Source of the DNA: Cochlodiniinecator piscidefendens
GTDB lineage: Bacteria; Pseudomonadota; Alphaproteobacteria; Rhodobacterales; Rhodobacteraceae
Direction: 5' to 3'
Assembly: GCF_011326755.1 (NCBI RefSeq)
Contig: NZ_JAAOIE010000004.1
Location: 62,001 to 126,000, forward strand
DNA: 64,000 nucleotides
Under the pieces are notes generated by a model. It saw nothing but the letters and a program-made list of their open reading frames with translations, was not told the origin of the DNA and ran no database searches. The position numbers and the translations under genes are program-made. Shown here piece after piece: positions 1 through 64,000 of this stretch (the first letter of the stretch is position 1; each line of letters begins with the position of its first letter).

Positions 1-1
1 G

Positions 2-478
2 CTTTCAGAATTAAGGGCCGCCCTGTCCGAAGCGGAAATCGCTGTGATGGGTGGCCTTTCACCGCGTATCGCCCCTATGGGGGAATTGCGTGATCTTGGC
101 GCATTGTTGCAACGCGGTGGTTTGGCATTGCCAGTCGCGGACTCAGCCGTGAAAACAGTTACCTATCAAAGTGCGCTTCATCTTATGCGAGATCTGCGCG
201 CGATGGGCGAAACGAACACATTGTCCGACAGGCTACGCAAACCAACAAACCGTAAGGTTTTTGCCAAAACCAACGAAATCTACCACAGCGCCTTTGGCCA
301 AACAGATGGTCGCATTCCAGCGACTTTTGAAGTCGTATATCTTACCGGTTGGGCCCCAGACGAAAGTCAACAAAAGCCAATGCGGCCTGGATCGGCCGCC
401 CAACGCTTAGCCGATGCACTTGGAACAGACGAAACAAAGCTTTCGGATTTCACGATCCCGAGAAAGGACAAATCATGA
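2..478 (+). CDS. SAM-dependent methyltransferase, C-terminal part (cut by window start)
   Basis: The reading frame is open from base 2 and runs to a TGA at 476-478, so only the last 158 or so residues are present and the true start lies outside. The sequence (GGLSPRIAPMGELRDLGALL, then GGLALPVADS and later EVVYLTGWAP) resembles the C-terminal half of BioC/NDUFAF5-like class I methyltransferases, the part after the SAM-binding core. The SAM motifs themselves are not in the window. The stop overlaps the hemH start as ATGA, so the two are probably co-transcribed. The family is a recollection-based assignment and the substrate is unknown. Confidence 0.7.
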   Translation, partial: LSELRAALSEAEIAVMGGLSPRIAPMGELRDLGALLQRGGLALPVADSAVKTVTYQSALHLMRDLRAMGETNTLSDRLRKPTNRKVFAKTNEIYHSAFGQTDGRIPATFEVVYLTGWAPDESQQKPMRPGSAAQRLADALGTDETKLSDFTIPRKDKS

Positions 479-1509
479 CCAATATTTTACCCTCGGATCA
501 TCCAAAGCTTCCAACTCGGAAAATTGGTGTTCTAATCGCAAATCTAGGCACACCGGACGGATACGACTATTGGTCCATGCGTCGGTATCTGGGCGAATTT
601 TTATCGGATCAGCGTGTCATTGATTATCCCGCTTGGAAATGGCAACCACTGCTACAACTCGTTATTTTATCCAAACGGCCCTTTAGCTCTGGCGCGGCTT
701 ACAAAAGTATTTGGAACGAAGAAGCCGGCGAAAGCCCCCTTATGACCATTACAAAAAGCCAAACTGAAGCCTTGCGTGAACAATTGCGGGCCACGCTGGG
801 CGATCACGTCGTCGTCGATTTTTGTATGCGGTACGGCAACCCGTCCACCCAGTCCAAAGTCGATCAGATGATCAAAGACGGTTGCGATAAAATACTCTTT
901 TTCCCGCTGTATCCTCAATACGCTGGTGCGACGACGGCAACAGCAAACGACAGCTTTTTTGCAGCGCTGAAATCTGCGCCTTGGCAACCAGCCGTACGCA
1001 CTGTTCCCGCGTATTTTGATAATTCAAACTATGTTGATGCGCTCGCGCAATCCGTTGAACGTGCCTATGCAAATATGGACGTGCGCCCTGATCACCTCAT
1101 TGCCTCATATCACGGCATGCCAAAACGCTATTTGATGCAGGGCGATCCCTATCATTGCCAATGCCAAAAAACTTCGCGCCTGCTGAAAGAACGCCTAGGT
1201 TGGGAAGATGGGCACATCGTCACCACCTTCCAATCCAAGTTTGGTCCTGAAGAATGGCTTCAACCCTACACAGTTGAAGAAGTAGCGCGACTGGCAAAAA
1301 GCGGCAAAAAGAACATCGCCGTTATTGCACCCGCTTTCTCAGCGGATTGCATTGAAACCCTCGAAGAAATTAATGAGGAAATTAAGGAAAGCTTTGAAGA
1401 AGCGGGCGGCGAAACCTTTACTTATATCCCGTGCCTCAATGATGACGCTGTACATATTCAGGCTTTGGCATCCATTGTTCAGGATAACCTGTCCGGATGG
1501 ATTAAATAA
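475..1509 (+). CDS. hemH: Ferrochelatase HemH
   Basis: Inserts ferrous iron into protoporphyrin IX, the last step of protohaem synthesis, at the inner face of the membrane. The 344-residue product has the usual length. It opens with the family motif GVLIANLGTPDG, then carries LFFPLYPQYAGATTAT, the SYHGMP motif with the metal-handling His, and FQSKFGPEEWLQPYT followed by APAFSADCIETLEEI with the conserved Glu pair. I start it at the ATG at 475 rather than the longer in-frame possibility at 349, because 475 overlaps the upstream stop by 4 bases and gives the normal N-terminus. A hairpin terminator follows 14 bases after the stop. HemJ and HemW are encoded elsewhere in the window. Confidence 0.96.
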   Translation: MTNILPSDHPKLPTRKIGVLIANLGTPDGYDYWSMRRYLGEFLSDQRVIDYPAWKWQPLLQLVILSKRPFSSGAAYKSIWNEEAGESPLMTITKSQTEALREQLRATLGDHVVVDFCMRYGNPSTQSKVDQMIKDGCDKILFFPLYPQYAGATTATANDSFFAALKSAPWQPAVRTVPAYFDNSNYVDALAQSVERAYANMDVRPDHLIASYHGMPKRYLMQGDPYHCQCQKTSRLLKERLGWEDGHIVTTFQSKFGPEEWLQPYTVEEVARLAKSGKKNIAVIAPAFSADCIETLEEINEEIKESFEEAGGETFTYIPCLNDDAVHIQALASIVQDNLSGWIK

Positions 1510-1522
1510 ATCCATTGCAAAT

Positions 1523-1554
1523 AAAAAAGGCACCGGAAAATCCGATGCCTTTTT
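1523..1554. terminator. Bidirectional intrinsic terminator between hemH and a small secreted-protein gene
   Basis: The arms AAAAAGGCACCGG and TCCGATGCCTTTTT pair around AAAA with one mismatch. The A-run on the left and T-run on the right give a U-tail in either direction, which suits the convergent genes on both sides. Confidence 0.85.
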
Positions 1555-1573
1555 AAATAAGTTGTGCGCGCTA

Positions 1574-1756
1574 TTAGGAAGCAGCAGCAGCCAACATTAC
1601 GAGCAGTAGAAGTGGAACAACGATGCCACCAGAAGAAGAAGAAGTTTGTACTTCTTCGATGATGACAGGTGCTTCCATTACTGGTGCTTCATAAGAACCA
1701 GCGAAAGCTGAAGTTGCGGCTACTGAAACTGCGGCAGCGAGAGCGATTTTTTTCAT
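1574..1756 (-). CDS. Small exported protein with C-terminal membrane segment
   Basis: A 60-residue protein that begins MKKIALAAAVSVAATSAFAG, a clear Sec signal peptide with an AFA|G cleavage site. A Pro/Val/Glu-rich linker (EAPVMEAPVIIEE), a Ser-rich stretch and a hydrophobic tail (GGIVVPLLLLVMLAAAA) follow, so the mature protein would be about 40 residues ending in a membrane segment. GGAGAATACT just before the ATG is a good ribosome site. From memory, similar short proteins lie beside hemH in other Rhodobacterales, but I know no function. It converges with hemH across a shared terminator. Confidence 0.75.
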   Translation of the reverse strand: MKKIALAAAVSVAATSAFAGSYEAPVMEAPVIIEEVQTSSSSGGIVVPLLLLVMLAAAAS

Positions 1757-1899
1757 AGTATTCTCCAGAATTTGTCAACGTCACACCATAGGCGACATAT
1801 GACACCCAAGACTGTAATTTGTATCTTCGTATAATCAGCAGAATAAGTAAATTGCAAACATATCTTACCTCAGAAACCGTGTAGAAGCTGCAAATGTCG

Positions 1900-2505
1900 T
1901 CAAATTAGCAACACTTGCGCCCCCACGCCCACCAATGAGAACAATTCTGAAATGTCTTCGTTATATAGGCCGATGCAACCGTTAGAGGAGCGACGACCAA
2001 TTTTACGCGTATCGTGTGTGCCGTGAATACGGTAGTAAGTCCACCCCAAATAGAGGGCATGCGTCCCTAAAGGATTGTTTGGTCCAGGAGGGACGAACTC
2101 AGGCCACTCCGGATTGCGAATGCGCATAGATGGCGTCGGGCTCCAGCTTGGCCCTTCGACTTTGCGGATAACAGAGGTACGCCCGCGGCGTGTCAGATCC
2201 TCAGACAGGGGGACCGACGTCGGGTACAATTTATAAACTGTTCCGCCTGCATTCCAGTAATGTAACGCACGCGAAGTTATATCGACCAAAATCGCACCGC
2301 TATTTAAGTTGTCAAAATACGGCTGCCAGCGCAGCGTCCGAAAACTCGATATATTGCGGCGAACCGTATCTGACGCACTTGTTTCGAATTCAGTGGTGCT
2401 GCCCGTAGACTGCGCCAAGGCAGGAGACGCAATCAGACTTGCTGCTGCAACTGAGCTACCTAAAAACCCGCGTCGTGAGATAAATTTGGTTTTATCATTT
2501 TTCAT
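1900..2505 (-). CDS. L,D-transpeptidase (YkuD family), Tat-type signal
   Basis: A periplasmic cysteine transpeptidase expected to make 3-3 crosslinks in peptidoglycan or attach lipoprotein to the wall. The N-terminus SRRGFLGSSVAAASLIASPALAQ is a twin-arginine signal ending in an ALA|Q site. The catalytic block is complete: H161-G-T-H164 and then S174-N-G-C177, where C177 would be the nucleophile. The 201 residues hold only the catalytic domain, without PG-binding or LysM repeats. It is divergent from the CAP lipoprotein gene, and a second transpeptidase gene lies 700 bases further on. Whether it crosslinks or has a carboxypeptidase-like activity cannot be told. Confidence 0.9.
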   Translation of the reverse strand: MKNDKTKFISRRGFLGSSVAAASLIASPALAQSTGSTTEFETSASDTVRRNISSFRTLRWQPYFDNLNSGAILVDITSRALHYWNAGGTVYKLYPTSVPLSEDLTRRGRTSVIRKVEGPSWSPTPSMRIRNPEWPEFVPPGPNNPLGTHALYLGWTYYRIHGTHDTRKIGRRSSNGCIGLYNEDISELFSLVGVGAQVLLI

Positions 2506-2676
2506 GTCACCAACTCCTTAGATCATTGGTTCGAACTATCGGGCGATATTATTGCGAGAATGACGCAGTCGCAAATCAAACAAGCATAGAATCGCCGTTT
2601 CCGCGCACTGTGGGTTTGAATCGCAACGCTTGAGTCGTTAGAGGAAGGTTAAAGAAATTTAGGAATTGGGTGTCAA

Positions 2677-3207
2677 ATGGCGCGTTTTATTGGTTTGATG
2701 CTTATCTTGGTGGCTGGATTAGCTGCTTGCACAACTACTTCGACTGTTTTGGGGCCAGATGGCCAACCTTTGCAACGTGCGTATCGCATCACCAATGCGG
2801 ACCGTGTTCAGATTCGCATGCTTGATTCTATTAATTCGCTGCGGTTTGCAGCTGGCCTTCAAGGTGTAAGCCTAAACAGCCAACTGAACGCGGCGGCCGC
2901 CACCCATTCGTTAGATATGTCTGTTCAAAACCGTCCTTGGCACTTTGGTTCTGATGGGTCATCCCCAATTGATCGCGTTGTGCGCACCGGATATCAGGGC
3001 CGCCTGTTGGGTGAAAACATCTCTGAAACATACGAAACAGAGCTTGAAACACTCGCCGCTTGGATGGAATTGCAAGACACGCGCGGCGTAATTTTAGACG
3101 CCGAAGCCGTGGATATGGGCTTTTCTTGGCATCAGGAATCCAACGGAAAAATCTGGTGGACCTTAATCTTGGCGGCGCCAGCACAACAATTTGCGCTGGC
3201 GAACTGA
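2677..3207 (+). CDS. CAP/SCP-domain (YkwD-like) lipoprotein
   Basis: A 176-residue lipoprotein with the lipobox LAAC (Cys18) after a short hydrophobic segment. The CAP (cysteine-rich secretory/PR-1) fold is recognisable from SINSLRFAAGL near residue 50, ATHSLDMSVQNRPWHFGSDG with its two conserved His, and LLGENISETY with the conserved Glu-Asn. Bacterial CAP proteins are envelope-associated and mostly of unknown activity. The gene ends one base before the convergent L,D-transpeptidase gene and sits between two such genes, which suggests an envelope role. I know no specific partner. Confidence 0.88.
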   Translation: MARFIGLMLILVAGLAACTTTSTVLGPDGQPLQRAYRITNADRVQIRMLDSINSLRFAAGLQGVSLNSQLNAAAATHSLDMSVQNRPWHFGSDGSSPIDRVVRTGYQGRLLGENISETYETELETLAAWMELQDTRGVILDAEAVDMGFSWHQESNGKIWWTLILAAPAQQFALAN

Positions 3208-3208
3208 T

Positions 3209-3703
3209 CTAAGCTTTGATTGAAATCGGTGTACCGGTTTCGACCATCGTATAAATTTCTTCCATTTCTTCATTTGTGACCGCAATGCACCCTGCGGTCC
3301 AATCGCCACTGCGTCGCCCAAATGGCCGACTTGCACCATGGATGAAAATGTCCCCACCAGGAGGTTGGCCAAGCGCCGCTGCTTCGGCGCGATCCTGTTC
3401 GTTCGGATATGAAATCCCCAACGACAAATGGAACATGCTTTCGGGGTTGCGACGGTCGATGTGATACTCACCTTCAGGTGTGCGCCCATCACCTTGCACC
3501 TGTTTGTCACCAGCTGGGGCAAAGCCAAGTGCAACATTGTAACGACGCAAAACACGCCGATTATTAAACAGTACCAACCTGCGGGCACTTTTATCTATTG
3601 AAATACGCGTAACTTCTGGGCCGCCATACTGTCGTCTGCCTGAACCACAGGCCCCCAAAAGTAACAACGCGCCCGTTCCTTTTAGAAACGATGCTCTGTC
3701 CAT
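3209..3703 (-). CDS. L,D-transpeptidase (YkuD family) lipoprotein
   Basis: The start is set at the ATG at 3703, giving MDRASFLKGTGALLLLGACG with a lipobox at Cys19; the frame upstream of it has no signal-like sequence. The 164-residue protein carries the substrate-loop style GDGRTPEGEYHI and the catalytic set H122 (FIHGAS) and W-T-A-G-C139-I, with C139 as the likely nucleophile. It belongs to the ErfK/YbiS type of peptidoglycan L,D-transpeptidases. It is a different protein from the transpeptidase at 1900-2505, with a different anchoring mode: lipid anchor here, Tat export there. It converges with the CAP gene with a one-base gap. Confidence 0.88.
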   Translation of the reverse strand: MDRASFLKGTGALLLLGACGSGRRQYGGPEVTRISIDKSARRLVLFNNRRVLRRYNVALGFAPAGDKQVQGDGRTPEGEYHIDRRNPESMFHLSLGISYPNEQDRAEAAALGQPPGGDIFIHGASRPFGRRSGDWTAGCIAVTNEEMEEIYTMVETGTPISIKA

Positions 3704-3836
3704 TTTCGCCTCATACGTCTTTGTTGTATCGTTTTTTCTTTTACACATACCCGAAAACGAAAAATAAATACAGACCGTACGTAGCTCCAATTATCAATGA
3801 CTCGTGAACATGGCTAACTCCCGCCAGTTCAGATGC

Positions 3837-5069
3837 TTAAGCCGCGCGTTTCGGCCGAGGTTTCGTAAACGATGCAACCAATTCAACGTGCGGTGACCAA
3901 CGGAATTGATCAACAACAGTGATTGACCCCAAACTATACCCGGCCCCAACCAACAACCGTGCATCACGGGCAAACGTCACAGGGTTACACGATACCATCG
4001 CGATCACCGGAACATCCGATTTTGCCAGCTCTTTTATCTGGGCTTCCGCCCCGGCGCGTGGCGGGTCAATAATCACGGCGTCTACAAACTTAAATTCATC
4101 CGGCATCAAAGGGCGGCGAAACAAATCGCGAGTTTCTGTTGTGACCCGTTTTAGGCCCTTGGCCTGCCGCCAACCCGTGTCAAGCGCGGACAACATATTG
4201 CCTTCACTTTCAACGGCGTGAACCTCTGCTGTTTCGGCGGCTGGCAGGCTGAATGTGCCACTTCCAGCAAACAGATCAACAACCTTTTTTGCACCATCCA
4301 AAGCGTCCAACACTGGGGCTAGCAACGCCTGTTCACCTTCGCGGGTTGCCTGCAAAAATGCCCCCGGCGGTGGGGCGACAGAAGCCTTACCAAACATCTG
4401 GTAGGCCGGTGCACGACCTGCGATGAGTTCATCTTCCCACGTTAGACGCGATAACCCGGCTTTGCCTGCCAATTGGGCCAATTCCATCCGTAATGGCGTA
4501 TCCGCTGGCTTTACATCACGTACCAAGACATCGACACCATTCAATGTTTGAGCAATCGTAAAGCTGGCTTCGCCTTTGCGTGAAGCACCCAGAACGGTCA
4601 TTTCCTGAAGAACAGGTATAATGTCCATCAAATCGGGATGCAGCAAAGTACAGTTAGGGACTTCGATCACGGTTCCAGAGGCGCGACCATGAAACCCAAC
4701 AATCGCACCTTTTTTGGTCCGCTTCCCTGACAAAGAGGCACGGCGGCGCGATCGTGGCGGGGATGTTTTAATACATGCGGCCTTAGCCTCTACACCCTGC
4801 GCTATGAGTGCAGTATCAACGACACCCTGCTTCCAGTCTTCGACAAAAGCATCCGACGCATGCTGAAGAGAACATCCACCGCAACTTTTTGCGTGCGAAC
4901 AGGGTGGTTTTACCCGGTCAGCAGAGGGCGTGATGATCTTGGGTGCGATCATACGATCCCCAACGACATCACCTTCGACCTCTTCACCGGGCAAAGCGCC
5001 AGTCACAAAAATTGGGCCCGCTGCAATAGCGTCCCCTTGGTGGCCTAGGCGTTCAATTGTCGTTTTCAT
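3837..5069 (-). CDS. RlmD/TrmA-family RNA m5U methyltransferase
   Basis: A SAM-dependent methyltransferase that makes 5-methyluridine in 23S rRNA (RlmD type) or tRNA. The 410 residues show an N-terminal TRAM-like part (IERLGHQGDAIAAGPIFVTG), an iron-sulphur cluster motif CSHAKSCGGCSLQH, the SAM loop DLFAGSGTFSLPAA, IIDPPRAGA, and the catalytic-Cys motif MVSCNP near the C-terminus. The organisation fits the RlmD/RlmCD branch better than TrmA because of the cluster and TRAM part. It overlaps the upstream ABC exporter gene by 4 bases and is the last gene of that three-gene unit. The exact target uridine is not readable. Confidence 0.87.
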   Translation of the reverse strand: MKTTIERLGHQGDAIAAGPIFVTGALPGEEVEGDVVGDRMIAPKIITPSADRVKPPCSHAKSCGGCSLQHASDAFVEDWKQGVVDTALIAQGVEAKAACIKTSPPRSRRRASLSGKRTKKGAIVGFHGRASGTVIEVPNCTLLHPDLMDIIPVLQEMTVLGASRKGEASFTIAQTLNGVDVLVRDVKPADTPLRMELAQLAGKAGLSRLTWEDELIAGRAPAYQMFGKASVAPPPGAFLQATREGEQALLAPVLDALDGAKKVVDLFAGSGTFSLPAAETAEVHAVESEGNMLSALDTGWRQAKGLKRVTTETRDLFRRPLMPDEFKFVDAVIIDPPRAGAEAQIKELAKSDVPVIAMVSCNPVTFARDARLLVGAGYSLGSITVVDQFRWSPHVELVASFTKPRPKRAA

Positions 5070-6898
5070 GCTTCAACCGTCTCTTCGATCCCGATAAAGC
5101 CGCCTGATTGCCTGCTCCAGTACCGAGCGTAAAGCCCCCCATTTGCCAAAAGCGCCGAATGTGTACCGATTTCTGCGATTTTCCCGTCTTCTAACACCAC
5201 AATTCGGTCCATTCGGGCAATTGTCGAAAGTCTATGCGCAATCGCCAAGACCGTTTTTCCATCCATAACACGTTCAAGCGCCGTCTGAATGGCCGCCTCA
5301 ACTTCGCTATCCAGTGCGCTGGTGGCTTCGTCCAGAACAAGAATAGGTGCGTCTTTTAAGATCGCGCGGGCCAAGGCAATACGCTGACGTTGCCCCCCGG
5401 ACAATTTCACGCCGCGTTCGCCCAGAAACGCATCATATCCGCAGTTGCCTTTGTGGTCCTCCAACCCCTCGATGAACCCATGCGCCTCCGCGCGTTTGGC
5501 AGCCTCGATCACCTCATCTTTCGTCGCATCAGGCCGCCCATAGAGAATATTATCCATGGCAGAGCGGTTAAACATCGCGGTTTCCTGCGTGACCATTCCG
5601 ATTTGTTGACGCAGGCTTTCTTGGGTCACGTCCCGTACATTTTGTCCGTCAATCAAAACGCCACCTTGCTCCGTGTCATACAACCGCAATAGCAACGAAA
5701 CGAGCGTCGATTTACCCGCCCCTGATGCGCCAACAATCCCGATTTTTTCGCCACCCTGAATGGTTAAATTTAACTCGGTTACACCACCGGTAGCGCGCCC
5801 ATAGGCAAAACTCGCTGCATCGAACTGCACGACGCCCTTTGTCACATTAAGAGCGCTGGCATTTTGCGCATCAACCAAATCATGGGCAGGTGTTAGGGTT
5901 TCCATTCCATTTTCGACTTCGCCAATGTTGGCATAAACTGCCATCAATACAAAACTGACCCAGCCCGTCATTTGCGCAATACGAATAGCCACCGCGCTTG
6001 TCGCAGCAATGTCACCTGCCGACGCCATACCATAACTCCAGAGCCATAACGCCCCGCCAACAAGTATGACAGGTAATGCACCAGCCGTCGCCATCAGCGA
6101 AAACCGAAATGCTGTCGCCAACCCTCCAAAGGCAACCGCAGTGTCACGCCAACGGTCCATTGCATCCAAAGCAGCACGATCTTCGTGTTTGTGATGGGCG
6201 AACAATTTTACAGTTTTGATGTTTGTAACCGTATCAACAATTTGCCCGGTCAGGTTGGCTTGCGCCCCTGCGCGTTGCGCTGAGCGCACACGAATGCGCG
6301 GCATGAACCAACGGATCAAACTAAGGTAGCCCACCATCCAAATCGCCAAAACCAATGCAATACGCCAATCAATGGCCGTTAACAAAAGCGCGGACCCAAC
6401 AAGTGTCGCCAGCGCGAAGGCCACAACGTTGATACATTCTGTCACAACATCCGTCACTGCACGCGCCGTTTGCATCTGCTTTTGTGCAATCCGCCCAGCA
6501 AAGTCATTGTCAAAAAAACTAACATCATGGCCCAGTGTATATCTATTCAACCTCGATAGAACCAACGGGCGAATGTTTGGCCCAACAGCCAAAGATTGCA
6601 TTGCTGCCGAAACGCCAAACATTGTCGGCCGCAAAATAAGGAAAAACCCAGCGATACCCAGCAGCATAGGAATATGGGTGCTTACAAAATCCGTGCCTTG
6701 ATCAACAACTCCATCAATCACCAATCCAATTAAAAGCGCGGTCATAACTTCGGTCACACCCGCCCCAGCTGAAATAACCCCAGCCAGAACCAGCATCGGC
6801 ATTGCCCCCTTTAGGCACCATCCCATAAATGCAGCCAGAGTGCGCGGCGGGGCCCCAGTTGCAGGTTCAAAGGCGTTAATCAGTGATGATATTTTCAT
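5066..6898 (-). CDS. ABC exporter, fused permease-ATPase (second of pair)
   Basis: A 610-residue half-transporter of the MsbA/multidrug type. About 330 residues with six predicted membrane segments are followed by a nucleotide-binding domain with Walker A GASGAGKST, signature LSGGQRQR, Walker B ILVLDEATSALD and the switch His in AIAHRLST. It overlaps the neighbouring exporter gene by 4 bases (6895-6898) and the methyltransferase by 4 (5066-5069). The two exporters share the same organisation and ending (WSRQSGGFIG), so they most likely form a heterodimer that arose by duplication. Both retain complete ATP sites. The substrate is unknown; lipid or drug export is typical of the family. Confidence 0.93.
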   Translation of the reverse strand: MKISSLINAFEPATGAPPRTLAAFMGWCLKGAMPMLVLAGVISAGAGVTEVMTALLIGLVIDGVVDQGTDFVSTHIPMLLGIAGFFLILRPTMFGVSAAMQSLAVGPNIRPLVLSRLNRYTLGHDVSFFDNDFAGRIAQKQMQTARAVTDVVTECINVVAFALATLVGSALLLTAIDWRIALVLAIWMVGYLSLIRWFMPRIRVRSAQRAGAQANLTGQIVDTVTNIKTVKLFAHHKHEDRAALDAMDRWRDTAVAFGGLATAFRFSLMATAGALPVILVGGALWLWSYGMASAGDIAATSAVAIRIAQMTGWVSFVLMAVYANIGEVENGMETLTPAHDLVDAQNASALNVTKGVVQFDAASFAYGRATGGVTELNLTIQGGEKIGIVGASGAGKSTLVSLLLRLYDTEQGGVLIDGQNVRDVTQESLRQQIGMVTQETAMFNRSAMDNILYGRPDATKDEVIEAAKRAEAHGFIEGLEDHKGNCGYDAFLGERGVKLSGGQRQRIALARAILKDAPILVLDEATSALDSEVEAAIQTALERVMDGKTVLAIAHRLSTIARMDRIVVLEDGKIAEIGTHSALLANGGLYARYWSRQSGGFIGIEETVEA

Positions 6899-8739
6899 TC
6901 TTCACCTTCTTCGGTTCCGATAAAGCCACCAGATTGCCGCGACCAGAAACTGGCATAGAGGCCACCATTTGCGAGCAATGTCTCGTGATTTCCGTCTTCG
7001 ATAATTTGCCCGCCATCCAGCACTAAAATGCGATCCATCTGCGCAATGGTCGACAAACGGTGTGCAATTGCAATCACGGTTTTACCTTCCATCATGCCAT
7101 AAAGCGTTTCCTGAATAGCCGCCTCAACCTCGCTGTCCAAAGCGCTTGTTGCTTCGTCCAACAGCAAAATTGGCGCGTCCTTTAGGATCACCCGCGCAAG
7201 CGCTACCCGCTGGCGTTGCCCACCAGAAAGCTTCACGCCACGTTCACCCACTTGGGCATCGTATCCAGTACGACCTTCAGGATCTTCAAGTGTAAGGATA
7301 AATTCGTGAGCCTCTGCACGTTTGGCCGCCTCAATCATCATATCTTCGGTCGCTTCGGGTCGACCATACAATATGTTGTCACGCACAGATCGATGCAAAA
7401 GCGAACTGTCCTGTTGCACCATGCCAATATGGGCACGCAGGCTATCTTGGGTCACGCTGCGAACATCCGTATTATCCAGCAAAACCTGACCACGATCGGG
7501 GTCATAAAACCGCAACAGCAATTTGACCAATGTGGTTTTTCCCGCGCCTGATCGCCCAATCAAACCTATCTTTTGGCCCGCGGCAATGGACAGGTTGACA
7601 TCCGATAGGCCACCGCTTTCGCGTCCGTAATGGTGCGATAAATCGCGTAATTCAATCGCACCACGTTTCAACGCCAAATTTCCGGCGTCTTTTTCGTCAA
7701 CCAATCTTATCGGCTGTGCGATGGTTTCCATGCCTTCCGCAATAACCCCAAGGTTTCGGAAAAAGCTGGACAAGGCCCACATGATCCAGCCGGTCATTGC
7801 ATTCAATCGCAATGTCAAAGCAGATGCAGCTGCAACAACGCCAACAGACGCCAGATCATTCGCCCAAAGCAATACACCCCATCCGACGACGCCAACGATC
7901 AAAAATCCATTGATCGTGACCAAGGCCACATCCATTTTGGTGAAAATACGCATTTCAGCCTGAAAGGTACGACGTGATTCTTCAATTGCGTCGCGCGCAT
8001 ATTCGATTTCGCTGTCGTTCTGTGAAAACAGTTTAACCGAATGAATGTTGGCATAGCTGTCAACAACACGCCCCGTCACCTTTGACCGCGCATCTGATGC
8101 TGCTTTTGAAGCTACTCCAACCCGGCGCATCGTCCAACGCACCAACAGCGCATAAAGTACAAACCAAATGACCAAGGGTACAGCGAGCCTCGGGTCGGAA
8201 TCCGCCAATACAATTGCCGCACCAATCAAATACGCAAGCGAAAACGTCATCGCATCAAAGACCTGAAACACCGCTTCGCCAACGGCCGGTGGGGTTTGCA
8301 TGATCCGGTTGGCAATTCGCCCGGCAAAATCGTTTTCAAACCACCCAACAGATTGACGCAGAACATGTTTATGCGCGCGCCACCGGATCATTGTGCCGAT
8401 GTTGGGCAAAATGGCATTGTTCAGCAGCGCAACATCAATCACCTGTAACAGGGGCCGGAAAACCAACAGGAAAACCGCCACCAAAGACAATTCCAATCCG
8501 TATTCAGCAATAAATTCCGCCGGATTGGTTTCCGTCAATATGTCCACGACACGGCCCATATAATAAATGAGCCCAATCTCAACGGCAGCCACAATCAGCG
8601 ACATAATACCAGTAACCCAGAACACGCGCTTAAACGGGCGAACGTATTCTTTTAAAAATGGCCAGAGCTTGGTCGGTGGCGTATCGAGTTCATCGTATGG
8701 TTGATAAGGATCAACAAGACCTTCAAAAAACTTCAGCAC
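6895..8739 (-). CDS. ABC exporter, fused permease-ATPase (first of pair)
   Basis: A 614-residue half-transporter with six membrane segments and a C-terminal ATPase: Walker A GRSGAGKTT, signature LSGGQRQR, Walker B ILLLDEATSALD, switch His in AIAHRLST. The start codon is a GTG at 8737-8739 with a GGCACCTCT-type site just before it. It is the promoter-proximal gene of the unit exporter-exporter-methyltransferase, and all junctions overlap by 4 bases. Its closest visible relative in the window is the partner gene downstream, and a heterodimeric exporter is the simplest reading. The transported compound is not known. Confidence 0.93.
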   Translation of the reverse strand: MLKFFEGLVDPYQPYDELDTPPTKLWPFLKEYVRPFKRVFWVTGIMSLIVAAVEIGLIYYMGRVVDILTETNPAEFIAEYGLELSLVAVFLLVFRPLLQVIDVALLNNAILPNIGTMIRWRAHKHVLRQSVGWFENDFAGRIANRIMQTPPAVGEAVFQVFDAMTFSLAYLIGAAIVLADSDPRLAVPLVIWFVLYALLVRWTMRRVGVASKAASDARSKVTGRVVDSYANIHSVKLFSQNDSEIEYARDAIEESRRTFQAEMRIFTKMDVALVTINGFLIVGVVGWGVLLWANDLASVGVVAAASALTLRLNAMTGWIMWALSSFFRNLGVIAEGMETIAQPIRLVDEKDAGNLALKRGAIELRDLSHHYGRESGGLSDVNLSIAAGQKIGLIGRSGAGKTTLVKLLLRFYDPDRGQVLLDNTDVRSVTQDSLRAHIGMVQQDSSLLHRSVRDNILYGRPEATEDMMIEAAKRAEAHEFILTLEDPEGRTGYDAQVGERGVKLSGGQRQRVALARVILKDAPILLLDEATSALDSEVEAAIQETLYGMMEGKTVIAIAHRLSTIAQMDRILVLDGGQIIEDGNHETLLANGGLYASFWSRQSGGFIGTEEGEE

Positions 8740-8828
8740 GAGAGGTGCCTTTCAAATAAAGAAGCGTTCGGTCAGCGCCATAGGAACACCATGCCCGACG
8801 GAACTGCAAGGGCTGGAATTACTTCATT

Positions 8829-8864
8829 CACAAAAACATGCGATACCGTACAAATTGTATCGCA
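8829..8864 (-). terminator. Intrinsic terminator after cca
   Basis: TGCGATAC and GTATCGCA form a perfect 8-bp inverted repeat with a 10-base loop (8839-8864). Read on the minus strand, the stem is followed by TGTTTTTG. It lies about 27 bases past the cca stop and upstream of the exporter start, so it separates the cca operon from the ABC operon. Confidence 0.75.
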
Positions 8865-8890
8865 CCCATGCTTCATCTATGTCGGTAAAG

Positions 8891-10057
8891 TCACTCTGCA
8901 GACGGAAATGACAAAAGGTCCGCTTGCGTCAAAGAAAAGTCAGACAAAATCCAAGCCTTTTCAAGCCTTCTCAATTCTGCGCCCAGCGCAGGCCCCCTAA
9001 AATTAGGCATCAAATCGTCTGCACGGATAGGAAACTTGGCCTTGCTTGCTCTTTGAATTTCCATTGCAACACCCTCTCCCGGAGGGGTTTCAAACAAGGC
9101 AGCCCGCAGTCCGGTTAGGCCCAGCGCGAACTCCGTCCCATGACGATAAGCGGCCTCTGATATTGAGCCCATATTTTCAATCCAAATCCGAAACAAATCA
9201 AGACGCTTCGCTTCGTCCCGAGACAACCGCAACATTTCCAGATGGTTACACCCACCTAATACAGCAAGGCGGCGGATTGGATCAGGATCTAAACACAGTA
9301 TATTTTCGAAATGCACCAAAACTGGCAAAGCCTTGGCAGATGCCCCTTCAATGACCTGCGCCAATACGCCTGTTTGTTCCATCACAGCAACTGCTGGCGC
9401 CGGATCGGATGCCAACAATAGTTTTTTCATTTCCGCTCCGACGCGCTCTTTGGAAAGCTGGCCAATGCCATCCAGATTCTGCGCGCTGGCTGCTAATGCC
9501 TCTTCATCCAACCCGGCAGAGGGGTCGCCATACCAAGCGTGAAACCGAAAGAACCGCAAAATGCGCAGGTAGTCTTCCTTAATCCGGCGGTCGGCATCTT
9601 CGATAAACCGAAACTGCCGCGCCCTCAGATCAGGTAAACCACCTAACGGATCAAGCACTTGACCATTTGCATCCGCATAGAGCGCATTCATCGTAAAATC
9701 ACGGCGCAGCGCATCATCTTGAATATCCGTAGAAAACGAAACAACAGCACGCCGCCCATCTGTTTCCACGTCTTTTCTAAACGTTGTGATTTCATGTGGG
9801 ATGCTATCGGAAACCACGGTTATTGTTCCGTGTTCAATTCCCGTGGGAATAGATTTCAAACCCGCGTCAATCGCTAGATTAGAAACCATATCAGGCGTAG
9901 CATCGGTTGAAATATCAATGTCTGCGACAGGAGCATTCAGTAATTCATTGCGTACACATCCACCTACAAAATAGGCCTGATATCCCGCATCGGTCAGCAT
10001 CTTCATAACCTGCTGTGTCGCCGGTTCAGAGATCCAATCCCCCCCAATCACTGTCAT
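8891..10057 (-). CDS. CCA tRNA nucleotidyltransferase / poly(A) polymerase-type
   Basis: Adds or repairs the 3' CCA end of tRNAs. The 388-residue protein has the class II nucleotidyltransferase head: YFVGGCVRNELL (the GG-x-VR motif), then VADIDISTDATPD with the metal-binding D-x-D, and LRRDFTMNAL and YLRILRFFRFHAWYG of the neck region. The C-terminal body is of the alphaproteobacterial type, without an HD domain visible. It overlaps the upstream Nudix gene by 4 bases (10054-10057), making a three-gene unit hslO-nudix-cca. A terminator follows at 8829-8864. Confidence 0.92.
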   Translation of the reverse strand: MTVIGGDWISEPATQQVMKMLTDAGYQAYFVGGCVRNELLNAPVADIDISTDATPDMVSNLAIDAGLKSIPTGIEHGTITVVSDSIPHEITTFRKDVETDGRRAVVSFSTDIQDDALRRDFTMNALYADANGQVLDPLGGLPDLRARQFRFIEDADRRIKEDYLRILRFFRFHAWYGDPSAGLDEEALAASAQNLDGIGQLSKERVGAEMKKLLLASDPAPAVAVMEQTGVLAQVIEGASAKALPVLVHFENILCLDPDPIRRLAVLGGCNHLEMLRLSRDEAKRLDLFRIWIENMGSISEAAYRHGTEFALGLTGLRAALFETPPGEGVAMEIQRASKAKFPIRADDLMPNFRGPALGAELRRLEKAWILSDFSLTQADLLSFPSAE

Positions 10058-10653
10058 CTATATTGCTCCGCCAACGATCTGAGTATCCGTGCCGTCGCCC
10101 CCCATATGTAATAAGGACCATAAGGAACCGTATAATAGTATCGACGCGAACGTCGCCAATAGCGAGATTGCACTTTGTACTGTTCGGCGCAGAATAAATG
10201 ACCAATCGGCACACTAAAAATTTCCGCAACCTCCCCCGGTTCGGGGCGTAATCCTTCGGTATCCGAAACTAATGCTAGGACGGGCGTTACATTAAACCCC
10301 GTGACAGTTTCGTGCATAGGAAGTGTGCCAAGAACCTGCACATTTTCCCGTCTTAATCCGATTTCTTCTTCAGCTTCACGCAGAGCAGTGTCTATTGGTC
10401 CGCTATCAGCCTTATCCTGCTTCCCACCTGGGAACGCGATTTGACCTGGATGGTGCTTTAGGTGCGACGCGCGCTTGGTCAATATGACTTCGGCTTTATC
10501 ATCAACCACCTGAACTGCAACCAGAACCGCAGCGGGCCTTAGAATACGATCATCCGGTAAAACCAGTTCTGGATTCAGATCAAAATCAGAAGAAGCCGCG
10601 CCTGATTTCTCAAGCGCGGTTCGCAACTTTTGTTCTAGATCAACTTTCGTCAT
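10054..10653 (-). CDS. Nudix hydrolase, CoA pyrophosphatase type (NudL-like)
   Basis: The Nudix box is AFPGGKQDKADSGPIDTALR continuing into EAEEEIG, which matches the NudL/CoAse pattern (GGK-x-D plus TALREAEEEIGL), so the expected reaction is hydrolysis of CoA or an acyl-CoA to 3',5'-ADP and phosphopantetheine. I choose the ATG at 10653 (MTKVDLEQ), which overlaps the hslO end by 14 bases. A TTG at 10695 is possible but gives an atypical Arg-rich extension. The product is 199 residues. The C-terminus (YYTVPYGPYYIWGATARILR) is characteristic of the CoAse-like family. Co-transcription with hslO and cca is likely. Confidence 0.88.
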   Translation of the reverse strand: MTKVDLEQKLRTALEKSGAASSDFDLNPELVLPDDRILRPAAVLVAVQVVDDKAEVILTKRASHLKHHPGQIAFPGGKQDKADSGPIDTALREAEEEIGLRRENVQVLGTLPMHETVTGFNVTPVLALVSDTEGLRPEPGEVAEIFSVPIGHLFCAEQYKVQSRYWRRSRRYYYTVPYGPYYIWGATARILRSLAEQYR

Positions 10654-11641
10654 CCGGTTTGCTTTCCGCCTGAAATCCGACCGTCTTTGGATCAAGCGTA
10701 TAAGAAGAACCGCAAAACTGACAATCTGCTGTTACATTGCCGTCTTCCTTAGTCATGTAAGCAATGTCTTTCGCCGAATAAATCGACAAACTTTGACGAA
10801 CACGATCCTCAGAACACGTACAGCCAAATTTTACAGATTGCGGATCAAAAACACGGGGTTCCTCTTCGTGGAATAAACGAACCAACAATTCCGTTGGCTG
10901 AACAGATGGCCCGATGAGCTCCATTTCTTCTACGGAATCCAGCAGAATATTCGCGCGGTTCCAGTTTTCTTCTGCATCATCTGACAACAAATCACTGGCG
11001 TCCAAAACACCTTCTTCGCCGCTGCCACCTTCACCGGTTACAGATGGGGATGCTTTTGGCATATGCTGCAACATAACGCCGCCCGCACGCCATTTCTCAG
11101 GGCCACCCGCGATTGTGGATTTTCCAAACGTCAGCTGAAACCGCGTCGGCAACTGTTCAGATTGCGCAAAATACGTCTCAGCACATGCCGACAACGATCC
11201 ACCCGCAATAGGAGTAATCCCCTGATAAGGTTTCATCCCATTCCCTTGATCAATCAAAATGGCAAAATACCCTTTGCCAATCTGTTCAAACGGGGATTTT
11301 TCGGGATCAAGCCGCTCTTCGTCAAAGCTCGCATAAGCGCGCACTTGGCCTGGTTCGCCATCTGCTGACGGTCCATAATAGTCCGTTGCGATCAACCGAG
11401 CCGGCCCATCGCCACGCACTTGGATAGACAGCTTCCAACGTAATTTAATTGACTCACCAATCAGGGCAGTCAGCAACGCGGTTTCCGCAACCAAAGCTTC
11501 GATTTGGGCAGGGTAATTATGTTGTGCCAATACTGCATCAAGCACGCCATCTAAGCGCACAACCCGACCACGAATGTCGGAGCGATCCAGTTGGAAAGGG
11601 AGGACAGTATCGTCCCAAGCGATTTGTGTAGTTAATGACAT
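10640..11641 (-). CDS. hslO: Redox-regulated chaperone Hsp33
   Basis: A cytoplasmic holdase that is switched on by oxidation of a zinc-bound cysteine cluster. In the 333-residue product the cluster is complete: C274-T-C276 and C307-Q-F-C310 near the C-terminus, with the flanking FGCTCSEDRV typical of the family. The N-terminal domain carries GESIKLRWKLSIQVRGDGPA. It is the first gene of a minus-strand unit with a Nudix gene and cca, and is divergent from another Nudix gene at 11718 with a 76-base gap that should hold both promoters. Confidence 0.95.
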   Translation of the reverse strand: MSLTTQIAWDDTVLPFQLDRSDIRGRVVRLDGVLDAVLAQHNYPAQIEALVAETALLTALIGESIKLRWKLSIQVRGDGPARLIATDYYGPSADGEPGQVRAYASFDEERLDPEKSPFEQIGKGYFAILIDQGNGMKPYQGITPIAGGSLSACAETYFAQSEQLPTRFQLTFGKSTIAGGPEKWRAGGVMLQHMPKASPSVTGEGGSGEEGVLDASDLLSDDAEENWNRANILLDSVEEMELIGPSVQPTELLVRLFHEEEPRVFDPQSVKFGCTCSEDRVRQSLSIYSAKDIAYMTKEDGNVTADCQFCGSSYTLDPKTVGFQAESKPDDES

Positions 11642-11717
11642 GGGGTTTCCTTACGCGCTTTGCGGCGGCATACAGCAACTATATAGGGACAACAACGGCA
11701 GGTAAAAGAGGTGAAAC

Positions 11718-12155
11718 GTGATTAGACGGTTCGGAGAAGCACATCAAAGTGGTGTAAACTACACAAGACGCCCGGGAGCCTATGCAATTTTGCGCGATGG
11801 CCACGATCTTTTGCTCACAAAGTACCAAGCCGACTACGATGAATTGCAGCTCCCCGGAGGTGGAATCGATCCTGGCGAATCAGCTACTCAGGCGCTTCAT
11901 CGCGAAGTTATGGAAGAAACCGGTTGGCATATTGCCCGCCCACGTTTCTTTGGCACCTTCCGTCGATTTTGTTTCATGCCCGAATATGACCTCTGGGCTG
12001 AAAAGATTTGCCATATCTATACGGCACAACCCACCCGCAGAATATGCGCCCCAACTGAATCTGAACATTCGGCGGTTTGGGTGCCTATTACAGATGCAGC
12101 AGAGACATTAACCAACGCGGGCGATCGCCATTTCGTACAACGGCTGTTGGCTTAA
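11718..12155 (+). CDS. Nudix hydrolase
   Basis: A 145-residue single-domain Nudix protein. The box reads GGGIDPGESATQALHREVME followed by ETGW, so all catalytic Glu residues of G-x5-E-x7-REV-x-EE-x-G are present. Translation starts at a GTG with AGAGGTGAAAC in front. The start MIRRFGEAH and RPGAYAILRDGHDLLLTKY are typical of the short Nudix proteins found near hslO in related bacteria. The substrate is undetermined; nucleoside diphosphate derivatives are usual. It ends with a 4-base overlap with the convergent phosphatase gene. Confidence 0.88.
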   Translation: MIRRFGEAHQSGVNYTRRPGAYAILRDGHDLLLTKYQADYDELQLPGGGIDPGESATQALHREVMEETGWHIARPRFFGTFRRFCFMPEYDLWAEKICHIYTAQPTRRICAPTESEHSAVWVPITDAAETLTNAGDRHFVQRLLA

Positions 12156-13429
12156 TCTCCAAATTCCAGCAAGATTGCGGACACATCATCGGGGAAATCA
12201 GTTTCCCCGGAGAACGCACTCAGATCCCAAACGAGCGCTTCCAGCAGTTTTTGACCGTGCAGGGATTCGTTCCGACGCATTAACTCTTCGAAGCCTTCTT
12301 CTTCGAGCATATCGTTGTCCGCGTTGGGGCATTCCGTTACACCATCTGATGGAATAATGATGCGATCCCCTGAGGCCAACACAGTCCGGAATTCTTCGTA
12401 TTCTGCACCCTCGATTAAACCAACCGGAAGTCCGCCATTCCCCACAAATTCACAATCGCCATTTTTGCGTTGAACCAATGGATAAGGATGCCCAGCCTGC
12501 GCCATTACCATTTCCCCGGTTTCAAGGTCTAAATATCCAAGCAACAAAGTAAAATAGTGTTCTGTATCCATTTCCTCGAGAACAAGATCATTCAGAAGCG
12601 ATATCGACTGAGCGGGCGGGCGGGGAATATAGGCCCCTGGCGACACCTCTTTTATTGCGACATTCTGCTTGGGCGCGGCAGCGGACAAATAACCAGCCAA
12701 ACGCGCTGTCATAAGAGCAGACGAAATACCGTGACCGGACACATCAATCCCGTAAAACCCAATCTGAGTGTCATTGATCGGGAATGACCCAACCAAATCG
12801 CCGCCAACATGCCCGCTTGATCGTAAGATCATAGACAGTGTTGCAGGTCCAAATTTTTGATGACGGTCAGGAAGAAGCGATTGCTGTAGCTTTTTCGCCT
12901 CAACCAAATCGCGGTCCAGCGTATCGTAAAGCAGCTGAAGTTCTTTTAGAGTTTCAGAAACAAGCCGATTGGTTTCTTGCAAACGATGTTCCATCTGCAA
13001 AATTCGCTCACCCGCAGCAATACGGGCGCGCAGTTCGCTGGCATTCACCGGTTTCGTCAAAAAGTCATCGGCACCATTATCAAGGCCTAGCGCAACTTCG
13101 TCTTTTTCACTTTTCGACGTCAATAGGATAAAATAGCCGTAGGATGCACGATCAAGTTGTCTAAAAAGTTGACAGAACTCAATGCCATCCATTTCTGGCA
13201 TCATCCAGTCGCTGATCACAAGATCGATCGGCTCCTTTTTGCAAATTGCCAACGCTTCAGCGCCCGACGCAGCCTCAATAACATGATACCCCCACCTTTT
13301 AAGCGAAGCGAGCAATATTCGTCTTTGCAGTCGGCTGTCATCAACCAACAAAATAGATTTAATCGCCACATCCTGCGTGTCTAACTGAGGAGGCTTTTGA
13401 TCCAATAATTTCGGTGCGGTTTGCGCCAT
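12152..13429 (-). CDS. Response regulator fused to PP2C/SpoIIE-type phosphatase
   Basis: A 425-residue signalling protein. Residues about 24-140 are a receiver domain with D30-D31, phospho-acceptor D74 (VISDWMMPEMDG), T104 and K126 (FLTKPVNA). A probable coiled coil follows (about 140-180, MEHRLQETNRLVSETLKELQ), then a SpoIIE/RsbU-type PP2C phosphatase with GGDLVGSF, FYGIDVSGHGISSALMT and IIPSDGVTE carrying metal-binding Asp residues. It should dephosphorylate a Ser/Thr-phosphorylated partner, usually an anti-sigma antagonist, under receiver control. No such partner is visible next to it. A small Hpt protein is encoded divergently 155 bases away. Confidence 0.92.
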   Translation of the reverse strand: MAQTAPKLLDQKPPQLDTQDVAIKSILLVDDSRLQRRILLASLKRWGYHVIEAASGAEALAICKKEPIDLVISDWMMPEMDGIEFCQLFRQLDRASYGYFILLTSKSEKDEVALGLDNGADDFLTKPVNASELRARIAAGERILQMEHRLQETNRLVSETLKELQLLYDTLDRDLVEAKKLQQSLLPDRHQKFGPATLSMILRSSGHVGGDLVGSFPINDTQIGFYGIDVSGHGISSALMTARLAGYLSAAAPKQNVAIKEVSPGAYIPRPPAQSISLLNDLVLEEMDTEHYFTLLLGYLDLETGEMVMAQAGHPYPLVQRKNGDCEFVGNGGLPVGLIEGAEYEEFRTVLASGDRIIIPSDGVTECPNADNDMLEEEGFEELMRRNESLHGQKLLEALVWDLSAFSGETDFPDDVSAILLEFGD

Positions 13430-13584
13430 TTTCTGTTCCGTTTCTCTCTGTTGAATCAGAATTAGAACGAACAGATTAACAGGCCATGAAGTGTCAAATT
13501 GTAGCTATTTACCCCTTTTTTCTAAGCATTTGTTTACCTCAAATTTATAAGCTCAAAGCTGCACATCTAAGTTGGGGACAAAAG

Positions 13585-13917
13585 ATGATTGACTGGAAAA
13601 GAATAGAGGAACTCAAGGATGAAGTCGGCGCTGAAGACTTTGTCGAAGTCGCAGCTATTTTTCTAGAAGAGGTTGACGAAGTGGTAGATCGCTTAAGAGA
13701 AAACCCCAATCTAGAGACAATGGAAGCCGATATGCACTTTCTAAAAGGCAGTGCGTTAAATTTAGGTTTCGACGCGTTAAGTGTGTATTGCCAAGCTGGC
13801 GAAAAAGCCGCATCCAATGACGACGCGGCAACTATCGATCTTAGTCAACTGTTCGAAATCTACGATGCGTCCAAAGCTGAATTTTTGAGAGTTGAACAAA
13901 TAGAATTTGCGGCTTAA
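13585..13917 (+). CDS. Histidine phosphotransfer (Hpt) protein
   Basis: A 110-residue all-helical Hpt protein. The phospho-acceptor motif is M-H51-F-L-K-G-S-A, the canonical H-x-LKGS. I start it at the ATG at 13585 (MIDWKRIEELKD) with GGGGACAAAAG in front. The frame is open upstream to 13486, but that stretch encodes no domain. It is divergent from the receiver-phosphatase gene, so it may relay phosphate to D74 of that protein. This is inference from position and domain types. It overlaps the end of ilvA by 4 bases. Confidence 0.88.
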   Translation: MIDWKRIEELKDEVGAEDFVEVAAIFLEEVDEVVDRLRENPNLETMEADMHFLKGSALNLGFDALSVYCQAGEKAASNDDAATIDLSQLFEIYDASKAEFLRVEQIEFAA

Positions 13918-15161
13918 ATCAAAAACTCGGACAACGTATCGTCATCCGTAATATCGCGATAACCAAAACCCGCCTCATCCAGTCGGCCCAATAGTTTTGT
14001 AAAACTGTCTGCTTCTTTCGTTTCGATCCCAATAAGCACTGAACCAAAGTTTCGAGCTGACTTTTTAAGGTACTCGAACCGCGCAACGTCATCATCCGGC
14101 CCCAAAATATTCAAAAATTCCTTCAGTGCACCGGGACGTTGTGGCATCCGAAGAATAAAGTATTTTTTCACGCCCGTGTAGCGCAACGCGCGTTCTTTGA
14201 CCTCGGGCAGGCGTTCAAAATCAAAGTTCCCACCCGATGTCACACAAACAACTGTTTTTCCTTTGATTTCATCTTGTAAATCCACAAGTGCATCAACGGA
14301 CAGCGCCCCAGCAGGTTCTAGCACAATCCCCTCAACGTTGAGCATTTCCAGCATCGTTGTGCAGATACGGTTTTCTTCTGCCAAAATGACATCATCAGGC
14401 GAAATACCCTTAAGTGCAGCAAACGTTTTTTCGCCAATGCGGGCAACTGCAGCCCCGTCAACAAAACTATCAATCTGCTCCAAGGTCTTTGGTGCGCCAT
14501 TCAAAACAGCTTCGCGTAAACTGCCCCCTCCGGCAGGCTCAACAAAACTAAACTTAGTGTCTGGAGCCTCGGTTTTTAGATAAGATACAACACCCGCAGA
14601 CAGCCCGCCGCCGCCAACCGGCAAAATAACACGATCCGGCGCGCGGCCAAGTTGTGAAAACAACTCAACAGCGACGGAAGCTTGCCCTTCTATCACGTCA
14701 AAATCATCAAACGGCGATAGAAAATGCGCGCCCACTTCGCCGCAGTATGCCTGCGCTGACGCAAGGGTATCATCAAAATAATCCCCTATCAGGCGAATTT
14801 CTACATTATCCCCACCAAAGACTTGGGTTTTCATAACTTTCTGCTGCGGCGTCGTGACGGGCATGAAAATGACCCCACGTACGCCAAAATGACGACAGAT
14901 ATAAGCAACGCCTTGTGCATGATTTCCCGCACTCGCACAAACGAATACATCCTGATCCGGAGTGTTGGCCAAAACTTTGCGCATCGCATTAAAAGCACCG
15001 CGAATTTTATAAGACCGCACCGGTGACATATCTTCGCGCTTAAGCCAAATATCTGCGCCAAAACATTTTGATAGATGGTCGTTACGCAACAATGGCGTTG
15101 CAGGGAACACTTCGCGCATGGCTGCTGCAGCAACGCGGGCTTTTTTCGGAAAATCTGTCAT
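13914..15161 (-). CDS. ilvA: Threonine ammonia-lyase (threonine deaminase), ACT-like tail
   Basis: A PLP enzyme converting threonine to 2-oxobutanoate for isoleucine synthesis. The 415 residues include the PLP lysine motif SYKIRGAFNA, the ASAGNHAQGVAY loop and the glycine-rich PVGGGGLSAGV phosphate site. From about residue 335 onward there is a regulatory ACT-like domain (ILRMPQRPGALKEFLNILG), so this is the shorter single-ACT form rather than the 500-residue enterobacterial form. It is divergent from argG across 191 bases and convergent with the Hpt gene. Feedback control by isoleucine is probable for the family but not demonstrated by sequence. Confidence 0.93.
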   Translation of the reverse strand: MTDFPKKARVAAAAMREVFPATPLLRNDHLSKCFGADIWLKREDMSPVRSYKIRGAFNAMRKVLANTPDQDVFVCASAGNHAQGVAYICRHFGVRGVIFMPVTTPQQKVMKTQVFGGDNVEIRLIGDYFDDTLASAQAYCGEVGAHFLSPFDDFDVIEGQASVAVELFSQLGRAPDRVILPVGGGGLSAGVVSYLKTEAPDTKFSFVEPAGGGSLREAVLNGAPKTLEQIDSFVDGAAVARIGEKTFAALKGISPDDVILAEENRICTTMLEMLNVEGIVLEPAGALSVDALVDLQDEIKGKTVVCVTSGGNFDFERLPEVKERALRYTGVKKYFILRMPQRPGALKEFLNILGPDDDVARFEYLKKSARNFGSVLIGIETKEADSFTKLLGRLDEAGFGYRDITDDDTLSEFLI

Positions 15162-15215
15162 GCGCTAGGTGTGGCGCACACATGGGGGCCCTGCAAGTGA
15201 AGAAACGGCAGTTCT

Positions 15216-15253
15216 TGCTGTAAAACCCGACATTTCCTGCGAAAAACCCGATG
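15216..15253. repeat. Tandem direct repeat in the ilvA-argG divergent gap
   Basis: AAACCCGA occurs at 15223-15230 and at 15244-15251, exactly 21 bases apart, inside longer similar blocks (TGCTGTAAAACCCGAC and TGCGAAAAACCCGATG). Same-orientation sites two helical turns apart are a common operator arrangement. No regulator is implied by the sequence itself. Confidence 0.45.
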
Positions 15254-15352
15254 AACGCGCTGTCATATCCCAATTGGCCTTCGCTACGCTTGCTCTGACC
15301 GTAAAAACACGATAGTCGCGCAGCGATTACACTTATTTTCCCGGAGGCTCCT

Positions 15353-16576
15353 ATGTCCGCACCCAAGAAAGTCGTCCTGGCCTACTCTGGTGGTCTTGAT
15401 ACCTCGATCATCCTGAAGTGGCTGCAAACCGAATATGGTTGCGAAGTTGTGACCTTTACCGCTGACCTTGGTCAGGGCGAAGAGTTGGAGCCAGCGCGCC
15501 AAAAGGCAGAGTTGCTCGGCATTAAGCCAGAAAACATCTACATAGAAGACGTGCGCGAAGAATTTGTTCGTGATTTCGTATTCCCAATGTTCCGCGCGAA
15601 TGCTGTTTACGAAGGTCTTTACCTGCTGGGCACATCCATTGCGCGCCCGCTGATTTCTAAACGGTTGGTCGAAATTGCCGAAGAAACCGGTGCTGATGCC
15701 GTAGCGCACGGCGCAACAGGCAAAGGCAACGATCAGGTTCGCTTTGAACTTGCCGCTTACGCGTTGAACCCAGAAATCAAGGTGATCGCACCTTGGCGTG
15801 AATGGGATCTGACGTCGCGAACACGCCTGTTGGAATTTGCTGAACAAAACCAAATTCCAGTTGCAAAAGACAAGCGCGGCGAAGCCCCGTTTTCTGTGGA
15901 CGCGAACCTGCTGCACACTTCTTCTGAAGGCAAAGTTCTTGAGGATCCGGCTGTCGAAGCACCTGATTATGTATATCAGCGCACCGTACATCCAGAAGAC
16001 GCGCCAGACACACCTGAATTCATCGAAGTTGGATTTGAAAAAGGCGATGCTGTTTCCATCAACGGCGAAGCAATGTCACCCGCAACAATTCTGACCAAAC
16101 TGAACGAATATGGCGGCAAACACGGCTGCGGTCGTCTTGACCTTGTCGAAGGCCGCTTTGTTGGCATGAAATCCCGCGGCATCTACGAAACTCCGGGCGG
16201 CACATTGTTGCTAGAGGCACACCGCGGCATTGAATCCATCACCATGGATCGCGGCGCCATGCACCTCAAAGACGAACTGATGCCAAAATATGCAGAACTC
16301 GTTTACAACGGTTTCTGGTACAGCCCTGAACGCGAAATGCTTCAGGCTGCGATCGACGCATCACAAACCCACGTGACAGGCACCGTTCGTCTGAAACTTT
16401 ACAAAGGGTCTGTATCTTGCGTTGGCCGTTGGTCGGATCATTCGCTTTATTCAGAAGAGCACGTAACCTTTGAAGAAGATGCAGGCGCGTACGATCAAAA
16501 AGACGCTGCAGGCTTCATTCAATTACAAGCGTTGCGTTTGAAACTGGTTGCTATGCGCAACCGTCGGGTAAAGTAA
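15353..16576 (+). CDS. argG: Argininosuccinate synthase
   Basis: Joins citrulline and aspartate with ATP in arginine synthesis. The 407-residue product has the N-type ATP pyrophosphatase motif [29 protein letters not shown], and the downstream [12 protein letters not shown] and [15 protein letters not shown] signatures. The start at 15353 is supported by CCGGAGG 7 bases upstream. It is followed by a strong terminator and is not linked to other arginine genes. The divergent gap to ilvA contains a tandem repeat that may control one or both genes. Confidence 0.96.
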
Positions 16577-16602
16577 TACCAACCATATTCTGATTACCTT
16601 TA

Positions 16603-16630
16603 GGCCCGTAGCACCTGCTGCGGGCCTTTT
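16603..16630 (+). terminator. Intrinsic terminator after argG
   Basis: GGCCCGTAGCA pairs with TGCTGCGGGCC around a two-base loop with one mismatch, followed by TTTTGTTTT. It separates argG from the metal-sensor gene. Confidence 0.88.
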
Positions 16631-16647
16631 GTTTTGCCTACTTGAAG

Positions 16648-16666
16648 TATCCCCCCTAGGGGGATA
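16648..16666. promoter_or_regulatory. CsoR/RcnR-family operator
   Basis: TATCCCCCCTAGGGGGATA is an almost perfect palindrome with a C-tract and a G-tract flanked by AT. This is the operator form known for CsoR/InrS/FrmR-type tetrameric regulators, where the G/C tract gives an A-form-like helix. It ends 10 bases before the start of the sensor gene, so a bound repressor would cover the ribosome-site and promoter region. Confidence 0.8.
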
Positions 16667-16676
16667 GGATAAAGCA

Positions 16677-16940
16677 ATGGAACACCCGCATAAACACGCC
16701 AGCCATCCTGCAATATCCAAGCGTCTCAAGCGAGCTAACGGGCATTTAAACCGCGTCATCACAATGATTGATGAAGGCGCAGCCTGTCACGATATTGCAC
16801 AACAATTATATGCTGTTGAACGCGCGCTCACCAATGCAAAGCGCACGTTGATCCAGGAGCACATCGACCATTGCCTGGAGGAAAGCGCGACAAACAGCGC
16901 TTCGATCGAAACTTTCAAAGCCATAGCCAAATACCTTTAG
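16677..16940 (+). CDS. CsoR/RcnR-family metal-sensing repressor
   Basis: An 87-residue all-alpha DUF156 protein. Metal-ligand positions are C37, H62 and C66, the Cys-His-Cys set of copper-type CsoR sensors. RcnR (Ni/Co) would have His and FrmR Glu at the last position. The N-terminus adds H3, H5, H7 and H10, and H38 and H65 are adjacent, so a mixed or nickel/cobalt specificity is also conceivable. It should repress its own promoter through the palindrome at 16648-16666 and release it when metal binds. The gene is followed after 9 bases by an MFS exporter gene with a His-rich tail, the likely target. Confidence 0.88.
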   Translation: MEHPHKHASHPAISKRLKRANGHLNRVITMIDEGAACHDIAQQLYAVERALTNAKRTLIQEHIDHCLEESATNSASIETFKAIAKYL

Positions 16941-16949
16941 GGGCACGCC

Positions 16950-18263
16950 ATGTTGAACGTTCTGAAAAACAAACGCTTTCGCCATCTGTTTCTTGCTCAG
17001 ATCGTTGCGCTACTGGGTACGGGATTGGCAACAGTTGCCCTAGGTCTGTTGGCCTATGACATCGCCGGTGGGCAGGCCAGTTTGGTTTTGGGTGGCGTTT
17101 TCACCATTAAAATGATCGCCTATGTGGGCATTGCCCCCATTGCAGGTGCGTTTGCTGATCGCGTAGATCGCCGGAAACTCTTGGTTGGTCTCGACCTTAT
17201 TCGCGCATTCGTGGCGCTGGCACTGCCGTTCACAACGGATGTTTGGCAAATTTTTGGATTAATCTTTTTGCTACAGGCGGCCTCCGCTGGGTTTACGCCT
17301 ACGTTTCAGGCCACAATCCCGGATGTCCTTCCTGAAGAACAGGACTATACACGCGCCTTGTCCCTATCCCGTCTCGCCTATGATTTAGAAAGCTTGATCA
17401 CCCCAACGCTTGCGGCAATTCTATTAACCGTCTTTGCCTACAACGCCCTTTTCCTAGGAACCCTCGTGGGTTTTTTAGGATCCGCGTTGCTCATCATTTC
17501 CATCGCATTGCCAAACCCCAAGCCAAGCGCCCCACGCGGCATATACGACCGGACAACGCGCGGAATCCGCATTTATTTGGCCACACCGCGACTGCAGGGG
17601 TTGTTAGCTCTTTGCATGACAGTTGCAGCCGTTGCAGCGGTGGTGTTGGTCAATACAGTTGTATTGGTCCGGTCTGAGTTGGGGTTAAATAACAGCCATG
17701 TGGCTTATGCATTAGGCGCGTTTGGCGGCGGATCAATGATCGCAGCCTTTGCATTGCCCAAAGTCCTAGATCATACAACAGACCGCCTTGTGATGATTTC
17801 TGGATCCGTGTTGATGGTCTTTGCCTTGATTGGGCTTGCGCTAAATGGAGTGACATGGACTGCACTTTTAGCAACCTGGTTTTTTATCGGGCTAGGATAT
17901 TCGATAACACTCACGCCATCGGGGCGCTTATTACAACGTTCTGCCCATCCCGAAGATCGCCCCGCCGTTTATGCCGCGCAATTCGCATTATCGCACGCCT
18001 GTTGGTTAATTGCTTATCCTTTGTCGGGATGGGCACAAACTACACTTGGCAGCACACAAACCATGATCATTCTCGCGGCGATCGGCGCGGTTTCCTCAAT
18101 CGCGGCCATGCGGCTTTGGCCGACGGGTCAGCAACGTGAATTTTTGCATACGCATGACGACCTACCGGCGGACCACCCCCACCTCAAAGGAAGCGATGGA
18201 AACGCCCATTCCCACGCCTATGTCATCGATGAATACCACGCCTTCTGGCCAAAAAAGAGCTAA
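16950..18263 (+). CDS. MFS exporter with histidine-rich C-terminal tail (putative metal efflux)
   Basis: A 437-residue major facilitator protein with 12 predicted membrane segments; the loop after the second segment reads GAFADRVDRRKLL. The last 41 residues carry seven His in HTHDD, DHPH, NAHSHAY and EYHAF, a cytoplasmic tail of the kind seen in nickel exporter NreB and other metal carriers. Together with the preceding CsoR-type sensor this points to efflux of a transition metal (Cu, Ni or Co). Both genes fit one transcript from the operator at 16648. It converges with the sulfotransferase gene with a 4-base overlap. The metal cannot be chosen from sequence alone. Confidence 0.8.
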   Translation: MLNVLKNKRFRHLFLAQIVALLGTGLATVALGLLAYDIAGGQASLVLGGVFTIKMIAYVGIAPIAGAFADRVDRRKLLVGLDLIRAFVALALPFTTDVWQIFGLIFLLQAASAGFTPTFQATIPDVLPEEQDYTRALSLSRLAYDLESLITPTLAAILLTVFAYNALFLGTLVGFLGSALLIISIALPNPKPSAPRGIYDRTTRGIRIYLATPRLQGLLALCMTVAAVAAVVLVNTVVLVRSELGLNNSHVAYALGAFGGGSMIAAFALPKVLDHTTDRLVMISGSVLMVFALIGLALNGVTWTALLATWFFIGLGYSITLTPSGRLLQRSAHPEDRPAVYAAQFALSHACWLIAYPLSGWAQTTLGSTQTMIILAAIGAVSSIAAMRLWPTGQQREFLHTHDDLPADHPHLKGSDGNAHSHAYVIDEYHAFWPKKS

Positions 18264-18979
18264 GTTGACAATTTATACGCCGCGAGATGCTCGTAATGCC
18301 GCATCGCTTGGTCAGAGATGTTTTTGTAATCTTCAGACAGTTTTGGCAACGGCCCTTCTGCCCCAGCAAAACCAGTGCTTCGATGAACGGCACCATACCA
18401 ATGCGACGCCCACACCCCATCATCAACATGCCCTCCGGCAGGCCAGCGTAACATCCCAGCATCCCACGGCATTCCAATGGCTGCACATAGCGCCCTAAGT
18501 GTCCCTTCGGGATTGTCCCGGATATCATGAGAATCCACAACAATCGGCACCTGACCCGACGCCCTCACTTGGTCGAAAATTTCAGCCTGCTGAGGAAACC
18601 CAATATCATCAAGCGTCGGGTTTTCACGTTTAGCCGCATAACTCGAGATGACTCGCGCAGGATGACGGATGAGAAACACATTGGTCACATTAGACATCCA
18701 ACTGCGATCAATGTCTTTAATCATGTGGTGGGTCATGTGTTTTTGGTAAAAATAAGCTCTATCATGTAGATTAGAGCCTGTTAGTTGATCAATAACCTTA
18801 CGCGCATCCGTTTCACCATCGGCCAAAATTTCGTCATTCATCGGATGGATTAAGCCTGTTTTTTTCAAATAGGCTGCATAAAATGGTTCATCCCAAACAG
18901 CGCAATCCTGCCGCGCCCCAAAGGAATACATCATCGCCGTCGATAAATTACGCGGTCCAGACCACATAGCAATTTTCAT
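18260..18979 (-). CDS. Sulfotransferase-like P-loop protein
   Basis: A 239-residue protein whose start MKIAMWSGPRNLSTAMMYSF carries the 5'-phosphosulphate-binding P-loop of the sulfotransferase fold, with a second PAPS-type element at NVFLIRHPARVISSY. It could transfer sulphate from PAPS to an unknown acceptor, or be a related P-loop enzyme with changed activity. Its start overlaps the end of the class IV aminotransferase gene by 4 bases, so the two are translationally coupled and probably act on one pathway. It converges with the MFS gene. Confidence 0.75.
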   Translation of the reverse strand: MKIAMWSGPRNLSTAMMYSFGARQDCAVWDEPFYAAYLKKTGLIHPMNDEILADGETDARKVIDQLTGSNLHDRAYFYQKHMTHHMIKDIDRSWMSNVTNVFLIRHPARVISSYAAKRENPTLDDIGFPQQAEIFDQVRASGQVPIVVDSHDIRDNPEGTLRALCAAIGMPWDAGMLRWPAGGHVDDGVWASHWYGAVHRSTGFAGAEGPLPKLSEDYKNISDQAMRHYEHLAAYKLST

Positions 18980-19887
18980 TTTGCCACCTCATCTGCAACC
19001 AACGCTTTATAGAGCGCGCGAATGCGTTCGGTCACCGGGCCCATTTTTCCCGCCCCGATAACACGGCCATCGATTTCCCCAACGGGGGTTTGCGCCCCAA
19101 ATGTCCCGGTCAAAAAGGCTTCGTCAGCGCCGTAAGTATCCACCAAAGAATAGTTACGCTCAAACACTGGGATACCATCTGCACGGCAAACGTCGATCAC
19201 CTTCTGACGTGTAATACCATTCATGCAGTAATCACCGGTCGAGGTCCAAACCGCACCTTTGCGCACGATGAAAAAGTTGCACGCATTTGTTGTGTTCACA
19301 AACCCATTGATATCCAGCATCAGCCCCTCATCTGCACCTGATTTTTCTGCGGCGATGCAGGCCAAAATGCAGTTCAGCTTGGAATGCGAATTTAACTTTG
19401 GGTCCTGGGTCATCGGCAATCCACGCAAATGTGGAACAGTGGCCAAATTGATCGGGCGGGGAATTTTGGGCGTCGAATGTTCCATGATGATCACCATGGT
19501 CGGGCCGGATTGTGACAATGACGGATGCTGAAACGGTTTTACCTTAACGCCGCGCGTGATCATCAGACGCGCGTGGCAATCTGAATGCATTTCATTCGCT
19601 GCGCGGGTTGCCTCAATCGCTGCTATGACACCTGCGCGGTCTAGACCGATATCCAGATCAATCGCCTTAGCGGCCTCAAACAAACGATCCATATGTTCAT
19701 CAAGAAACGCCCAAACACCGTCATATAGGCGCAAACCTTCCCAAACGCCATCGCCCAACATAAACCCGCTGTCATAAACGCTTACTGTTGCTTCTGATCG
19801 CGGCACAATTTTACCATTCACATAGATCAATATGCTTTCGTTTCTAACGTCTTCTTCAGCGGCGTGAGTGGTCACATGTTCGGTCAT
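18976..19887 (-). CDS. Class IV aminotransferase (branched-chain/D-amino-acid type)
   Basis: A fold-type IV PLP enzyme of 303 residues. The start at 19887 (MTEHVTTHAAEE) is preceded by CGGAGGATAAG; the longer frame to 19974 has no support. It shows YVNGKIVPRSEATVSVYDSG, FMLGDGVWEGLRLYDG, the PLP lysine region KLNSHSKLNC, and TTNACNFFIV with GITRQKVIDV downstream. Members of this class include IlvE, D-alanine aminotransferase and aminodeoxychorismate lyase; the sequence does not separate them. It overlaps the sulfotransferase-like gene by 4 bases. A second class IV enzyme is encoded at 55060. Confidence 0.88.
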   Translation of the reverse strand: MTEHVTTHAAEEDVRNESILIYVNGKIVPRSEATVSVYDSGFMLGDGVWEGLRLYDGVWAFLDEHMDRLFEAAKAIDLDIGLDRAGVIAAIEATRAANEMHSDCHARLMITRGVKVKPFQHPSLSQSGPTMVIIMEHSTPKIPRPINLATVPHLRGLPMTQDPKLNSHSKLNCILACIAAEKSGADEGLMLDINGFVNTTNACNFFIVRKGAVWTSTGDYCMNGITRQKVIDVCRADGIPVFERNYSLVDTYGADEAFLTGTFGAQTPVGEIDGRVIGAGKMGPVTERIRALYKALVADEVAK

Positions 19888-20031
19888 CTTATCCTCCGTT
19901 TCCGGGACGATAGGCGGCGAATTTAAAGAGGCCAAGCAGTAAATTGCCTTCACCAATGCGTGAAGGATGCGCAACGAACTTGCCGCCGCTCACTTGTCCG
20001 TGCAACCTCCCTAAAGAAAAGGAGATTCACG

Positions 20032-20697
20032 ATGGTCAAAGCGTACGAAGACGCCAAATCACTATTGCTCGCCGCTGCGATTTTTGTGGGGCTTGCACTT
20101 ACCTGCACAGCAGCGTCAGCCCAAAACCGCGACACAGCCGTGTTTGCAGGCGGTTGTTTCTGGTGTGTTGAATCAGATTTCGAAAGCGTGACAGGCGTTA
20201 TCGAGGGTGTTTCAGGCTTTACCGGCGGTAACACAGAAAACCCGACCTACCGGGATGTCACCAGAGGCGGTACAGGGCATTTCGAAGCTGTCGAAATCAC
20301 CTATAACCCCAATCAGGTCAGCTACGAACAATTACTGCACTTGTTCTTCCGCTCTGTTGATCCGACAGATGCGGGTGGTCAGTTCTGCGATCGTGGTGAC
20401 AGCTACCGCACTGCAATCTTTTACACGAATGAAGCACAGCGCACCGCCGCTGAAGCCGCCAAAGCCCAGGCCGAGCGTGATTTAGGCCAACGTATTGTTA
20501 CGCCTATTCTGCCGTTTACAGCATTTTATGCCGCCGATAACGCGCACCAAGATTACTACCAGGGCCGTAGTCGCGTCATCACTCGTTTTGGGATAAAACG
20601 TCAATCCGAAGCTTACGCGCTATACCGTGATGCCTGTGGTCGCGATACGCGTGTTTCCCAATTGTGGGGCAATGCTGCGCCATTTGCTGATCACTGA
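20032..20697 (+). CDS. msrA: Peptide-methionine (S)-S-oxide reductase, exported
   Basis: Repairs oxidised methionine in proteins. The start at 20032 (after AAAAGGAGATT) gives a Sec signal peptide ending TAASAQ, so this is a periplasmic MsrA. The active-site block is [15 protein letters not shown] with the catalytic Cys in GCFW, and [20 protein letters not shown] follows. The C-terminal DACGRD Cys may be the resolving residue. The 221-residue length includes the leader. No MsrB domain is fused, and none is seen nearby. It ends in a 7-base overlap with the convergent ribokinase-like gene. Confidence 0.93.
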
Positions 20698-21569
20698 TCG
20701 TCTAGAAACGCTTCAACTTCAGCCATAGACGGGATCGCATCTGCGGTCCCGTGACGCGTTACCTTAATCGCGCTTGCTGCGGATGCAATTTGCATAGCAT
20801 CGGGCGTGCTTCGCCCTTGATCCAAACCCGCTGCGACATAACCCGCAAATGTATCGCCTGCCCCAGTTGTATCAACAGGCGTGACAGAGAACGCTGAAAC
20901 TTCGGCAGATTTACCGTTTTTCAGATCAAACCATTCAGCCCCAGCGCTGCCTTTGGTCAAAACAATTTCAGGAACAGGAACCGACGCAAGGTCCGTGTTT
21001 AACGCTGCACAAAGCTGTTCGGCCTCAACCTCATTTAAAGCCAATACCGTTGTAAATGGCAGCATCTCGGTCGCTGCATCCACGTCAAATGGCGCAGCAG
21101 AATACATAACGCGCATCCCCAATTCTTGGGCAATCTTTGCCGCAAAAACCTGATGAGATGTTTCATTTTGCAGGATCAAAACATCGCCGCTTTGCCCTTG
21201 AGACAGCGCAGATCGAATGTTTTCTTCGGATTGAACAATATTTGCACCCTGAAACAAAACGATGGCATTTTCTGCACCGGGATCGACATTGATGATCGCA
21301 TGCCCCGTGGGTGCTGAAACCTCAGAAACATGATCAACATCAACGCCATAACCTTCAATACGATCTTTGGCCCACTGTCCATCGGCGCCGACAGCACCGA
21401 TATGTATAACCAACGCACCGGCTTTTGCCGCCGCTACAGATTGATTTGCGCCCTTTCCGCCTAAACCGGTTTGCAATTCATGCGCCGCAAGCGTTTCCCC
21501 CGGATGCGGCAAATGCGGCACCCGGTAGACATGATCAGCGTTAATAGACCCCAGACAGAATATCGTCAT
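20691..21569 (-). CDS. PfkB-family sugar kinase, ribokinase-like
   Basis: A 292-residue PfkB kinase. It starts at 21569 ([17 protein letters not shown]), overlapping the maeB stop by 4 bases as ATGA. The family signatures are present: [17 protein letters not shown] near the N-terminus and [19 protein letters not shown] with the catalytic Asp near the C-terminus. The G-GKGANQ motif favours ribokinase or a close nucleoside-kinase relative. There is no ribose transporter or deoxyribose gene nearby. Translational coupling to maeB is unusual and may only reflect compaction. Confidence 0.87.
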
Positions 21570-23827
21570 TTGCCAACCTGGTTTGCAGCCAAGATTGCCA
21601 TGTTCAAAATGTCGTTGGCCGTTGCCACGGTTGAACACAACTGAATGGGTTTATCGATACCCGTCAAAATTGGCCCGATCACAGTCGCATCCGCCATTTC
21701 CTGCATCAGTTTTACGGAAATAGAGGCCGAGTGACGTGCCGGCATGACCAAAACATTGGCAGGTGCCGTCAAACGTGAAAATGGGTATTGCGCCATAGCT
21801 TGCATGTTCATGGCAACATCAACTGTCATTTCGCCTTCGAATTCGAAATCTACACCGCGTTGTTCTAGCACACCCGGCGCAAGGTGCATTTTGTGGGAAC
21901 GCTCTGTGTCAGGGTACCCAAAGGTCGAAAAGCTCACGAATGCAACGCGCGGCTCAAGCCCCAAGGCACGCGCAACGGCAGCGCCGCTTTCAGCGATATT
22001 TGCCAAATCTTCGGGCTCTGGCCATTCGTGCACCAGCGTATCACCAATCAGAACAATACGGCCATTGTGCAAAACGGCTGTGATCCCGACAGACCCGGTT
22101 TCAGCAGTTGCATCGAATACGTGATTGATCAGTTTCAGCACGTTCGCAGATTTACGTGTCGCCCCGGTAACCATCCCATCCGCGTGACCATGCGCCAGCA
22201 TGAGTGACGCAAAAACATGGCGATCCCGTGCTGCCAGACGGTGGATATCGCCACGGTCGAATCCGTTACGCTGCAACCGCTTATAAAGAAACGATTTGTA
22301 GTCAGACAGATATTCGGTTTTCGCCGCATTGGTGACTTCGATTTCTGCAATCGCATCTGACAGCCCAGCGCGGGTAAGTTTTTCTGCGACATCCTCATCG
22401 CGGCCAATGACAACAGCCTGCCCCAAACCCGAACGCTGATAATTGACAGCTGCCCGCAATACACGCGGATCGTCACCTTCTGCAAAGACCATACGCGCTT
22501 GCGCCGCTTTTGCGCGCGCATGAATACCGCGAAGGATCGACGCGGTCGGATCCATTCTTTCTTTTAGACTGGCTTCATACCCTGCCATATCGATAATCGG
22601 ACGCCGTGCAACACCAGTATCCATACCCGCCTGTGCTACAGCCGTTGGAATTGTGTAAATCAATCGTGGATCAAACGGCGTGGGGATAATGTAATCCCGG
22701 CCAAACGCCAACTTGCGCCCATAAGCCATATCAACTTCGTCAGGAACATCTTCTCGGGCCAGCTCTGCCAATGCGTTGGCACATGCAATTTTCATTTCAT
22801 CGTTGATCGCGCGCGCATGAATATCCAACGCACCCCGGAACAAATAAGGAAAGCCCAGAACGTTATTCACCTGATTAGGATAATCAGACCGACCCGTCGC
22901 CACAATCGCATCTTCGCGAACGGCGTGCGCCTCTTCCGGTGTGATTTCAGGATCCGGGTTTGCCATTGCAAAAATAACCGGATCTTTTGCCATTCCGGCA
23001 ACCATTTCAGGGGTAACTGCACCTTTGGCAGACACGCCAAGGAAAACATCCGCGCCTTCCATCGCTTCTTCGAGGCTGCGCAGTTCGGTTGTTACCGCGT
23101 GGGCAGATTTCCATTGGTTCATACCTTCGGTACGGCCCTGATAAATCACACCTTTGGTATCACACACGATACAGTTTTCGTGCCGCGCACCCATAGATTT
23201 CAGCAGTTCGATACATGCGATACCCGCAGCGCCCGCACCATTAAGAACAATCCGGCAATCTTCGATCTTTTTGCCCGAAATATGCAGCGCATTGATCAAT
23301 CCCGCCGCGCAAATCACCGCTGTACCGTGCTGGTCATCGTGGAACACGGGAATGTCCATGATTTCCTTTAGGCGCTGTTCAATGATGAAACATTCAGGCG
23401 CTTTGATATCCTCAAGGTTTATCCCGCCAAAGCTCGGCCCCATCAGTTTTACCGCATTGATGAATTCATCCGCATCCTCGGTATCCAACTCAAGGTCGAT
23501 GGAATTCACATCTGCAAACCGTTTGAACAGAACGGATTTACCTTCCATCACCGGCTTTGACGCCAAAGCGCCCAGATTGCCCAGTCCCAAAACGGCTGTG
23601 CCGTTTGAAATCACCGCGACCATGTTGCCCTTGGTTGTGTAGTCATACGCACACTCAGGGTTTGCTGCGATCGCTTCGCATGGAACCGCGACGCCCGGGC
23701 TATATGCCAACGACAGATCGCGTTGGGTTGTCATCGGCTTGCTGGCCGTGATTTCGTATTTGCCGGGTTTTGGCTCCAGATGATATGCGAGAGCTTCTTC
23801 TGAGGTAACTTTATTATTGCTAGACAT
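21566..23827 (-). CDS. maeB: NADP-dependent malic enzyme with phosphotransacetylase-like C-terminus
   Basis: Decarboxylates malate to pyruvate with NADPH formation. The 753-residue protein is the two-part MaeB form. Residues 1 to about 430 are the malic enzyme (LAYSPGVAVPCEAI, VFHDDQHGTAVICAAGL, VLNGAGAAGIACIELL), and from about 430 to the end there is a phosphotransacetylase-like domain (MVFAEGDDPRVLRAAV, GMVTGATRKSANVL), generally regulatory rather than catalytic in this family. I use the ATG at 23827 (MSSNNKVTSEEAL). The gene is divergent from mutS across about 180 bases. Confidence 0.95.
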   Translation of the reverse strand: MSSNNKVTSEEALAYHLEPKPGKYEITASKPMTTQRDLSLAYSPGVAVPCEAIAANPECAYDYTTKGNMVAVISNGTAVLGLGNLGALASKPVMEGKSVLFKRFADVNSIDLELDTEDADEFINAVKLMGPSFGGINLEDIKAPECFIIEQRLKEIMDIPVFHDDQHGTAVICAAGLINALHISGKKIEDCRIVLNGAGAAGIACIELLKSMGARHENCIVCDTKGVIYQGRTEGMNQWKSAHAVTTELRSLEEAMEGADVFLGVSAKGAVTPEMVAGMAKDPVIFAMANPDPEITPEEAHAVREDAIVATGRSDYPNQVNNVLGFPYLFRGALDIHARAINDEMKIACANALAELAREDVPDEVDMAYGRKLAFGRDYIIPTPFDPRLIYTIPTAVAQAGMDTGVARRPIIDMAGYEASLKERMDPTASILRGIHARAKAAQARMVFAEGDDPRVLRAAVNYQRSGLGQAVVIGRDEDVAEKLTRAGLSDAIAEIEVTNAAKTEYLSDYKSFLYKRLQRNGFDRGDIHRLAARDRHVFASLMLAHGHADGMVTGATRKSANVLKLINHVFDATAETGSVGITAVLHNGRIVLIGDTLVHEWPEPEDLANIAESGAAVARALGLEPRVAFVSFSTFGYPDTERSHKMHLAPGVLEQRGVDFEFEGEMTVDVAMNMQAMAQYPFSRLTAPANVLVMPARHSASISVKLMQEMADATVIGPILTGIDKPIQLCSTVATANDILNMAILAANQVGK

Positions 23828-24009
23828 GCTGTCGGTGGCCTTGAGTGTATGAGTGCGGACGTCAGACAAACCTATATTAGTTTTTGTCGCATGCAACACG
23901 CAGATTGCCGCTGGCAGGGTGAAGTTTTTGCTTTGGCGCTATCCAAAGCCTTTCACTTTCCCCCCGGCAATGGGATAGAAAGGGACAAATTACGAATAGG
24001 AATACCCCA

Positions 24010-26661
24010 ATGGTGAAAACAGCAGGCACCGGCATCACCCCGATGATGGCGCAGTTTCTTGAGATCAAGGAAGATCACAAAGACGACCTGCTGTTTTACC
24101 GTATGGGCGATTTCTATGAGATGTTTTTTGAAGATGCAGTAAACGCCGCCCAGGCATTAGATATTGCGCTGACAAAGCGCGGCAAACATCTGGGCGAAGA
24201 CATTCCGATGTGCGGCGTGCCCGTGCATTCCGCCGAGGGGTATTTTCTAACCCTCATTCGCAAAGGGTTTCGGGTCGCCGTTTGTGAACAACTCGAAAGC
24301 CCAGCAGAAGCGAAAAAGCGTGGCGGCAAATCTGTCGTAAAACGCGGCGTCGTGCGACTAGTGACGCCGGGCACTTTGACCGAAGATTCTTTGCTCGAAG
24401 CGCGGCGTCATAATTTTCTCGCGGCGTTTACTGAAGTGCGTGATCAGGGGGCGTTGGCGTGGGTTGATATATCAACTGGCGCGTTTCATGTGATGCCATG
24501 TAATCGCGTGCGATTAGGCCCGGAACTGGCCCGCCTCGCCCCACGTGAACTGCTCCTCATGGCAGAAAAAGAGACTGAATTCTTCGATTTAGTCTCTGAT
24601 TTAGGCATTTCCAGCACGCCACTGTCGCGCGCGAGCTTTGACAGTACATCAGCTGAAAAACGCCTAACTGATATCTTTAATGTCAGCACCCTTGATGCCT
24701 TTGGCCAATTTAGCCGTGCAGAGCTTTCGGCCTTAGGCGCAGTGGTTGAATACCTAGACATCACACAAAAAGGGAAGCTACCGCTTTTGCGCCCTCCGCA
24801 GCGGGAAAATGCGGGTGGTGTCATGCAGATTGATGCCGCCACACGACGCAACCTTGAAATCACGCACGCACTTTCTGGTGGTCGGGAAGGCTCGCTCATT
24901 GCCGCGATTGATCGCACTGTAACCGCAGGTGGTGCGCGGACATTGGAACGACGGCTTTCTTCGCCTTCGATGGATCTTCCTTTAATCATGTCCCGCCATG
25001 ACGCGATTGAGACCTTCATCGAGAACCGCGCATTGACACAAGACGTGCGTGAATCCCTGAAAAAATCGCCCGACATGGACCGCGCGATGTCTCGATTGGC
25101 GTTGGATCGTGCCGGGCCACGTGATCTAACAGCAATCCGCAACGGTTTAACCCAAGCTTTGCAAATTTCTGAGGCATTGACCAAAGTAACGCTGCCACCT
25201 TTGCTGCAATCCAGCGCGGATAAGTTACTTGGCCATGACACATTACTTGATCTGTTGGAAAATGCGCTGGTCGCTGAACCACCGATGTTGGTGCGCGATG
25301 GCGGCTTTATTGCACCGGGATACGATGCCGGTTTGGACGAAGCACGCAAATTGCGCGATGAAGGCCGCAGCGTCATCGCAGCGATGCAAACCCAGTTTTC
25401 CGAAATTACGGGCATTCCGTCGATCAAGATCAAGCACAATAATGTCTTGGGTTACTTTATCGAAACCACAGCGACCCACGCTGAAAAAATGCTATCGGCA
25501 CCTTTGTCTGATACGTTCATTCATCGTCAAACCACAGCCAATGCTGTTCGGTTTACCACCGTTGAACTCTCAGAAATGGAAACCCGGATTTTAAACGCTG
25601 GAAACCAAGCACAAGAGATCGAAAAAGGGCTCTATTCCGGCCTAAAAGACTCTATTTTGGCCCAAGCAGGCCCTATACACGAAGCCGCAAGATCCCTGTC
25701 TGAAATAGATTTATCCACTAGTTTCGCCGACATCGTACTCGGTGAAAACTGGGTCAGACCCAAGGTCGACAATAGTCGGCATTTCGCGATCTCTGGCGGG
25801 CGTCATCCGGTTGTTGAACAAGCCCTTCGTAAACAGGGGGCGCAGCCCTTTATCGCCAATGACTGCGCCTTTGAAACCGAAGACGGCGCAAGCGTTTGGT
25901 TGCTAACTGGGCCGAACATGGCGGGTAAATCAACCTTCCTTCGTCAAAACGCCCTGATTGCGCTATTAGCGCAGGCCGGCAGCTACGTTCCAGCGCACGA
26001 CGCCCATATTGGTCTCGTGTCACAGTTGTTCAGCCGGGTTGGCGCGTCCGATGATCTGGCGCGTGGACGATCCACATTTATGGTCGAAATGGTGGAAACC
26101 GCCGCAATTTTGAACCAAGCAGACGACCGCGCCTTTGTGATCCTCGATGAAATCGGCCGCGGCACCGCAACATATGATGGGCTTTCGATTGCTTGGGCAA
26201 CGTTGGAACATCTTCATGATACCAACGCCTGCCGCGCGTTGTTCGCCACGCACTACCACGAACTGACCCAATTGGCCGACAAACTGAAAGGCGTCGAAAA
26301 CGCCACCGTGTCGGTCAAAGAATGGGAAGGCGAAGTCATTTTCCTTCACGAAGTGAAAAAAGGCGCCGCAGATCGGTCATACGGTGTGCAGGTTGCGCGG
26401 CTTGCTGGTCTTCCGACAGCGGTTGTTGATCGCGCGCGTGTTGTTCTGGAAGCGCTGGAAAAAGGCGAACGCGAAGGTGGCAATCGTCAAAAGGCATTGA
26501 TTGACGATCTGCCGCTATTTTCTATGGCTGCAGCCCCTGCCCCAACACCATCACAACCCTCTGTTGTTGAGGATGCGTTATCTGAAATTCACCCAGATGA
26601 ACTCAGCCCCCGTGAGGCATTGCAAATCTTGTATGATCTCAAAGAAAAAGCGCGCCATTAA
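24010..26661 (+). CDS. mutS: DNA mismatch repair protein MutS
   Basis: Recognises mismatches and recruits MutL. The 883-residue product shows the mismatch-reading motif LLFYRMGDFYEMFFEDA (Phe-x-Glu) near residue 30, connector and lever domains, and a C-terminal ABC-type ATPase with Walker A LLTGPNMAGKSTFLRQ, the FMVEMVET segment, Walker B VILDEIGRGTATYDG and the FATHYHEL switch. The ATG at 24010 lies in GAATACCCCAATG, so the ribosome site is weak. The stop codon lies inside the terminator hairpin shared with grpE. Confidence 0.97.
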   Translation: MVKTAGTGITPMMAQFLEIKEDHKDDLLFYRMGDFYEMFFEDAVNAAQALDIALTKRGKHLGEDIPMCGVPVHSAEGYFLTLIRKGFRVAVCEQLESPAEAKKRGGKSVVKRGVVRLVTPGTLTEDSLLEARRHNFLAAFTEVRDQGALAWVDISTGAFHVMPCNRVRLGPELARLAPRELLLMAEKETEFFDLVSDLGISSTPLSRASFDSTSAEKRLTDIFNVSTLDAFGQFSRAELSALGAVVEYLDITQKGKLPLLRPPQRENAGGVMQIDAATRRNLEITHALSGGREGSLIAAIDRTVTAGGARTLERRLSSPSMDLPLIMSRHDAIETFIENRALTQDVRESLKKSPDMDRAMSRLALDRAGPRDLTAIRNGLTQALQISEALTKVTLPPLLQSSADKLLGHDTLLDLLENALVAEPPMLVRDGGFIAPGYDAGLDEARKLRDEGRSVIAAMQTQFSEITGIPSIKIKHNNVLGYFIETTATHAEKMLSAPLSDTFIHRQTTANAVRFTTVELSEMETRILNAGNQAQEIEKGLYSGLKDSILAQAGPIHEAARSLSEIDLSTSFADIVLGENWVRPKVDNSRHFAISGGRHPVVEQALRKQGAQPFIANDCAFETEDGASVWLLTGPNMAGKSTFLRQNALIALLAQAGSYVPAHDAHIGLVSQLFSRVGASDDLARGRSTFMVEMVETAAILNQADDRAFVILDEIGRGTATYDGLSIAWATLEHLHDTNACRALFATHYHELTQLADKLKGVENATVSVKEWEGEVIFLHEVKKGAADRSYGVQVARLAGLPTAVVDRARVVLEALEKGEREGGNRQKALIDDLPLFSMAAAPAPTPSQPSVVEDALSEIHPDELSPREALQILYDLKEKARH

Positions 26662-26674
26662 CTGACGCGCTTTT
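26646..26674. terminator. Terminator between mutS and grpE
   Basis: AAAAGCGCG (26646-26654) pairs perfectly with CGCGCTTTT (26666-26674). The A-run and T-run make it usable from both sides of this convergent pair, and it covers the mutS stop codon. Confidence 0.75.
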
Positions 26675-26693
26675 CCGCAAAATACTTAGCAAT

Positions 26694-27272
26694 TTATGCC
26701 GGTGTTGAAGACACACCAACCTGCGCCGGGCGCAGCAAACGATCGTGCAGCATAAAGCCTTCGGCAGATACTTGAATGATATCGCCCGCTTTGGTGCCCG
26801 GAAGCGGTGCTTCGAACATTGCTTGGTGTTGCTGCGGATCAAAACGATCACCTACTTCGGGCGTGATACGTTTGATGCCGTGCTTTGAAAACACGCTCAG
26901 CAGTTCGCGCATTGTCAGCTCAATACCTTCGATCAACGCTGCGTTCGCTTCGCGTTGCTCTTCAGAAATCGCCTCAAGCGCCCGCTTCATGTTGTCATGT
27001 ACTGGCAGCATATCGCGTGCGAATTTTGACCCACCGTAGTTTTCTGCTTCGCGACGATCACGGTCGCTGCGCTTACGCGCATTTTCAGCATCAGCCAAAG
27101 CACGCATAAAGCGGTCTTTGTAATCATCACGTTCAGCCTGAAGACCGCGGATTTCATCAATCCCTGCGGTTTCTTCATCTTCGACCTCAGCCATGATGTC
27201 GATTTGATCATACTCATCGGCCTCAGCTGAGGCGATATCGTCCAGAAAATCATTGTTCTTTGCGTCAGACAT
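26694..27272 (-). CDS. grpE: GrpE, nucleotide exchange factor for DnaK
   Basis: A 192-residue GrpE. It has an acidic N-terminus (ADEYDQIDIMAEVEDEE), a long coiled-coil helix (GLQAERDDYKDRFMRALADA), the conserved FARDMLPVHDNMKRAL, and the C-terminal beta part with PEVGDRFDPQQHQAMFEAP and GFMLHDRLLRPAQV. It lies 21 bases downstream of hrcA in the same direction, the common heat-shock pairing. dnaK and dnaJ are not in the window. Confidence 0.96.
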   Translation of the reverse strand: MSDAKNNDFLDDIASAEADEYDQIDIMAEVEDEETAGIDEIRGLQAERDDYKDRFMRALADAENARKRSDRDRREAENYGGSKFARDMLPVHDNMKRALEAISEEQREANAALIEGIELTMRELLSVFSKHGIKRITPEVGDRFDPQQHQAMFEAPLPGTKAGDIIQVSAEGFMLHDRLLRPAQVGVSSTPA

Positions 27273-27293
27273 CTTCTTCGTCCCTTGTACCGG

Positions 27294-28358
27294 TCAGCTT
27301 CGATCAGAGATCAGCCGCCCAACCAGTTGCGCTGTATAATCCACAATCGGCACAATCCGTCCATAGTTCAGACGTGTGGGCCCGATGACCCCAACCGCAC
27401 CGATAATCTTTCGATCAGCGTTCATATAGGGAGAAACCACCAAAGAGCTACCCGAAAGTGAAAAGAGTTTGTTCTCAGAACCAATAAAAATGCGCACACC
27501 TTCGCCATCTTCGGTCAATTCGAGGAAATTGGCGATATCACGCTTGCGTTCGAGGTCATCAAAAAGGCTACGAATACGATCAAGATCCGCTGGCTCCACC
27601 TCTCCATCCAAAAGATTCGCACGCCCCCGCACGATCAATCGCTCTGTTGATTTACCTTCATCTTCCCAAAGCGCCATTCCGCTTTCGACAAGTGTACGCG
27701 CCAGAACGTCGATCTCCTGACGACGATTTTTGATTTCACGCTCAACAACACCGCGCAATTCACTAAGCGTACGACCCTCGGCCAGAGCATTTAAAAAATT
27801 CGCCGCTTCGCGCAGAGAGCTGGGGGTTTGACCCGGCGGTGGTGAAAACACGCGGTTCTCGACATTCCCATCCGCAAAAACCAATACAACTAAGGCCCGA
27901 TCCTGCGCTAACGGTACAAATTCGATATGTTTGATCGGCGCTTCGCGTTTCGGTGTTAAAACCAAACTGGCCCCGTGGGTTAAGCCCGAAAGCGCTGATC
28001 CCACCTTATCCAGCAAAGACCCAACATCAGGATTGGTTTCTGTCACCGTTGCATCAATCTTTGCACGGTCATCACGGGCCACATCGCCGACCTCCAGCAA
28101 TCCATCGACAAACATTCGCAAACCCATTTGGGTTGGAATGCGTCCAGCAGAAACATGCGGGCTGTCCAGCAATCCCATGAATTCGAGGTCTTGCATCACG
28201 TTGCGCACGGTCGCCGCTGAAACCTTTTCATTCAAAGTTCTCGTCAACGTCCGCGACCCAACAGGATCACCATTTTCAAGGTAACTTTCGACAACGCACC
28301 GAAACACCTCACGCGAACGATCGTTCATGTCTTCGAATATTTTTGGTTGCTCTGACAT
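27294..28358 (-). CDS. hrcA: Heat-inducible transcription repressor HrcA
   Basis: A repressor of groE/dnaK-type operons that binds CIRCE. The 354-residue protein has an N-terminal winged helix (SREVFRCVVESYLENGDPVG, then SAATVRNVMQDLEFMGLL) and the characteristic middle and C-terminal parts (ASLVLTPKREAPIKHIEFV, RANLLDGEVEP, GVIGPTRLNYGRIVPIVDYT). It is followed by grpE. I looked for the CIRCE repeat (TTAGCACTC-N9-GAGTGCTAA) in the 121-base gap to rph and did not find a clear copy, so self-repression through CIRCE is not supported here. Confidence 0.95.
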   Translation of the reverse strand: MSEQPKIFEDMNDRSREVFRCVVESYLENGDPVGSRTLTRTLNEKVSAATVRNVMQDLEFMGLLDSPHVSAGRIPTQMGLRMFVDGLLEVGDVARDDRAKIDATVTETNPDVGSLLDKVGSALSGLTHGASLVLTPKREAPIKHIEFVPLAQDRALVVLVFADGNVENRVFSPPPGQTPSSLREAANFLNALAEGRTLSELRGVVEREIKNRRQEIDVLARTLVESGMALWEDEGKSTERLIVRGRANLLDGEVEPADLDRIRSLFDDLERKRDIANFLELTEDGEGVRIFIGSENKLFSLSGSSLVVSPYMNADRKIIGAVGVIGPTRLNYGRIVPIVDYTAQLVGRLISDRS

Positions 28359-28479
28359 CTTCTTCCTTGAAATCGGTCGCTACCCATTAAAATGCACTGC
28401 GCCCAAAGGTCAATCATGCTTGCTAATTTAGGCAATGCACATGTATTTGGAACCCAACTTTATCTCAAAGGAATATCTC

Positions 28480-29193
28480 ATGCGTCCCTCAGGCCGTCAA
28501 ACCAACGAAATGCGCCAGATCACAATCGAAACTGGCGTCACCAAACACGCCGAAGGGTCCTGCCTGATTAAGATCGGTGAAACACACGTTCTATGCACAG
28601 CATCCTTAGAACAGCGCGTTCCGCCCTTTTTGAAAAACTCTGGTCTTGGTTGGGTCACGGCAGAATACGGAATGCTGCCCCGCGCGACCCACACACGCAT
28701 GCGCCGTGAAGCCGCGTCAGGCAAACAAAGCGGCCGCACACAAGAAATCCAACGCTTGATCGGTCGTTCTTTGCGCGCTGGCGTTGATCGTGTTGCCCTG
28801 GGCGAACGCCAAATCACAATCGACTGTGATGTTATCCAGGCCGACGGCGGTACACGTTGCGCATCAATTACCGGTGCTTGGGTTGCCCTACGCCTGGCCG
28901 TCAATAAGCTGATGAAGACCGGCGAAGTTATTTCTGATCCTTTGCTTGATCCAGTTTCAGCAATCAGCTGCGGTATCTATGCAGGCCAAGCGGTTCTTGA
29001 CCTCGATTATCCCGAAGACTCTGAGGCTGGCGTTGATGGAAACTTTGTGATGACAGGTTCTGGTAAACTGATCGAAGTTCAAACATCTGCTGAAGGCGCA
29101 ACCTATAGCCGTGCGCAGATGAATGAATTGATGGATCTCGCAGAAAAAGGCGTGGCTGAACTTACAGCAGCGCAGTTGGCAGCGGTGGCCTGA
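28480..29193 (+). CDS. rph: Ribonuclease PH
   Basis: A phosphorolytic 3'-5' exoribonuclease that trims tRNA 3' ends. It starts at 28480 ([19 protein letters not shown]) behind AAAGGAAT; the longer frame from 28435 is not needed. The 237 residues show [54 protein letters not shown] and the phosphate/metal site [18 protein letters not shown]. It is followed after one base by rdgB in the same direction, a common pairing. Confidence 0.96.
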
Positions 29194-29194
29194 T

Positions 29195-29803
29195 ATGCGC
29201 AAGCTCACTGAACAGAAATTGGTCGTTGCATCCCATAACGCAGGTAAAATCCGCGAAATCGGTGCTTTGCTCGCCCCTTATGGGATCGAAGTCATTTCCG
29301 CTGGTGAGCTTGGCTTTGATGAACCCGACGAAACCGAAAGCACATTCGCTGGCAATGCCCGGATCAAAGCGCACTATGCCGCCAAAAAATCCGGGTTTCC
29401 TGCACTGTCCGACGACAGCGGCATAACCGTTGACGGGTTAGATGGCGCCCCCGGCGTATACACTGCCGATTGGGCCGAAACGCCAACTGGTCGTGATTTT
29501 CCCATGGCGATGAAAAAAGTCTGGGATAAGCTCGAAGCACTTAACACGCCTGAACCGCGCGGATGTGCCTTTAACTGCACCCTTTGCATCGCTTGGCCTG
29601 ATGGTCACGACGAAATCTTTGAAGGCAAAGTTAGCGGCAGATACGTTTGGCCAATGCGCGGTGATCGTGGGTTTGGGTTTGATCCATGTTTCTTACCCAA
29701 CGGCGAAACAGACACATTTGCCGAAATGGACCCCGCGAAGAAAGCAGGCATGAGCCATCGCGCTGATGCTTTTGCAAAACTCGTGGCTGGTTGTTTTGAC
29801 TGA
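29195..29803 (+). CDS. rdgB: Non-canonical purine NTP pyrophosphatase (RdgB/HAM1)
   Basis: Hydrolyses ITP, dITP and XTP to monophosphates and so keeps deaminated purines out of nucleic acids. The 202 residues carry the substrate motif VVASHNAGKIREIGALLAPY, then PALSDDSGITVDGLDGAPGV with the catalytic Asp pair, GDRGFGFDPCFLP, and KAGMSHRADAFAKL at the end. It begins one base after the rph stop, and its end overlaps the hemW start region. Confidence 0.96.
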   Translation: MRKLTEQKLVVASHNAGKIREIGALLAPYGIEVISAGELGFDEPDETESTFAGNARIKAHYAAKKSGFPALSDDSGITVDGLDGAPGVYTADWAETPTGRDFPMAMKKVWDKLEALNTPEPRGCAFNCTLCIAWPDGHDEIFEGKVSGRYVWPMRGDRGFGFDPCFLPNGETDTFAEMDPAKKAGMSHRADAFAKLVAGCFD

Positions 29804-30953
29804 GGATTGGCAAAATGGGGGCTTTGGGCTTTATGTCCATTGGCCCTTCTGCCAATCCAAATGCCCCTATTGCGATTTTAATTCTCATGTCGCGGCTGAA
29901 GTAGATGAATCTCGCTGGGTTAGAGCCTATTTATCCGAAATCGAGAGATACGGAAAACAGACCCAAGGCCGCACGTTAGACTCTATTTTCTTTGGCGGTG
30001 GAACGCCCAGCTTAATGGCGCCAGAGACTGTTGATGCGATCCTAACCAAGGCCCGCGAAACATGGAACATTTCCAATAATATTGAAATCTCCCTAGAGGC
30101 AAATCCAACGTCAATTGAGGCTGGGCGCTTCAAAGGATATAGAGATGCCGGCGTTAATCGCGTTTCTATGGGGGCGCAGGCCCTAAATGATGCTGATTTG
30201 AAGCGTCTTGGCCGGCTACATACAGCGAAGGAAGCAACGCAAGCGTTTGACATTGCAAAGAAAAACTTTGATCGCGTGAGCTTTGACCTGATTTATGCGC
30301 GCCAACATCAAACCGCAGATGACTGGCGCAAAGAACTTAGCACAGCGCTTGATCTCGCGCTTGATCACCTTTCGCTCTATCAACTTACCATCGAAGCCGG
30401 CACCGCCTTTGGCGACCGCTATGATCATGGGAAACTTGCGGGCCTCCCGCCTGATGATACCGCCGCGGATATGTATGATATCACTCAGGAAATTTGCGAA
30501 GCCGCCGGATTACCTGCTTATGAAATTTCCAACCACGCAAGGCCCGGTGCCGAAAGCAGACACAACCTGATCTATTGGCAATATGGCGACTACGTTGGTG
30601 TCGGGCCCGGTGCGCATGGACGGATAACCGTCAACGGAACAAAACAAGCCACTGAAACCTATTTGATGCCGAACAAATGGTTAACCGAAGTTGAAGAAAA
30701 TCAAACAGGCGAAAGCCTCAGAAACTTCGTCCCGATGGTTGATCAGGCAACTGAATATTTGATGATGGGCCTTAGATTAAGTTCTGGCATCAATTTAGAT
30801 CGCTACGAAAAATTGAACGGTGCCCCTATTCCGAGCCTAAAACTGACGCAAATGTGCGATGATGGTTTCCTAATCCGGCAAGGGCAAAACCTATTACCCA
30901 CACAATCCGGGCGCGTTCTCCTCAATGCAGTGCTCAGAGAGTTATTGGTCTAA
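29766..30953 (+). CDS. hemW: HemW, radical SAM haem chaperone
   Basis: Related to oxygen-independent coproporphyrinogen oxidase but now regarded as a haem-delivery protein. The radical SAM cluster motif is FCQSKCPYCDFNSHV (C-x3-C-x2-C), with FGLYVHWP before it and SIFFGGGTPSLM after it. The family normally starts close to DWQNGGFGLYVHWP. A TTG at 29796 would give that and overlap rdgB by only 8 bases, whereas the ATG at 29766 overlaps by 38. I list the longer form because neither has a clear ribosome site. It is followed directly by the YbaN-like gene. Confidence 0.92.
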   Translation: MLLQNSWLVVLTEDWQNGGFGLYVHWPFCQSKCPYCDFNSHVAAEVDESRWVRAYLSEIERYGKQTQGRTLDSIFFGGGTPSLMAPETVDAILTKARETWNISNNIEISLEANPTSIEAGRFKGYRDAGVNRVSMGAQALNDADLKRLGRLHTAKEATQAFDIAKKNFDRVSFDLIYARQHQTADDWRKELSTALDLALDHLSLYQLTIEAGTAFGDRYDHGKLAGLPPDDTAADMYDITQEICEAAGLPAYEISNHARPGAESRHNLIYWQYGDYVGVGPGAHGRITVNGTKQATETYLMPNKWLTEVEENQTGESLRNFVPMVDQATEYLMMGLRLSSGINLDRYEKLNGAPIPSLKLTQMCDDGFLIRQGQNLLPTQSGRVLLNAVLRELLV

Positions 30954-31307
30954 ATGAAATATATATGGTTGATATGTGGACTAATTTCACTGGGCTTGGG
31001 ATTAATCGGGGCTGTGTTACCACTCCTTCCCACAGTTCCACTCCTCCTACTTGCTACATTTTTCTTCGCAAAATCATCGGAAACGTTACACAGCTGGTTA
31101 ATTAATCACCCAACATTTGGCCCATCTATCGAGGATTGGAACCAAAGCGGCGCAATTCGCCCTAAGGCAAAGAAAATGGCGACTGCATCCGTTGCAGTCG
31201 CCTTTGTCATCTCAGCAATTGTAGGTGTCCCAAATACGGTTTTGATCATCCAGGCTGTTGTTCTCTCAGCTGTGTTGACCTTTATTTGGTCACGCCCTAG
31301 TGCGTAG
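30954..31307 (+). CDS. YbaN-like (DUF454) inner membrane protein
   Basis: A 117-residue membrane protein with an N-terminal hairpin of two hydrophobic segments around the family motif GAVLPLLPTVPLLLLA, followed by FFFAKSSETLHSWLINHPTFG and two more hydrophobic segments near the C-terminus. This matches the DUF454/YbaN family, whose function is not established. Its ATG follows directly on the hemW stop (TAAATG), so it is co-transcribed. It ends in an 11-base overlap with parB. Confidence 0.85.
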   Translation: MKYIWLICGLISLGLGLIGAVLPLLPTVPLLLLATFFFAKSSETLHSWLINHPTFGPSIEDWNQSGAIRPKAKKMATASVAVAFVISAIVGVPNTVLIIQAVVLSAVLTFIWSRPSA

Positions 31308-32190
31308 TCGATAGTAACCTGCAGAGGTTATCTAACTCTTCCAATGTCTTGTAACTGATCGTTACTCGCCCTTTTTGGTCACCTGACTTATGATCAACGC
31401 TTACTTTCATTCCCAAATTGGCCGACAGATCACCCTCTAGCGCCTTGGTATCAGCGTCTTTTTCAGCTTTTGAGAGCGATGGTTCTTTAGGTGGCAGGTT
31501 TTGTTTTTTCACCAAACGTTCTGTTTCACGAACCGAAAGATCTTTCGCGACAACAACCTTAGCCAATTCGGAGGCATTATTGGTAGTAATTAACGCGCGC
31601 GCATGACCTGCGCTCAATGCGCCATCTTTCAATAGGTCGAGTACATCTTCAGGCAACTGAAGTAATCTTAATAGATTGGCGATATAGCTTCGGCTCTTAG
31701 ACAGCGCCTTTGCTACCTTATCTTGTGTATGCCCAAAGCGATCCATCAATTGACGGTAGCCCATCGCCTCTTCAACTGGGTTCAGATCCGCTCGTTGGAC
31801 GTTTTCAATAATCGCAATTTCAAGAACTTCGGTGTCCGAGAATTCCCGAATTACTACTGGAAGCTCGTGTAGCTGCGCAATTTGAGACGCGCGCCACCTA
31901 CGCTCACCCGCGATAATTTCAAACTTGGAACTGTCACGGGGGCTTACCCGTACAACAAGAGGTTGGATTATCCCTTTCTCACGGATACTCTCTGCCAATT
32001 CAGCCAAATTATCATCAGAAAATAGCTTTCGCGGCTGATCTGGGTTCGGTTCAATTCTTTCTATAGGAACCAAACTATCTGCGGACGCAGTACCACTGGA
32101 ATTTGTATCAGCTTCATTCACATTTACATCAGCCATCAAAGCGGACAGACCGCGACCCAAACCTCTGCGTTCTTGATTTTTACCGGACAT
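31297..32190 (-). CDS. parB: Chromosome partitioning protein ParB
   Basis: A parS-binding CTPase clamp for chromosome segregation. The 297-residue product begins RRGLGRGLSALM, a ParA-interaction motif, then has the CTP-binding IIAGERRWRASQIAQL (GERRWRA box), the helix-turn-helix region around GHTQDKVAKALSKSRSYIANL, and a C-terminal dimerisation domain. It lies 8 bases after parA. Two perfect parS sites occur in the same operon, at 33571 and 35449, which gives it nearby loading sites. Confidence 0.97.
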   Translation of the reverse strand: MSGKNQERRGLGRGLSALMADVNVNEADTNSSGTASADSLVPIERIEPNPDQPRKLFSDDNLAELAESIREKGIIQPLVVRVSPRDSSKFEIIAGERRWRASQIAQLHELPVVIREFSDTEVLEIAIIENVQRADLNPVEEAMGYRQLMDRFGHTQDKVAKALSKSRSYIANLLRLLQLPEDVLDLLKDGALSAGHARALITTNNASELAKVVVAKDLSVRETERLVKKQNLPPKEPSLSKAEKDADTKALEGDLSANLGMKVSVDHKSGDQKGRVTISYKTLEELDNLCRLLSTTH

Positions 32191-32198
32191 CTTTATTC

Positions 32199-33008
32199 CT
32201 ATGCATTAGCGTGCTGATTGCGTTCATGTAATTCTACCGCTAAATCGCGATAAGCTTGGCTTCCTTTGGAAGCTGAATCATAATTTAGAACAGGCTGAGC
32301 AAAAGAAGGGGCTTCGCTCACTCTAACATTTCGGGGAATGACGGTTTTAAAGACGAGATCTTGCAAATTCTCGCGTGCATCATTTTCGACCTGTTGGGAA
32401 AGGTTGTTACGCCCATCGTACATCGTCAATAGAACCCCCTCAATTCGCAAACTAGAATTCGCTGTCTGCCGAATTTCTCGAATGGTTAGCATCAACTGCG
32501 ACAATCCCTCGAGCGCAAAAAATTCACTTTGCAACGGTATTAAAACTGAATCAGAAGCAACCATCGCGTTAACAGTTAGCAAATTAAGAGAAGGCGGGCA
32601 GTCGATTAAGATGTAATCAAAGCCAAATTCGCTCATGGCAGCCTGACGAAGTGAGTCATGCAAAAGAAAACTGCGTTTCTCATTTGAGTAAAGTTCGATA
32701 TCAGCCGAGCTTAAATCAGTATTTGCAGGAACAATTGAAAGGTTTTCAAATTCAGTGGATTGAATCACATCATTTAAATCAACTTCCCCCAAGATGAGAT
32801 CATATGTCGTAAGTTCTCGTTCGTTAGGTTCAATCCCAATTCCGGTAGACGCATTACCTTGTGGATCAAGGTCAACAACAAGTATTTTATGCCCAAGTTC
32901 AGCTAACGCCGCACCCAAATTGATAGTTGTTGTGGTTTTCCCAACCCCACCTTTTTGGTTAGCCACCGCAATAACTTTGGATTTTCCGGTTTGATTGATA
33001 TCAAGCAC
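32199..33008 (-). CDS. parA: Chromosome partitioning ATPase ParA
   Basis: A Walker-type ATPase that positions ParB-bound origins. The 269-residue protein carries the deviant Walker A AVANQKGGVGKTTTTINLG, the ILIDCPPSLN segment and the NVRVSEAPSF motif near the end. It starts at a GTG inside the rsmG stop region (8-base overlap). It is a chromosomal type, as judged by the rsmG-parA-parB order and the nearby parS and origin sites. Confidence 0.97.
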   Translation of the reverse strand: MLDINQTGKSKVIAVANQKGGVGKTTTTINLGAALAELGHKILVVDLDPQGNASTGIGIEPNERELTTYDLILGEVDLNDVIQSTEFENLSIVPANTDLSSADIELYSNEKRSFLLHDSLRQAAMSEFGFDYILIDCPPSLNLLTVNAMVASDSVLIPLQSEFFALEGLSQLMLTIREIRQTANSSLRIEGVLLTMYDGRNNLSQQVENDARENLQDLVFKTVIPRNVRVSEAPSFAQPVLNYDSASKGSQAYRDLAVELHERNQHANA

Positions 33009-33603
33009 TTACGATATCCTTCACTTTCAAGATGAACGCCTGACTATCAGTCTTACTTTGGATTTTATCATATTGGAACTGCCAATTTCCCTTGGCATCC
33101 GCAATTTCCTGATCCACGGATATTCCCTTAGGTAGCAACGCCGTTCCGCCTTTTGCGAGGTGAATATCTACATATGATAAAAGTGCATTAAGATTCGCCA
33201 ATGCCCGCGCAGAAACGATGTCAGCGTTCATGGCTTGAACTTTTTCAATTCTATTTGTAATCACTTCAGCCTTTAAATTCAGTTCACGAATAACTGTTTT
33301 AAGAAAAACACCTTTACGCAAATCGCTTTCGATAAGCACGAATTTGGTATTTGGGTTTTCTGTTTTTGCCATGATAGCGGCTACAATTCCTGGAAATCCG
33401 CCGCCAGAACCAATATCCACCCAAATTTTGCCGGGTTCAGCACATCTGTAGATTTGAACAGAATCCAAAATGTGTCTTTCCCATAAATCTTCAACGCTCT
33501 TTTTCGAGACAAGATTGATCGCAGGATTCCACTTTTCTACCAAACTTACATATTTCTGTAACGCGTCCAGTGTTTCACGTGAAACATTTTCGATGTCATT
33601 CAT
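33001..33603 (-). CDS. rsmG: 16S rRNA m7G527 methyltransferase RsmG
   Basis: A 200-residue SAM enzyme that modifies G527 of 16S rRNA. It starts [15 protein letters not shown], where the VSRET codons contain a perfect parS site (33571-33586). The family motifs are present: [26 protein letters not shown] and the SAM loop [16 protein letters not shown]. It overlaps mnmG by 4 bases and parA by 8 in the order mnmE-mnmG-rsmG-parA-parB. Confidence 0.95.
33571..33586. promoter_or_regulatory. parS centromere site inside rsmG
   Basis: TGTTTCACGTGAAACA is a perfect 16-bp palindrome and exactly the consensus bacterial parS. It lies at codons 6-11 of rsmG. It is one of two perfect copies in the window. 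Confidence 0.95.
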
Positions 33604-35456
33604 GCGGAACGTTTTTCCTTTCGCAACTTTGCAAGAACCAATGCCAATGCCGCAGGCGTCATTCCCTCAATACGTCCTGCTTGACCCAAGGAGCTCGGCT
33701 TTGATCTTTCTAGCTTAGAAACCACTTCGTTGGACAATCCAGAAACAGATCTATAATCGAAGTCGTCGGGAAGACTTAAATTTTCATCTCTCCTTAGCGC
33801 GTCAACATCACGCTCTTGGCGCTCTAAATAGTGAGCATAAAGAGCGTCTTTTCCAATTTGAGCTTTGATCTCGTCATCGATTTTCGCAAGGTTAGGGTCG
33901 AATACCTCCAAAGTTTCAAAGGTGATATCTGGAAAAGACAGTAGGTCATATCCCGATCGCTTCACCCCATCTTGCTTAACTCTAATTCCCGCTTCCTTAA
34001 GAACGTTGGGAGTAAGAGTAATTTCCTCCAACGCGTCGCGAGCTTGACTTAGGCGATGGTCTTTTGAAAAATAGCTGGCTTTACGCTCCTCAGAAACAAT
34101 CCCTAACTCAATTCCAAGCGGTGTAAGGCGTTGATCTGCGTTATCTGCTCGTAGTGCCAAACGAAATTCAGCTCGTGAGGTGAACATTCTATAGGGTTCA
34201 GAAACCCCCTTTAGCGTGAGGTCATCGATCATCACACCAACATAGCTCTTTGACCGGTCAAACGATACCCTGTCCTTTTCCTGAGCGTGATGCGCTGCAT
34301 TTAAACCGGACACTAGCCCCTGCGCAGCAGCCTCTTCATATCCGGTTGTCCCGTTAATTTGACCAGCAAAGAACAACCCCGAGATATTATGCGTCTCTAA
34401 GTTGGCATTCAGTGTTCTGGGGTCAACATAATCGTATTCAATCGCATAACCCGGTTGTTCAATAACAACATCTTCAAGCCCATAGATCGAACGTACGTAA
34501 TCTTCCTGTACACCCTCTGGCAGTGAGGTGGAAATTCCATTTGGATAAACCGTGTGAGTATTCAACCCTTCAGGTTCCAAAAAAACCTGATGAGAAGACT
34601 TATCAGAAAAACGTACAACCTTATCTTCGATAGACGGGCAATAGCGAGGACCGACACCATCGATATGCCCACCGTACATTGCGGATTTTTCTAGGTTTTC
34701 CCGAATGATGTCATGAGTTTTTTCATTGGTATGCGTAATTCCGCAACTGATTTGCTTTGCTGCGGGTGATTTGGACAAAAATGAAAACAGCTCTGGTGTG
34801 TCATCACCAGGCTGCATTTCCAAATTATCCCATTGAATGGTACGACCATCCAATCGCGGAGGCGTACCAGTTTTTAACCGGCCCAAAGCATACCCAAGAT
34901 CATTCATTCTTTCAGCCAAACGAACAGAGGCGTTATCCCCCATCCGACCGCCAGAATAGGAAACATCGCCAATATGAACCACACCACGCAGAAATGTGCC
35001 CGTCGTCAGAACGACAGAGCTTGAATAGATTTCACTTCCGTCAGCTAAAACAACACCTTTTACACTTGTGCCATGAACAATTAGGTCGCTAACTTCTGCC
35101 TCAATGACAGATAGATTTTCAACATTTTGCACAAATGTTTGAATAAAGCCCATATATAGCAATCGATCAGATTGGGCACGAGGCCCTTGAACCGCAGGGC
35201 CTTTTTTCCGATTCAAAAGCCGGAATTGAATCCCGGCCGCATCAGCAGCTAAACCCATGACCCCACCTAAGGCGTCAATTTCCCTTACCAAATGTCCCTT
35301 ACCGAGACCACCGATAGCTGGGTTACACGACATCACGCCTAAGTCTGAAAACTTAAGAGTAACCAGCGCGGTTGACGCCCCTGCCCGTGCAGACGTGAGC
35401 GCAGCTTCGACGCCGGCATGACCGCCGCCAACAACTATGACATCAAAATGTTTCAC
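33600..35456 (-). CDS. mnmG: tRNA uridine 5-carboxymethylaminomethyl enzyme MnmG (GidA)
   Basis: With MnmE it modifies the wobble uridine of several tRNAs using FAD, NADH and methylene-THF. The FAD site is [20 protein letters not shown], and other family blocks include [32 protein letters not shown] and [14 protein letters not shown] prefer the GTG at 35456 ([11 protein letters not shown]), because the AGGAG at 35466-35470 lies 8 bases in front of it. The longer GTG at 35465 (MFHVKHFD) would put the ribosome site directly against the start. The second parS lies across this start. The product is 618 residues long. Confidence 0.96.
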
Positions 35457-35464
35457 GTGAAACA
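35449..35464. promoter_or_regulatory. parS centromere site at the mnmG start
   Basis: TGTTTCACGTGAAACA, identical to the copy in rsmG 1,878 bases away. It covers the start region of mnmG between its ribosome site and about the third codon. Confidence 0.95.
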
Positions 35465-35467
35465 CTC

Positions 35468-36757
35468 CTACTTACCTAAACAAAACGACGAAAATATTTC
35501 GTCCAGGACATTTTCTACATCTACCCGGCCAATTAAGGAATCCAGAGCACGAATTGCTGTACGAAATTCTTCAGAGGCAATCTCAGCTCTTTCCATTCCA
35601 TACTCAACTTCGGAAACTGCGTACTCAAGCGAGTTTATCGCATTCAAAATAGAAATTCTATGACGTTCACGAATTGCAATTCCTGCAGAAGCAGAACGTT
35701 GCTCAAGGATAGAGGAAACCTCATCAATTAACGCCCTCACACCTAAACCCGTTTTTCCCGAGATCCCCATATCGGAAGACTGAGACTGGTCTGCTTTCGG
35801 GGTTCGGAATATATCGCCAACTTGGGCTCTTACATCTCCAAACGCAGCCATTTTCTCTGTAAGAAATACGCGAATATCAGCGGCATTTGCCCGATCTTGC
35901 GCGCGCTGGACACCTATTTTTTCAATATCATCAGTTGTTTCTCGGATACCTGCGGTATCTAGAACGGTAACTGGCAGGCCATTTAAATCCATGCGGACTT
36001 CGATAACATCGCGAGTTGTGCCAGCAAATTCTGACGTGATCGCGGCATCGCGCCCCGCTAGTGCGTTTAGAAGAGTTGACTTACCAGCATTTGGCGGGCC
36101 AACGATTGCGACCTCGAAACCTTCCCGAATGCGTTCCGCAATTTTCACACCTTCGGCTTCGGACCTTAGATCTACTAAAACAAGATTGGCCAATTCCAAC
36201 ACCTCGGGTGTCACATCGACAGGTACATCTTCATCAGCAAAATCTATTGTCACTTCTAAAAGTGATACAGCTCGAATCAGTGTTGTCCGCCAAAAATCTG
36301 CACGATTCCCCAATTCGCCGGAAAACACACGCAAAGCCTGTTTTCTTTGTGCTTCGGTTTCGGCCTCTAGAAGATCAGACAGCCCCTCGACCTGCGCTAG
36401 ATCAAGTTTATCATTCTCTAACGCACGCCGCGTAAATTCCCCTGGCTCCGCAAGCCTAAGGTCAGGGTGTTCTGATAGATTTTCAAGCAAGGCATTAACA
36501 GTCGCAATGCTTCCATGTGTTTGAAATTCAACAGTTTCTTCGCCAGTAAAGCTTTGACCTACATTGAAGGACAGCACCAGTGCCTCATCCAACAGTGATC
36601 CATCAAACCCGTATAGCTTCCGCAATACGGGTAGCCGCGTCTCAGACAAACTTTGACAAAACGTTTTTGCCGCTGAAAACGCTTTAGGCCCGGAAATCCG
36701 AACAACTGCGACCCCTGCTTTACCACGGGCCGACGCAAGTGCATAAATCGTTTCCAT
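35468..36757 (-). CDS. mnmE: tRNA modification GTPase MnmE (TrmE)
   Basis: The partner of MnmG in wobble-uridine modification. The 429-residue protein has an N-terminal folate-binding domain ([20 protein letters not shown]), a helical domain, an inserted G domain with [25 protein letters not shown] and LDTAGIRET, and the terminal FCLGK motif with its catalytic Cys. Its TAG stop forms part of the mnmG ribosome site. rho lies 29 bases upstream in the same direction. Confidence 0.97.
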
Positions 36758-36786
36758 ATTTAACTCATTGTTTTAAAACAAAAAGT

Positions 36787-38058
36787 CTAGGCATTCATTG
36801 AATCAAAGAACTCTTCGTTGCTCTTGGTTTGCTTCAGCTTACCAATTAGGAATTCGATCGCATCCGTTGTACCCATTGGGTTGAGAATACGACGCAATAC
36901 GAATGTTTTCTGTAAATCTTTTGCATCGACAAGCAAATCTTCCTTACGCGTACCGGATTTAAGAATATCCATCGCTGGGAAGACGCGTTTATCTGCAATC
37001 TTACGATCCAGAACAATTTCAGAGTTACCCGTACCTTTGAATTCCTCAAAGATAACTTCATCCATCCGAGAACCCGTATCAATCAACGCAGTTGCGATGA
37101 TGGTCAGAGATCCACCCTCTTCGATGTTACGAGCAGCACCAAAGAAGCGTTTTGGGCGCTGTAGGGCGTTCGCATCGACACCACCGGTCAGAACCTTACC
37201 TGAAGACGGTACAACAGTGTTAAAAGCGCGCCCCAAACGCGTGATAGAGTCGAGCAAGATCACAACATCGCGTTTATGTTCAACCAGACGCTTTGCTTTT
37301 TCGATCACCATTTCAGCTACGGCAACGTGACGGGTTGCTGGTTCGTCAAAGGTGGATGAAACAACCTCACCTTTTACAGAACGCTGCATGTCTGTAACTT
37401 CTTCGGGGCGTTCATCGATCAAAAGAACAATCAAATAGCACTCAGGGTGATTTTTCTCGATTGAATTTGCGATATTTTGCAAGATCACGGTTTTACCAGT
37501 CCGCGGCGGCGCAACGATCAAAGAACGCTGACCTTTCCCAATCGGTGAAACCAGATCAATAATCCGCGCTGTGCGATCTTTGATGGTTGGATCTTCGACT
37601 TCCATCTTAAGACGCTCATCCGGGTAAAGCGGCGTCAAGTTATCAAAAGCAATCTTATGGCGGGCCTTTTCAGGCTCTTCAAAGTTGATTTTTGTAACGT
37701 TCGTAAGCGCAAAGTAGTTTTCTGTTTCCAAGGGCGCTTTCATCACGCCTTCGATGGTGTCACCCGTGCGCAAGGAATATTTGCGGATCATATCTGGTGA
37801 AACGTAAATGTCATCAGGGCCCGGCAAATAGTTAGCCTCAGGCGACCGCAAAAACCCGAATCCGTCTTGCATTACTTCGAGAACGCCGTCGCCGCAAACT
37901 TCCCATCCTTCATCTGCGCGTTCGCGAAGAATTTGGAACATCATTTCGCCTTTACGCATGGTAGAGGCGTTTTCGATTTCCAGTTCCTCAGCCATCGAAA
38001 CGAGGACTTTGGGTGATTTTGCTTTTAGATCAGAAAGCGTCAGGCGTTCTAAAGTCAT
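36787..38058 (-). CDS. rho: Transcription termination factor Rho
   Basis: A hexameric RNA helicase that ends transcription. I start it at 38058 ([17 protein letters not shown]), giving 423 residues, the normal length; the in-frame extension to 38100 is not needed. An RNA-binding cold-shock-like domain ([39 protein letters not shown]) is followed by the ATPase with [33 protein letters not shown] and [18 protein letters not shown] 10-bp inverted repeat lies in its leader (38113-38173). hemJ is upstream in the same direction. Confidence 0.97.
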
Positions 38059-38112
38059 GAGAATACTCACTTCTACCGCCAAAACAGGCGCGCAGATCAT
38101 GTAAATTGGGAA

Positions 38113-38173
38113 GACTCAACTGATCAGGACGACCAGCGTTTCCATGCAAATAGTCAGATGCAGCAGTTGAGTC
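38113..38173 (-). repeat. Long-loop inverted repeat in the hemJ-rho gap
   Basis: GACTCAACTG (38113-38122) and CAGTTGAGTC (38164-38173) are perfect inverted copies 41 bases apart in the 123-base gap before rho. There is no T-run, so it is not a standard terminator. In the mRNA it could fold into the rho leader. Confidence 0.45.
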
Positions 38174-38181
38174 AAGTTTCC

Positions 38182-38631
38182 TTAGTAAAACCGGGTAACA
38201 ACGGAAATTACAATTATAACCAATAATACCGTCGGAACCTCGTTCATCATACGATAGGTACGCCCAGTTCTGGTGTTTTCTCCGCGAAGGAACTCTTTGC
38301 GGCGATATCCGAGCCAATGATGAAACCAAGTCATTGTTAAAACAGCACCCGCTTTGGTCCAAGGCCAAATTTCAGCCCATGAAACAACCCCTGGAGTGAA
38401 AACAAGCAGCAGCCCAAACACCCAAGTTGCCATCATAGCGGGATTCATAATCAATCGAAGAAGTTTAAGCTCCATCTTTTGAAACAGACGATCCGTATCT
38501 GATCCCTTTTCGACCTCTTCGACGTGATAAACAAAGAGACGCGGTAGATAAAATAATCCTGCCATCCATGCGATCACTGAAATGATATGCAGTGATTTAA
38601 CCCATGGGTGAAAATCTAATAGGAAATCCAT
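38182..38631 (-). CDS. hemJ: Protoporphyrinogen IX oxidase HemJ
   Basis: A 149-residue membrane protein with four hydrophobic segments, and the HemJ family pattern: HPWVKSLHIISVIAWMAGLF near the start with conserved His, PRLFVYH, NPAMMATWVFGLLL, WPWTKAGAVL with the conserved Lys, and a C-terminal RMMNEVPTVLLVIIVISVV. It oxidises protoporphyrinogen IX, the step before ferrochelatase (hemH at 475). HemJ is the usual form in alphaproteobacteria without HemG or HemY. It lies upstream of rho and borders the origin region. Confidence 0.9.
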   Translation of the reverse strand: MDFLLDFHPWVKSLHIISVIAWMAGLFYLPRLFVYHVEEVEKGSDTDRLFQKMELKLLRLIMNPAMMATWVFGLLLVFTPGVVSWAEIWPWTKAGAVLTMTWFHHWLGYRRKEFLRGENTRTGRTYRMMNEVPTVLLVIIVISVVTRFY

Positions 38632-39058
38632 GATCTAAGCCTTTTCCCCGAAGATTGGTTTCATATCCCTATAATAATAAAATAAGAGAATAGAAAAGAT
38701 GATGTTTTTGTAGTGTCGCGAATTTCCGTGGATTAATGATTTAGTAACAGATTTATCCATAGGTGAAATCACGGTTTAACAAATATTAATAAAATCTGTT
38801 AGTAACTATAAAAATATCCGTTTTTATTGAGATAAACTAAATTTTAACCATTACTAAGATTTGATAAACCTGTGGATAATTGTCCTAATTAATGGGATAT
38901 TTACTTTCTTCCCCAGATTAAAGTTTTCCTTACCCCCAAGGGAAAATCTTTGCGCTGTTCTTGACAACTGGGCTAGTTTTACCGAAATCCAGATGTGCGT
39001 TGAAAACTGTCCTATTTGATGCCCACGCTCCACGTCAGTTATCCACAAGGCTATCAAC
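38632..39058. other. Putative chromosomal replication origin (oriC), 427-bp gene-free region
   Basis: This gap holds no gene. It contains DnaA boxes: TTATCCACA at 39039-39047, its reverse complement TGTGGATAA at 38871-38879, and TTATCCATA (one mismatch) at 38753-38761. A very AT-rich stretch runs from about 38770 to 38870. A TTAACCAT half-site at 38844-38851 matches the CtrA recognition sequence used to control origins in this class. The gene context, with parA/parB/parS, mnmE/G and rho on one side and maf-aroE-coaE-dnaQ on the other, is the usual origin neighbourhood. The call is by sequence and context; I have no skew calculation. Confidence 0.8.
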
Positions 39059-39658
39059 ATGGTTCAGCAAATTATTCTCGCGTCCGGTTCGGAAATTCGT
39101 CAGACACTGCTTAGAAACGCAAATGTTGCTTTTGACGTCGTTGTTGCGCGTGTGGATGAGGATATGATCCGTTCAGCATTAGAGGCCGAACAGGCGTCCC
39201 CGCGGGATATTGCGGATGCATTGGCTGAACAAAAAGCGCGTAAAATCAGTTTAAAACACCCAAGCGCTATTGTCATCGGTTGCGATCAAGTTCTTGATTT
39301 CAAAAATGAAATTTTTTCGAAACCGAACACACCAGAAGACGCAATTTCGCAATTGAAAAACCTACGTGGCGGCCGTCATAGTCTTTTATCAGCGGCTGTT
39401 GTCTATGAAAATGGCGAACCAAAATGGCGGCACGTTGGGCAGGTTCGCCTATATATGCATGCATTTTCAGATGATTATCTGAAAGATTACGTCGAACGAA
39501 ACTGGGATAGCATTCGCCATTCCGTTGGCAGTTACAAATTAGAAGAAGAGGGCGTGCGCCTATTTTCGCGCATAGATGGCGATTATTTCAATGTATTGGG
39601 TTTGCCACTGCTTGAACTCTTATCGTATCTTCGCCTGAGAGGGGACATAGCAGGATGA
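39059..39658 (+). CDS. Maf-family nucleoside triphosphate pyrophosphatase
   Basis: The 199-residue product begins IILASGSEIRQTLLRNANVAF, the Maf signature, and has VIGCDQVL with the catalytic Asp, KPNTPEDA, and the HSVGSYKLEEEGVRLF region. Maf proteins hydrolyse dTTP, UTP or modified nucleotides depending on subgroup. Its ATG lies 12 bases after a perfect DnaA box, so its promoter is probably within oriC. It starts the operon maf-aroE-coaE-dnaQ, in which each junction overlaps by 4 to 8 bases. Confidence 0.92.
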   Translation: MVQQIILASGSEIRQTLLRNANVAFDVVVARVDEDMIRSALEAEQASPRDIADALAEQKARKISLKHPSAIVIGCDQVLDFKNEIFSKPNTPEDAISQLKNLRGGRHSLLSAAVVYENGEPKWRHVGQVRLYMHAFSDDYLKDYVERNWDSIRHSVGSYKLEEEGVRLFSRIDGDYFNVLGLPLLELLSYLRLRGDIAG

Positions 39659-40488
39659 GCGAACAACGTATTCCATTGGCGGGGGTTATTGGATCCCCGA
39701 TTGAGCATAGTAAATCACCAGCGCTGCACGGGCATTGGTTAAGAAAATACGGAATTCAGGGTCATTATATCCCAATGAACATCGCGCGCGAAGAATTAGG
39801 TGCGACGCTGAAGGCGCTGCCGGCGCTTGGGTTCGTGGGAATAAATGTAACCATTCCACATAAAGAAGCGGTTCTGGAATTTGCCGATTTGGTAACCGAT
39901 CGCGCTGCTTTGATCGGTGCGGCGAATACATTGGTGTTTCGAAAAGATGGAAAAATCCATGCGGATAACACCGATGGGTATGGATTTATCGAAAATCTAC
40001 GACAAGGCGCGCCCGGATGGGACCCAAAAGCAGGCCCCGCAGCGGTGATCGGTGCTGGTGGTGCATGTCGCGCGGTTCTGGCGTCTCTGATTGAGGTCGG
40101 CGTTGAGGAAATTTTCCTGTCCAATCGCACGCGCGCCCGTGCTGATGCGCTTCGTCAGGAATTTGGCGCGCGGATTAAGGTGTTTGATTGGGTTCAGGCC
40201 GGAAATATGCTGGATGATGCAAAAACTGTGGTGAATACCTCGTCTCTTGGGATGGTGGGTAATCCAGAGCTTCGTATTCCTCTTGATGGGTTGGAAAGTG
40301 ACGCAGTTGTAACGGATCTTGTGTATGCGCCGCTTGAAACCAACCTGTTGAAAGAAGCAAAAGAAGCAGGCTGTCGCACCGTCGATGGGCTTGGCATGTT
40401 GTTACACCAGGCAACGCCAGCCTTTGAACGCTGGTTTGGTCAACGCCCCGAAGTGGATGCAGAAACCAGACAGGCCGTATTATCGTGA
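39655..40488 (+). CDS. aroE: Shikimate dehydrogenase
   Basis: Reduces 3-dehydroshikimate with NADPH in aromatic amino acid synthesis. The 277-residue protein begins PLAGVIGSPIEHSKSPALHG, and shows GFVGINVTIPHKEAVLE (catalytic Lys), NTDGYGFIENL, the cofactor loop AVIGAGGACRAVLASLI, and the DLVYAPLETNLL and GLGMLLHQATPAFE end motifs. It overlaps maf by 4 bases and coaE by 4. Confidence 0.96.
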   Translation: MSEQRIPLAGVIGSPIEHSKSPALHGHWLRKYGIQGHYIPMNIAREELGATLKALPALGFVGINVTIPHKEAVLEFADLVTDRAALIGAANTLVFRKDGKIHADNTDGYGFIENLRQGAPGWDPKAGPAAVIGAGGACRAVLASLIEVGVEEIFLSNRTRARADALRQEFGARIKVFDWVQAGNMLDDAKTVVNTSSLGMVGNPELRIPLDGLESDAVVTDLVYAPLETNLLKEAKEAGCRTVDGLGMLLHQATPAFERWFGQRPEVDAETRQAVLS

Positions 40489-41084
40489 CACAACCGTTTG
40501 TGATTGGCCTGACCGGTTCTATCGGTATGGGTAAATCGACCACCGCGGCTATGTTTCGCGAATGTGGTGTTCCTGTTTGGGACGCCGACGCTGCTGTTCA
40601 TCGTATGTATAGCGTTGGTGGCAGCGCGGTTGCAGGGATAGCAGCGATTTATCCAGATGCTGTGATTGACGACGCGGTTAGTCGCTATGCATTAAAAAGC
40701 TGGATTTCAGCGGATAAAACTGCACTGAAGCAAATTGAATCTGTGGTTCATCCTTTGTTGGTGGCAGATCGATCTGAGTTTTTAAACAATTCGGCGTCAG
40801 ATATTGTTGTGCTAGATATGCCACTGTTGTTTGAGATGAATTTAGATTCTCTGGTGAACCATATTGTTGTTGTGTCTGCCCCGGCTGATGTGCAGCGCGC
40901 ACGCGTTCTGGAACGTGGTTCAATGACCGAAGACCAATTTGAAATGATCTTGGCGAAACAGCTTCCTGATGGTGAAAAGCGTAAACGAGCCGATGACGTG
41001 ATAGAAACGATATCGCTTGAAGCGGCGAAGGCGTCCGTTGTTAGAATACTAGCAGACATTCAGAAGGGTCTGAAAAATGCGTGA
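40485..41084 (+). CDS. coaE: Dephospho-CoA kinase
   Basis: The last step of CoA synthesis. It starts at GTG (40485) overlapping the aroE stop. The 199-residue protein has the P-loop IGLTGSIGMGKSTTAAMFRE, the substrate motif VWDADAAVHRMY, VLDMPLLFEMN, and the lid-region Arg residues near QRARVLERGSMT. It lies in the unit with aroE and dnaQ and overlaps dnaQ by 8 bases. Confidence 0.95.
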   Translation: MTQPFVIGLTGSIGMGKSTTAAMFRECGVPVWDADAAVHRMYSVGGSAVAGIAAIYPDAVIDDAVSRYALKSWISADKTALKQIESVVHPLLVADRSEFLNNSASDIVVLDMPLLFEMNLDSLVNHIVVVSAPADVQRARVLERGSMTEDQFEMILAKQLPDGEKRKRADDVIETISLEAAKASVVRILADIQKGLKNA

Positions 41085-41775
41085 ATTGGTGCTGGATACG
41101 GAAACCACAGGTTTTGCCCCGGAAGAAGGCGACAGGATCGTCGAAATTGGCGCTGTTGAGCTGTGGAACCAGCTGCCGACAGGGCGCACATATCACCAAT
41201 ACATCAATCCAGAGCGTTCAATGCCCCAAGCCGCGTTTGAAGTGCACGGATTGGGCGATGATTTTTTACGCGACAAACCCGTTTTTAAGGATATCGCGCA
41301 AGATTTCGTGGATTTTGTGAAAAATGACCAAATGGTTATTCACAATGCCAGCTTTGATATGAAATTCCTGAACGCAGAGCTAAAATGGGTCGGTCGCCCT
41401 ACCCTGCCTATGACACAGGCATTGGATACGTTGGCGATTGCGCGCAAACGATTTCCCGGCTCGCCTGCCTCATTAGATGCGCTATGTCGTCGGTTCGGAA
41501 TTGATAATGCGTCTCGGACGTTGCACGGCGCGTTGCTCGACTCTGAAATTCTGGCCGAAGTGTATTTGGAACTTATCGGTGGTCGTCAGCCGGATTTTGG
41601 GCTTTCGACAAACCAGTCTGGTAATGCAGATGGGGGAACGGGGGACGCATGGCGGCCGTCACGTCGACCTAATCCGCTTCCCAGTCGGTTGACCGAAGAA
41701 GAAACCGCCGCCCATGACGCCTTTGTTGAGGCTATGGGCGACGGTGCGCTTTGGAAAAAACTCACGAAACACTGA
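41077..41775 (+). CDS. dnaQ: DNA polymerase III epsilon subunit
   Basis: The proofreading 3'-5' exonuclease of the replicase. The 232-residue product has the DEDDh exonuclease set: ELVLDTETTGF (Exo I), NASFDMKFLNAEL (Exo II) and the HGALLDSEILAEVYLEL block (Exo III) with the catalytic His. A C-terminal tail of about 60 residues (RPNPLPSRLTEEETAAHDAF) would bind the alpha subunit. It is the last gene of the maf operon. Its stop lies inside a hairpin that terminates secB from the other side. Confidence 0.95.
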   Translation: MRELVLDTETTGFAPEEGDRIVEIGAVELWNQLPTGRTYHQYINPERSMPQAAFEVHGLGDDFLRDKPVFKDIAQDFVDFVKNDQMVIHNASFDMKFLNAELKWVGRPTLPMTQALDTLAIARKRFPGSPASLDALCRRFGIDNASRTLHGALLDSEILAEVYLELIGGRQPDFGLSTNQSGNADGGTGDAWRPSRRPNPLPSRLTEEETAAHDAFVEAMGDGALWKKLTKH

Positions 41776-41784
41776 TCGTGAGTT
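41755..41784 (-). terminator. Intrinsic terminator after secB
   Basis: AACTCACGA and TCGTGAGTT form a perfect 9-bp stem (41759-41784). Read on the minus strand it is followed by TTTTCC (a T-run together with the end of the stem), as expected for secB. On the plus strand there is no T-run, so it may not end dnaQ transcription. It overlaps the dnaQ stop codon. Confidence 0.75.
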
Positions 41785-41791
41785 CTAGATA

Positions 41792-42289
41792 TTAGGAAAC
41801 AGGCTGATTTGCGCGTTCTGCTTCAAGACGACGTTCAACTTCTGAACGATACAGCGCAACAAAATCGATATTGTCCAAGTTCAGCGGCGGGAAACCGCCG
41901 TCGCGGGTGATGTCAGACACGATCCGACGCAGATATGGGAACAACATGCGCGGGCATTCGATCATCAAATAGGCATGAATTTGTTCCTGAGGAACGTTTT
42001 CCACGTGGAAAACACCGCCGTAATCCAAAGACAAAAGAAACAGCGGGTCACCGTTTTCTTTGTTCTTTGAAGTGATCTCAAGCTTGGTGATCACGTCATA
42101 TTGATTATCCGCAGAGCGTTTTTTCGCATCCAGGTTTACTTTGACTTGGATGTCCGGCTTTACGTCGCCCTGAACGCCTTTTTGAGCCACGATATTCTCA
42201 AAAGACATATCGCGAATGAACTGCGCGAGGATTTGCATTTTTACCGGTTGCGGCTGTGCTGCTGCCGCGCCGTTTTCGTTTTCGGCCAT
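41792..42289 (-). CDS. secB: Protein-export chaperone SecB
   Basis: Keeps Sec substrates unfolded and hands them to SecA. The 165-residue protein has VKMQILAQFIRDMSFENIVA, FHVENVPQEQIHAYLMIECP and RMLFPYLRRIVSDITRDGGFPPL, all typical of SecB. It is transcribed after fxsA, with a 57-base gap, and is followed by a terminator. Confidence 0.97.
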   Translation of the reverse strand: MAENENGAAAAQPQPVKMQILAQFIRDMSFENIVAQKGVQGDVKPDIQVKVNLDAKKRSADNQYDVITKLEITSKNKENGDPLFLLSLDYGGVFHVENVPQEQIHAYLMIECPRMLFPYLRRIVSDITRDGGFPPLNLDNIDFVALYRSEVERRLEAERANQPVS

Positions 42290-42346
42290 CCGAAATTCTC
42301 CTAAATTTCTAAGTTAAATGCGGTTTATCAGGTTGCTGCCGAAGGC

Positions 42347-42847
42347 TCAATGCTTCGTCACACCCGGAGGTTGATGTGTGGGCTTTTTGGGTTCTGAAAC
42401 GTCGTCATAGTCGCCGTCAATAATATCATCACTTGCTTGGGCATGTGGGTGTGAACGTGTGTGGAAGGAACCAGATTGTCCACCCATTTCAAAGCTTTGC
42501 ACAGAAACACGTGCGCGAATGTATTTGAACGCAGCAGAACGAAACGGCGGAAACAACAATAAAAACCCAAAGGCATCTGTGAAAAAGCCAGGGGTCAATA
42601 AAAGCGCACCAGCGAACAAAATCATTGCACCGTGCGCCAAAGGTTCTGACGGATCGCGAAGTTCGCTAAAGGAGCCGCGAAGTTGTGACATCGCCAAAGC
42701 ACCCTGAGTGCGTACCAACGATGTGCCAAGAATAGCAGTGATAAGCACGATCAAAAGCGTTGGCCAAAGGCCGATCAGCCCACCCACTTGGATAAATAAT
42801 CCGATTTCGATCAACGGAACGGCAATAAAGATCAGCAGAAGGGGCAT
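42347..42847 (-). CDS. fxsA: FxsA family membrane protein
   Basis: A 166-residue membrane protein starting PLLLIFIAVPLIEIGLFIQV, with three to four hydrophobic segments and the family blocks LIGLWPTLLIVLITAILGTS, VRTQG and LLLTPGFFTDAFGFLLLFPP. FxsA was first noted for suppressing F-exclusion of phage T7; its normal role is unknown. The tail is polar (DDIIDGDYDDVSEPKKP). It is divergent from the Tim44-like gene across 99 bases. Confidence 0.92.
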   Translation of the reverse strand: MPLLLIFIAVPLIEIGLFIQVGGLIGLWPTLLIVLITAILGTSLVRTQGALAMSQLRGSFSELRDPSEPLAHGAMILFAGALLLTPGFFTDAFGFLLLFPPFRSAAFKYIRARVSVQSFEMGGQSGSFHTRSHPHAQASDDIIDGDYDDVSEPKKPTHQPPGVTKH

Positions 42848-42946
42848 TTCATTCCTTTTTCTGTCATTGGCTATGGTGGACTTAGCGCCACCCCTACCCT
42901 ACATAAGAAGGAATGACGTTCGTTTCTATCCCCTGAAGAGGTTCCT

Positions 42947-43609
42947 ATGTCTCCTGCTGCGATTCAATTGCTGGTTCTTGCCGGTGTTGCTGTCTTTTTG
43001 ATTTTAAAACTCAAGAACGTCCTTGGCACCCGTGAAGGATTTGAAAAACCGCCTTTGCAAGCGCCCGAAGACGATGCTTCTAACCGCCGTGCTGGTTTTG
43101 AAGTGATCGAAGGTGGCCCTGACCGTGACATTACGGATCATGCCGGTGAAAACAGTGCCGTTGCAAATGCGCTGGCTGAAATGAAAGGCGCAGAGCCAAG
43201 TTTCAACGTTGGCGAATTCCTACAAGGCGCCCGTGGTGCTTATGAAATGATCCTAATGGGATTTGAACGTGGCGATATGGATGCGATCCGCCCATTTTTG
43301 TCCGATGACATCGCTGAAGCGTTTGAAGGTGTTGTTCAGGCGCGCGCAGATCAAAACTTGACCGTCGAAGCAGAATTCATTGGGGTGCGTGAAACCACTT
43401 TGGAAAATGCAACGTTTGATTCAGCTTCGCGAGAAGGTGAACTCGAAGTGCGCTTTGTTGGTGAACTGACATCCTTTGTACGCGATGCCGCCGGTGACAT
43501 TGTCGAAGGCGACCCAAAAGAAGTGAAACGCCAAAAAGATGTTTGGACTTTTGCCCGCGTTATGGGCAGCGACAATCCCAACTGGCAACTGGTGGCCACT
43601 GGGGGATGA
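42947..43609 (+). CDS. Tim44-like (TimA-type) membrane-anchored adaptor
   Basis: A 220-residue protein with an N-terminal membrane helix (AAIQLLVLAGVAVFLILKL), a linker, and a Tim44-like domain: NVGEFLQGARGAYEMILMGF, then GDMDAIRPFLSDDIAEAFEG and a beta-rich end with KRQKDVWTFARVMGS. The family is the bacterial relative of the mitochondrial import adaptor. In alphaproteobacteria it is proposed to act at the cell envelope. Its position next to secB/fxsA and directly before mltA, with ATGA overlap, supports an envelope role. Confidence 0.9.
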   Translation: MSPAAIQLLVLAGVAVFLILKLKNVLGTREGFEKPPLQAPEDDASNRRAGFEVIEGGPDRDITDHAGENSAVANALAEMKGAEPSFNVGEFLQGARGAYEMILMGFERGDMDAIRPFLSDDIAEAFEGVVQARADQNLTVEAEFIGVRETTLENATFDSASREGELEVRFVGELTSFVRDAAGDIVEGDPKEVKRQKDVWTFARVMGSDNPNWQLVATGG

Positions 43610-44637
43610 TGCGTGCGCTTTGGGCTGGATGTGTTATGGCGTGCCTCGCCATGACGGGTTCTCTCAAAGCGGAAGAGCCCGAATATACACTTCTGTCATT
43701 CGATGAACTTGATGGTTGGGAAAGCGATGACCATGATGCAGCGCTTTCTACATTTTTGAATACATGCAGTATTTTCAACGATCCTGAATGGTCTACCGTT
43801 TGCGGTGTTGCTGGTTCTGGTTTAAGCGGCCGCCAGTTTTTTGAGCTATTTTTTCGCCCCGTCTTGGTCGAAGATGGTGATGAAATGCTTTTTACCGGGT
43901 ATTTCGAACCTGAATTGTCAGGGTCGCGGGTGCGTACGGGCCAATACCGCTATCCGCTTTATCAACGCCCCCGCGAAGCACGCGGTCGTTGGCTGACCCG
44001 TCGTCAAATCGAAGAAACAGGTGTTTTAGACGGGCGAAATCTTGAAATTGTTTATGTTGATGACCCGGTTGAGGTCTTTTTTCTACAAATTCAGGGATCG
44101 GGACGTATTCGGCTGACCAACGGAGAGGTCATTCGTGTTGGTTACGGCGGGGCAAATGGGCACCCGTATAGTTCAATCGGGTCCGAGTTGGTGCGGCGCG
44201 GGGTTTATTCCCGGCACCAGGTGTCAGCGCAAGTGATACAGAACTGGGTGCGTCGTAACCCAATTGATGGTGCGGAATTGCTACGCCATAACGACTCGTT
44301 CGTCTTTTTCAGAGAACTGGATATACCAGCACATTTGGGTCCGATTGGTGCTATGGCGCGTTCGATCACGCCGATGCGCACAGTTGCGGTTGACCCTGAA
44401 TATACGCAGCTTGGTGCGCCTATTTGGATAGAGAAAGCCGGCGCGGACCCTCTAAACCGATTGATGGTGGCCCAAGATACAGGTTCCGCCATCAAAGGGG
44501 CGCAGCGGGCTGATATTTTCTATGGCCCTGGTGATGATGCAGGCCGTGCGGCAGGTCGCATAAGCGACACAGGGCGTATGGTGGTGCTTATGCCCATTCA
44601 GCTCGCGTATCGTTTGGCGCCGGAGACTGAAGAATGA
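43606..44637 (+). CDS. mltA: Membrane-bound lytic transglycosylase MltA type
   Basis: Cleaves the glycan strand of murein with formation of 1,6-anhydromuropeptides. It starts at 43606 or 43609 (ATG ATG, with GGGGG in front), with a signal peptide ending SLKAEE. The MltA domain includes FTGYFEPELSGSRVRTGQYR and FFLQIQGSGRIRL. The C-terminal 3D domain has VAQDTGSAIKGAQRADIFYG with the three conserved Asp residues. It has no lipobox Cys, so the signal looks like a plain Sec one. It overlaps the Smr gene by 4 bases. Confidence 0.93.
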   Translation: MMRALWAGCVMACLAMTGSLKAEEPEYTLLSFDELDGWESDDHDAALSTFLNTCSIFNDPEWSTVCGVAGSGLSGRQFFELFFRPVLVEDGDEMLFTGYFEPELSGSRVRTGQYRYPLYQRPREARGRWLTRRQIEETGVLDGRNLEIVYVDDPVEVFFLQIQGSGRIRLTNGEVIRVGYGGANGHPYSSIGSELVRRGVYSRHQVSAQVIQNWVRRNPIDGAELLRHNDSFVFFRELDIPAHLGPIGAMARSITPMRTVAVDPEYTQLGAPIWIEKAGADPLNRLMVAQDTGSAIKGAQRADIFYGPGDDAGRAAGRISDTGRMVVLMPIQLAYRLAPETEE

Positions 44638-45227
44638 GCCGCAAACGTAGAACCCTGCAGCCCGAAGAAAAAGAGCTGTGGAACAGGGTCGCGCAGACAG
44701 CGACACCTATGCATCCCAATACGCCAGCACCCAAATCCGAACCTGCACCTATTCTTCTGCCTGAAGTAAAACAACCCAGCCTGCGAATTGCGCCGTTTTC
44801 GTTGGGGCAAAAGCCGTCGAAAGGCACACATTCCGCGGATATTGCGCCATCTATTGGGGATCAGCTTTATAAGCTTCCTGTTCAGATGGATGGTAAAACC
44901 CACGGTAAGATGAAGCGCGGGAAATTATCACCCGAAGCCCGTATCGATTTGCACGGAATGACCATTGCACAGGCTCATCCAGCGCTGTTGCGGTTTATTA
45001 TGGGCAGTTATGCCAGTGGGAAACGGTTGGTTCTGGTGATTACTGGTAAAGGCAAAACCAAAGAAGATTACGGCCCGATCCCAACACGACGTGGTGTGTT
45101 GAAACATCAGGTTCCGCAGTGGCTTCATTCTGAACCAATGCGGCAGGTGGTTTTGCAAGTGACGGAATCCCACGTGAAACATGGTGGAACAGGGGCCTAC
45201 TATATCTATCTAAGGCGCCACCGGTAG
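44634..45227 (+). CDS. Smr/MutS2-like endonuclease domain protein
   Basis: The 197 residues have an unstructured, Pro-rich N-terminus (about 1-95) and an Smr domain from about 95 onward, with RIDLHGMTIAQAHPALLRFI (the LDLHG motif), LVLVITGKGK (TGxG) and GVLKHQVPQWL. This is the stand-alone Smr/YdaL type, a nicking or RNA-cleaving endonuclease fold of uncertain target. It follows mltA as the last gene of the Tim44-mltA-smr unit and overlaps the convergent MFS gene by 18 bases. Confidence 0.9.
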   Translation: MSRKRRTLQPEEKELWNRVAQTATPMHPNTPAPKSEPAPILLPEVKQPSLRIAPFSLGQKPSKGTHSADIAPSIGDQLYKLPVQMDGKTHGKMKRGKLSPEARIDLHGMTIAQAHPALLRFIMGSYASGKRLVLVITGKGKTKEDYGPIPTRRGVLKHQVPQWLHSEPMRQVVLQVTESHVKHGGTGAYYIYLRRHR

Positions 45228-46427
45228 CAGACGCTTTGCTTTGTGCATTGCGATTGCGACGATAGAAGATACCAGCAAAATATATACCGAAATTCCGATC
45301 ATTTGCTGCGGGAAGCTGTACCCGTAATCGATCAATACGCCTGTTATCGCAGGGCCAATGGCAGACCCAAACACCAATGCGCCTGCGACGGCAGCTTTGA
45401 TGGCGCCTAGATGGCGTGTGCCATAAAATTCGGCCCAGAAAGCGCTTGTTAGGGTCGAATTTGTTCCGGCTGTCACCCCAAGAATAGCGAGAGCTAATCC
45501 TGCGCTGACTGGGCTTTGCGCGTACCAAAGCACCAAAAAACCAAGCGCCAATGGAATTTGGTAAAATGGCATCAATCGCGCTGTTCCAACACGATCAATC
45601 ATCGCCCCCGAAAGAAGTGCGGAGATAACGCCAACGGCGGTGTACAGCGGGAAAAACGATACAAAAAGCGCATGACCCCAGCCTTTGATTCCGGCCAGAT
45701 GAACCTGATGAAAGAACAGTGCTGTGATAAAGGTCGAAGGCGCGATAAGCGCAGGCAATATTGCCCAGAATAACCAATGACTGAGTGCTTGTTTACGGGT
45801 CCATTGCTGGGCGTTCATGCCAGTGCTGACTTCTGCAGTTGCGCTCGACTTTGGGGATCTTTCTTCTTTGAGAAGGGTAAGCAATACGGGGATGAAGGCG
45901 ACGATGACGACAGCGCACAATAACCACAACATGCGCCAGTCGAAAAAAACCATCAATGTTACAAACGTAAGCGGCAGTAACGCTTCGCCAAACGCAAATC
46001 CAAGCCCCGAAATTGCCAATGCTCGTCCGCGTGCAGCTACGAACCAGCGCGCCATCGCTACAGCCGCAATATGGGATGTCATTCCCTGTCCAGTGAACCG
46101 CAGTGCAAATATCACAAAAGGTAACATCCAAGCTGATGTGACGGTCGCCATCATGACACATGCAACGGCAAGACAAACCATCGTCAGCGCACCCAGTGTT
46201 CTGACGCGCATCACATCGGTTAAAACGCCCGCCCATACCATGACGATGGCTGATACCGTTGTTCCTATGGAATAATATCCACCCCATGCCCCATGGCTCA
46301 GGTTAAATTCGCTACGAATTTCTCCGGCAAAGACCGAAATAAAAAATGTCTGACCAAAGCTGGAAATCAATGACAGAAGGACGCCTGCCGATAGCCATCT
46401 TGCGTTATTGGAGAAGAATTGAAGCAT
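45210..46427 (-). CDS. MFS transporter
   Basis: Twelve predicted membrane segments over 405 residues when started at the ATG at 46427 (MLQFFSNNARWLSAGVLL). ATGs further upstream at 46466 and 46448 add only a polar lead. The loop after segment 2 carries WAGVLTDVMRVRTLG, and the last segments include GSAIGPAITGVLIDYGYSF. It is similar in style to the oxalate/formate and monocarboxylate-type MFS groups, with long Ala/Gly helices, but no substrate can be named. Nothing metabolic lies next to it. Confidence 0.85.
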   Translation of the reverse strand: MLQFFSNNARWLSAGVLLSLISSFGQTFFISVFAGEIRSEFNLSHGAWGGYYSIGTTVSAIVMVWAGVLTDVMRVRTLGALTMVCLAVACVMMATVTSAWMLPFVIFALRFTGQGMTSHIAAVAMARWFVAARGRALAISGLGFAFGEALLPLTFVTLMVFFDWRMLWLLCAVVIVAFIPVLLTLLKEERSPKSSATAEVSTGMNAQQWTRKQALSHWLFWAILPALIAPSTFITALFFHQVHLAGIKGWGHALFVSFFPLYTAVGVISALLSGAMIDRVGTARLMPFYQIPLALGFLVLWYAQSPVSAGLALAILGVTAGTNSTLTSAFWAEFYGTRHLGAIKAAVAGALVFGSAIGPAITGVLIDYGYSFPQQMIGISVYILLVSSIVAIAMHKAKRLLPVAP

Positions 46428-46493
46428 AAAAAACCTCGTTTCTTGCATCCTGAATATATTTGCCAAAAATGACAGTGTTAATTTAGTGAAAAG

Positions 46494-47567
46494 CTATTGG
46501 CTTAGGATGATCTGCGTGGCGTTTTGAACCGTTAGCACAGTACCGGGCAGCAATCCCAAACGCGAAGTTCGGTCATCTTCGAATACTTCATCTGATTGCG
46601 TCAAAGCATTGAGAATTTGTATCAATGCTGGGGATGTTGCAGTTGCAAAATGGTTGTTCTGAGCGTTTGAAAAATCGGTTACATCAATAATCGTAACATG
46701 CAAATCAGATAGCGATTGTGCCTCGGTGATGTTTCCTAATCTTTCGTCCAGTCCGGTCAAACGCGCGGACAGTCTTAGGGCGTGGTCTTCGGACGAAGAA
46801 AAGATGACAAACGGTTGCGGTAGTTGACCGATGCGATGGGCCTGCTGTTGAAACACCTCAACGTCGATATCTGGTGAAATAAGGACAACACCACCCAGCA
46901 TATGGTCGAGATCATATTGTCTGGAAATTGACATTTGGCGCAGCGTTTCCATGCTAAGTAGTGCGCCCATAGAATGCCCAATAAGTACAATTTCTTGCGC
47001 GCCAGCCTCGTGAATTAGCGCCAAAGTTTGCTCTAACCCGTCACGGGCGAAAAGCATGCTGTCGCGGTCATATCCATACCCCAAAGGATGGCCGCCGCTA
47101 GGCCAAGAATAGTGAACTGAAACGCCCGAAAGTTCATAGTCATGGGTCATTTGTGCCAGCCGGTAAACACCGTCAGCGAAGGTATTATTGAAGCCATGGA
47201 CATACAGAGTAACGCTGCGGTTTTGTCTTGGCAGTGCCTGCAATGATTTGCGCAATTCACTCTGAAAAGCCCGGCCTGTTTCATAGCGCGAAGACCCAAC
47301 CGCGATAAAGCCGTCATCCGCGTCTGATGACCATTCTATGTTGCCTTGGTCATGTGCGTCGGGGATTGAAATATCATAGCGGGCAAAGCTTAATTGTTCC
47401 GAACGCTGGGGACCAAACAGAATTTCGGGGTCTTCTGCCCGGCTTGTTGCCACGAAAATAGGATGTTGGGGGGTCAGGTTGGCACGATCTTCGTCAAAGG
47501 TAATCGCAAGCCGCGGCGAACAGGCCGACAGCAGAAATAATGTAAATAATACCGTAATTCGAAACAC
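46494..47567 (-). CDS. Alpha/beta-hydrolase (DUF900) lipoprotein
   Basis: A 357-residue lipoprotein: the N-terminus has a lipobox with Cys16 (LFLLSAC). The hydrolase fold shows the oxyanion-side VTLYVHGFNNTFADGVYRL, then IVLIGHSMGALLSMETL with nucleophile Ser in GHSMG. An acidic residue and a His toward the C-terminus would complete the triad. DUF900 proteins are esterase-like, and the natural substrate is unknown. The lipid anchor places it at the envelope. The spacing on either side gives no operon partner. Confidence 0.88.
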   Translation of the reverse strand: MFRITVLFTLFLLSACSPRLAITFDEDRANLTPQHPIFVATSRAEDPEILFGPQRSEQLSFARYDISIPDAHDQGNIEWSSDADDGFIAVGSSRYETGRAFQSELRKSLQALPRQNRSVTLYVHGFNNTFADGVYRLAQMTHDYELSGVSVHYSWPSGGHPLGYGYDRDSMLFARDGLEQTLALIHEAGAQEIVLIGHSMGALLSMETLRQMSISRQYDLDHMLGGVVLISPDIDVEVFQQQAHRIGQLPQPFVIFSSSEDHALRLSARLTGLDERLGNITEAQSLSDLHVTIIDVTDFSNAQNNHFATATSPALIQILNALTQSDEVFEDDRTSRLGLLPGTVLTVQNATQIILSQ

Positions 47568-47646
47568 TGAAATCCCCTACCTACCCTCTGAATATCAAAC
47601 AAGTTTAGCGAGGGGCAATCCTGAATTCTGATGTGTTAAAGATGTT

Positions 47647-47679
47647 CACAGCACACACCTGAAGACGGTGTGCGCTGTG
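47647..47679. terminator. Strong hairpin after hslU
   Basis: CACAGCACACACC and GGTGTGCGCTGTG pair over 13 positions with one mismatch around GAAGAC plus one base. It lies just beyond the hslU stop, where a terminator would be expected, but there is no clean T-run on either strand. It may act with Rho or as an mRNA 3'-end stabiliser. Confidence 0.5.
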
Positions 47680-47692
47680 AGCTGAGTCGTTA

Positions 47693-49000
47693 TTACAAAA
47701 CGTAGCGGCTAAGATCGGTGGACTTTGTCAATTCACCCAGATTGGTTTCGACAAACTCTGCGTTTACAGTAATTTCTGACCCTGCTTGATCGGGCGCGTT
47801 AAAGCTGAGTTCTTCGAACACGCGTTCCATCACCGTATAAAGTCGACGTGCTCCGATGTTTTCCACACTTTGATTCACATCAGCAGCGATCTTGGCCAAT
47901 GCTTTGATGCCGTCTTCGGTAAAGGTCACAGATACCTTTTCTGTGCCCATAAGGGCGGTGTATTGCAGCGTAAGCGCATTGTCGGTTTCGGTCAGAATAC
48001 GCACGAAATCATTTTCTGTCAGGGCGCGCAGTTCAACACGAATGGGCAAACGCCCCTGAAGTTCTGGTAGCAAATCAGATGGTTTGGCGATGTGAAAAGC
48101 GCCCGAAGCAATGAACAGAATATGATCGGTCTTTACGGGGCCATGTTTGGTTGAAACTGTGGTGCCTTCGATCAACGGCAACAAATCGCGCTGAACACCT
48201 TCGCGGCTGACATCACCACCACGCGCGTCGGAGCGTGTGCAAACTTTGTCAATTTCATCAAGGAAAACAATGCCGTTTTGTTCAACTGCATCTAGGGCAG
48301 CGCGAGTGACTGTTTCGTCATCCAGCAGTTTGTCAGCCTCTTCACCGATCAGTAATTCATAGCTCTCGGCAACGGTAACTTTGCGTCGTGTTGTGCGACC
48401 ACCCATAGCTTTGCCAAACAGATCACCTAGGTTCATCATACCCATGTTGCTGCCGGGCTGGCCGGGGATTTCAAATGTTGGCATCGGATTTGAAGTGTCG
48501 GCGAGATCCAGTTCAATAACAGTGTCGTCGAGTTCACCACGCTTAAGTTTACCCAAGAACATCTCGCGTGTGGCTTCGCGGGCGTCTTTGCCGGCGATGG
48601 CTTCTAGAACGCGTTCTTCCGCGGCGGCGTGGGCGGATGCTTTGACTTCTTCGCGCATATGATCGCGGGTTAGGGCAATTGCGCTATCCACCAGATCGCG
48701 CACGATTTGTTCAACGTCACGGCCAACATAACCGACTTCGGTGAATTTCGTTGCCTCAACCTTGATAAACGGCGCGCGGGCAAGTTTGGCCAACCGACGG
48801 CTGATTTCTGTTTTGCCAACGCCAGTTGGCCCAATCATCAGGATGTTTTTAGGATACACTTCTTCGCGTAAATCATCAGATAACTGTTTGCGGCGCCACC
48901 GGTTGCGCAGTGCGACCGCGACCGCGCGTTTGGCGTCGTTTTGACCGATTATAAAGCGATCAAGTTCTGATACGATTTCGCGGGGGGTAAGATCGGTCAT
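47693..49000 (-). CDS. hslU: ATP-dependent protease ATPase subunit HslU (ClpY)
   Basis: An AAA+ unfoldase that feeds the HslV peptidase. The 435-residue product has Walker [21 protein letters not shown], the I-domain insert, Walker [11 protein letters not shown], and a C-terminal DLSRYVL. That tail is known to insert into HslV pockets, so an HslV partner is expected. hslV is not adjacent in this window: the gene directly upstream is a membrane protein with a 4-base overlap. HslV may be encoded elsewhere or replaced. Confidence 0.96.
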
Positions 49001-50058
49001 GCGGACTCCGAATAGGGGGGAAGACGATGTTTATAGGGAAAGTTAGGAAGTTTATTCATGATTTTCGCACGGATTTGAACCCATTGCGCGCCAAGAACAG
49101 TGATAAATAACCCAAGGATAAGAAGCGTCGAAACAATCCCATATGCTGTTTCGCCGTCGGTCTGGAACGCCCAGACAAGGATCGCGCCAATATATCCAAT
49201 ACCAGCGGTTAAAAACGAACGTCGGTCGATGATGAGTGCGAGCAAAGCAACAATAAGCATCGCGATGGCGGTTAGAACATACCCAGTTGTGCCGTCGATA
49301 TTGAACAATGACAAAGCAATAGTATTCACCAAAGCAGGGGCTGCCAATATATGCAGCCAGAACCCTGTCGCGCTATAGCGGCTTAGGCGGTTGGGGTCTT
49401 TTAGGTCGAAATACATACCGCCGCAGAAGGTCAATATCCCAAACAACAGTGATCCATACGCGAGCGTTGAGCCTTGGCGTAGATCAAACAATTGCGTTCC
49501 AGCATTTCCGTAAAAGATGTTGTCGTCTGTTATCCCGGCGAGAGCTAGAATTGTCATTCCGCCGAATACGCCAAAAACCAACATTGCAAAGGGCAGTTTG
49601 AAAACGCGAAAATACGCCAGCATGGCAACCATTCCGACCACGCCAGTAATGGAAAGACTCATAACGCTGGTTTGTCCGTCCAGCATGGCAAAGCAAAACC
49701 CTGCTAGAAACATGCCAAACCCAGCGGCTAAGGCGATGCTTGGGAGGCTCATCCTACGTTTAAGTGTGAAGTAGGCTGCCGAAATCCACGTAAATACTGC
49801 TCCGGTAAAAAAGATTGCAACGCCGCTGCCCGTTATTGCCGCGAGCATTAGTGCCCCAGCTAACAAAAGCCCCAACCCAACGGTCACGAAAATCTCGCTG
49901 AAGCCTTTGAAGAATTCAAATGGTTCATCTTCGTCCGGTAATGCACTGCGCGCGCCTTGGCGTTTTTCGATCAAAGCAATCAGCAGCGATGCTTGTTTTT
50001 CATCCAAGATATCTGCGGCCACTGCAGCGCGGATGTCATCGTTTTTTAATTCGGTCAC
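48997..50058 (-). CDS. Multi-pass membrane protein (DUF2157-like)
   Basis: A 353-residue protein. A soluble N-terminus of about 50 residues ([20 protein letters not shown]) precedes roughly ten hydrophobic segments such as [20 protein letters not shown] and [17 protein letters not shown]. The N-terminal stretch and segment pattern recall DUF2157-type membrane proteins, for which I know no function. It occupies the position directly upstream of hslU where hslV often stands, with a 4-base overlap. It is divergent from the DM13 gene. Confidence 0.72.
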
Positions 50059-50239
50059 GGGTTATCCAATGTTATTTTTCAAACGTAATTTTCGTACATA
50101 AAGCGAACTTAATCATCCTCGGAAGGTTCAACAAGCGCACACGCGATTTCACGCTGAATAACACACGCGTGTCCCCCCCTTTTTTTCTCAGAAGCAAAGG
50201 TTAGTTTCCTCTCACAACGTCACCGAGGAGGACACACAA

Positions 50240-50641
50240 ATGATTTCACGTCGCAATATCCTATCTGTTATCGGCGCAGGCCTGACCACAGCTACACTTA
50301 GCCTTTCTGCAATTCCAGCATTGGCTGGCATGGCTGGCCCAACAGGTACATTTGACGGCATGTCAAACCACCTGACATCCGGCAGCGTGAGCATCGTTGA
50401 AGAGGGCGGCACATATTACGTCGAGCTCGGCGAAGATTTCTCTTTGGACGGCGGCCCTGACCCACGCGTTGCATTGGGCAACGACGGTTATGATGCAAAT
50501 GCTGTTTTGGGCGAATTGGAAAACCTGACTGGATCTTCACGTTATGAAATCCCAGCAAACCTAGATGTATCTGATTTCAACGAAGTCTGGATCTGGTGCG
50601 AAGTGGCGTCTGTGCCGCTTGGTGTCGCGGCATTGAACTAA
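50240..50641 (+). CDS. Secreted DM13-domain protein, Tat-type signal
   Basis: A 133-residue protein that begins ISRRNILSVIGAGLTTATLS, a twin-arginine-like signal, cleaved near PALAGMA. The rest is one DM13 domain: GTFDGMSNHLTSGSVSIVEE, YYVELGEDFSLDGGPDPRVA, then RYEIPANLDVSDFNEVWIW and a single Cys before EVASVPLG. DM13 domains are proposed to take part in extracellular redox or cytochrome-like electron transfer, but no activity is settled. A strong GAGGAGG site precedes the ATG. A terminator follows and no partner gene is attached. Confidence 0.85.
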   Translation: MISRRNILSVIGAGLTTATLSLSAIPALAGMAGPTGTFDGMSNHLTSGSVSIVEEGGTYYVELGEDFSLDGGPDPRVALGNDGYDANAVLGELENLTGSSRYEIPANLDVSDFNEVWIWCEVASVPLGVAALN

Positions 50642-50660
50642 CTTTGCCCACCAGACCTTT

Positions 50661-50694
50661 AGGCCCGACCGCGAAAACGGTTGGGCCTATTTTA
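50661..50694 (+). terminator. Intrinsic terminator after the DM13 gene
   Basis: AGGCCCGACCG pairs with CGGTTGGGCCT (one G-T wobble) around CGAAAA, followed by ATTTTATT. It ends the plus-strand DM13 transcript just at the tail of the convergent MFS gene. Confidence 0.85.
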
Positions 50695-51858
50695 TTGAGC
50701 TTCCGAGACCGATTTGATTTTGGTGACAAGTAAAATCAACGAAACAGCTGCGGCCAACGCCGCTAATATCAACGCTGCCTGATAATTGTTAAATTGATCA
50801 AAAAACACCCCTGCTGCCGATGGACCTAGTAATCCGGCAGCTGCCCAAGCTGTAAAAACGCGGCCATAGATAACGGTTCCTGTCATCGTACCAAAACGAT
50901 GCGATATATATGCCGGATATGCGGCGATGGTTCCCCCATAAGCAAAGCCGACGATCGCCAATCCGATTAACGTTGTGATCCAGTTGGATGAAAACGCCAT
51001 GAACAGTAGGGCTGCTGTTGATAATATCGAAAGACATAACAGAACGGATCGCCCGCCCCGTTTGTCGGTCAAAACACCACCAAGTAAACTGCCCACCATA
51101 TTTGCGAGTGCGATTATGATTGGGGCCGCAGTGATCCAGAGTGGGTTGCTTCCTCTGGCTTCGATTATGCCTGTCGCATGGCCAATTATCATCAGGCCAG
51201 CTGTTACTGCACCACAATAGCTGAACCAAAGCCATGTGATTTCCGGCCTTAGACCTTTTGTTGTGGTTGTTTCAACTTGCGCGTCTGCGACATAATGCAT
51301 GCGCGAGTGTTTTAGCGATATCGCGCTTAACGCGGAGATCAGTAATAGGCAGATTGCCAGAAACAAAAGCGCAGCCACCCATCCACCGAAATTCGCGGCA
51401 ATGCGCAACGGGATTGGAAACATCACCGCACCAAGCGCATAAATGGCGGTAATCAATCCCATTGCAAAACCTCGGTTTTCTGGAAGAATACGGCCTGAAA
51501 ACTGAAGCGCATATCCATAACCTAAACCATTGGCAGTGCCGAAAATCAAACCAAAGCCCAACCAAATGAAGACCATAGATGAACTAAAAGCAGCCAGTGC
51601 GCAGCCCGCAGCAGCTAACATCCCGACCATAGTTACATAAACAGCCGGAGTGAAACGTGCATATAGGGTATGCCCCATAAGAACTGCAGCAGCCAAAGAC
51701 GCGAGTGCGATGGAATAGGTAACACTCGCGGCACTGCGCGAAACGCCAAAATCTATTTCCATCGCCAAAAGCAATACCGAAAAGGCATGGAGCGATCCTA
51801 ATACAAAGGAAAGGAGCGCGGCCCCGGCCAGCGCTTGTTTTTGGTTTTTGGTCATCAT
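50692..51858 (-). CDS. MFS transporter (oxalate/formate antiporter-like group)
   Basis: A 388-residue transporter with 12 predicted membrane segments. The start at 51858 overlaps the enoyl-CoA hydratase stop as ATGATG. Features include SVTYSIALASLAAAVLMGH, GLGYGYALQFSGRILPENRG and GGVLTDKRGGRSVLLCLSI, with the central Gly-rich pattern of OFA/monocarboxylate carriers. It is the third gene of ligase-hydratase-MFS and could import the acid that the ligase activates. That is inference from position. Confidence 0.85.
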   Translation of the reverse strand: MMTKNQKQALAGAALLSFVLGSLHAFSVLLLAMEIDFGVSRSAASVTYSIALASLAAAVLMGHTLYARFTPAVYVTMVGMLAAAGCALAAFSSSMVFIWLGFGLIFGTANGLGYGYALQFSGRILPENRGFAMGLITAIYALGAVMFPIPLRIAANFGGWVAALLFLAICLLLISALSAISLKHSRMHYVADAQVETTTTKGLRPEITWLWFSYCGAVTAGLMIIGHATGIIEARGSNPLWITAAPIIIALANMVGSLLGGVLTDKRGGRSVLLCLSILSTAALLFMAFSSNWITTLIGLAIVGFAYGGTIAAYPAYISHRFGTMTGTVIYGRVFTAWAAAGLLGPSAAGVFFDQFNNYQAALILAALAAAVSLILLVTKIKSVSEAQ

Positions 51859-52610
51859 TTGCGTCGAGATTCTATAAAGTCCTTCAAGGCGGCTTGTGTC
51901 CCTTCTGAGCGGAAGCAATCGGAATCGTAGGCTTCTTCAAGGGTAAGGACAGAAGCAAAATCAGCATCTGCTGCCATATAGAATGACCGTTTGATGTTTC
52001 GTAGGCCGCGTTCGGGGAAGCTTGCGATGCGTTCGGCCAATGCGCGAGTGACGGTCTCTAGCTGATCATCTTCTACCACTCGGCTGACCAAACCAACACG
52101 TAATGATTCATCTGCATCCAGCATGTCTGTGCTCAGAGCCATGTCCATTGCAACGCTCAGGCCTACCATTTTTGTCAGAAGCCAGGTCAATCCACCAGTT
52201 GGACTAAATCCCATGTACGCATCTGGCAGGCCTAATTTGGCGGATTTTCCTGCGATGCGCATGTCACACATCAGCGCCACTTCTAAACCACCCCCAAGGG
52301 CAAAGCCATTGATTGCGCCGATGATAGGCTTGTCCAATGCCAATGCTTCGCGCGCTAACACTTGATAGAGGGATGCCGCTTTGCCGAATTCTTCTTCGGT
52401 CATTTTATCCATTGCTTTGATATCAGCACCCACACTGAAGGCGCGACCTGTGCCAGTTAGGGTGATCACCTTAATGTCTGGGTTTGCTTTGGCGTCGCGG
52501 AAAAGCTGAAGCAGTTCTTCTAGATCTGGAATATCAAAGGCGTTTAGGGCCTTGGGGCGATCAATTACCGCCCAGAGTACACCGTTGTTGATTTCACTCT
52601 GAATTGCCAT
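51855..52610 (-). CDS. Enoyl-CoA hydratase/isomerase family protein
   Basis: A crotonase-fold enzyme of 251 residues, started at 52610 (MAIQSEINNGVLWAVIDRPK) with AAGGACAA in front. The oxyanion-hole blocks GRAFSVGADIKAMDKM and NGFALGGGLEVALMCDMRIA are present, and the first catalytic Glu lies in GGLEVAL. At the second catalytic position the sequence reads LGLPDAYMGFSPTGG, Asp in place of the usual Glu. The enzyme may hydrate an unsaturated or aryl acyl-CoA made by the neighbouring ligase. The exact reaction is open. Confidence 0.88.
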   Translation of the reverse strand: MAIQSEINNGVLWAVIDRPKALNAFDIPDLEELLQLFRDAKANPDIKVITLTGTGRAFSVGADIKAMDKMTEEEFGKAASLYQVLAREALALDKPIIGAINGFALGGGLEVALMCDMRIAGKSAKLGLPDAYMGFSPTGGLTWLLTKMVGLSVAMDMALSTDMLDADESLRVGLVSRVVEDDQLETVTRALAERIASFPERGLRNIKRSFYMAADADFASVLTLEEAYDSDCFRSEGTQAALKDFIESRRK

Positions 52611-52623
52611 TGTGTTTTGTCCT

Positions 52624-53949
52624 TCAAGCTTCGTAATTGCGCAACACGCGCTTTGTTTTGTGTTCTGAGGCGATGGTCCCTTGCTGAACAAGTTCGACGC
52701 GAACGGCGAATGCAGCTCTGCGACTAACAAGTGCTTCGGTTTCGTTTATGAGCGCTTCATATTGTGAACGCGGGACATTGTTGGAAACTTCGACGATCAA
52801 GCGAGGAGCGTAGTCAAAAGGGGGCGGGGAATTCAGTGCGATCTGAAATTCACCGGTTAGGCGTGGCTCAAGATCGTGCAGGACATCCTGCACAGTTGTC
52901 GGGAAGATATTTACACCTTTTACCACAAACATATCATCGCTGCGTCCCTCTGTGAGGAACCGAAAACCTGTGCGTCCACAGGCGCAAGGGCTGGTTTTTA
53001 CCTGAACGTAATCGTGGCTGCGTAAGCGTAGCAAAGGGGAAGCTTGGCGCCTGATCGACGTATAAACCAGTTCACCTTTTTCTCCGTCACGCATAGGTTT
53101 TACTGCGCCCGTATCTGGGTCGATCAGTTCGGCAATTACGTAACCTTGTCCGCAGAAATGCATGCCGTCGTGATGTTCGCACTCGGCACTTTGGCACCCA
53201 AGCTCTGCAATGCCATACAGGTCGTGGGTGCTCATCCCCCAGGTTTTTTCTATCTTCTGACGATATCCTGGCACCTGCAGCCCTGCTTCACCAGAAAAGA
53301 AGCCCTTTTTGATGTTCAAACTTAAAGGATCAATTCCTGCTTCAGCTGCAACTTCGGCAAGTCTAACCGCGTAGGACGGCGTGGAATAAAGACATTTATC
53401 GCCCGGAATGTCAGCAAACATATCCAACAGAGCACGCGATTTTCCTACGCCATAAGCCATGACCGTTGCGCCAAGATGTTCAAAGGACATGTGATCCATC
53501 ACACCGCCGGCGTAGATCGAATAATTAAAACAGTTCAATACCAGATCACCGGGACGGCACCCCAAAATCCATAACGCGCGCGTACCCATTTCGTTGTAAG
53601 CATGGATGTCATTACGCGTCCAACCGATGCGCATTGGTTTACCTGATGTTCCGCCCGTCCCAACCATTCGCACGATATCAGACGATGGCGCACATTGATG
53701 CGGTCCTATTAGCGCGCCTTCACGTTGTGTCTGAGCGAGATCTTTTTTCTCAGTGAAAGGGACCTGTTCCAGGGCCTCATGACATGTAACATCGCTGGGC
53801 TTTAGGCCAGCATTATCAAATTGAGCCCGGTAATACTCTGAATGTGTATATAGATATTCTATCTGCTGGGTGAGAAGCGGCGCTTCGTACCGGCGCAATT
53901 CATCTGCTGATAGTGTTTCGAGTTCGGTATTCCAGAAATTGCCATCCAT
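52624..53949 (-). CDS. Phenylacetate-CoA ligase-like (PaaK family) AMP-forming ligase
   Basis: A 441-residue adenylate-forming ligase. The phosphate loop is MVGTGGTSGKPMRIGWTR, with DLYGIAELGCQSAEC and RQASPLLRLRSHDYVQV (adenylate Asp) following, and the C-terminal SDDMFVVKGVNIFPTTVQD. Cys/His residues cluster around ECEHH, HFCGQG and SPCACGRTG. It should activate an aryl- or related carboxylic acid as its CoA thioester. It begins a unit with a hydratase and an MFS carrier and is divergent from a LysR gene. No phenylacetyl-CoA epoxidase (paaABCDE) is present, so the classical phenylacetate pathway is not what this region shows. Confidence 0.85.
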   Translation of the reverse strand: MDGNFWNTELETLSADELRRYEAPLLTQQIEYLYTHSEYYRAQFDNAGLKPSDVTCHEALEQVPFTEKKDLAQTQREGALIGPHQCAPSSDIVRMVGTGGTSGKPMRIGWTRNDIHAYNEMGTRALWILGCRPGDLVLNCFNYSIYAGGVMDHMSFEHLGATVMAYGVGKSRALLDMFADIPGDKCLYSTPSYAVRLAEVAAEAGIDPLSLNIKKGFFSGEAGLQVPGYRQKIEKTWGMSTHDLYGIAELGCQSAECEHHDGMHFCGQGYVIAELIDPDTGAVKPMRDGEKGELVYTSIRRQASPLLRLRSHDYVQVKTSPCACGRTGFRFLTEGRSDDMFVVKGVNIFPTTVQDVLHDLEPRLTGEFQIALNSPPPFDYAPRLIVEVSNNVPRSQYEALINETEALVSRRAAFAVRVELVQQGTIASEHKTKRVLRNYEA

Positions 53950-54030
53950 GCGTGTGCCTCATGCATTGAGTTACAATACTAGGCTTATCGGGCGGATATT
54001 ATGGATTGTGCAGGTTGAAAAAAATCATGA

Positions 54031-54957
54031 ATGGCATACGCTGAAATTATGGAAAATTTAAATCGCGCACTTCCGCCGTTGCGGTCATTGCTTGCTTTTG
54101 AGGCGTCGGTCAGGCTCGGCAGTTTTACTGCTGCTGCGCGTGAGCTGAATGTTAGCCAACCGGCCATCAGCCGTCAGGTGAAGTCTTTGGAAGATGCGCT
54201 TGGTGCGACGCTTTTTGCGCGGGAACATCGGAGCGTCATACTGACTGATGCCGGTGAATTATATTACAAAGCAGTGATTTCAGGACTTCTTGAAATTGTT
54301 GAGGCGGGCAGGGCAATTGACCGAAGTGCTCCACCAAACCGTGTAACGATATACGCCAATTATGGTTTGGCGACATATTGGTTGATGCCCCGGTTGACGT
54401 TATATCAAGATGCTAATCCCGATGTTGAAATTGTGGTGCGCACGGTAGAGCAAGAACAGCGTCTTTCAAACACCGACCCTGAAATTGCCATACGATTTGG
54501 CGACGGAAATTGGGACGATGGGGAGGTTGGGCTGCTTTTCAATGAATGTGGTTTCCCTGTGTGCAGCCCCGGTTTTGCAGAAAATAGTGATCCAATACAT
54601 TCCATTGATGATTTGCCGAAGCGTAGGTTGCTTAAGGTGCAATCTGAAAATCAACCTTGGCTAGACTGGAATGGGTTTTTCCAAGCGCATGGTAAGAAGT
54701 TTGAAGAATTGCGCGGAGCCACATTCAACAATTATACGCTCGCTATTCAGGCTGCGCTGGCTGGTCGAGGTATCGCTATTGGGTGGGATCAGATCGTAGA
54801 TGATTACCTGAGACGCGGCTGGCTCATTCGTCCTGTCTCAGAGGAGGTTATTACCAATCTGGGCTATTATACAGTAGCCAATTATCGGCAATCATGGCGG
54901 GCAACACTAGATGATATATTGGCTTGGCTGACTGCAGAGGCGTCGCCGGATACTTAG
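54031..54957 (+). CDS. LysR-type transcriptional regulator (GcvA-like)
   Basis: A 308-residue regulator: an N-terminal winged helix with ALPPLRSLLAFEASVRLGSF and the recognition part LNVSQPAISRQVKSLEDALG, followed by an effector domain about residues 100-300. A shorter start at 54049 (MENLNRALPP) is equally possible. It is divergent from the ligase operon (81-base gap) and is followed by the aminotransferase/amidohydrolase pair, so it could control either or both. An inverted repeat begins at its last codons (54950). Confidence 0.9.
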   Translation: MAYAEIMENLNRALPPLRSLLAFEASVRLGSFTAAARELNVSQPAISRQVKSLEDALGATLFAREHRSVILTDAGELYYKAVISGLLEIVEAGRAIDRSAPPNRVTIYANYGLATYWLMPRLTLYQDANPDVEIVVRTVEQEQRLSNTDPEIAIRFGDGNWDDGEVGLLFNECGFPVCSPGFAENSDPIHSIDDLPKRRLLKVQSENQPWLDWNGFFQAHGKKFEELRGATFNNYTLAIQAALAGRGIAIGWDQIVDDYLRRGWLIRPVSEEVITNLGYYTVANYRQSWRATLDDILAWLTAEASPDT

Positions 54958-55034
54958 CCTCGACCGTCTGAAGCGCAGTCACATATTCCATGTCGCAAAC
55001 AGGAAGGATGTGCCACGTCGAGGCCGCTAAGTAT
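54950..55034. repeat. Long-loop inverted repeat between the LysR and aminotransferase genes
   Basis: ATACTTAGCCTCGAC at 54950-54964 is matched in reverse by GTCGAGGCCGCTAAGTAT at 55017-55034 (three extra bases CCG, otherwise perfect). The loop of about 52 bases precedes the ribosome site of the aminotransferase gene. It could be a leader structure, a processed terminator or an operator pair. Confidence 0.55.
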
Positions 55035-55059
55035 AGATAAACCATGGGAGGGTTTTGAT

Positions 55060-55995
55060 GTGTCTAGCCGGATTGCCTATGTGAACGGGGCGTTTATCCC
55101 TGAGTCCGAAGCATCCATTTCTATAAGAGATCTGGGTTTTGTCTATGGTGACAGCGTTTTCGACACATGGAGAACCTTTGGCGGTAAGCTCTTTAAGCTC
55201 GAAGAGCATATGGATCGGCTCATCGAAAGTCTTACCTACGCAAAAATTGTGATCGGTATGTCACGGGCTGAAATGATCGACGCAACCGTTGATCTTGTGG
55301 CGCGCAATTTACCGATGCTACGCTCAAATGAGGATTACTGGGTCACATTTCGGGTGACAGGCGGATTGCAGAATTTCGACGGGGAACCCGCTAGGAATCT
55401 AGGGCCGACGGTTATCATTGATTGTATTCCAATACCGTTGCGCGCTAGAGCGCCATTTTTTAAGCACGGAATCGATGCACGATTAACGGATCGATGTCGC
55501 ATAGCCCCCGGAGCCATAAGCCCGAACGCTAAGACGAACAACTATCTCAATATGATATTAGCGCAGAAGGAAATATCCGCGGATTTCCCCGGCGCATGGG
55601 CGCTGATGCCTGATCACAAGGGAAACATTGCTGAGGGTGCTGGCTGCAATTTCTTCGTAGTGCGGAACGGCGCTGTGTTCACCCCAACGACTGAATGCGT
55701 TTTGGCAGGCGTCAGTCGACAGGTGGCGATTGATCTGTGTGATGGGTTGAATATTCCTATACATGAACAAGATCTGTCATTCGATGAGGCATTTGATGCG
55801 CAAGAGGCATTTTTTACCTCGACCAGCTTATGTGTGTGCCCTGTTGCAACGTTAAACGGAAAACCTTACCCCAGTGGCGCGCCGGGGCCAGTCACAAAGC
55901 AGATTATGGATGGTTTTGCAAAACTGGTGGGAATGGATTACGTCGATCAATATCTGAGCTTTTTGTCTGATGGACCTGCGAGCACCGGGTTATGA
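55060..55995 (+). CDS. Class IV aminotransferase
   Basis: A 311-residue PLP enzyme. It starts at a GTG at 55060, with GGGAGGG in front; the ATG two bases upstream is in another frame. It shows YVNGAFIPESEASISIRDLG, FVYGDSVFDTWRTFGG, the PLP lysine in SPNAKTNNYLNMIL, EGAGCNFFVVRNG and GVSRQVAIDLC. It is a paralogue of the enzyme at 18976 but clearly different. It overlaps the DMFase-like gene by 4 bases, so the two should act together: for example, the amidohydrolase frees an amino compound and this enzyme transaminates it. The substrate is unknown. Confidence 0.87.
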   Translation: MSSRIAYVNGAFIPESEASISIRDLGFVYGDSVFDTWRTFGGKLFKLEEHMDRLIESLTYAKIVIGMSRAEMIDATVDLVARNLPMLRSNEDYWVTFRVTGGLQNFDGEPARNLGPTVIIDCIPIPLRARAPFFKHGIDARLTDRCRIAPGAISPNAKTNNYLNMILAQKEISADFPGAWALMPDHKGNIAEGAGCNFFVVRNGAVFTPTTECVLAGVSRQVAIDLCDGLNIPIHEQDLSFDEAFDAQEAFFTSTSLCVCPVATLNGKPYPSGAPGPVTKQIMDGFAKLVGMDYVDQYLSFLSDGPASTGL

Positions 55996-57611
55996 CGTTC
56001 ACCACAAAACGCCTTTTACAGAACCCGAACTTTGTTTCTCGGGGGGATGTTGCTGCGCCGGTTCATTTACGGCAGTGGTATGAAACGCCGCGTGGCGATG
56101 GAACACCCGAAGCATGGTGCTACACTGACCAGCTGTCTTATGGCGCGGGTGATATCATTCGCATTCACGCAACCAGCACCGCAGAAGATGTTCAATTTGA
56201 ACTTTGGAGTGATGGTTTGGCCTGTCGCCTTTTATGGTCTGGTGTCGCTCATTCTCGATGGGTTGAAACGCCGGAAAATGCATCTGTCGTCGGTTGCGGA
56301 TGGCCTGAAGTTTTGCAGGTTCCGGTGAATCCTGATTGGCCTTCTTGTGTGTGTCGATTGGTAATGACAGCGAGCGATGGGGCGTCAACTGAACATCTGG
56401 TCCTGATCCGCGCTGATCGAAATCAAACGCGTCGTGCTGTTTTATTGGTCGCTGACGGAACTTGGAACGCATATAATGATTGGGGCGGCTCCAACCACTA
56501 CGAAGGTGTTATAGAATCCAATAGTAATAGGTTTTCGCCAGAACTGAGCGTGCAACGACCCTACGCGTGCGGAATGGTTTCTTTGCCGGATGAAGCCCCG
56601 AGAACATTGCCGACACGACCTCCAAGTGATGATGTTCCTCTTTACCCACATATGGAATGGGCCTGGAAACACGGATATTCAAAGAAATACGCCTCTGCAG
56701 GTTGGGCGATGTATGGACGCCCCTTTGTGCACTGGGCGGAACAACACAGGTATGCGTTAGAATTTTTGAGTCAACGTGATCTGCATCGCGACCCATCGTT
56801 GTTAGAGGGTGTACCATGTGTCATCTGCGTTGGGCATGATGAATACTGGAGTAGACCTATGAGACAGGCCATTGATGAATATGTCGATGGCGGAGGCCAT
56901 GTCGCTAGGTTTGCAGGAAATTTCATGTGGCAAATTCGGTTGAGTGAAACAGGAGATCGTCAAATTTGCCACAAATACAAAGCCCGCGCCGAAGACCCAT
57001 ATTATGGGACTGATCAAATTCATCTGACGACCAACTCGTGGGAAGCGCCGGAAATCAAATACCCGGGGCGGGCAACCTTTGGGCTTGATGCGACATCGGG
57101 GCTTTACGCGGGATTTGGGGGGCTGGCCCCTCGGGGCGCAGGAGGCTTTACCATTTATCGAGAAGATCATTGGGCCTTTGTTGGTGCGCAGCTTGGATAT
57201 GGGGATATCTTGGGCGGACAGTCAAAGATTTTCGGGTATGAGGTCGATGGTCTACAATACCGCATCGAAGACGGCCTTCCGTATCCGGTACCAACGGATT
57301 ATTTACCGGAGGGTCTGGAAATTCTCGGGCTTGGCCTTGCGCGGCTGCGCGAAGATGCTTTGAGCGAAGGTGATACGCTGTTTGTTGGAGATGAGGACGC
57401 AAAGTTTATTGCAGAGATGTTCTATGAAAAAACAGATGAAGCTACGTTGGCGCGGGTAAATCGTGGATCAGGAATGATTGTCTGTTTCTCTCGGGGTGCC
57501 GGCGAAGTTTTTCATGCTGGTACAACTGAATGGGTTGCAGGGCTCGTACGTCGGGATGTCGCAGTTGAACAAGTAACCCGAAATGTACTGGATCGCTTTC
57601 TAGACCGATAA
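55992..57611 (+). CDS. N,N-dimethylformamidase large-subunit-like protein
   Basis: A 539-residue protein. It shows the DMFase beta-type C-terminal domain: LLVADGTWNAYNDWGGSNHY (about 151-170) and VICVGHDEYWSRPMRQAIDE with H282 and E284. In characterised DMFase an H-x-E motif and Tyr residues form a mononuclear iron site, so the metal site looks plausible here. The protein is shorter than the 760-residue DMFase large subunit, and no small subunit gene is next to it. It is likely a C-N hydrolase for an N-substituted amide, but DMF itself is not implied. It overlaps the aminotransferase gene by 4 bases. Confidence 0.8.
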   Translation: MTFTTKRLLQNPNFVSRGDVAAPVHLRQWYETPRGDGTPEAWCYTDQLSYGAGDIIRIHATSTAEDVQFELWSDGLACRLLWSGVAHSRWVETPENASVVGCGWPEVLQVPVNPDWPSCVCRLVMTASDGASTEHLVLIRADRNQTRRAVLLVADGTWNAYNDWGGSNHYEGVIESNSNRFSPELSVQRPYACGMVSLPDEAPRTLPTRPPSDDVPLYPHMEWAWKHGYSKKYASAGWAMYGRPFVHWAEQHRYALEFLSQRDLHRDPSLLEGVPCVICVGHDEYWSRPMRQAIDEYVDGGGHVARFAGNFMWQIRLSETGDRQICHKYKARAEDPYYGTDQIHLTTNSWEAPEIKYPGRATFGLDATSGLYAGFGGLAPRGAGGFTIYREDHWAFVGAQLGYGDILGGQSKIFGYEVDGLQYRIEDGLPYPVPTDYLPEGLEILGLGLARLREDALSEGDTLFVGDEDAKFIAEMFYEKTDEATLARVNRGSGMIVCFSRGAGEVFHAGTTEWVAGLVRRDVAVEQVTRNVLDRFLDR

Positions 57612-57658
57612 AACAAATGGTGCTGACGTCGATGAGGTGTACGAAGAATTCAGGCTCT

Positions 57659-57704
57659 AGCGGGCCACTTAGACACATAAAGTTCTATAGTTAAGTGGCC
57701 CGCT
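57659..57704 (+). terminator. Hairpin terminator after the DMFase-like gene
   Basis: AGCGGGCCACTTA and TAAGTGGCCCGCT are perfect 13-bp inverted copies around a 20-base loop. The plus strand continues TAAGCGGTTTTG. It separates the convergent importer operon. Confidence 0.75.
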
Positions 57705-57717
57705 TAAGCGGTTTTGA

Positions 57718-59352
57718 TCAGATAGAAGCTGACTTTCGCGCCTCTAGCGTGTTGTTAAGCCAATCCGGGTCCATCTCGGGCACAGAAGACAGCAATAAAT
57801 CCGTATATGGAGCATGAGGCGGTGTGAATATTTCGTCTTTGCTGCCTTGCTCAACAATCTTGCCCATCTGCATGACAACCACATCGTCTGCGATGGCGCG
57901 CACAGTCGAAATATCGTGAGTGATGAACATGTAGGCGAGATTGTATTCGTTTTGCAGTTTATCGAGCAATTTCAGGATTTCCTCAGCGACCAGCTGATCC
58001 AACGCTGAAGTGACTTCGTCACAAATGATAAACTTGGGATTTGCCGCCAATGCGCGCGCAATGCCGATCCGCTGTTTTTGCCCGCCTGATAATTCTGACG
58101 GCAATCGATCCATGTAAATGTCGGGTTCCAGCTCAATCGCTGATAACAACGCCCTGACTTCTTCGGTGAGCGCATGCCCACGTAAACCGCGATAAAATTG
58201 CATGGGTCTGCCGATGATGTCGCGAATGCGTTGTTTTGGGTTCAGTGCGGTATCAGCCATTTGATAAATCATCTGCGAGGCGCGCAACTGATCTTTTGTT
58301 CTATTCGCGTATTTGTCGGGTAATGGTGCGCCGTCCAATATGATTTCACCGCTGATAGGTGGCAACAACCCTGTAATTGTACGGGCCACTGTTGATTTCC
58401 CAGATCCACTTTCGCCGACAACAGCGACAGTACGCCCAGCATGAAAATCGATTGAAATATCTTCAAGCACAGGTCGTGGCATGCCCGGGTATTGCGCCGT
58501 GATGTTGCGCAATGACAATACGGGTTCAGTTCCCTTTTTTACGGCGGGTTTTGCGGGGGCCGTGAATGAACGAACGGCCCATAGGCTTTTGGTGTAGTCT
58601 TCTTGCGGATCGGATAGCATTGTACGCGTAGGGGCCTCTTCGACCAACTCGCCATGGCGCAAGACCATGATTTGGTCCGCCATTTGCGCCACAACAGCCA
58701 AATCATGCGTGATATAAATGGCTGATGTTCCAAATTCGTCAACAATGTCCCGTATAGCGCTGAGAACTTCGATCTGAGTCGTTACATCAAGCGCTGTTGT
58801 TGGTTCATCAAAGATGATCAGATCTGGCCGACACGCCATTGCCATGGCCGTCATTGCGCGTTGCAACTGACCGCCTGACACCTGATGCGGATATCGAAAC
58901 CCGATGGTCTCCGGGTCGGGAAGGCGCAATTTACGGTATAATGTTATGGCGTCTTCTTCTGCTTCTGAGCGGCTGCTTACTTGTTTAAGAACCGGAAACT
59001 CAGTGTGTTGGCTCATCAATTTGTAAGCGGGGTTAAAGCTTGCTGCGGCGGATTGCGCGACATAGGCAATACGTGTTGAACGCAAATTGCGCCGTGTTGC
59101 ACGATCAGCGCCCAACAGTTCGATCCCATCGAAATGCACCGTGCCGCCCGAAAACCGGCACCCATCTCGGGCAAAACCCATCGCCGCAAGTCCAAGTGTT
59201 GATTTACCTGCGCCGCTTTCTCCGATGAGGCCAAGAACCTGACCGCGACCTAAGTTCAAATTGAGACCCTTAACAATCGGGTTCCATTCGTCTTGTGCGC
59301 GTCCTTCGATCACCAGATCGCGGATTTGCAGAAGTGGGGTTGTATCTGTCAT
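57718..59352 (-). CDS. Peptide-type ABC importer ATPase, two domains fused (DppD-DppF-like)
   Basis: A 544-residue fusion of two nucleotide-binding domains. The first has Walker A GESGAGKSTLGLAAMG, signature VSGGQLQRAM, Walker B LIIFDEPTTALD; the second has GESGSGKSTVARTITG, LSGGQKQRIGIARA and FIICDEVTSALD. Both ATP sites look complete. It powers the two permeases encoded upstream. Single-chain fusions like this occur in many alphaproteobacterial dipeptide/opine/nickel-type importers. It is the last gene of the operon that begins at 63675. Confidence 0.95.
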   Translation of the reverse strand: MTDTTPLLQIRDLVIEGRAQDEWNPIVKGLNLNLGRGQVLGLIGESGAGKSTLGLAAMGFARDGCRFSGGTVHFDGIELLGADRATRRNLRSTRIAYVAQSAAASFNPAYKLMSQHTEFPVLKQVSSRSEAEEDAITLYRKLRLPDPETIGFRYPHQVSGGQLQRAMTAMAMACRPDLIIFDEPTTALDVTTQIEVLSAIRDIVDEFGTSAIYITHDLAVVAQMADQIMVLRHGELVEEAPTRTMLSDPQEDYTKSLWAVRSFTAPAKPAVKKGTEPVLSLRNITAQYPGMPRPVLEDISIDFHAGRTVAVVGESGSGKSTVARTITGLLPPISGEIILDGAPLPDKYANRTKDQLRASQMIYQMADTALNPKQRIRDIIGRPMQFYRGLRGHALTEEVRALLSAIELEPDIYMDRLPSELSGGQKQRIGIARALAANPKFIICDEVTSALDQLVAEEILKLLDKLQNEYNLAYMFITHDISTVRAIADDVVVMQMGKIVEQGSKDEIFTPPHAPYTDLLLSSVPEMDPDWLNNTLEARKSASI

Positions 59353-59364
59353 GGTTGGTTCCCC

Positions 59365-60192
59365 TTAGTCCTTCAGTCCGCTGGCTTTGTGAAGCATCCA
59401 GTCGACAATAAAATTCACGGCAACAGTCAATAAGCCGATAGCAGAAGCCGGGATAAGTGGCGTTAAATCCCCGAATGTAATCAGTGACGCATTTTCGCGT
59501 ACCATTGACCCCCAATCAGCTGCGGGTGGTTGAATGCCAAGACCCAGAAAGCTAAGGCCAGAAATTGTAAGAAACACAAAGCAAAACCGAAGGCCAAATT
59601 CAGCAACCAATGGCGGGGCAGCATTTGGCAGGATTTCCCGGCTCATGACCCACCACAGACCTTCGCCACGAATACGGGCGGCTTCGACATAATCCATAAC
59701 GACGATGCCCATGGCCACGGCTCGGGCAATCCGAAAGACAAAGGTCGAGTAAATCAGCGCAATTACGCCAATAAGGCTGTAAACGGATGTACCAAGAATA
59801 GTCAGAAGTAGGAGCGCAAAGATCAATGTTGGAATGGAAATAACCACATCCACTGCGCGTGAAATTACCTGATCTACCCAACCCTGAAGTGTTGCGGATA
59901 AAAAGGCTGCAACACATCCTATGAAAAAGGCCAAAAGGGTGGTGATCAATGCAATCCCGATTGTATTGCGAGCGCCATAGATCATGCGCGTTGCCATGTC
60001 ACGGCCGAGTGAATCTGTCCCAAGCCAATATTCGGAAGACCAAGGTTCAAACTCATAAGCGACGATTTCGCTTTCGCCATATGGGGCCAGGATAGGCGCA
60101 AAAACGGCGACGATGATATATAGGGTGATCACCAACATACCAAACAGCGCAGTTGGCGGGATTTTTCGGATTTCATGTAAAGCTGCGTGCAT
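59365..60192 (-). CDS. Peptide-type ABC importer permease (DppC-like)
   Basis: A 275-residue membrane protein with six predicted segments and the family blocks YWLGTDSLGRDMATRMIYGA and the coupling-helix region YVEAARIRGEGLWWVMSREI ending LPNAAPPLV. Other marks are the GLSFLGLGIQPPAADWGSM motif and a short cytoplasmic N-terminus, both DppC-like. It is encoded between its partner permease (4-base gap) and the ATPase (12-base gap). Confidence 0.94.
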   Translation of the reverse strand: MHAALHEIRKIPPTALFGMLVITLYIIVAVFAPILAPYGESEIVAYEFEPWSSEYWLGTDSLGRDMATRMIYGARNTIGIALITTLLAFFIGCVAAFLSATLQGWVDQVISRAVDVVISIPTLIFALLLLTILGTSVYSLIGVIALIYSTFVFRIARAVAMGIVVMDYVEAARIRGEGLWWVMSREILPNAAPPLVAEFGLRFCFVFLTISGLSFLGLGIQPPAADWGSMVRENASLITFGDLTPLIPASAIGLLTVAVNFIVDWMLHKASGLKD

Positions 60193-60196
60193 GGTC

Positions 60197-61153
60197 TTAC
60201 TTCCGGTGCATCAGGCGAGGGTTTGACGCGATCGAAATCAGGTCAGACGCAAGATTAAAGAGAATATATGTGGCGGAAAAGATCAGGCAGGCGGCCTGCA
60301 CGACGGTGAAATCCCGCTTTGAAACGCTATCGACCAAAAGCTGCCCAAGCCCAGGGTAAACAAATACCACTTCGACAATCACAACACCCACGATCAGATA
60401 CGCAAGATTGATTGCGATCACGGTCACAATGGGGGCGATGGCATTAGGTAGGGCATGGCGGACAATGGTTCTGGCTGGGCTCGCGCCTTTAAGGCGGGCC
60501 ATTTCAATATATGGTAAAGCCAATAGATTTATCAGTGACGCCCGTGTCATACGCATCATATGCGCGGTGACAATCAAGGTAAGTGTCAGCGCTGGTAAGA
60601 ATGTTCTATGCAGGCGTTCGCCTAGGCCAGCATCATGCGATAGGTTGGTTATTGATGGAAACCATGCCAGTTCGACCGAGAAGATAAACACCAGAATATA
60701 GGCCACGAAAAATTCAGGTACCGAAATCGCTGTCAAAGAGACAATATTGATTGCTCTGTCGAGGGGGGTGCCGCGATAAAGGGCGGTGATCACACCAAGG
60801 CATACCGCAAGTGGCACCGAGATCAGAGCAGCAAATCCAGCAAGAAAGAATGTGTTATACAGGCGTTCTGACAATAGTTCTGTAATAGAAGCACCTGAGA
60901 TCAGAGAAGTGCCCAGATCACCCTGCAGAATTGCGCCTAGCCAATTTAGGTATCTGGTGTGCATTGGCAGATCCAGACCGAGCTTTTGTCGGAATGCTGC
61001 CAGCGTTTCAGGGGTTGCTGATTGGCCAAGGACCTGTTGTGCGACGTCCCCAGGCAGCAATTCAATTGAGATGAATATCACCAGAGAAACGACAAAGAGC
61101 GTCAGCAAGCCGAGAGCAAGGCGCTGGATTACGAGTTTGATAAGGGGGTGCAT
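60197..61153 (-). CDS. Peptide-type ABC importer permease (DppB-like)
   Basis: Started at 61153 (MHPLIKLVIQRLALGLLTLF), giving 318 residues; the frame upstream to 61234 overlaps the SBP end and is not needed. It shows the DppB N-terminus, SLVIFISIELLPGDVAQQVL, QKLGLDLPMHTRYLNWLG, and the EMARLKGASPARTIVRHALP coupling loop. Six membrane segments are likely. Together with the DppC-like protein it forms the channel. Confidence 0.94.
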   Translation of the reverse strand: MHPLIKLVIQRLALGLLTLFVVSLVIFISIELLPGDVAQQVLGQSATPETLAAFRQKLGLDLPMHTRYLNWLGAILQGDLGTSLISGASITELLSERLYNTFFLAGFAALISVPLAVCLGVITALYRGTPLDRAINIVSLTAISVPEFFVAYILVFIFSVELAWFPSITNLSHDAGLGERLHRTFLPALTLTLIVTAHMMRMTRASLINLLALPYIEMARLKGASPARTIVRHALPNAIAPIVTVIAINLAYLIVGVVIVEVVFVYPGLGQLLVDSVSKRDFTVVQAACLIFSATYILFNLASDLISIASNPRLMHRK

Positions 61154-61221
61154 TAGGTTCCCAGACCTGAAAGCGAAAGGCAGTCCGGTGGCGACTGATC
61201 GCCACCGGGATGATTGGTAAA

Positions 61222-62775
61222 TTAGACGGCCCACCAGCGTTCGATGGCTTTGTACCCATCAAGCGACCAGTTCGATGCAACGTTCTCGCTGTGGGCAACA
61301 CCTGTACGGCGCGCATAAACAAAGTTGCGGAAGAACGGGATCACGGACCCACCTTCATCGCGCAAGATCACTTGCATATCGCTATACATTTGCCCGCGCT
61401 TCGCTTCGTCCAATTCAGATCTTGCTGCGATCATGAGTTGTTGGAATTGATCATGGTTGAATTGGGATTCATTCCAATCTGCATTCTGAGCGTATGCTGT
61501 TGCGAAGATCATATCCGGAACTGGGCGTGCACCCCATGACCCGGTGAAGAAGGGTTTCTTCATCCAGACATCAGACCAATACCCATCACCCGGTTCACGG
61601 GCAACTTGAACATCAATACCCGCAGGCGCCGCATGTTCGCGGTACAGCGTGACAGCATCAACAGCACCTGCAAACAGGGAATCTGATACGCTCAAGCTTA
61701 CGCTCAGGTTATCCAAGCCCGCTTGGGTAAGGTGATATTTGGCTCTGTCAGGGTCATAAGCCCGCTGTTCGATGCTTGGATCAAAATAGGGCATGGTTGG
61801 CGCAATCGGGTGGTCGTTTGCAACGGTACCATGGCCGCGCAAGACGCGATCAACCAATGCTTCGCGATCGACACCGTATTTCAACGCAAGGCGTACGTCC
61901 CGATTGTTGAACGGTTCAACACCTGATTGCATTGCGAATGTTGGATGGAAGCCGCCTGAGATAGATTCAATTGCGATGTTTTCATCACGGCCCAATTGCG
62001 ACAATGTACGATATTCTGCAGATTGAACTGCATCAATTTCGCCGGTCACAAGTGCAGTTGTTGCAGCGGCTGAATCTGAGATAAGAAGCACTTCGACGGT
62101 ATCAAAGTGAGCAGCATTTTCTTTCCAGTAATCCGGGTTACGCTGCAGTACAGTTTTGATACCTGGATTCCAGTCTGCCAAAGTATACCCACCGGTCCCA
62201 ACACCAGACATATCAAGTAGACCATCTGCGCCGACTGGCATAATTTGGAAATGGTAGTCTGACAGGATGAATGGGAAATCGGCATTTGGTGCATCGAGTG
62301 TGATGCGTACTGCGCTGTCACCTTCAGCTGAGATGTCTGTTACACCAGCAAGCAATGACTTGGCGCCAGATGTACTATCTTCGCCACGGTGGAGATTCAG
62401 CGAGGCAATAACATCTTCAGGAGACAGGGATTTTCCGTTGTGGAATGTTACGCCTTGGCGAAGTTGAAAAATCCACGTGGCCGCATCGTCAGATGACCAG
62501 CTCGTCGCCAGTTCTGGGTGTAATGCATTGTCAGAGCCAATTTCCGTCAGATTGTTGCGCAGAGCCCAACCAACCATAATTTGCTGAGAGCCATTGGCCT
62601 CTGCGGGGTTTAGGGTGTCGGTGGTGCCGCCTTGGTTTACAGACAGACGGAAAGTACCGCCTTTTTGCGCCTGCGCTCGAAGTGGTAGTGGCATATGTGC
62701 CAAACCCACTGCCGCTGCAGAGCCCGCCAAAAAGCCCCGACGGCCGATTGATCCGTTTAGAAGTTTCAGTGTCAT
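61222..62775 (-). CDS. Peptide-type ABC importer solute-binding protein (SBP family 5)
   Basis: A 517-residue periplasmic binding protein. The N-terminus GSIGRRGFLAGSAAAVGLAH is a twin-arginine signal, so it is exported folded. Mature features include DTLNPAEANGSQQIMVGWAL, ATWIFQLRQGVTFHNGKSLS (family-5 signature) and RDVRLALKYGVDREALVDRV. The ligand could be a peptide, opine or amine; family 5 is too broad to tell. It lies 33 bases downstream of the 2OG-oxygenase gene. Confidence 0.94.
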   Translation of the reverse strand: MTLKLLNGSIGRRGFLAGSAAAVGLAHMPLPLRAQAQKGGTFRLSVNQGGTTDTLNPAEANGSQQIMVGWALRNNLTEIGSDNALHPELATSWSSDDAATWIFQLRQGVTFHNGKSLSPEDVIASLNLHRGEDSTSGAKSLLAGVTDISAEGDSAVRITLDAPNADFPFILSDYHFQIMPVGADGLLDMSGVGTGGYTLADWNPGIKTVLQRNPDYWKENAAHFDTVEVLLISDSAAATTALVTGEIDAVQSAEYRTLSQLGRDENIAIESISGGFHPTFAMQSGVEPFNNRDVRLALKYGVDREALVDRVLRGHGTVANDHPIAPTMPYFDPSIEQRAYDPDRAKYHLTQAGLDNLSVSLSVSDSLFAGAVDAVTLYREHAAPAGIDVQVAREPGDGYWSDVWMKKPFFTGSWGARPVPDMIFATAYAQNADWNESQFNHDQFQQLMIAARSELDEAKRGQMYSDMQVILRDEGGSVIPFFRNFVYARRTGVAHSENVASNWSLDGYKAIERWWAV

Positions 62776-62808
62776 GGAAATAGTCTCCGTTGTTGGATGC
62801 GAGACGGC

Positions 62809-63675
62809 TTAGGCCGTTCGTTTGTCGCGCGCATAGTGTTCTGGTGCTGCTTCGCCCCAAATGCGAATAGCTTTGTCAGATGTTGTGATGTCGTGCGGAT
62901 CGGATACGTAGCTAAGCAACAGGCTTTGTCGCTCTTTGCCTTTCGGGGCAGTTACGCGGTGCAGAGTGTAGCCACCTTTGAATAGCTGCAAGTCACCGGG
63001 CCGTAGGACCAGCGAACGCAGATCGTCGCGTTTACCGTCAAGCACTGCACGTACCTGATCATAATTCTCATCGTCGACGCTTCGTAGGTTGGGAACATAT
63101 TCGAATTCGCCACCCTGTGCAGATTGCTTTAGCCCAAGCGAAACCGTGAATTCGTTGTTATCAAAGTGCCATGCAAATTCGCAGCCATCTGGTTGAACAT
63201 TCACGTTCACGCTGCCGTATGGGTCGCGGTAGGTATAGAGATGTTCATAGCCCAATGCATGAGCGACAAACCGACAAAGATCCTGATTTTGAAAAATGGC
63301 CCAGATGACTCCGTCGCGCGGAAACAAATCTGCACGTACCATACCGTGGCGCCGGGGGGAGAAACGTTTAAGCGGGTGATCTTCTGGCGTTTCTGCCGGT
63401 GCTTCGGAAAAATACGGGTTCAGGTTGGCTGAATGAAATACAGCCTGATCGCTTAGGCCCGTGGCCTCTTCTTGCATCTTTGCGACGATTTCTGGCCGGA
63501 TGAAATCATCAAGCTTTGCGCAGTTTACGCCATCTAATCCGTGGCGTGCCAGCTTTAGCAAATCTTGAAAGCCTTTGCTCTCTGGCTGATCAATCGGGTA
63601 TTGTGTCGTATCAAAAAGCTGATGCGTCGTATATTGCAATTCAGATGGTGGTGTTTGCGTAGTTTGAAGCGTCAC
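62809..63675 (-). CDS. BesD/HalD-like Fe(II)/2-oxoglutarate-dependent oxygenase
   Basis: A 288-residue double-stranded beta-helix enzyme. The iron triad is readable: H170-F-D172 in EFAWHFDNNEFTVSLGL and H239 in GGYTLHRVTAP, with R249 placed to bind 2-oxoglutarate. Because position 172 is Asp, the halide site of BesD-type halogenases (Gly there) is absent, so hydroxylation is expected. This group acts on free amino acids in the known cases. It starts at GTG 63675 after GGGAGGATAG, the best ribosome site in the operon. It leads the operon, ahead of the binding protein and importer, which suggests that its substrate is the imported compound. Confidence 0.8.
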   Translation of the reverse strand: MTLQTTQTPPSELQYTTHQLFDTTQYPIDQPESKGFQDLLKLARHGLDGVNCAKLDDFIRPEIVAKMQEEATGLSDQAVFHSANLNPYFSEAPAETPEDHPLKRFSPRRHGMVRADLFPRDGVIWAIFQNQDLCRFVAHALGYEHLYTYRDPYGSVNVNVQPDGCEFAWHFDNNEFTVSLGLKQSAQGGEFEYVPNLRSVDDENYDQVRAVLDGKRDDLRSLVLRPGDLQLFKGGYTLHRVTAPKGKERQSLLLSYVSDPHDITTSDKAIRIWGEAAPEHYARDKRTA

Positions 63676-63699
63676 TCTCTATCCTCCCGAAAATTCAGA

Positions 63700-63732
63700 C
63701 AATTGTACCCAGTCGAACTGGGACCCCAATTG
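63700..63732. promoter_or_regulatory. Palindromic operator-like site before the oxygenase-importer operon
   Basis: CCCAGT-CGA-ACTGGG (63708-63722) is a perfect palindrome. CAATTG at 63700-63705 and again at 63727-63732 brackets it. It lies 25 to 57 bases upstream of the GTG start of the operon, where a repressor would overlap the promoter. No regulator gene is adjacent in the window. Confidence 0.55.
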
Positions 63733-64000
63733 ATGCTCCTCACCATCAACGGGGTATCGTCAAATTTCGCTCAAGCTCCTCTTCGACAGCATTCAAAGCA
63801 ATCACAAAATATTCCAGTTTAGGTGAATGGATTTCATCTATGAAAATGAGGGCTCAGGAAAATCAGATGTGATGCAGTGACTTTGTATTCACTCAAAGAG
63901 ACCGTAAATATCAATGCAAAGGAAGCAGCCCAAATGCGCAAAATTTCCGAGTTAGGCTGCGATTGTATTCGTTAACGTGTGGAAAAACATGCACTACTTC
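63733..64000. other. Noncoding stretch at the window end
   Basis: Together with the palindrome this forms a 325-base region without a convincing gene. The only reading frame reaching the edge is a minus-strand tail of 29 codons ending at 63911 that I cannot assign. The stretch probably holds the promoter of the oxygenase operon and part of the next gene's leader. Confidence 0.5.

Follow-up and report, generated by a model that had tools for sequence, protein, structure and literature searches.

N,N-dimethylformamidase (DMFase) hydrolyses DMF to formate and dimethylamine. The DMFase of Paracoccus (6lvb) holds its iron with two tyrosines and one glutamate (Y399, Y440 and E521), a site that its discoverers termed unique and that cuts very stable amides; the variants Y440A, E521A and H519A are inactive, and a legend also names H519 and N547 as essential (PMC7686228). 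According to the same paper, the substrates are DMF and close analogues, and the large subunit of about 760 residues, which comprises an Ig-like domain I, a pentraxin domain II (residues 74-337) and a catalytic domain III, is inactive alone. The acetamiprid amidase AceAB is a relative with the two-subunit DMFase architecture, and according to the review PMC11573777 it acts on acetamiprid and shows no activity on DMF; therefore, membership in the DMFase family does not predict DMF as substrate. The N-acetyl-(R)-beta-phenylalanine acylase (8huy, 8i59 and 8i5a) has chains of 772-776 aa that align full-length with the long DMFase-like form and, by its PDB title, cleaves an N-acyl amino acid. Three substrates were thus found for the family, namely DMF with its close analogues, acetamiprid and N-acetyl-(R)-beta-phenylalanine.

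A like two-gene logic, in which an amide hydrolase works together with a transaminase, is known from glutamine transaminase and omega-amidase. There the transaminase acts first and then the amide hydrolase, omega-amidase being a nitrilase-fold Cys enzyme, and this step order is the reverse of the one preferred below for the present locus.

The locus and its compact DMFase-like hydrolase

The window analysed here is the whole stretch of 64,000 nucleotides taken from a contig of Cochlodiniinecator piscidefendens, and the features of interest within it are listed in Table 1. A preliminary description had proposed a class IV aminotransferase (AT4) coupled to a DMFase-type hydrolase, and both assignments hold, given that the two proteins exceed the cut-offs of PF01063 and PF20254, respectively. 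The genes overlap by four bases (ATGA), as that description had stated, and are probably translationally coupled there. AT4 starts with a GTG preceded by GGGAGGG, and gaps of 103 and 107 bp flank the pair. On one side, a LysR-type gene lies about 100 bp upstream of AT4, with a divergent CoA-ligase gene about 80 bp beyond it; on the other side there is an ABC transporter convergent with the pair. The remaining open reading frames of at least 60 aa between the pair's neighbours are antisense to those genes or nested in them.

Table 1. Features of the locus, in positions of the window.
Feature	Position	Strand	Basis
MFS transporter, enoyl-CoA hydratase, PaaK-like CoA ligase	50692-53949	-	
LysR-type regulator, candidate local regulator (putative role)	54031..54957	+	
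Class IV aminotransferase AT4, 311 aa, GTG start	55060..55995	+	PF01063
Lys158 codon, predicted PLP Schiff-base lysine	55531..55533	+	computed from GTG start
ATGA overlap, AT4 stop / DMFase-like start	55992..55995	+	
DMFase-like amide hydrolase, 539 aa	55992..57611	+	PF20254
Tyr161 codon, predicted equivalent of DMFase Fe ligand Y399	56472..56474	+	alignment
Tyr170 codon, predicted equivalent of DMFase Fe ligand Y440	56499..56501	+	alignment
His282-Asp283-Glu284 codons, predicted equivalents of catalytic H519 and Fe ligand E521	56835..56843	+	
Asn310 codon, predicted equivalent of DMFase N547	56919..56921	+	alignment
Oligopeptide/dipeptide-type ABC transporter: ATPase, two permeases, family 5 binding protein	57718..62775	-	
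HalD-like 2-oxoglutarate enzyme, HxD motif	62809..63675	-	

The hydrolase matches the DMFA2_C profile over positions 9-369 of 374 (E-value 7.8e-57; 193.8 bits against a cut-off of 27) and is the only such match in its genome. The family was absent from all 14 well-known control genomes and present in 55 of 289 sampled genomes of the window's class, where open frames of about 520-610 aa and of about 700-800 aa are both common. Within the window's family, the hydrolase itself was matched at 1e-20 in 32 of 394 genomes, its own included. With 539 aa against 775 aa for the DMFase PDB chains, it is shorter than DMFase, as had been noted. Predicted models place an Ig-like domain at about residues 36-145 and a catalytic domain resembling DMFase domain III at about 146-539, these limits being approximate and read from the models, whereas the pentraxin domain is absent. 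When compared with the DMFase chain, a profile of the short relatives covers residues 6-30 (not significant) and resumes at 336, so that the missing length appears to correspond to DMFase domain II. In addition, no small-subunit gene was found on either side of the hydrolase among open frames of at least 60 aa, in agreement with the preliminary description and unlike DMFase. The compact branch suggests small amide hydrolases that perhaps need no second subunit.

The H282-x-E284 motif and conserved tyrosines reported earlier are present. In a profile of 19 short relatives, DMFase residues H519, E521 and N547 correspond to H282, E284 and N310, and Y399 to Y161, while a profile of 16 long relatives showed where the family motif falls in DMFase, the Y440A entry marking the position of that ligand. 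When 19 short, 10 intermediate and 16 long sequences were aligned together with MAFFT, Y170 fell in the Y440 column, and Y161, Y170, H282, E284 and N310 are identical in all 45 rows; loss of the tyrosine ligands, which would have spoken against the original proposal, did not occur. The same five residues are invariant in an alignment of 81 closer sequences and are visible in the acylase when 8huy is compared with the long-relative profile (E-value 4.5e-262). A loop of about 30 residues that lies between the tyrosine ligands of DMFase is absent from the window hydrolase, and the assignment of Y170 to Y440 rests on the joint alignment, because the hhalign comparison did not pair the two. Y218 and Y233 were also considered as the second ligand and were discarded, since the long forms conserve Y170 but neither of these. 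As judged from these alignments, the predicted DMFase-type site is complete in the five residues tested, and the hydrolase may bind iron.

An AlphaFold2 model of the hydrolase built from 81 sequences (pLDDT 82.7, pTM 0.89; residues 167-169 and 171-173 below a pLDDT of 50) aligned in VIA-align best with the acylase entries 8i59, 8i5a and 8huy (Z 30.3, 30.0 and 29.8), followed by three DMFase entries (Z 29.7, 29.5 and 29.3) and then by a row at 15.1. The top acylase match covers 407 residues with an rmsd of 2.8 at about 20% identity, and the DMFase match, at about 17% identity, aligns 415 residues within chain positions 2-756. An earlier model from 19 sequences returned the same six entries at Z 26.8-26.2. 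A PDB search with the single hydrolase sequence gave no relative, whereas profiles did match. The predicted fold thus resembles acylase and DMFase about equally. Both the modelled fold and the five site residues are shared with the acylase, and activity on N-acetyl beta-amino acids is a putative property of the window enzyme.

The class IV aminotransferase and its pairing in relatives

AT4 matches PF01063 (Aminotran_4) with an E-value of 2.5e-40 and 139.1 bits against a cut-off of 28.5. Eighteen NCBIfam models were also matched, including those for BCAT, D-amino-acid transaminase and aminodeoxychorismate lyase, and none of the eighteen cut-offs was reached, the best score being 189.4 bits against 363. 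The nearest solved chain is 5cm0 (E-value 1.6e-52), whose lysine pairs with Lys158 of AT4, a residue identical in six of six aligned AT4 proteins that we take, from its role in the family, to be the PLP Schiff-base lysine. At 1e-60, matches to AT4 occur in four of 394 genomes of the window's family, its own included. The AT4 relatives with 42-52% identity have varied neighbours, unlike those in the window: one adjoins MttB, one adjoins CoA-ligase and crotonase-like genes, one is divergent from branched-chain-type ABC genes (several names in these last two by reading), and one precedes an ABC ATPase gene.

Gene order around the hydrolase was compared in two sets of loci. Six short peptide patterns of one query yielded 295 loci, of which the best 80 form the named set; Mesorhizobium is heavily represented there, and for 10 loci less than 1.5 kb is available on one side. 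The family set consists of 20 loci from 31 matching genomes of the window's family besides its own, with 5 full-length and 6 partial ones omitted. Beyond the window, the AT4-hydrolase pair was found in one of the 80 named loci, that of Pseudophaeobacter sp. EL27, where AT4 directly precedes the hydrolase and the proteins are 79% and 81% identical to those of the window. The overlap there is 4 bases if the start is GTG and 1 base if it is ATG, and the flanks are unlike those of the window, including an AraC-type regulator, GBBH-like dioxygenases (one of the two scanned), a Rieske oxygenase and an amino-acid-type ABC transporter. AT4 does not stand beside the hydrolase in any of the 20 fetched family loci, no aminotransferase was found beside the hydrolase of the third member of the clade (57%), and no plasmid record is common to both proteins among the matches listed (the best 40 of 164 for one search and 15 of 275 for the other). 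The exact class IV pairing is therefore rare. The expectation that relatives would keep the two genes together consequently stood in part: gene order around the hydrolase is not random, but the class IV pair recurs in only one of 80 named and none of 20 family loci.

Aminotransferases beside other short hydrolases

When any aminotransferase gene within 400 bp of the hydrolase gene is counted as beside it, 52 of the 80 named loci have one, a figure inflated by close Mesorhizobium relatives, as do 49 of the 70 loci with 1.5 kb on both sides. All but two of the 52 are class III genes of the group AT3a located downstream (50 loci), the others being one AT3c downstream and the AT4 upstream; the AT3 labels denote similarity groups around three representatives, all PF00202. 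Among the window-family loci there are three of 20 (two GSA-like class III genes upstream and one divergent AT3a), and no aminotransferase was found within 400 bp in 28 of the 80 named and 17 of the 20 family loci. Neighbour classes were searched by tblastn with one representative each, or four for the aminotransferases, so that distant members and a truncated one at locus L004 were missed. Genes of unannotated loci were called by codon usage, which misses genes (it lost the window AT4 and cut the hydrolase), and most neighbour classes were identified with Pfam from a single member, the others being named by similarity.

Downstream sequence of at least 4.5 kb is available for 65 of the named loci; on the same strand it contains AT3a in 50, GNAT in 50, a histone-deacetylase-type gene in 48 and a beta-keto-acid cleavage enzyme (BKACE) gene in 41. 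Many rhizobial loci present the hydrolase, the class III gene and then BKACE, together with GNAT and deacetylase genes, an annotated example being plasmid p3 of Pararhizobium qamdonense. The one BKACE tested, from an unclassified alphaproteobacterial MAG, scores 521.8 bits against a cut-off of 430 with NF053538, the NCBIfam model for the 3,5-dioxohexanoate-cleaving enzyme. In the 19 window-family loci with that much sequence, the 4.5 kb downstream showed none of AT3a, BKACE, GNAT and deacetylase on the same strand; such genes, if present, sit upstream, further away or on the opposite strand, and BKACE lies within 6 kb, in other positions, in five of them. In the window itself, BKACE, GNAT and deacetylase are absent from the nine genes scanned with Pfam. 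The beta-lysine route consists of acetyltransferase, transaminase, beta-keto-acid cleavage and deacetylase steps. The rhizobial gene set fits them, but that the cluster might be such a pathway was set aside as no more than an idea.

A tree of the hydrolases (53 rows) carries stars on 28 of its 50 inner branches. It assigns locus L122, the AT4 pair, the GSA-like pair and the rhizobial set to different groups, the placement of the GSA-like sequences being flagged by the tree program as a possible long-branch effect; hydrolases of other groups adjoin a CoA-transferase gene (five loci), an S9 peptidase gene or an isochorismatase-type gene. Class III and IV genes number about 16 in the 3.7 Mb of the window genome (one class III match being in two pieces), from which we estimate the probability of a chance adjacency at about 1%. 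The recurrence of aminotransferases in several groups is thus unlikely to be due to chance, although the 50 AT3a cases represent few independent events. Because class IV is rare and class III frequent, the link is best read as one between a DMFase-like hydrolase and a transaminase. Short DMFase-like hydrolases are tied to transaminases, and this is a stronger result than the class IV pair. No literature on this gene set was found within the papers and wording searched, and passages of PMC11532494, on bacterial deacylases, were of no help.

Possible functions of the pair

Our preferred reading, held tentatively and with a little less than even confidence, is that the pair forms a catabolic unit in which an N-acyl or N-alkyl amide would be hydrolysed at Fe(III) and the freed amine transaminated. 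The hydrolase would work as a single chain and cut amides with Fe(III) bound in the 2-Tyr-1-Glu site known from DMFase: the iron would hold the amide carbonyl, water activated near His282 would attack, and the C-N bond would be cut. Its substrate would most likely be a small compound resembling an amino acid, in the form of its N-alkyl amide or N-acyl (formyl or acetyl) amide, and the PLP enzyme AT4 would strip the amino group from the freed amine to give an oxo acid for further breakdown. Amide hydrolysis by the window enzyme, the substrate class and the step order are all deduced from its relatives and neighbours. Since the transaminase class differs by clade, what is conserved would be the reaction pair and not a particular enzyme. 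BKACE fits this scheme, because a freed beta-amino acid, once transaminated, would give the beta-keto acid that BKACE uses, and it is on account of the BKACE-bearing sets that the hydrolysis-first order is favoured. The amide hydrolysis followed by transamination put forward in the preliminary description is accordingly plausible in its order and is strengthened by the tie between hydrolase and aminotransferase in 52 of 80 loci, but the class IV gene on which the idea was built is not conserved. Several observations count against the preferred reading. DMFase itself disfavours substrates substituted at the carbonyl carbon (PMC7686228), the segment around Tyr170 is modelled with low confidence and was not paired with Y440 by hhalign, and conserved residues are no proof of bound iron. 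Moreover, class IV cases are few, the neighbours of AT4 relatives vary, many hydrolase loci show no aminotransferase within 400 bp, several having other enzyme genes there, and BKACE, GNAT and deacetylase are missing from the scanned window genes.

A wider and rather unlikely extension of this scheme is that the short DMFase branch provides the entry enzyme of several undescribed degradation routes for nitrogen compounds, composed of the hydrolase, a clade-specific transaminase and BKACE, the last in rhizobia and in part of the window's family. The iron-tyrosinate hydrolase would free an amino acid (beta- or omega-) from its amide, the transaminase would convert it to an oxo acid, and BKACE would cleave the latter with acetyl-CoA; the window version would have a class IV enzyme in place of class III. 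The class III neighbours of the hydrolase relatives point to such undescribed breakdown routes for amide-bearing nitrogen compounds. With transaminases and beta-keto-acid cleavage linked to it by gene order, the compact branch offers a direct way to its natural substrates, and the clusters predict which compounds to feed and which products to seek.

The reverse order, which we consider unlikely, would have AT4 make a 2-oxo amide, for example from an N-alkyl glutamine, from which the hydrolase would release an alkylamine. It agrees with the arrangement of AT4 before the overlapping hydrolase gene, although gene order is a poor indicator of step order, and with the resemblance of AT4 to models for BCAT and D-amino-acid transaminase, which are alpha-amino acid enzymes. 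MttB beside one AT4 relative, and MttB with dimethylglycine-dehydrogenase-like genes beside a relative of the neighbouring transporter operon, point the same way. The DMFase precedent cuts in both directions, as the enzyme works best on N-alkyl formamides but disfavours substitution at the carbonyl carbon (PMC7686228, the former in its Table 1). Transamination first would moreover leave unexplained the loci with class III and BKACE genes, where the transaminase gene follows that of the hydrolase.

It is improbable that the pair is accidental, that is, that genes of separate pathways were joined once and then passed on as a unit, by descent or transfer, within two related genera; the class IV cases found are only two and the neighbours of AT4 relatives vary, but the overlap is kept in both cases despite different flanks, and elsewhere in the hydrolase tree class III aminotransferases are repeated neighbours. 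Highly doubtful, finally, is the opening of a cyclic amide (a lactam or cyclic imide) by the hydrolase to an amino acid deaminated by AT4, which would yield amine and acid in one molecule ready for the transaminase and recalls an Aminobacter plasmid relative lying in one run with hydantoinase/oxoprolinase genes, four transporter genes apart, but no lactamase-type gene is present among the nine window genes scanned and we know of no DMFase-family member that opens rings.

The convergent ABC transporter, whose permeases were named by reading and similarity, is possibly an uptake system. The HalD-like gene is the upstream gene of the transporter run, and its HxD motif presumably marks a hydroxylase rather than a halogenase. 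Transporter and HalD-like gene were rejected as a fixed module with the pair, given that another genome (G193) has the same run at 77-81% identity (70% for the HalD-like protein) with no match to AT4 or hydrolase over the 36 kb read, and is absent among the listed family-genome matches to both proteins; there the run adjoins MttB and dimethylglycine-dehydrogenase-like genes. In a scan of viral contigs, the hydrolase had matches at two loci, with 33% identity over residues 244-336.

Recurrent partners of DMFase-like genes

A recurrent gene set, consisting of a short DMFase-like hydrolase, a class III aminotransferase, a BKACE (beta-keto-acid cleavage enzyme), a GNAT acetyltransferase and a histone-deacetylase-type gene, was found at L005, L017, L030 and L174 as well as at many further rhizobial loci, with an M20 deacylase replacing the histone-deacetylase-type gene in L005. 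This set, accompanied in some cases by an ABC transporter of the amino-acid type together with a divergently oriented LysR gene, resembles the beta-lysine route; no published description of it was found within the literature searched.

In five genomes of the Rhodobacteraceae (L112, L113, L115, L116 and L117), a gene for a protein of ~800-830 aa immediately precedes the DMFase-like gene, in one case on the Dinoroseobacter shibae plasmid pDSHI01. The protein contains stretches of CoA-transferase family III, the Pfam assignment coming from L117 alone. In L118, L119 and L120, according to our own gene calls, the DMFase-like gene is overlapped by a gene of the S9 prolyl-oligopeptidase type, assigned by Pfam in L120 alone, which follows dipeptide-type transporter genes.

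The HalD-like gene and the neighbouring transporter genes

The gene encoding a HalD-like protein is the 5' neighbour of the peptide-type ABC transporter genes in the window. Halogenases carry a Gly in the motif that reads HFD in the window protein, which is therefore perhaps an amino acid hydroxylase. Two more relatives (37% and 30% identity) are encoded in the same genome.

In L187 (genome G193), the HalD-like gene and transporter genes share 70-81% identity with their window counterparts. Next to them lie MttB and a pair of dimethylglycine-dehydrogenase-like genes, one of which was scanned, and this arrangement suggests that an N-methylated compound is taken up and demethylated.

Other window genes

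The MFS transporter, enoyl-CoA hydratase and CoA ligase genes are candidates that could take over the oxo acid.

Coordinates of the features discussed
Feature	Location	Strand	Remarks
MFS transporter, enoyl-CoA hydratase, PaaK-like CoA ligase genes	window 50692-53949	(-)	divergent from LysR gene
HalD-like 2-oxoglutarate enzyme	window 62809-63675	(-)	PF23169, E 8.2e-12
HalD-like and transporter genes, MttB, two dimethylglycine-dehydrogenase-like genes	L187 (G193) 2814-15393		
Second class IV aminotransferase match	window 19072-19749	(-)	converted from G000:C16:81072-81749
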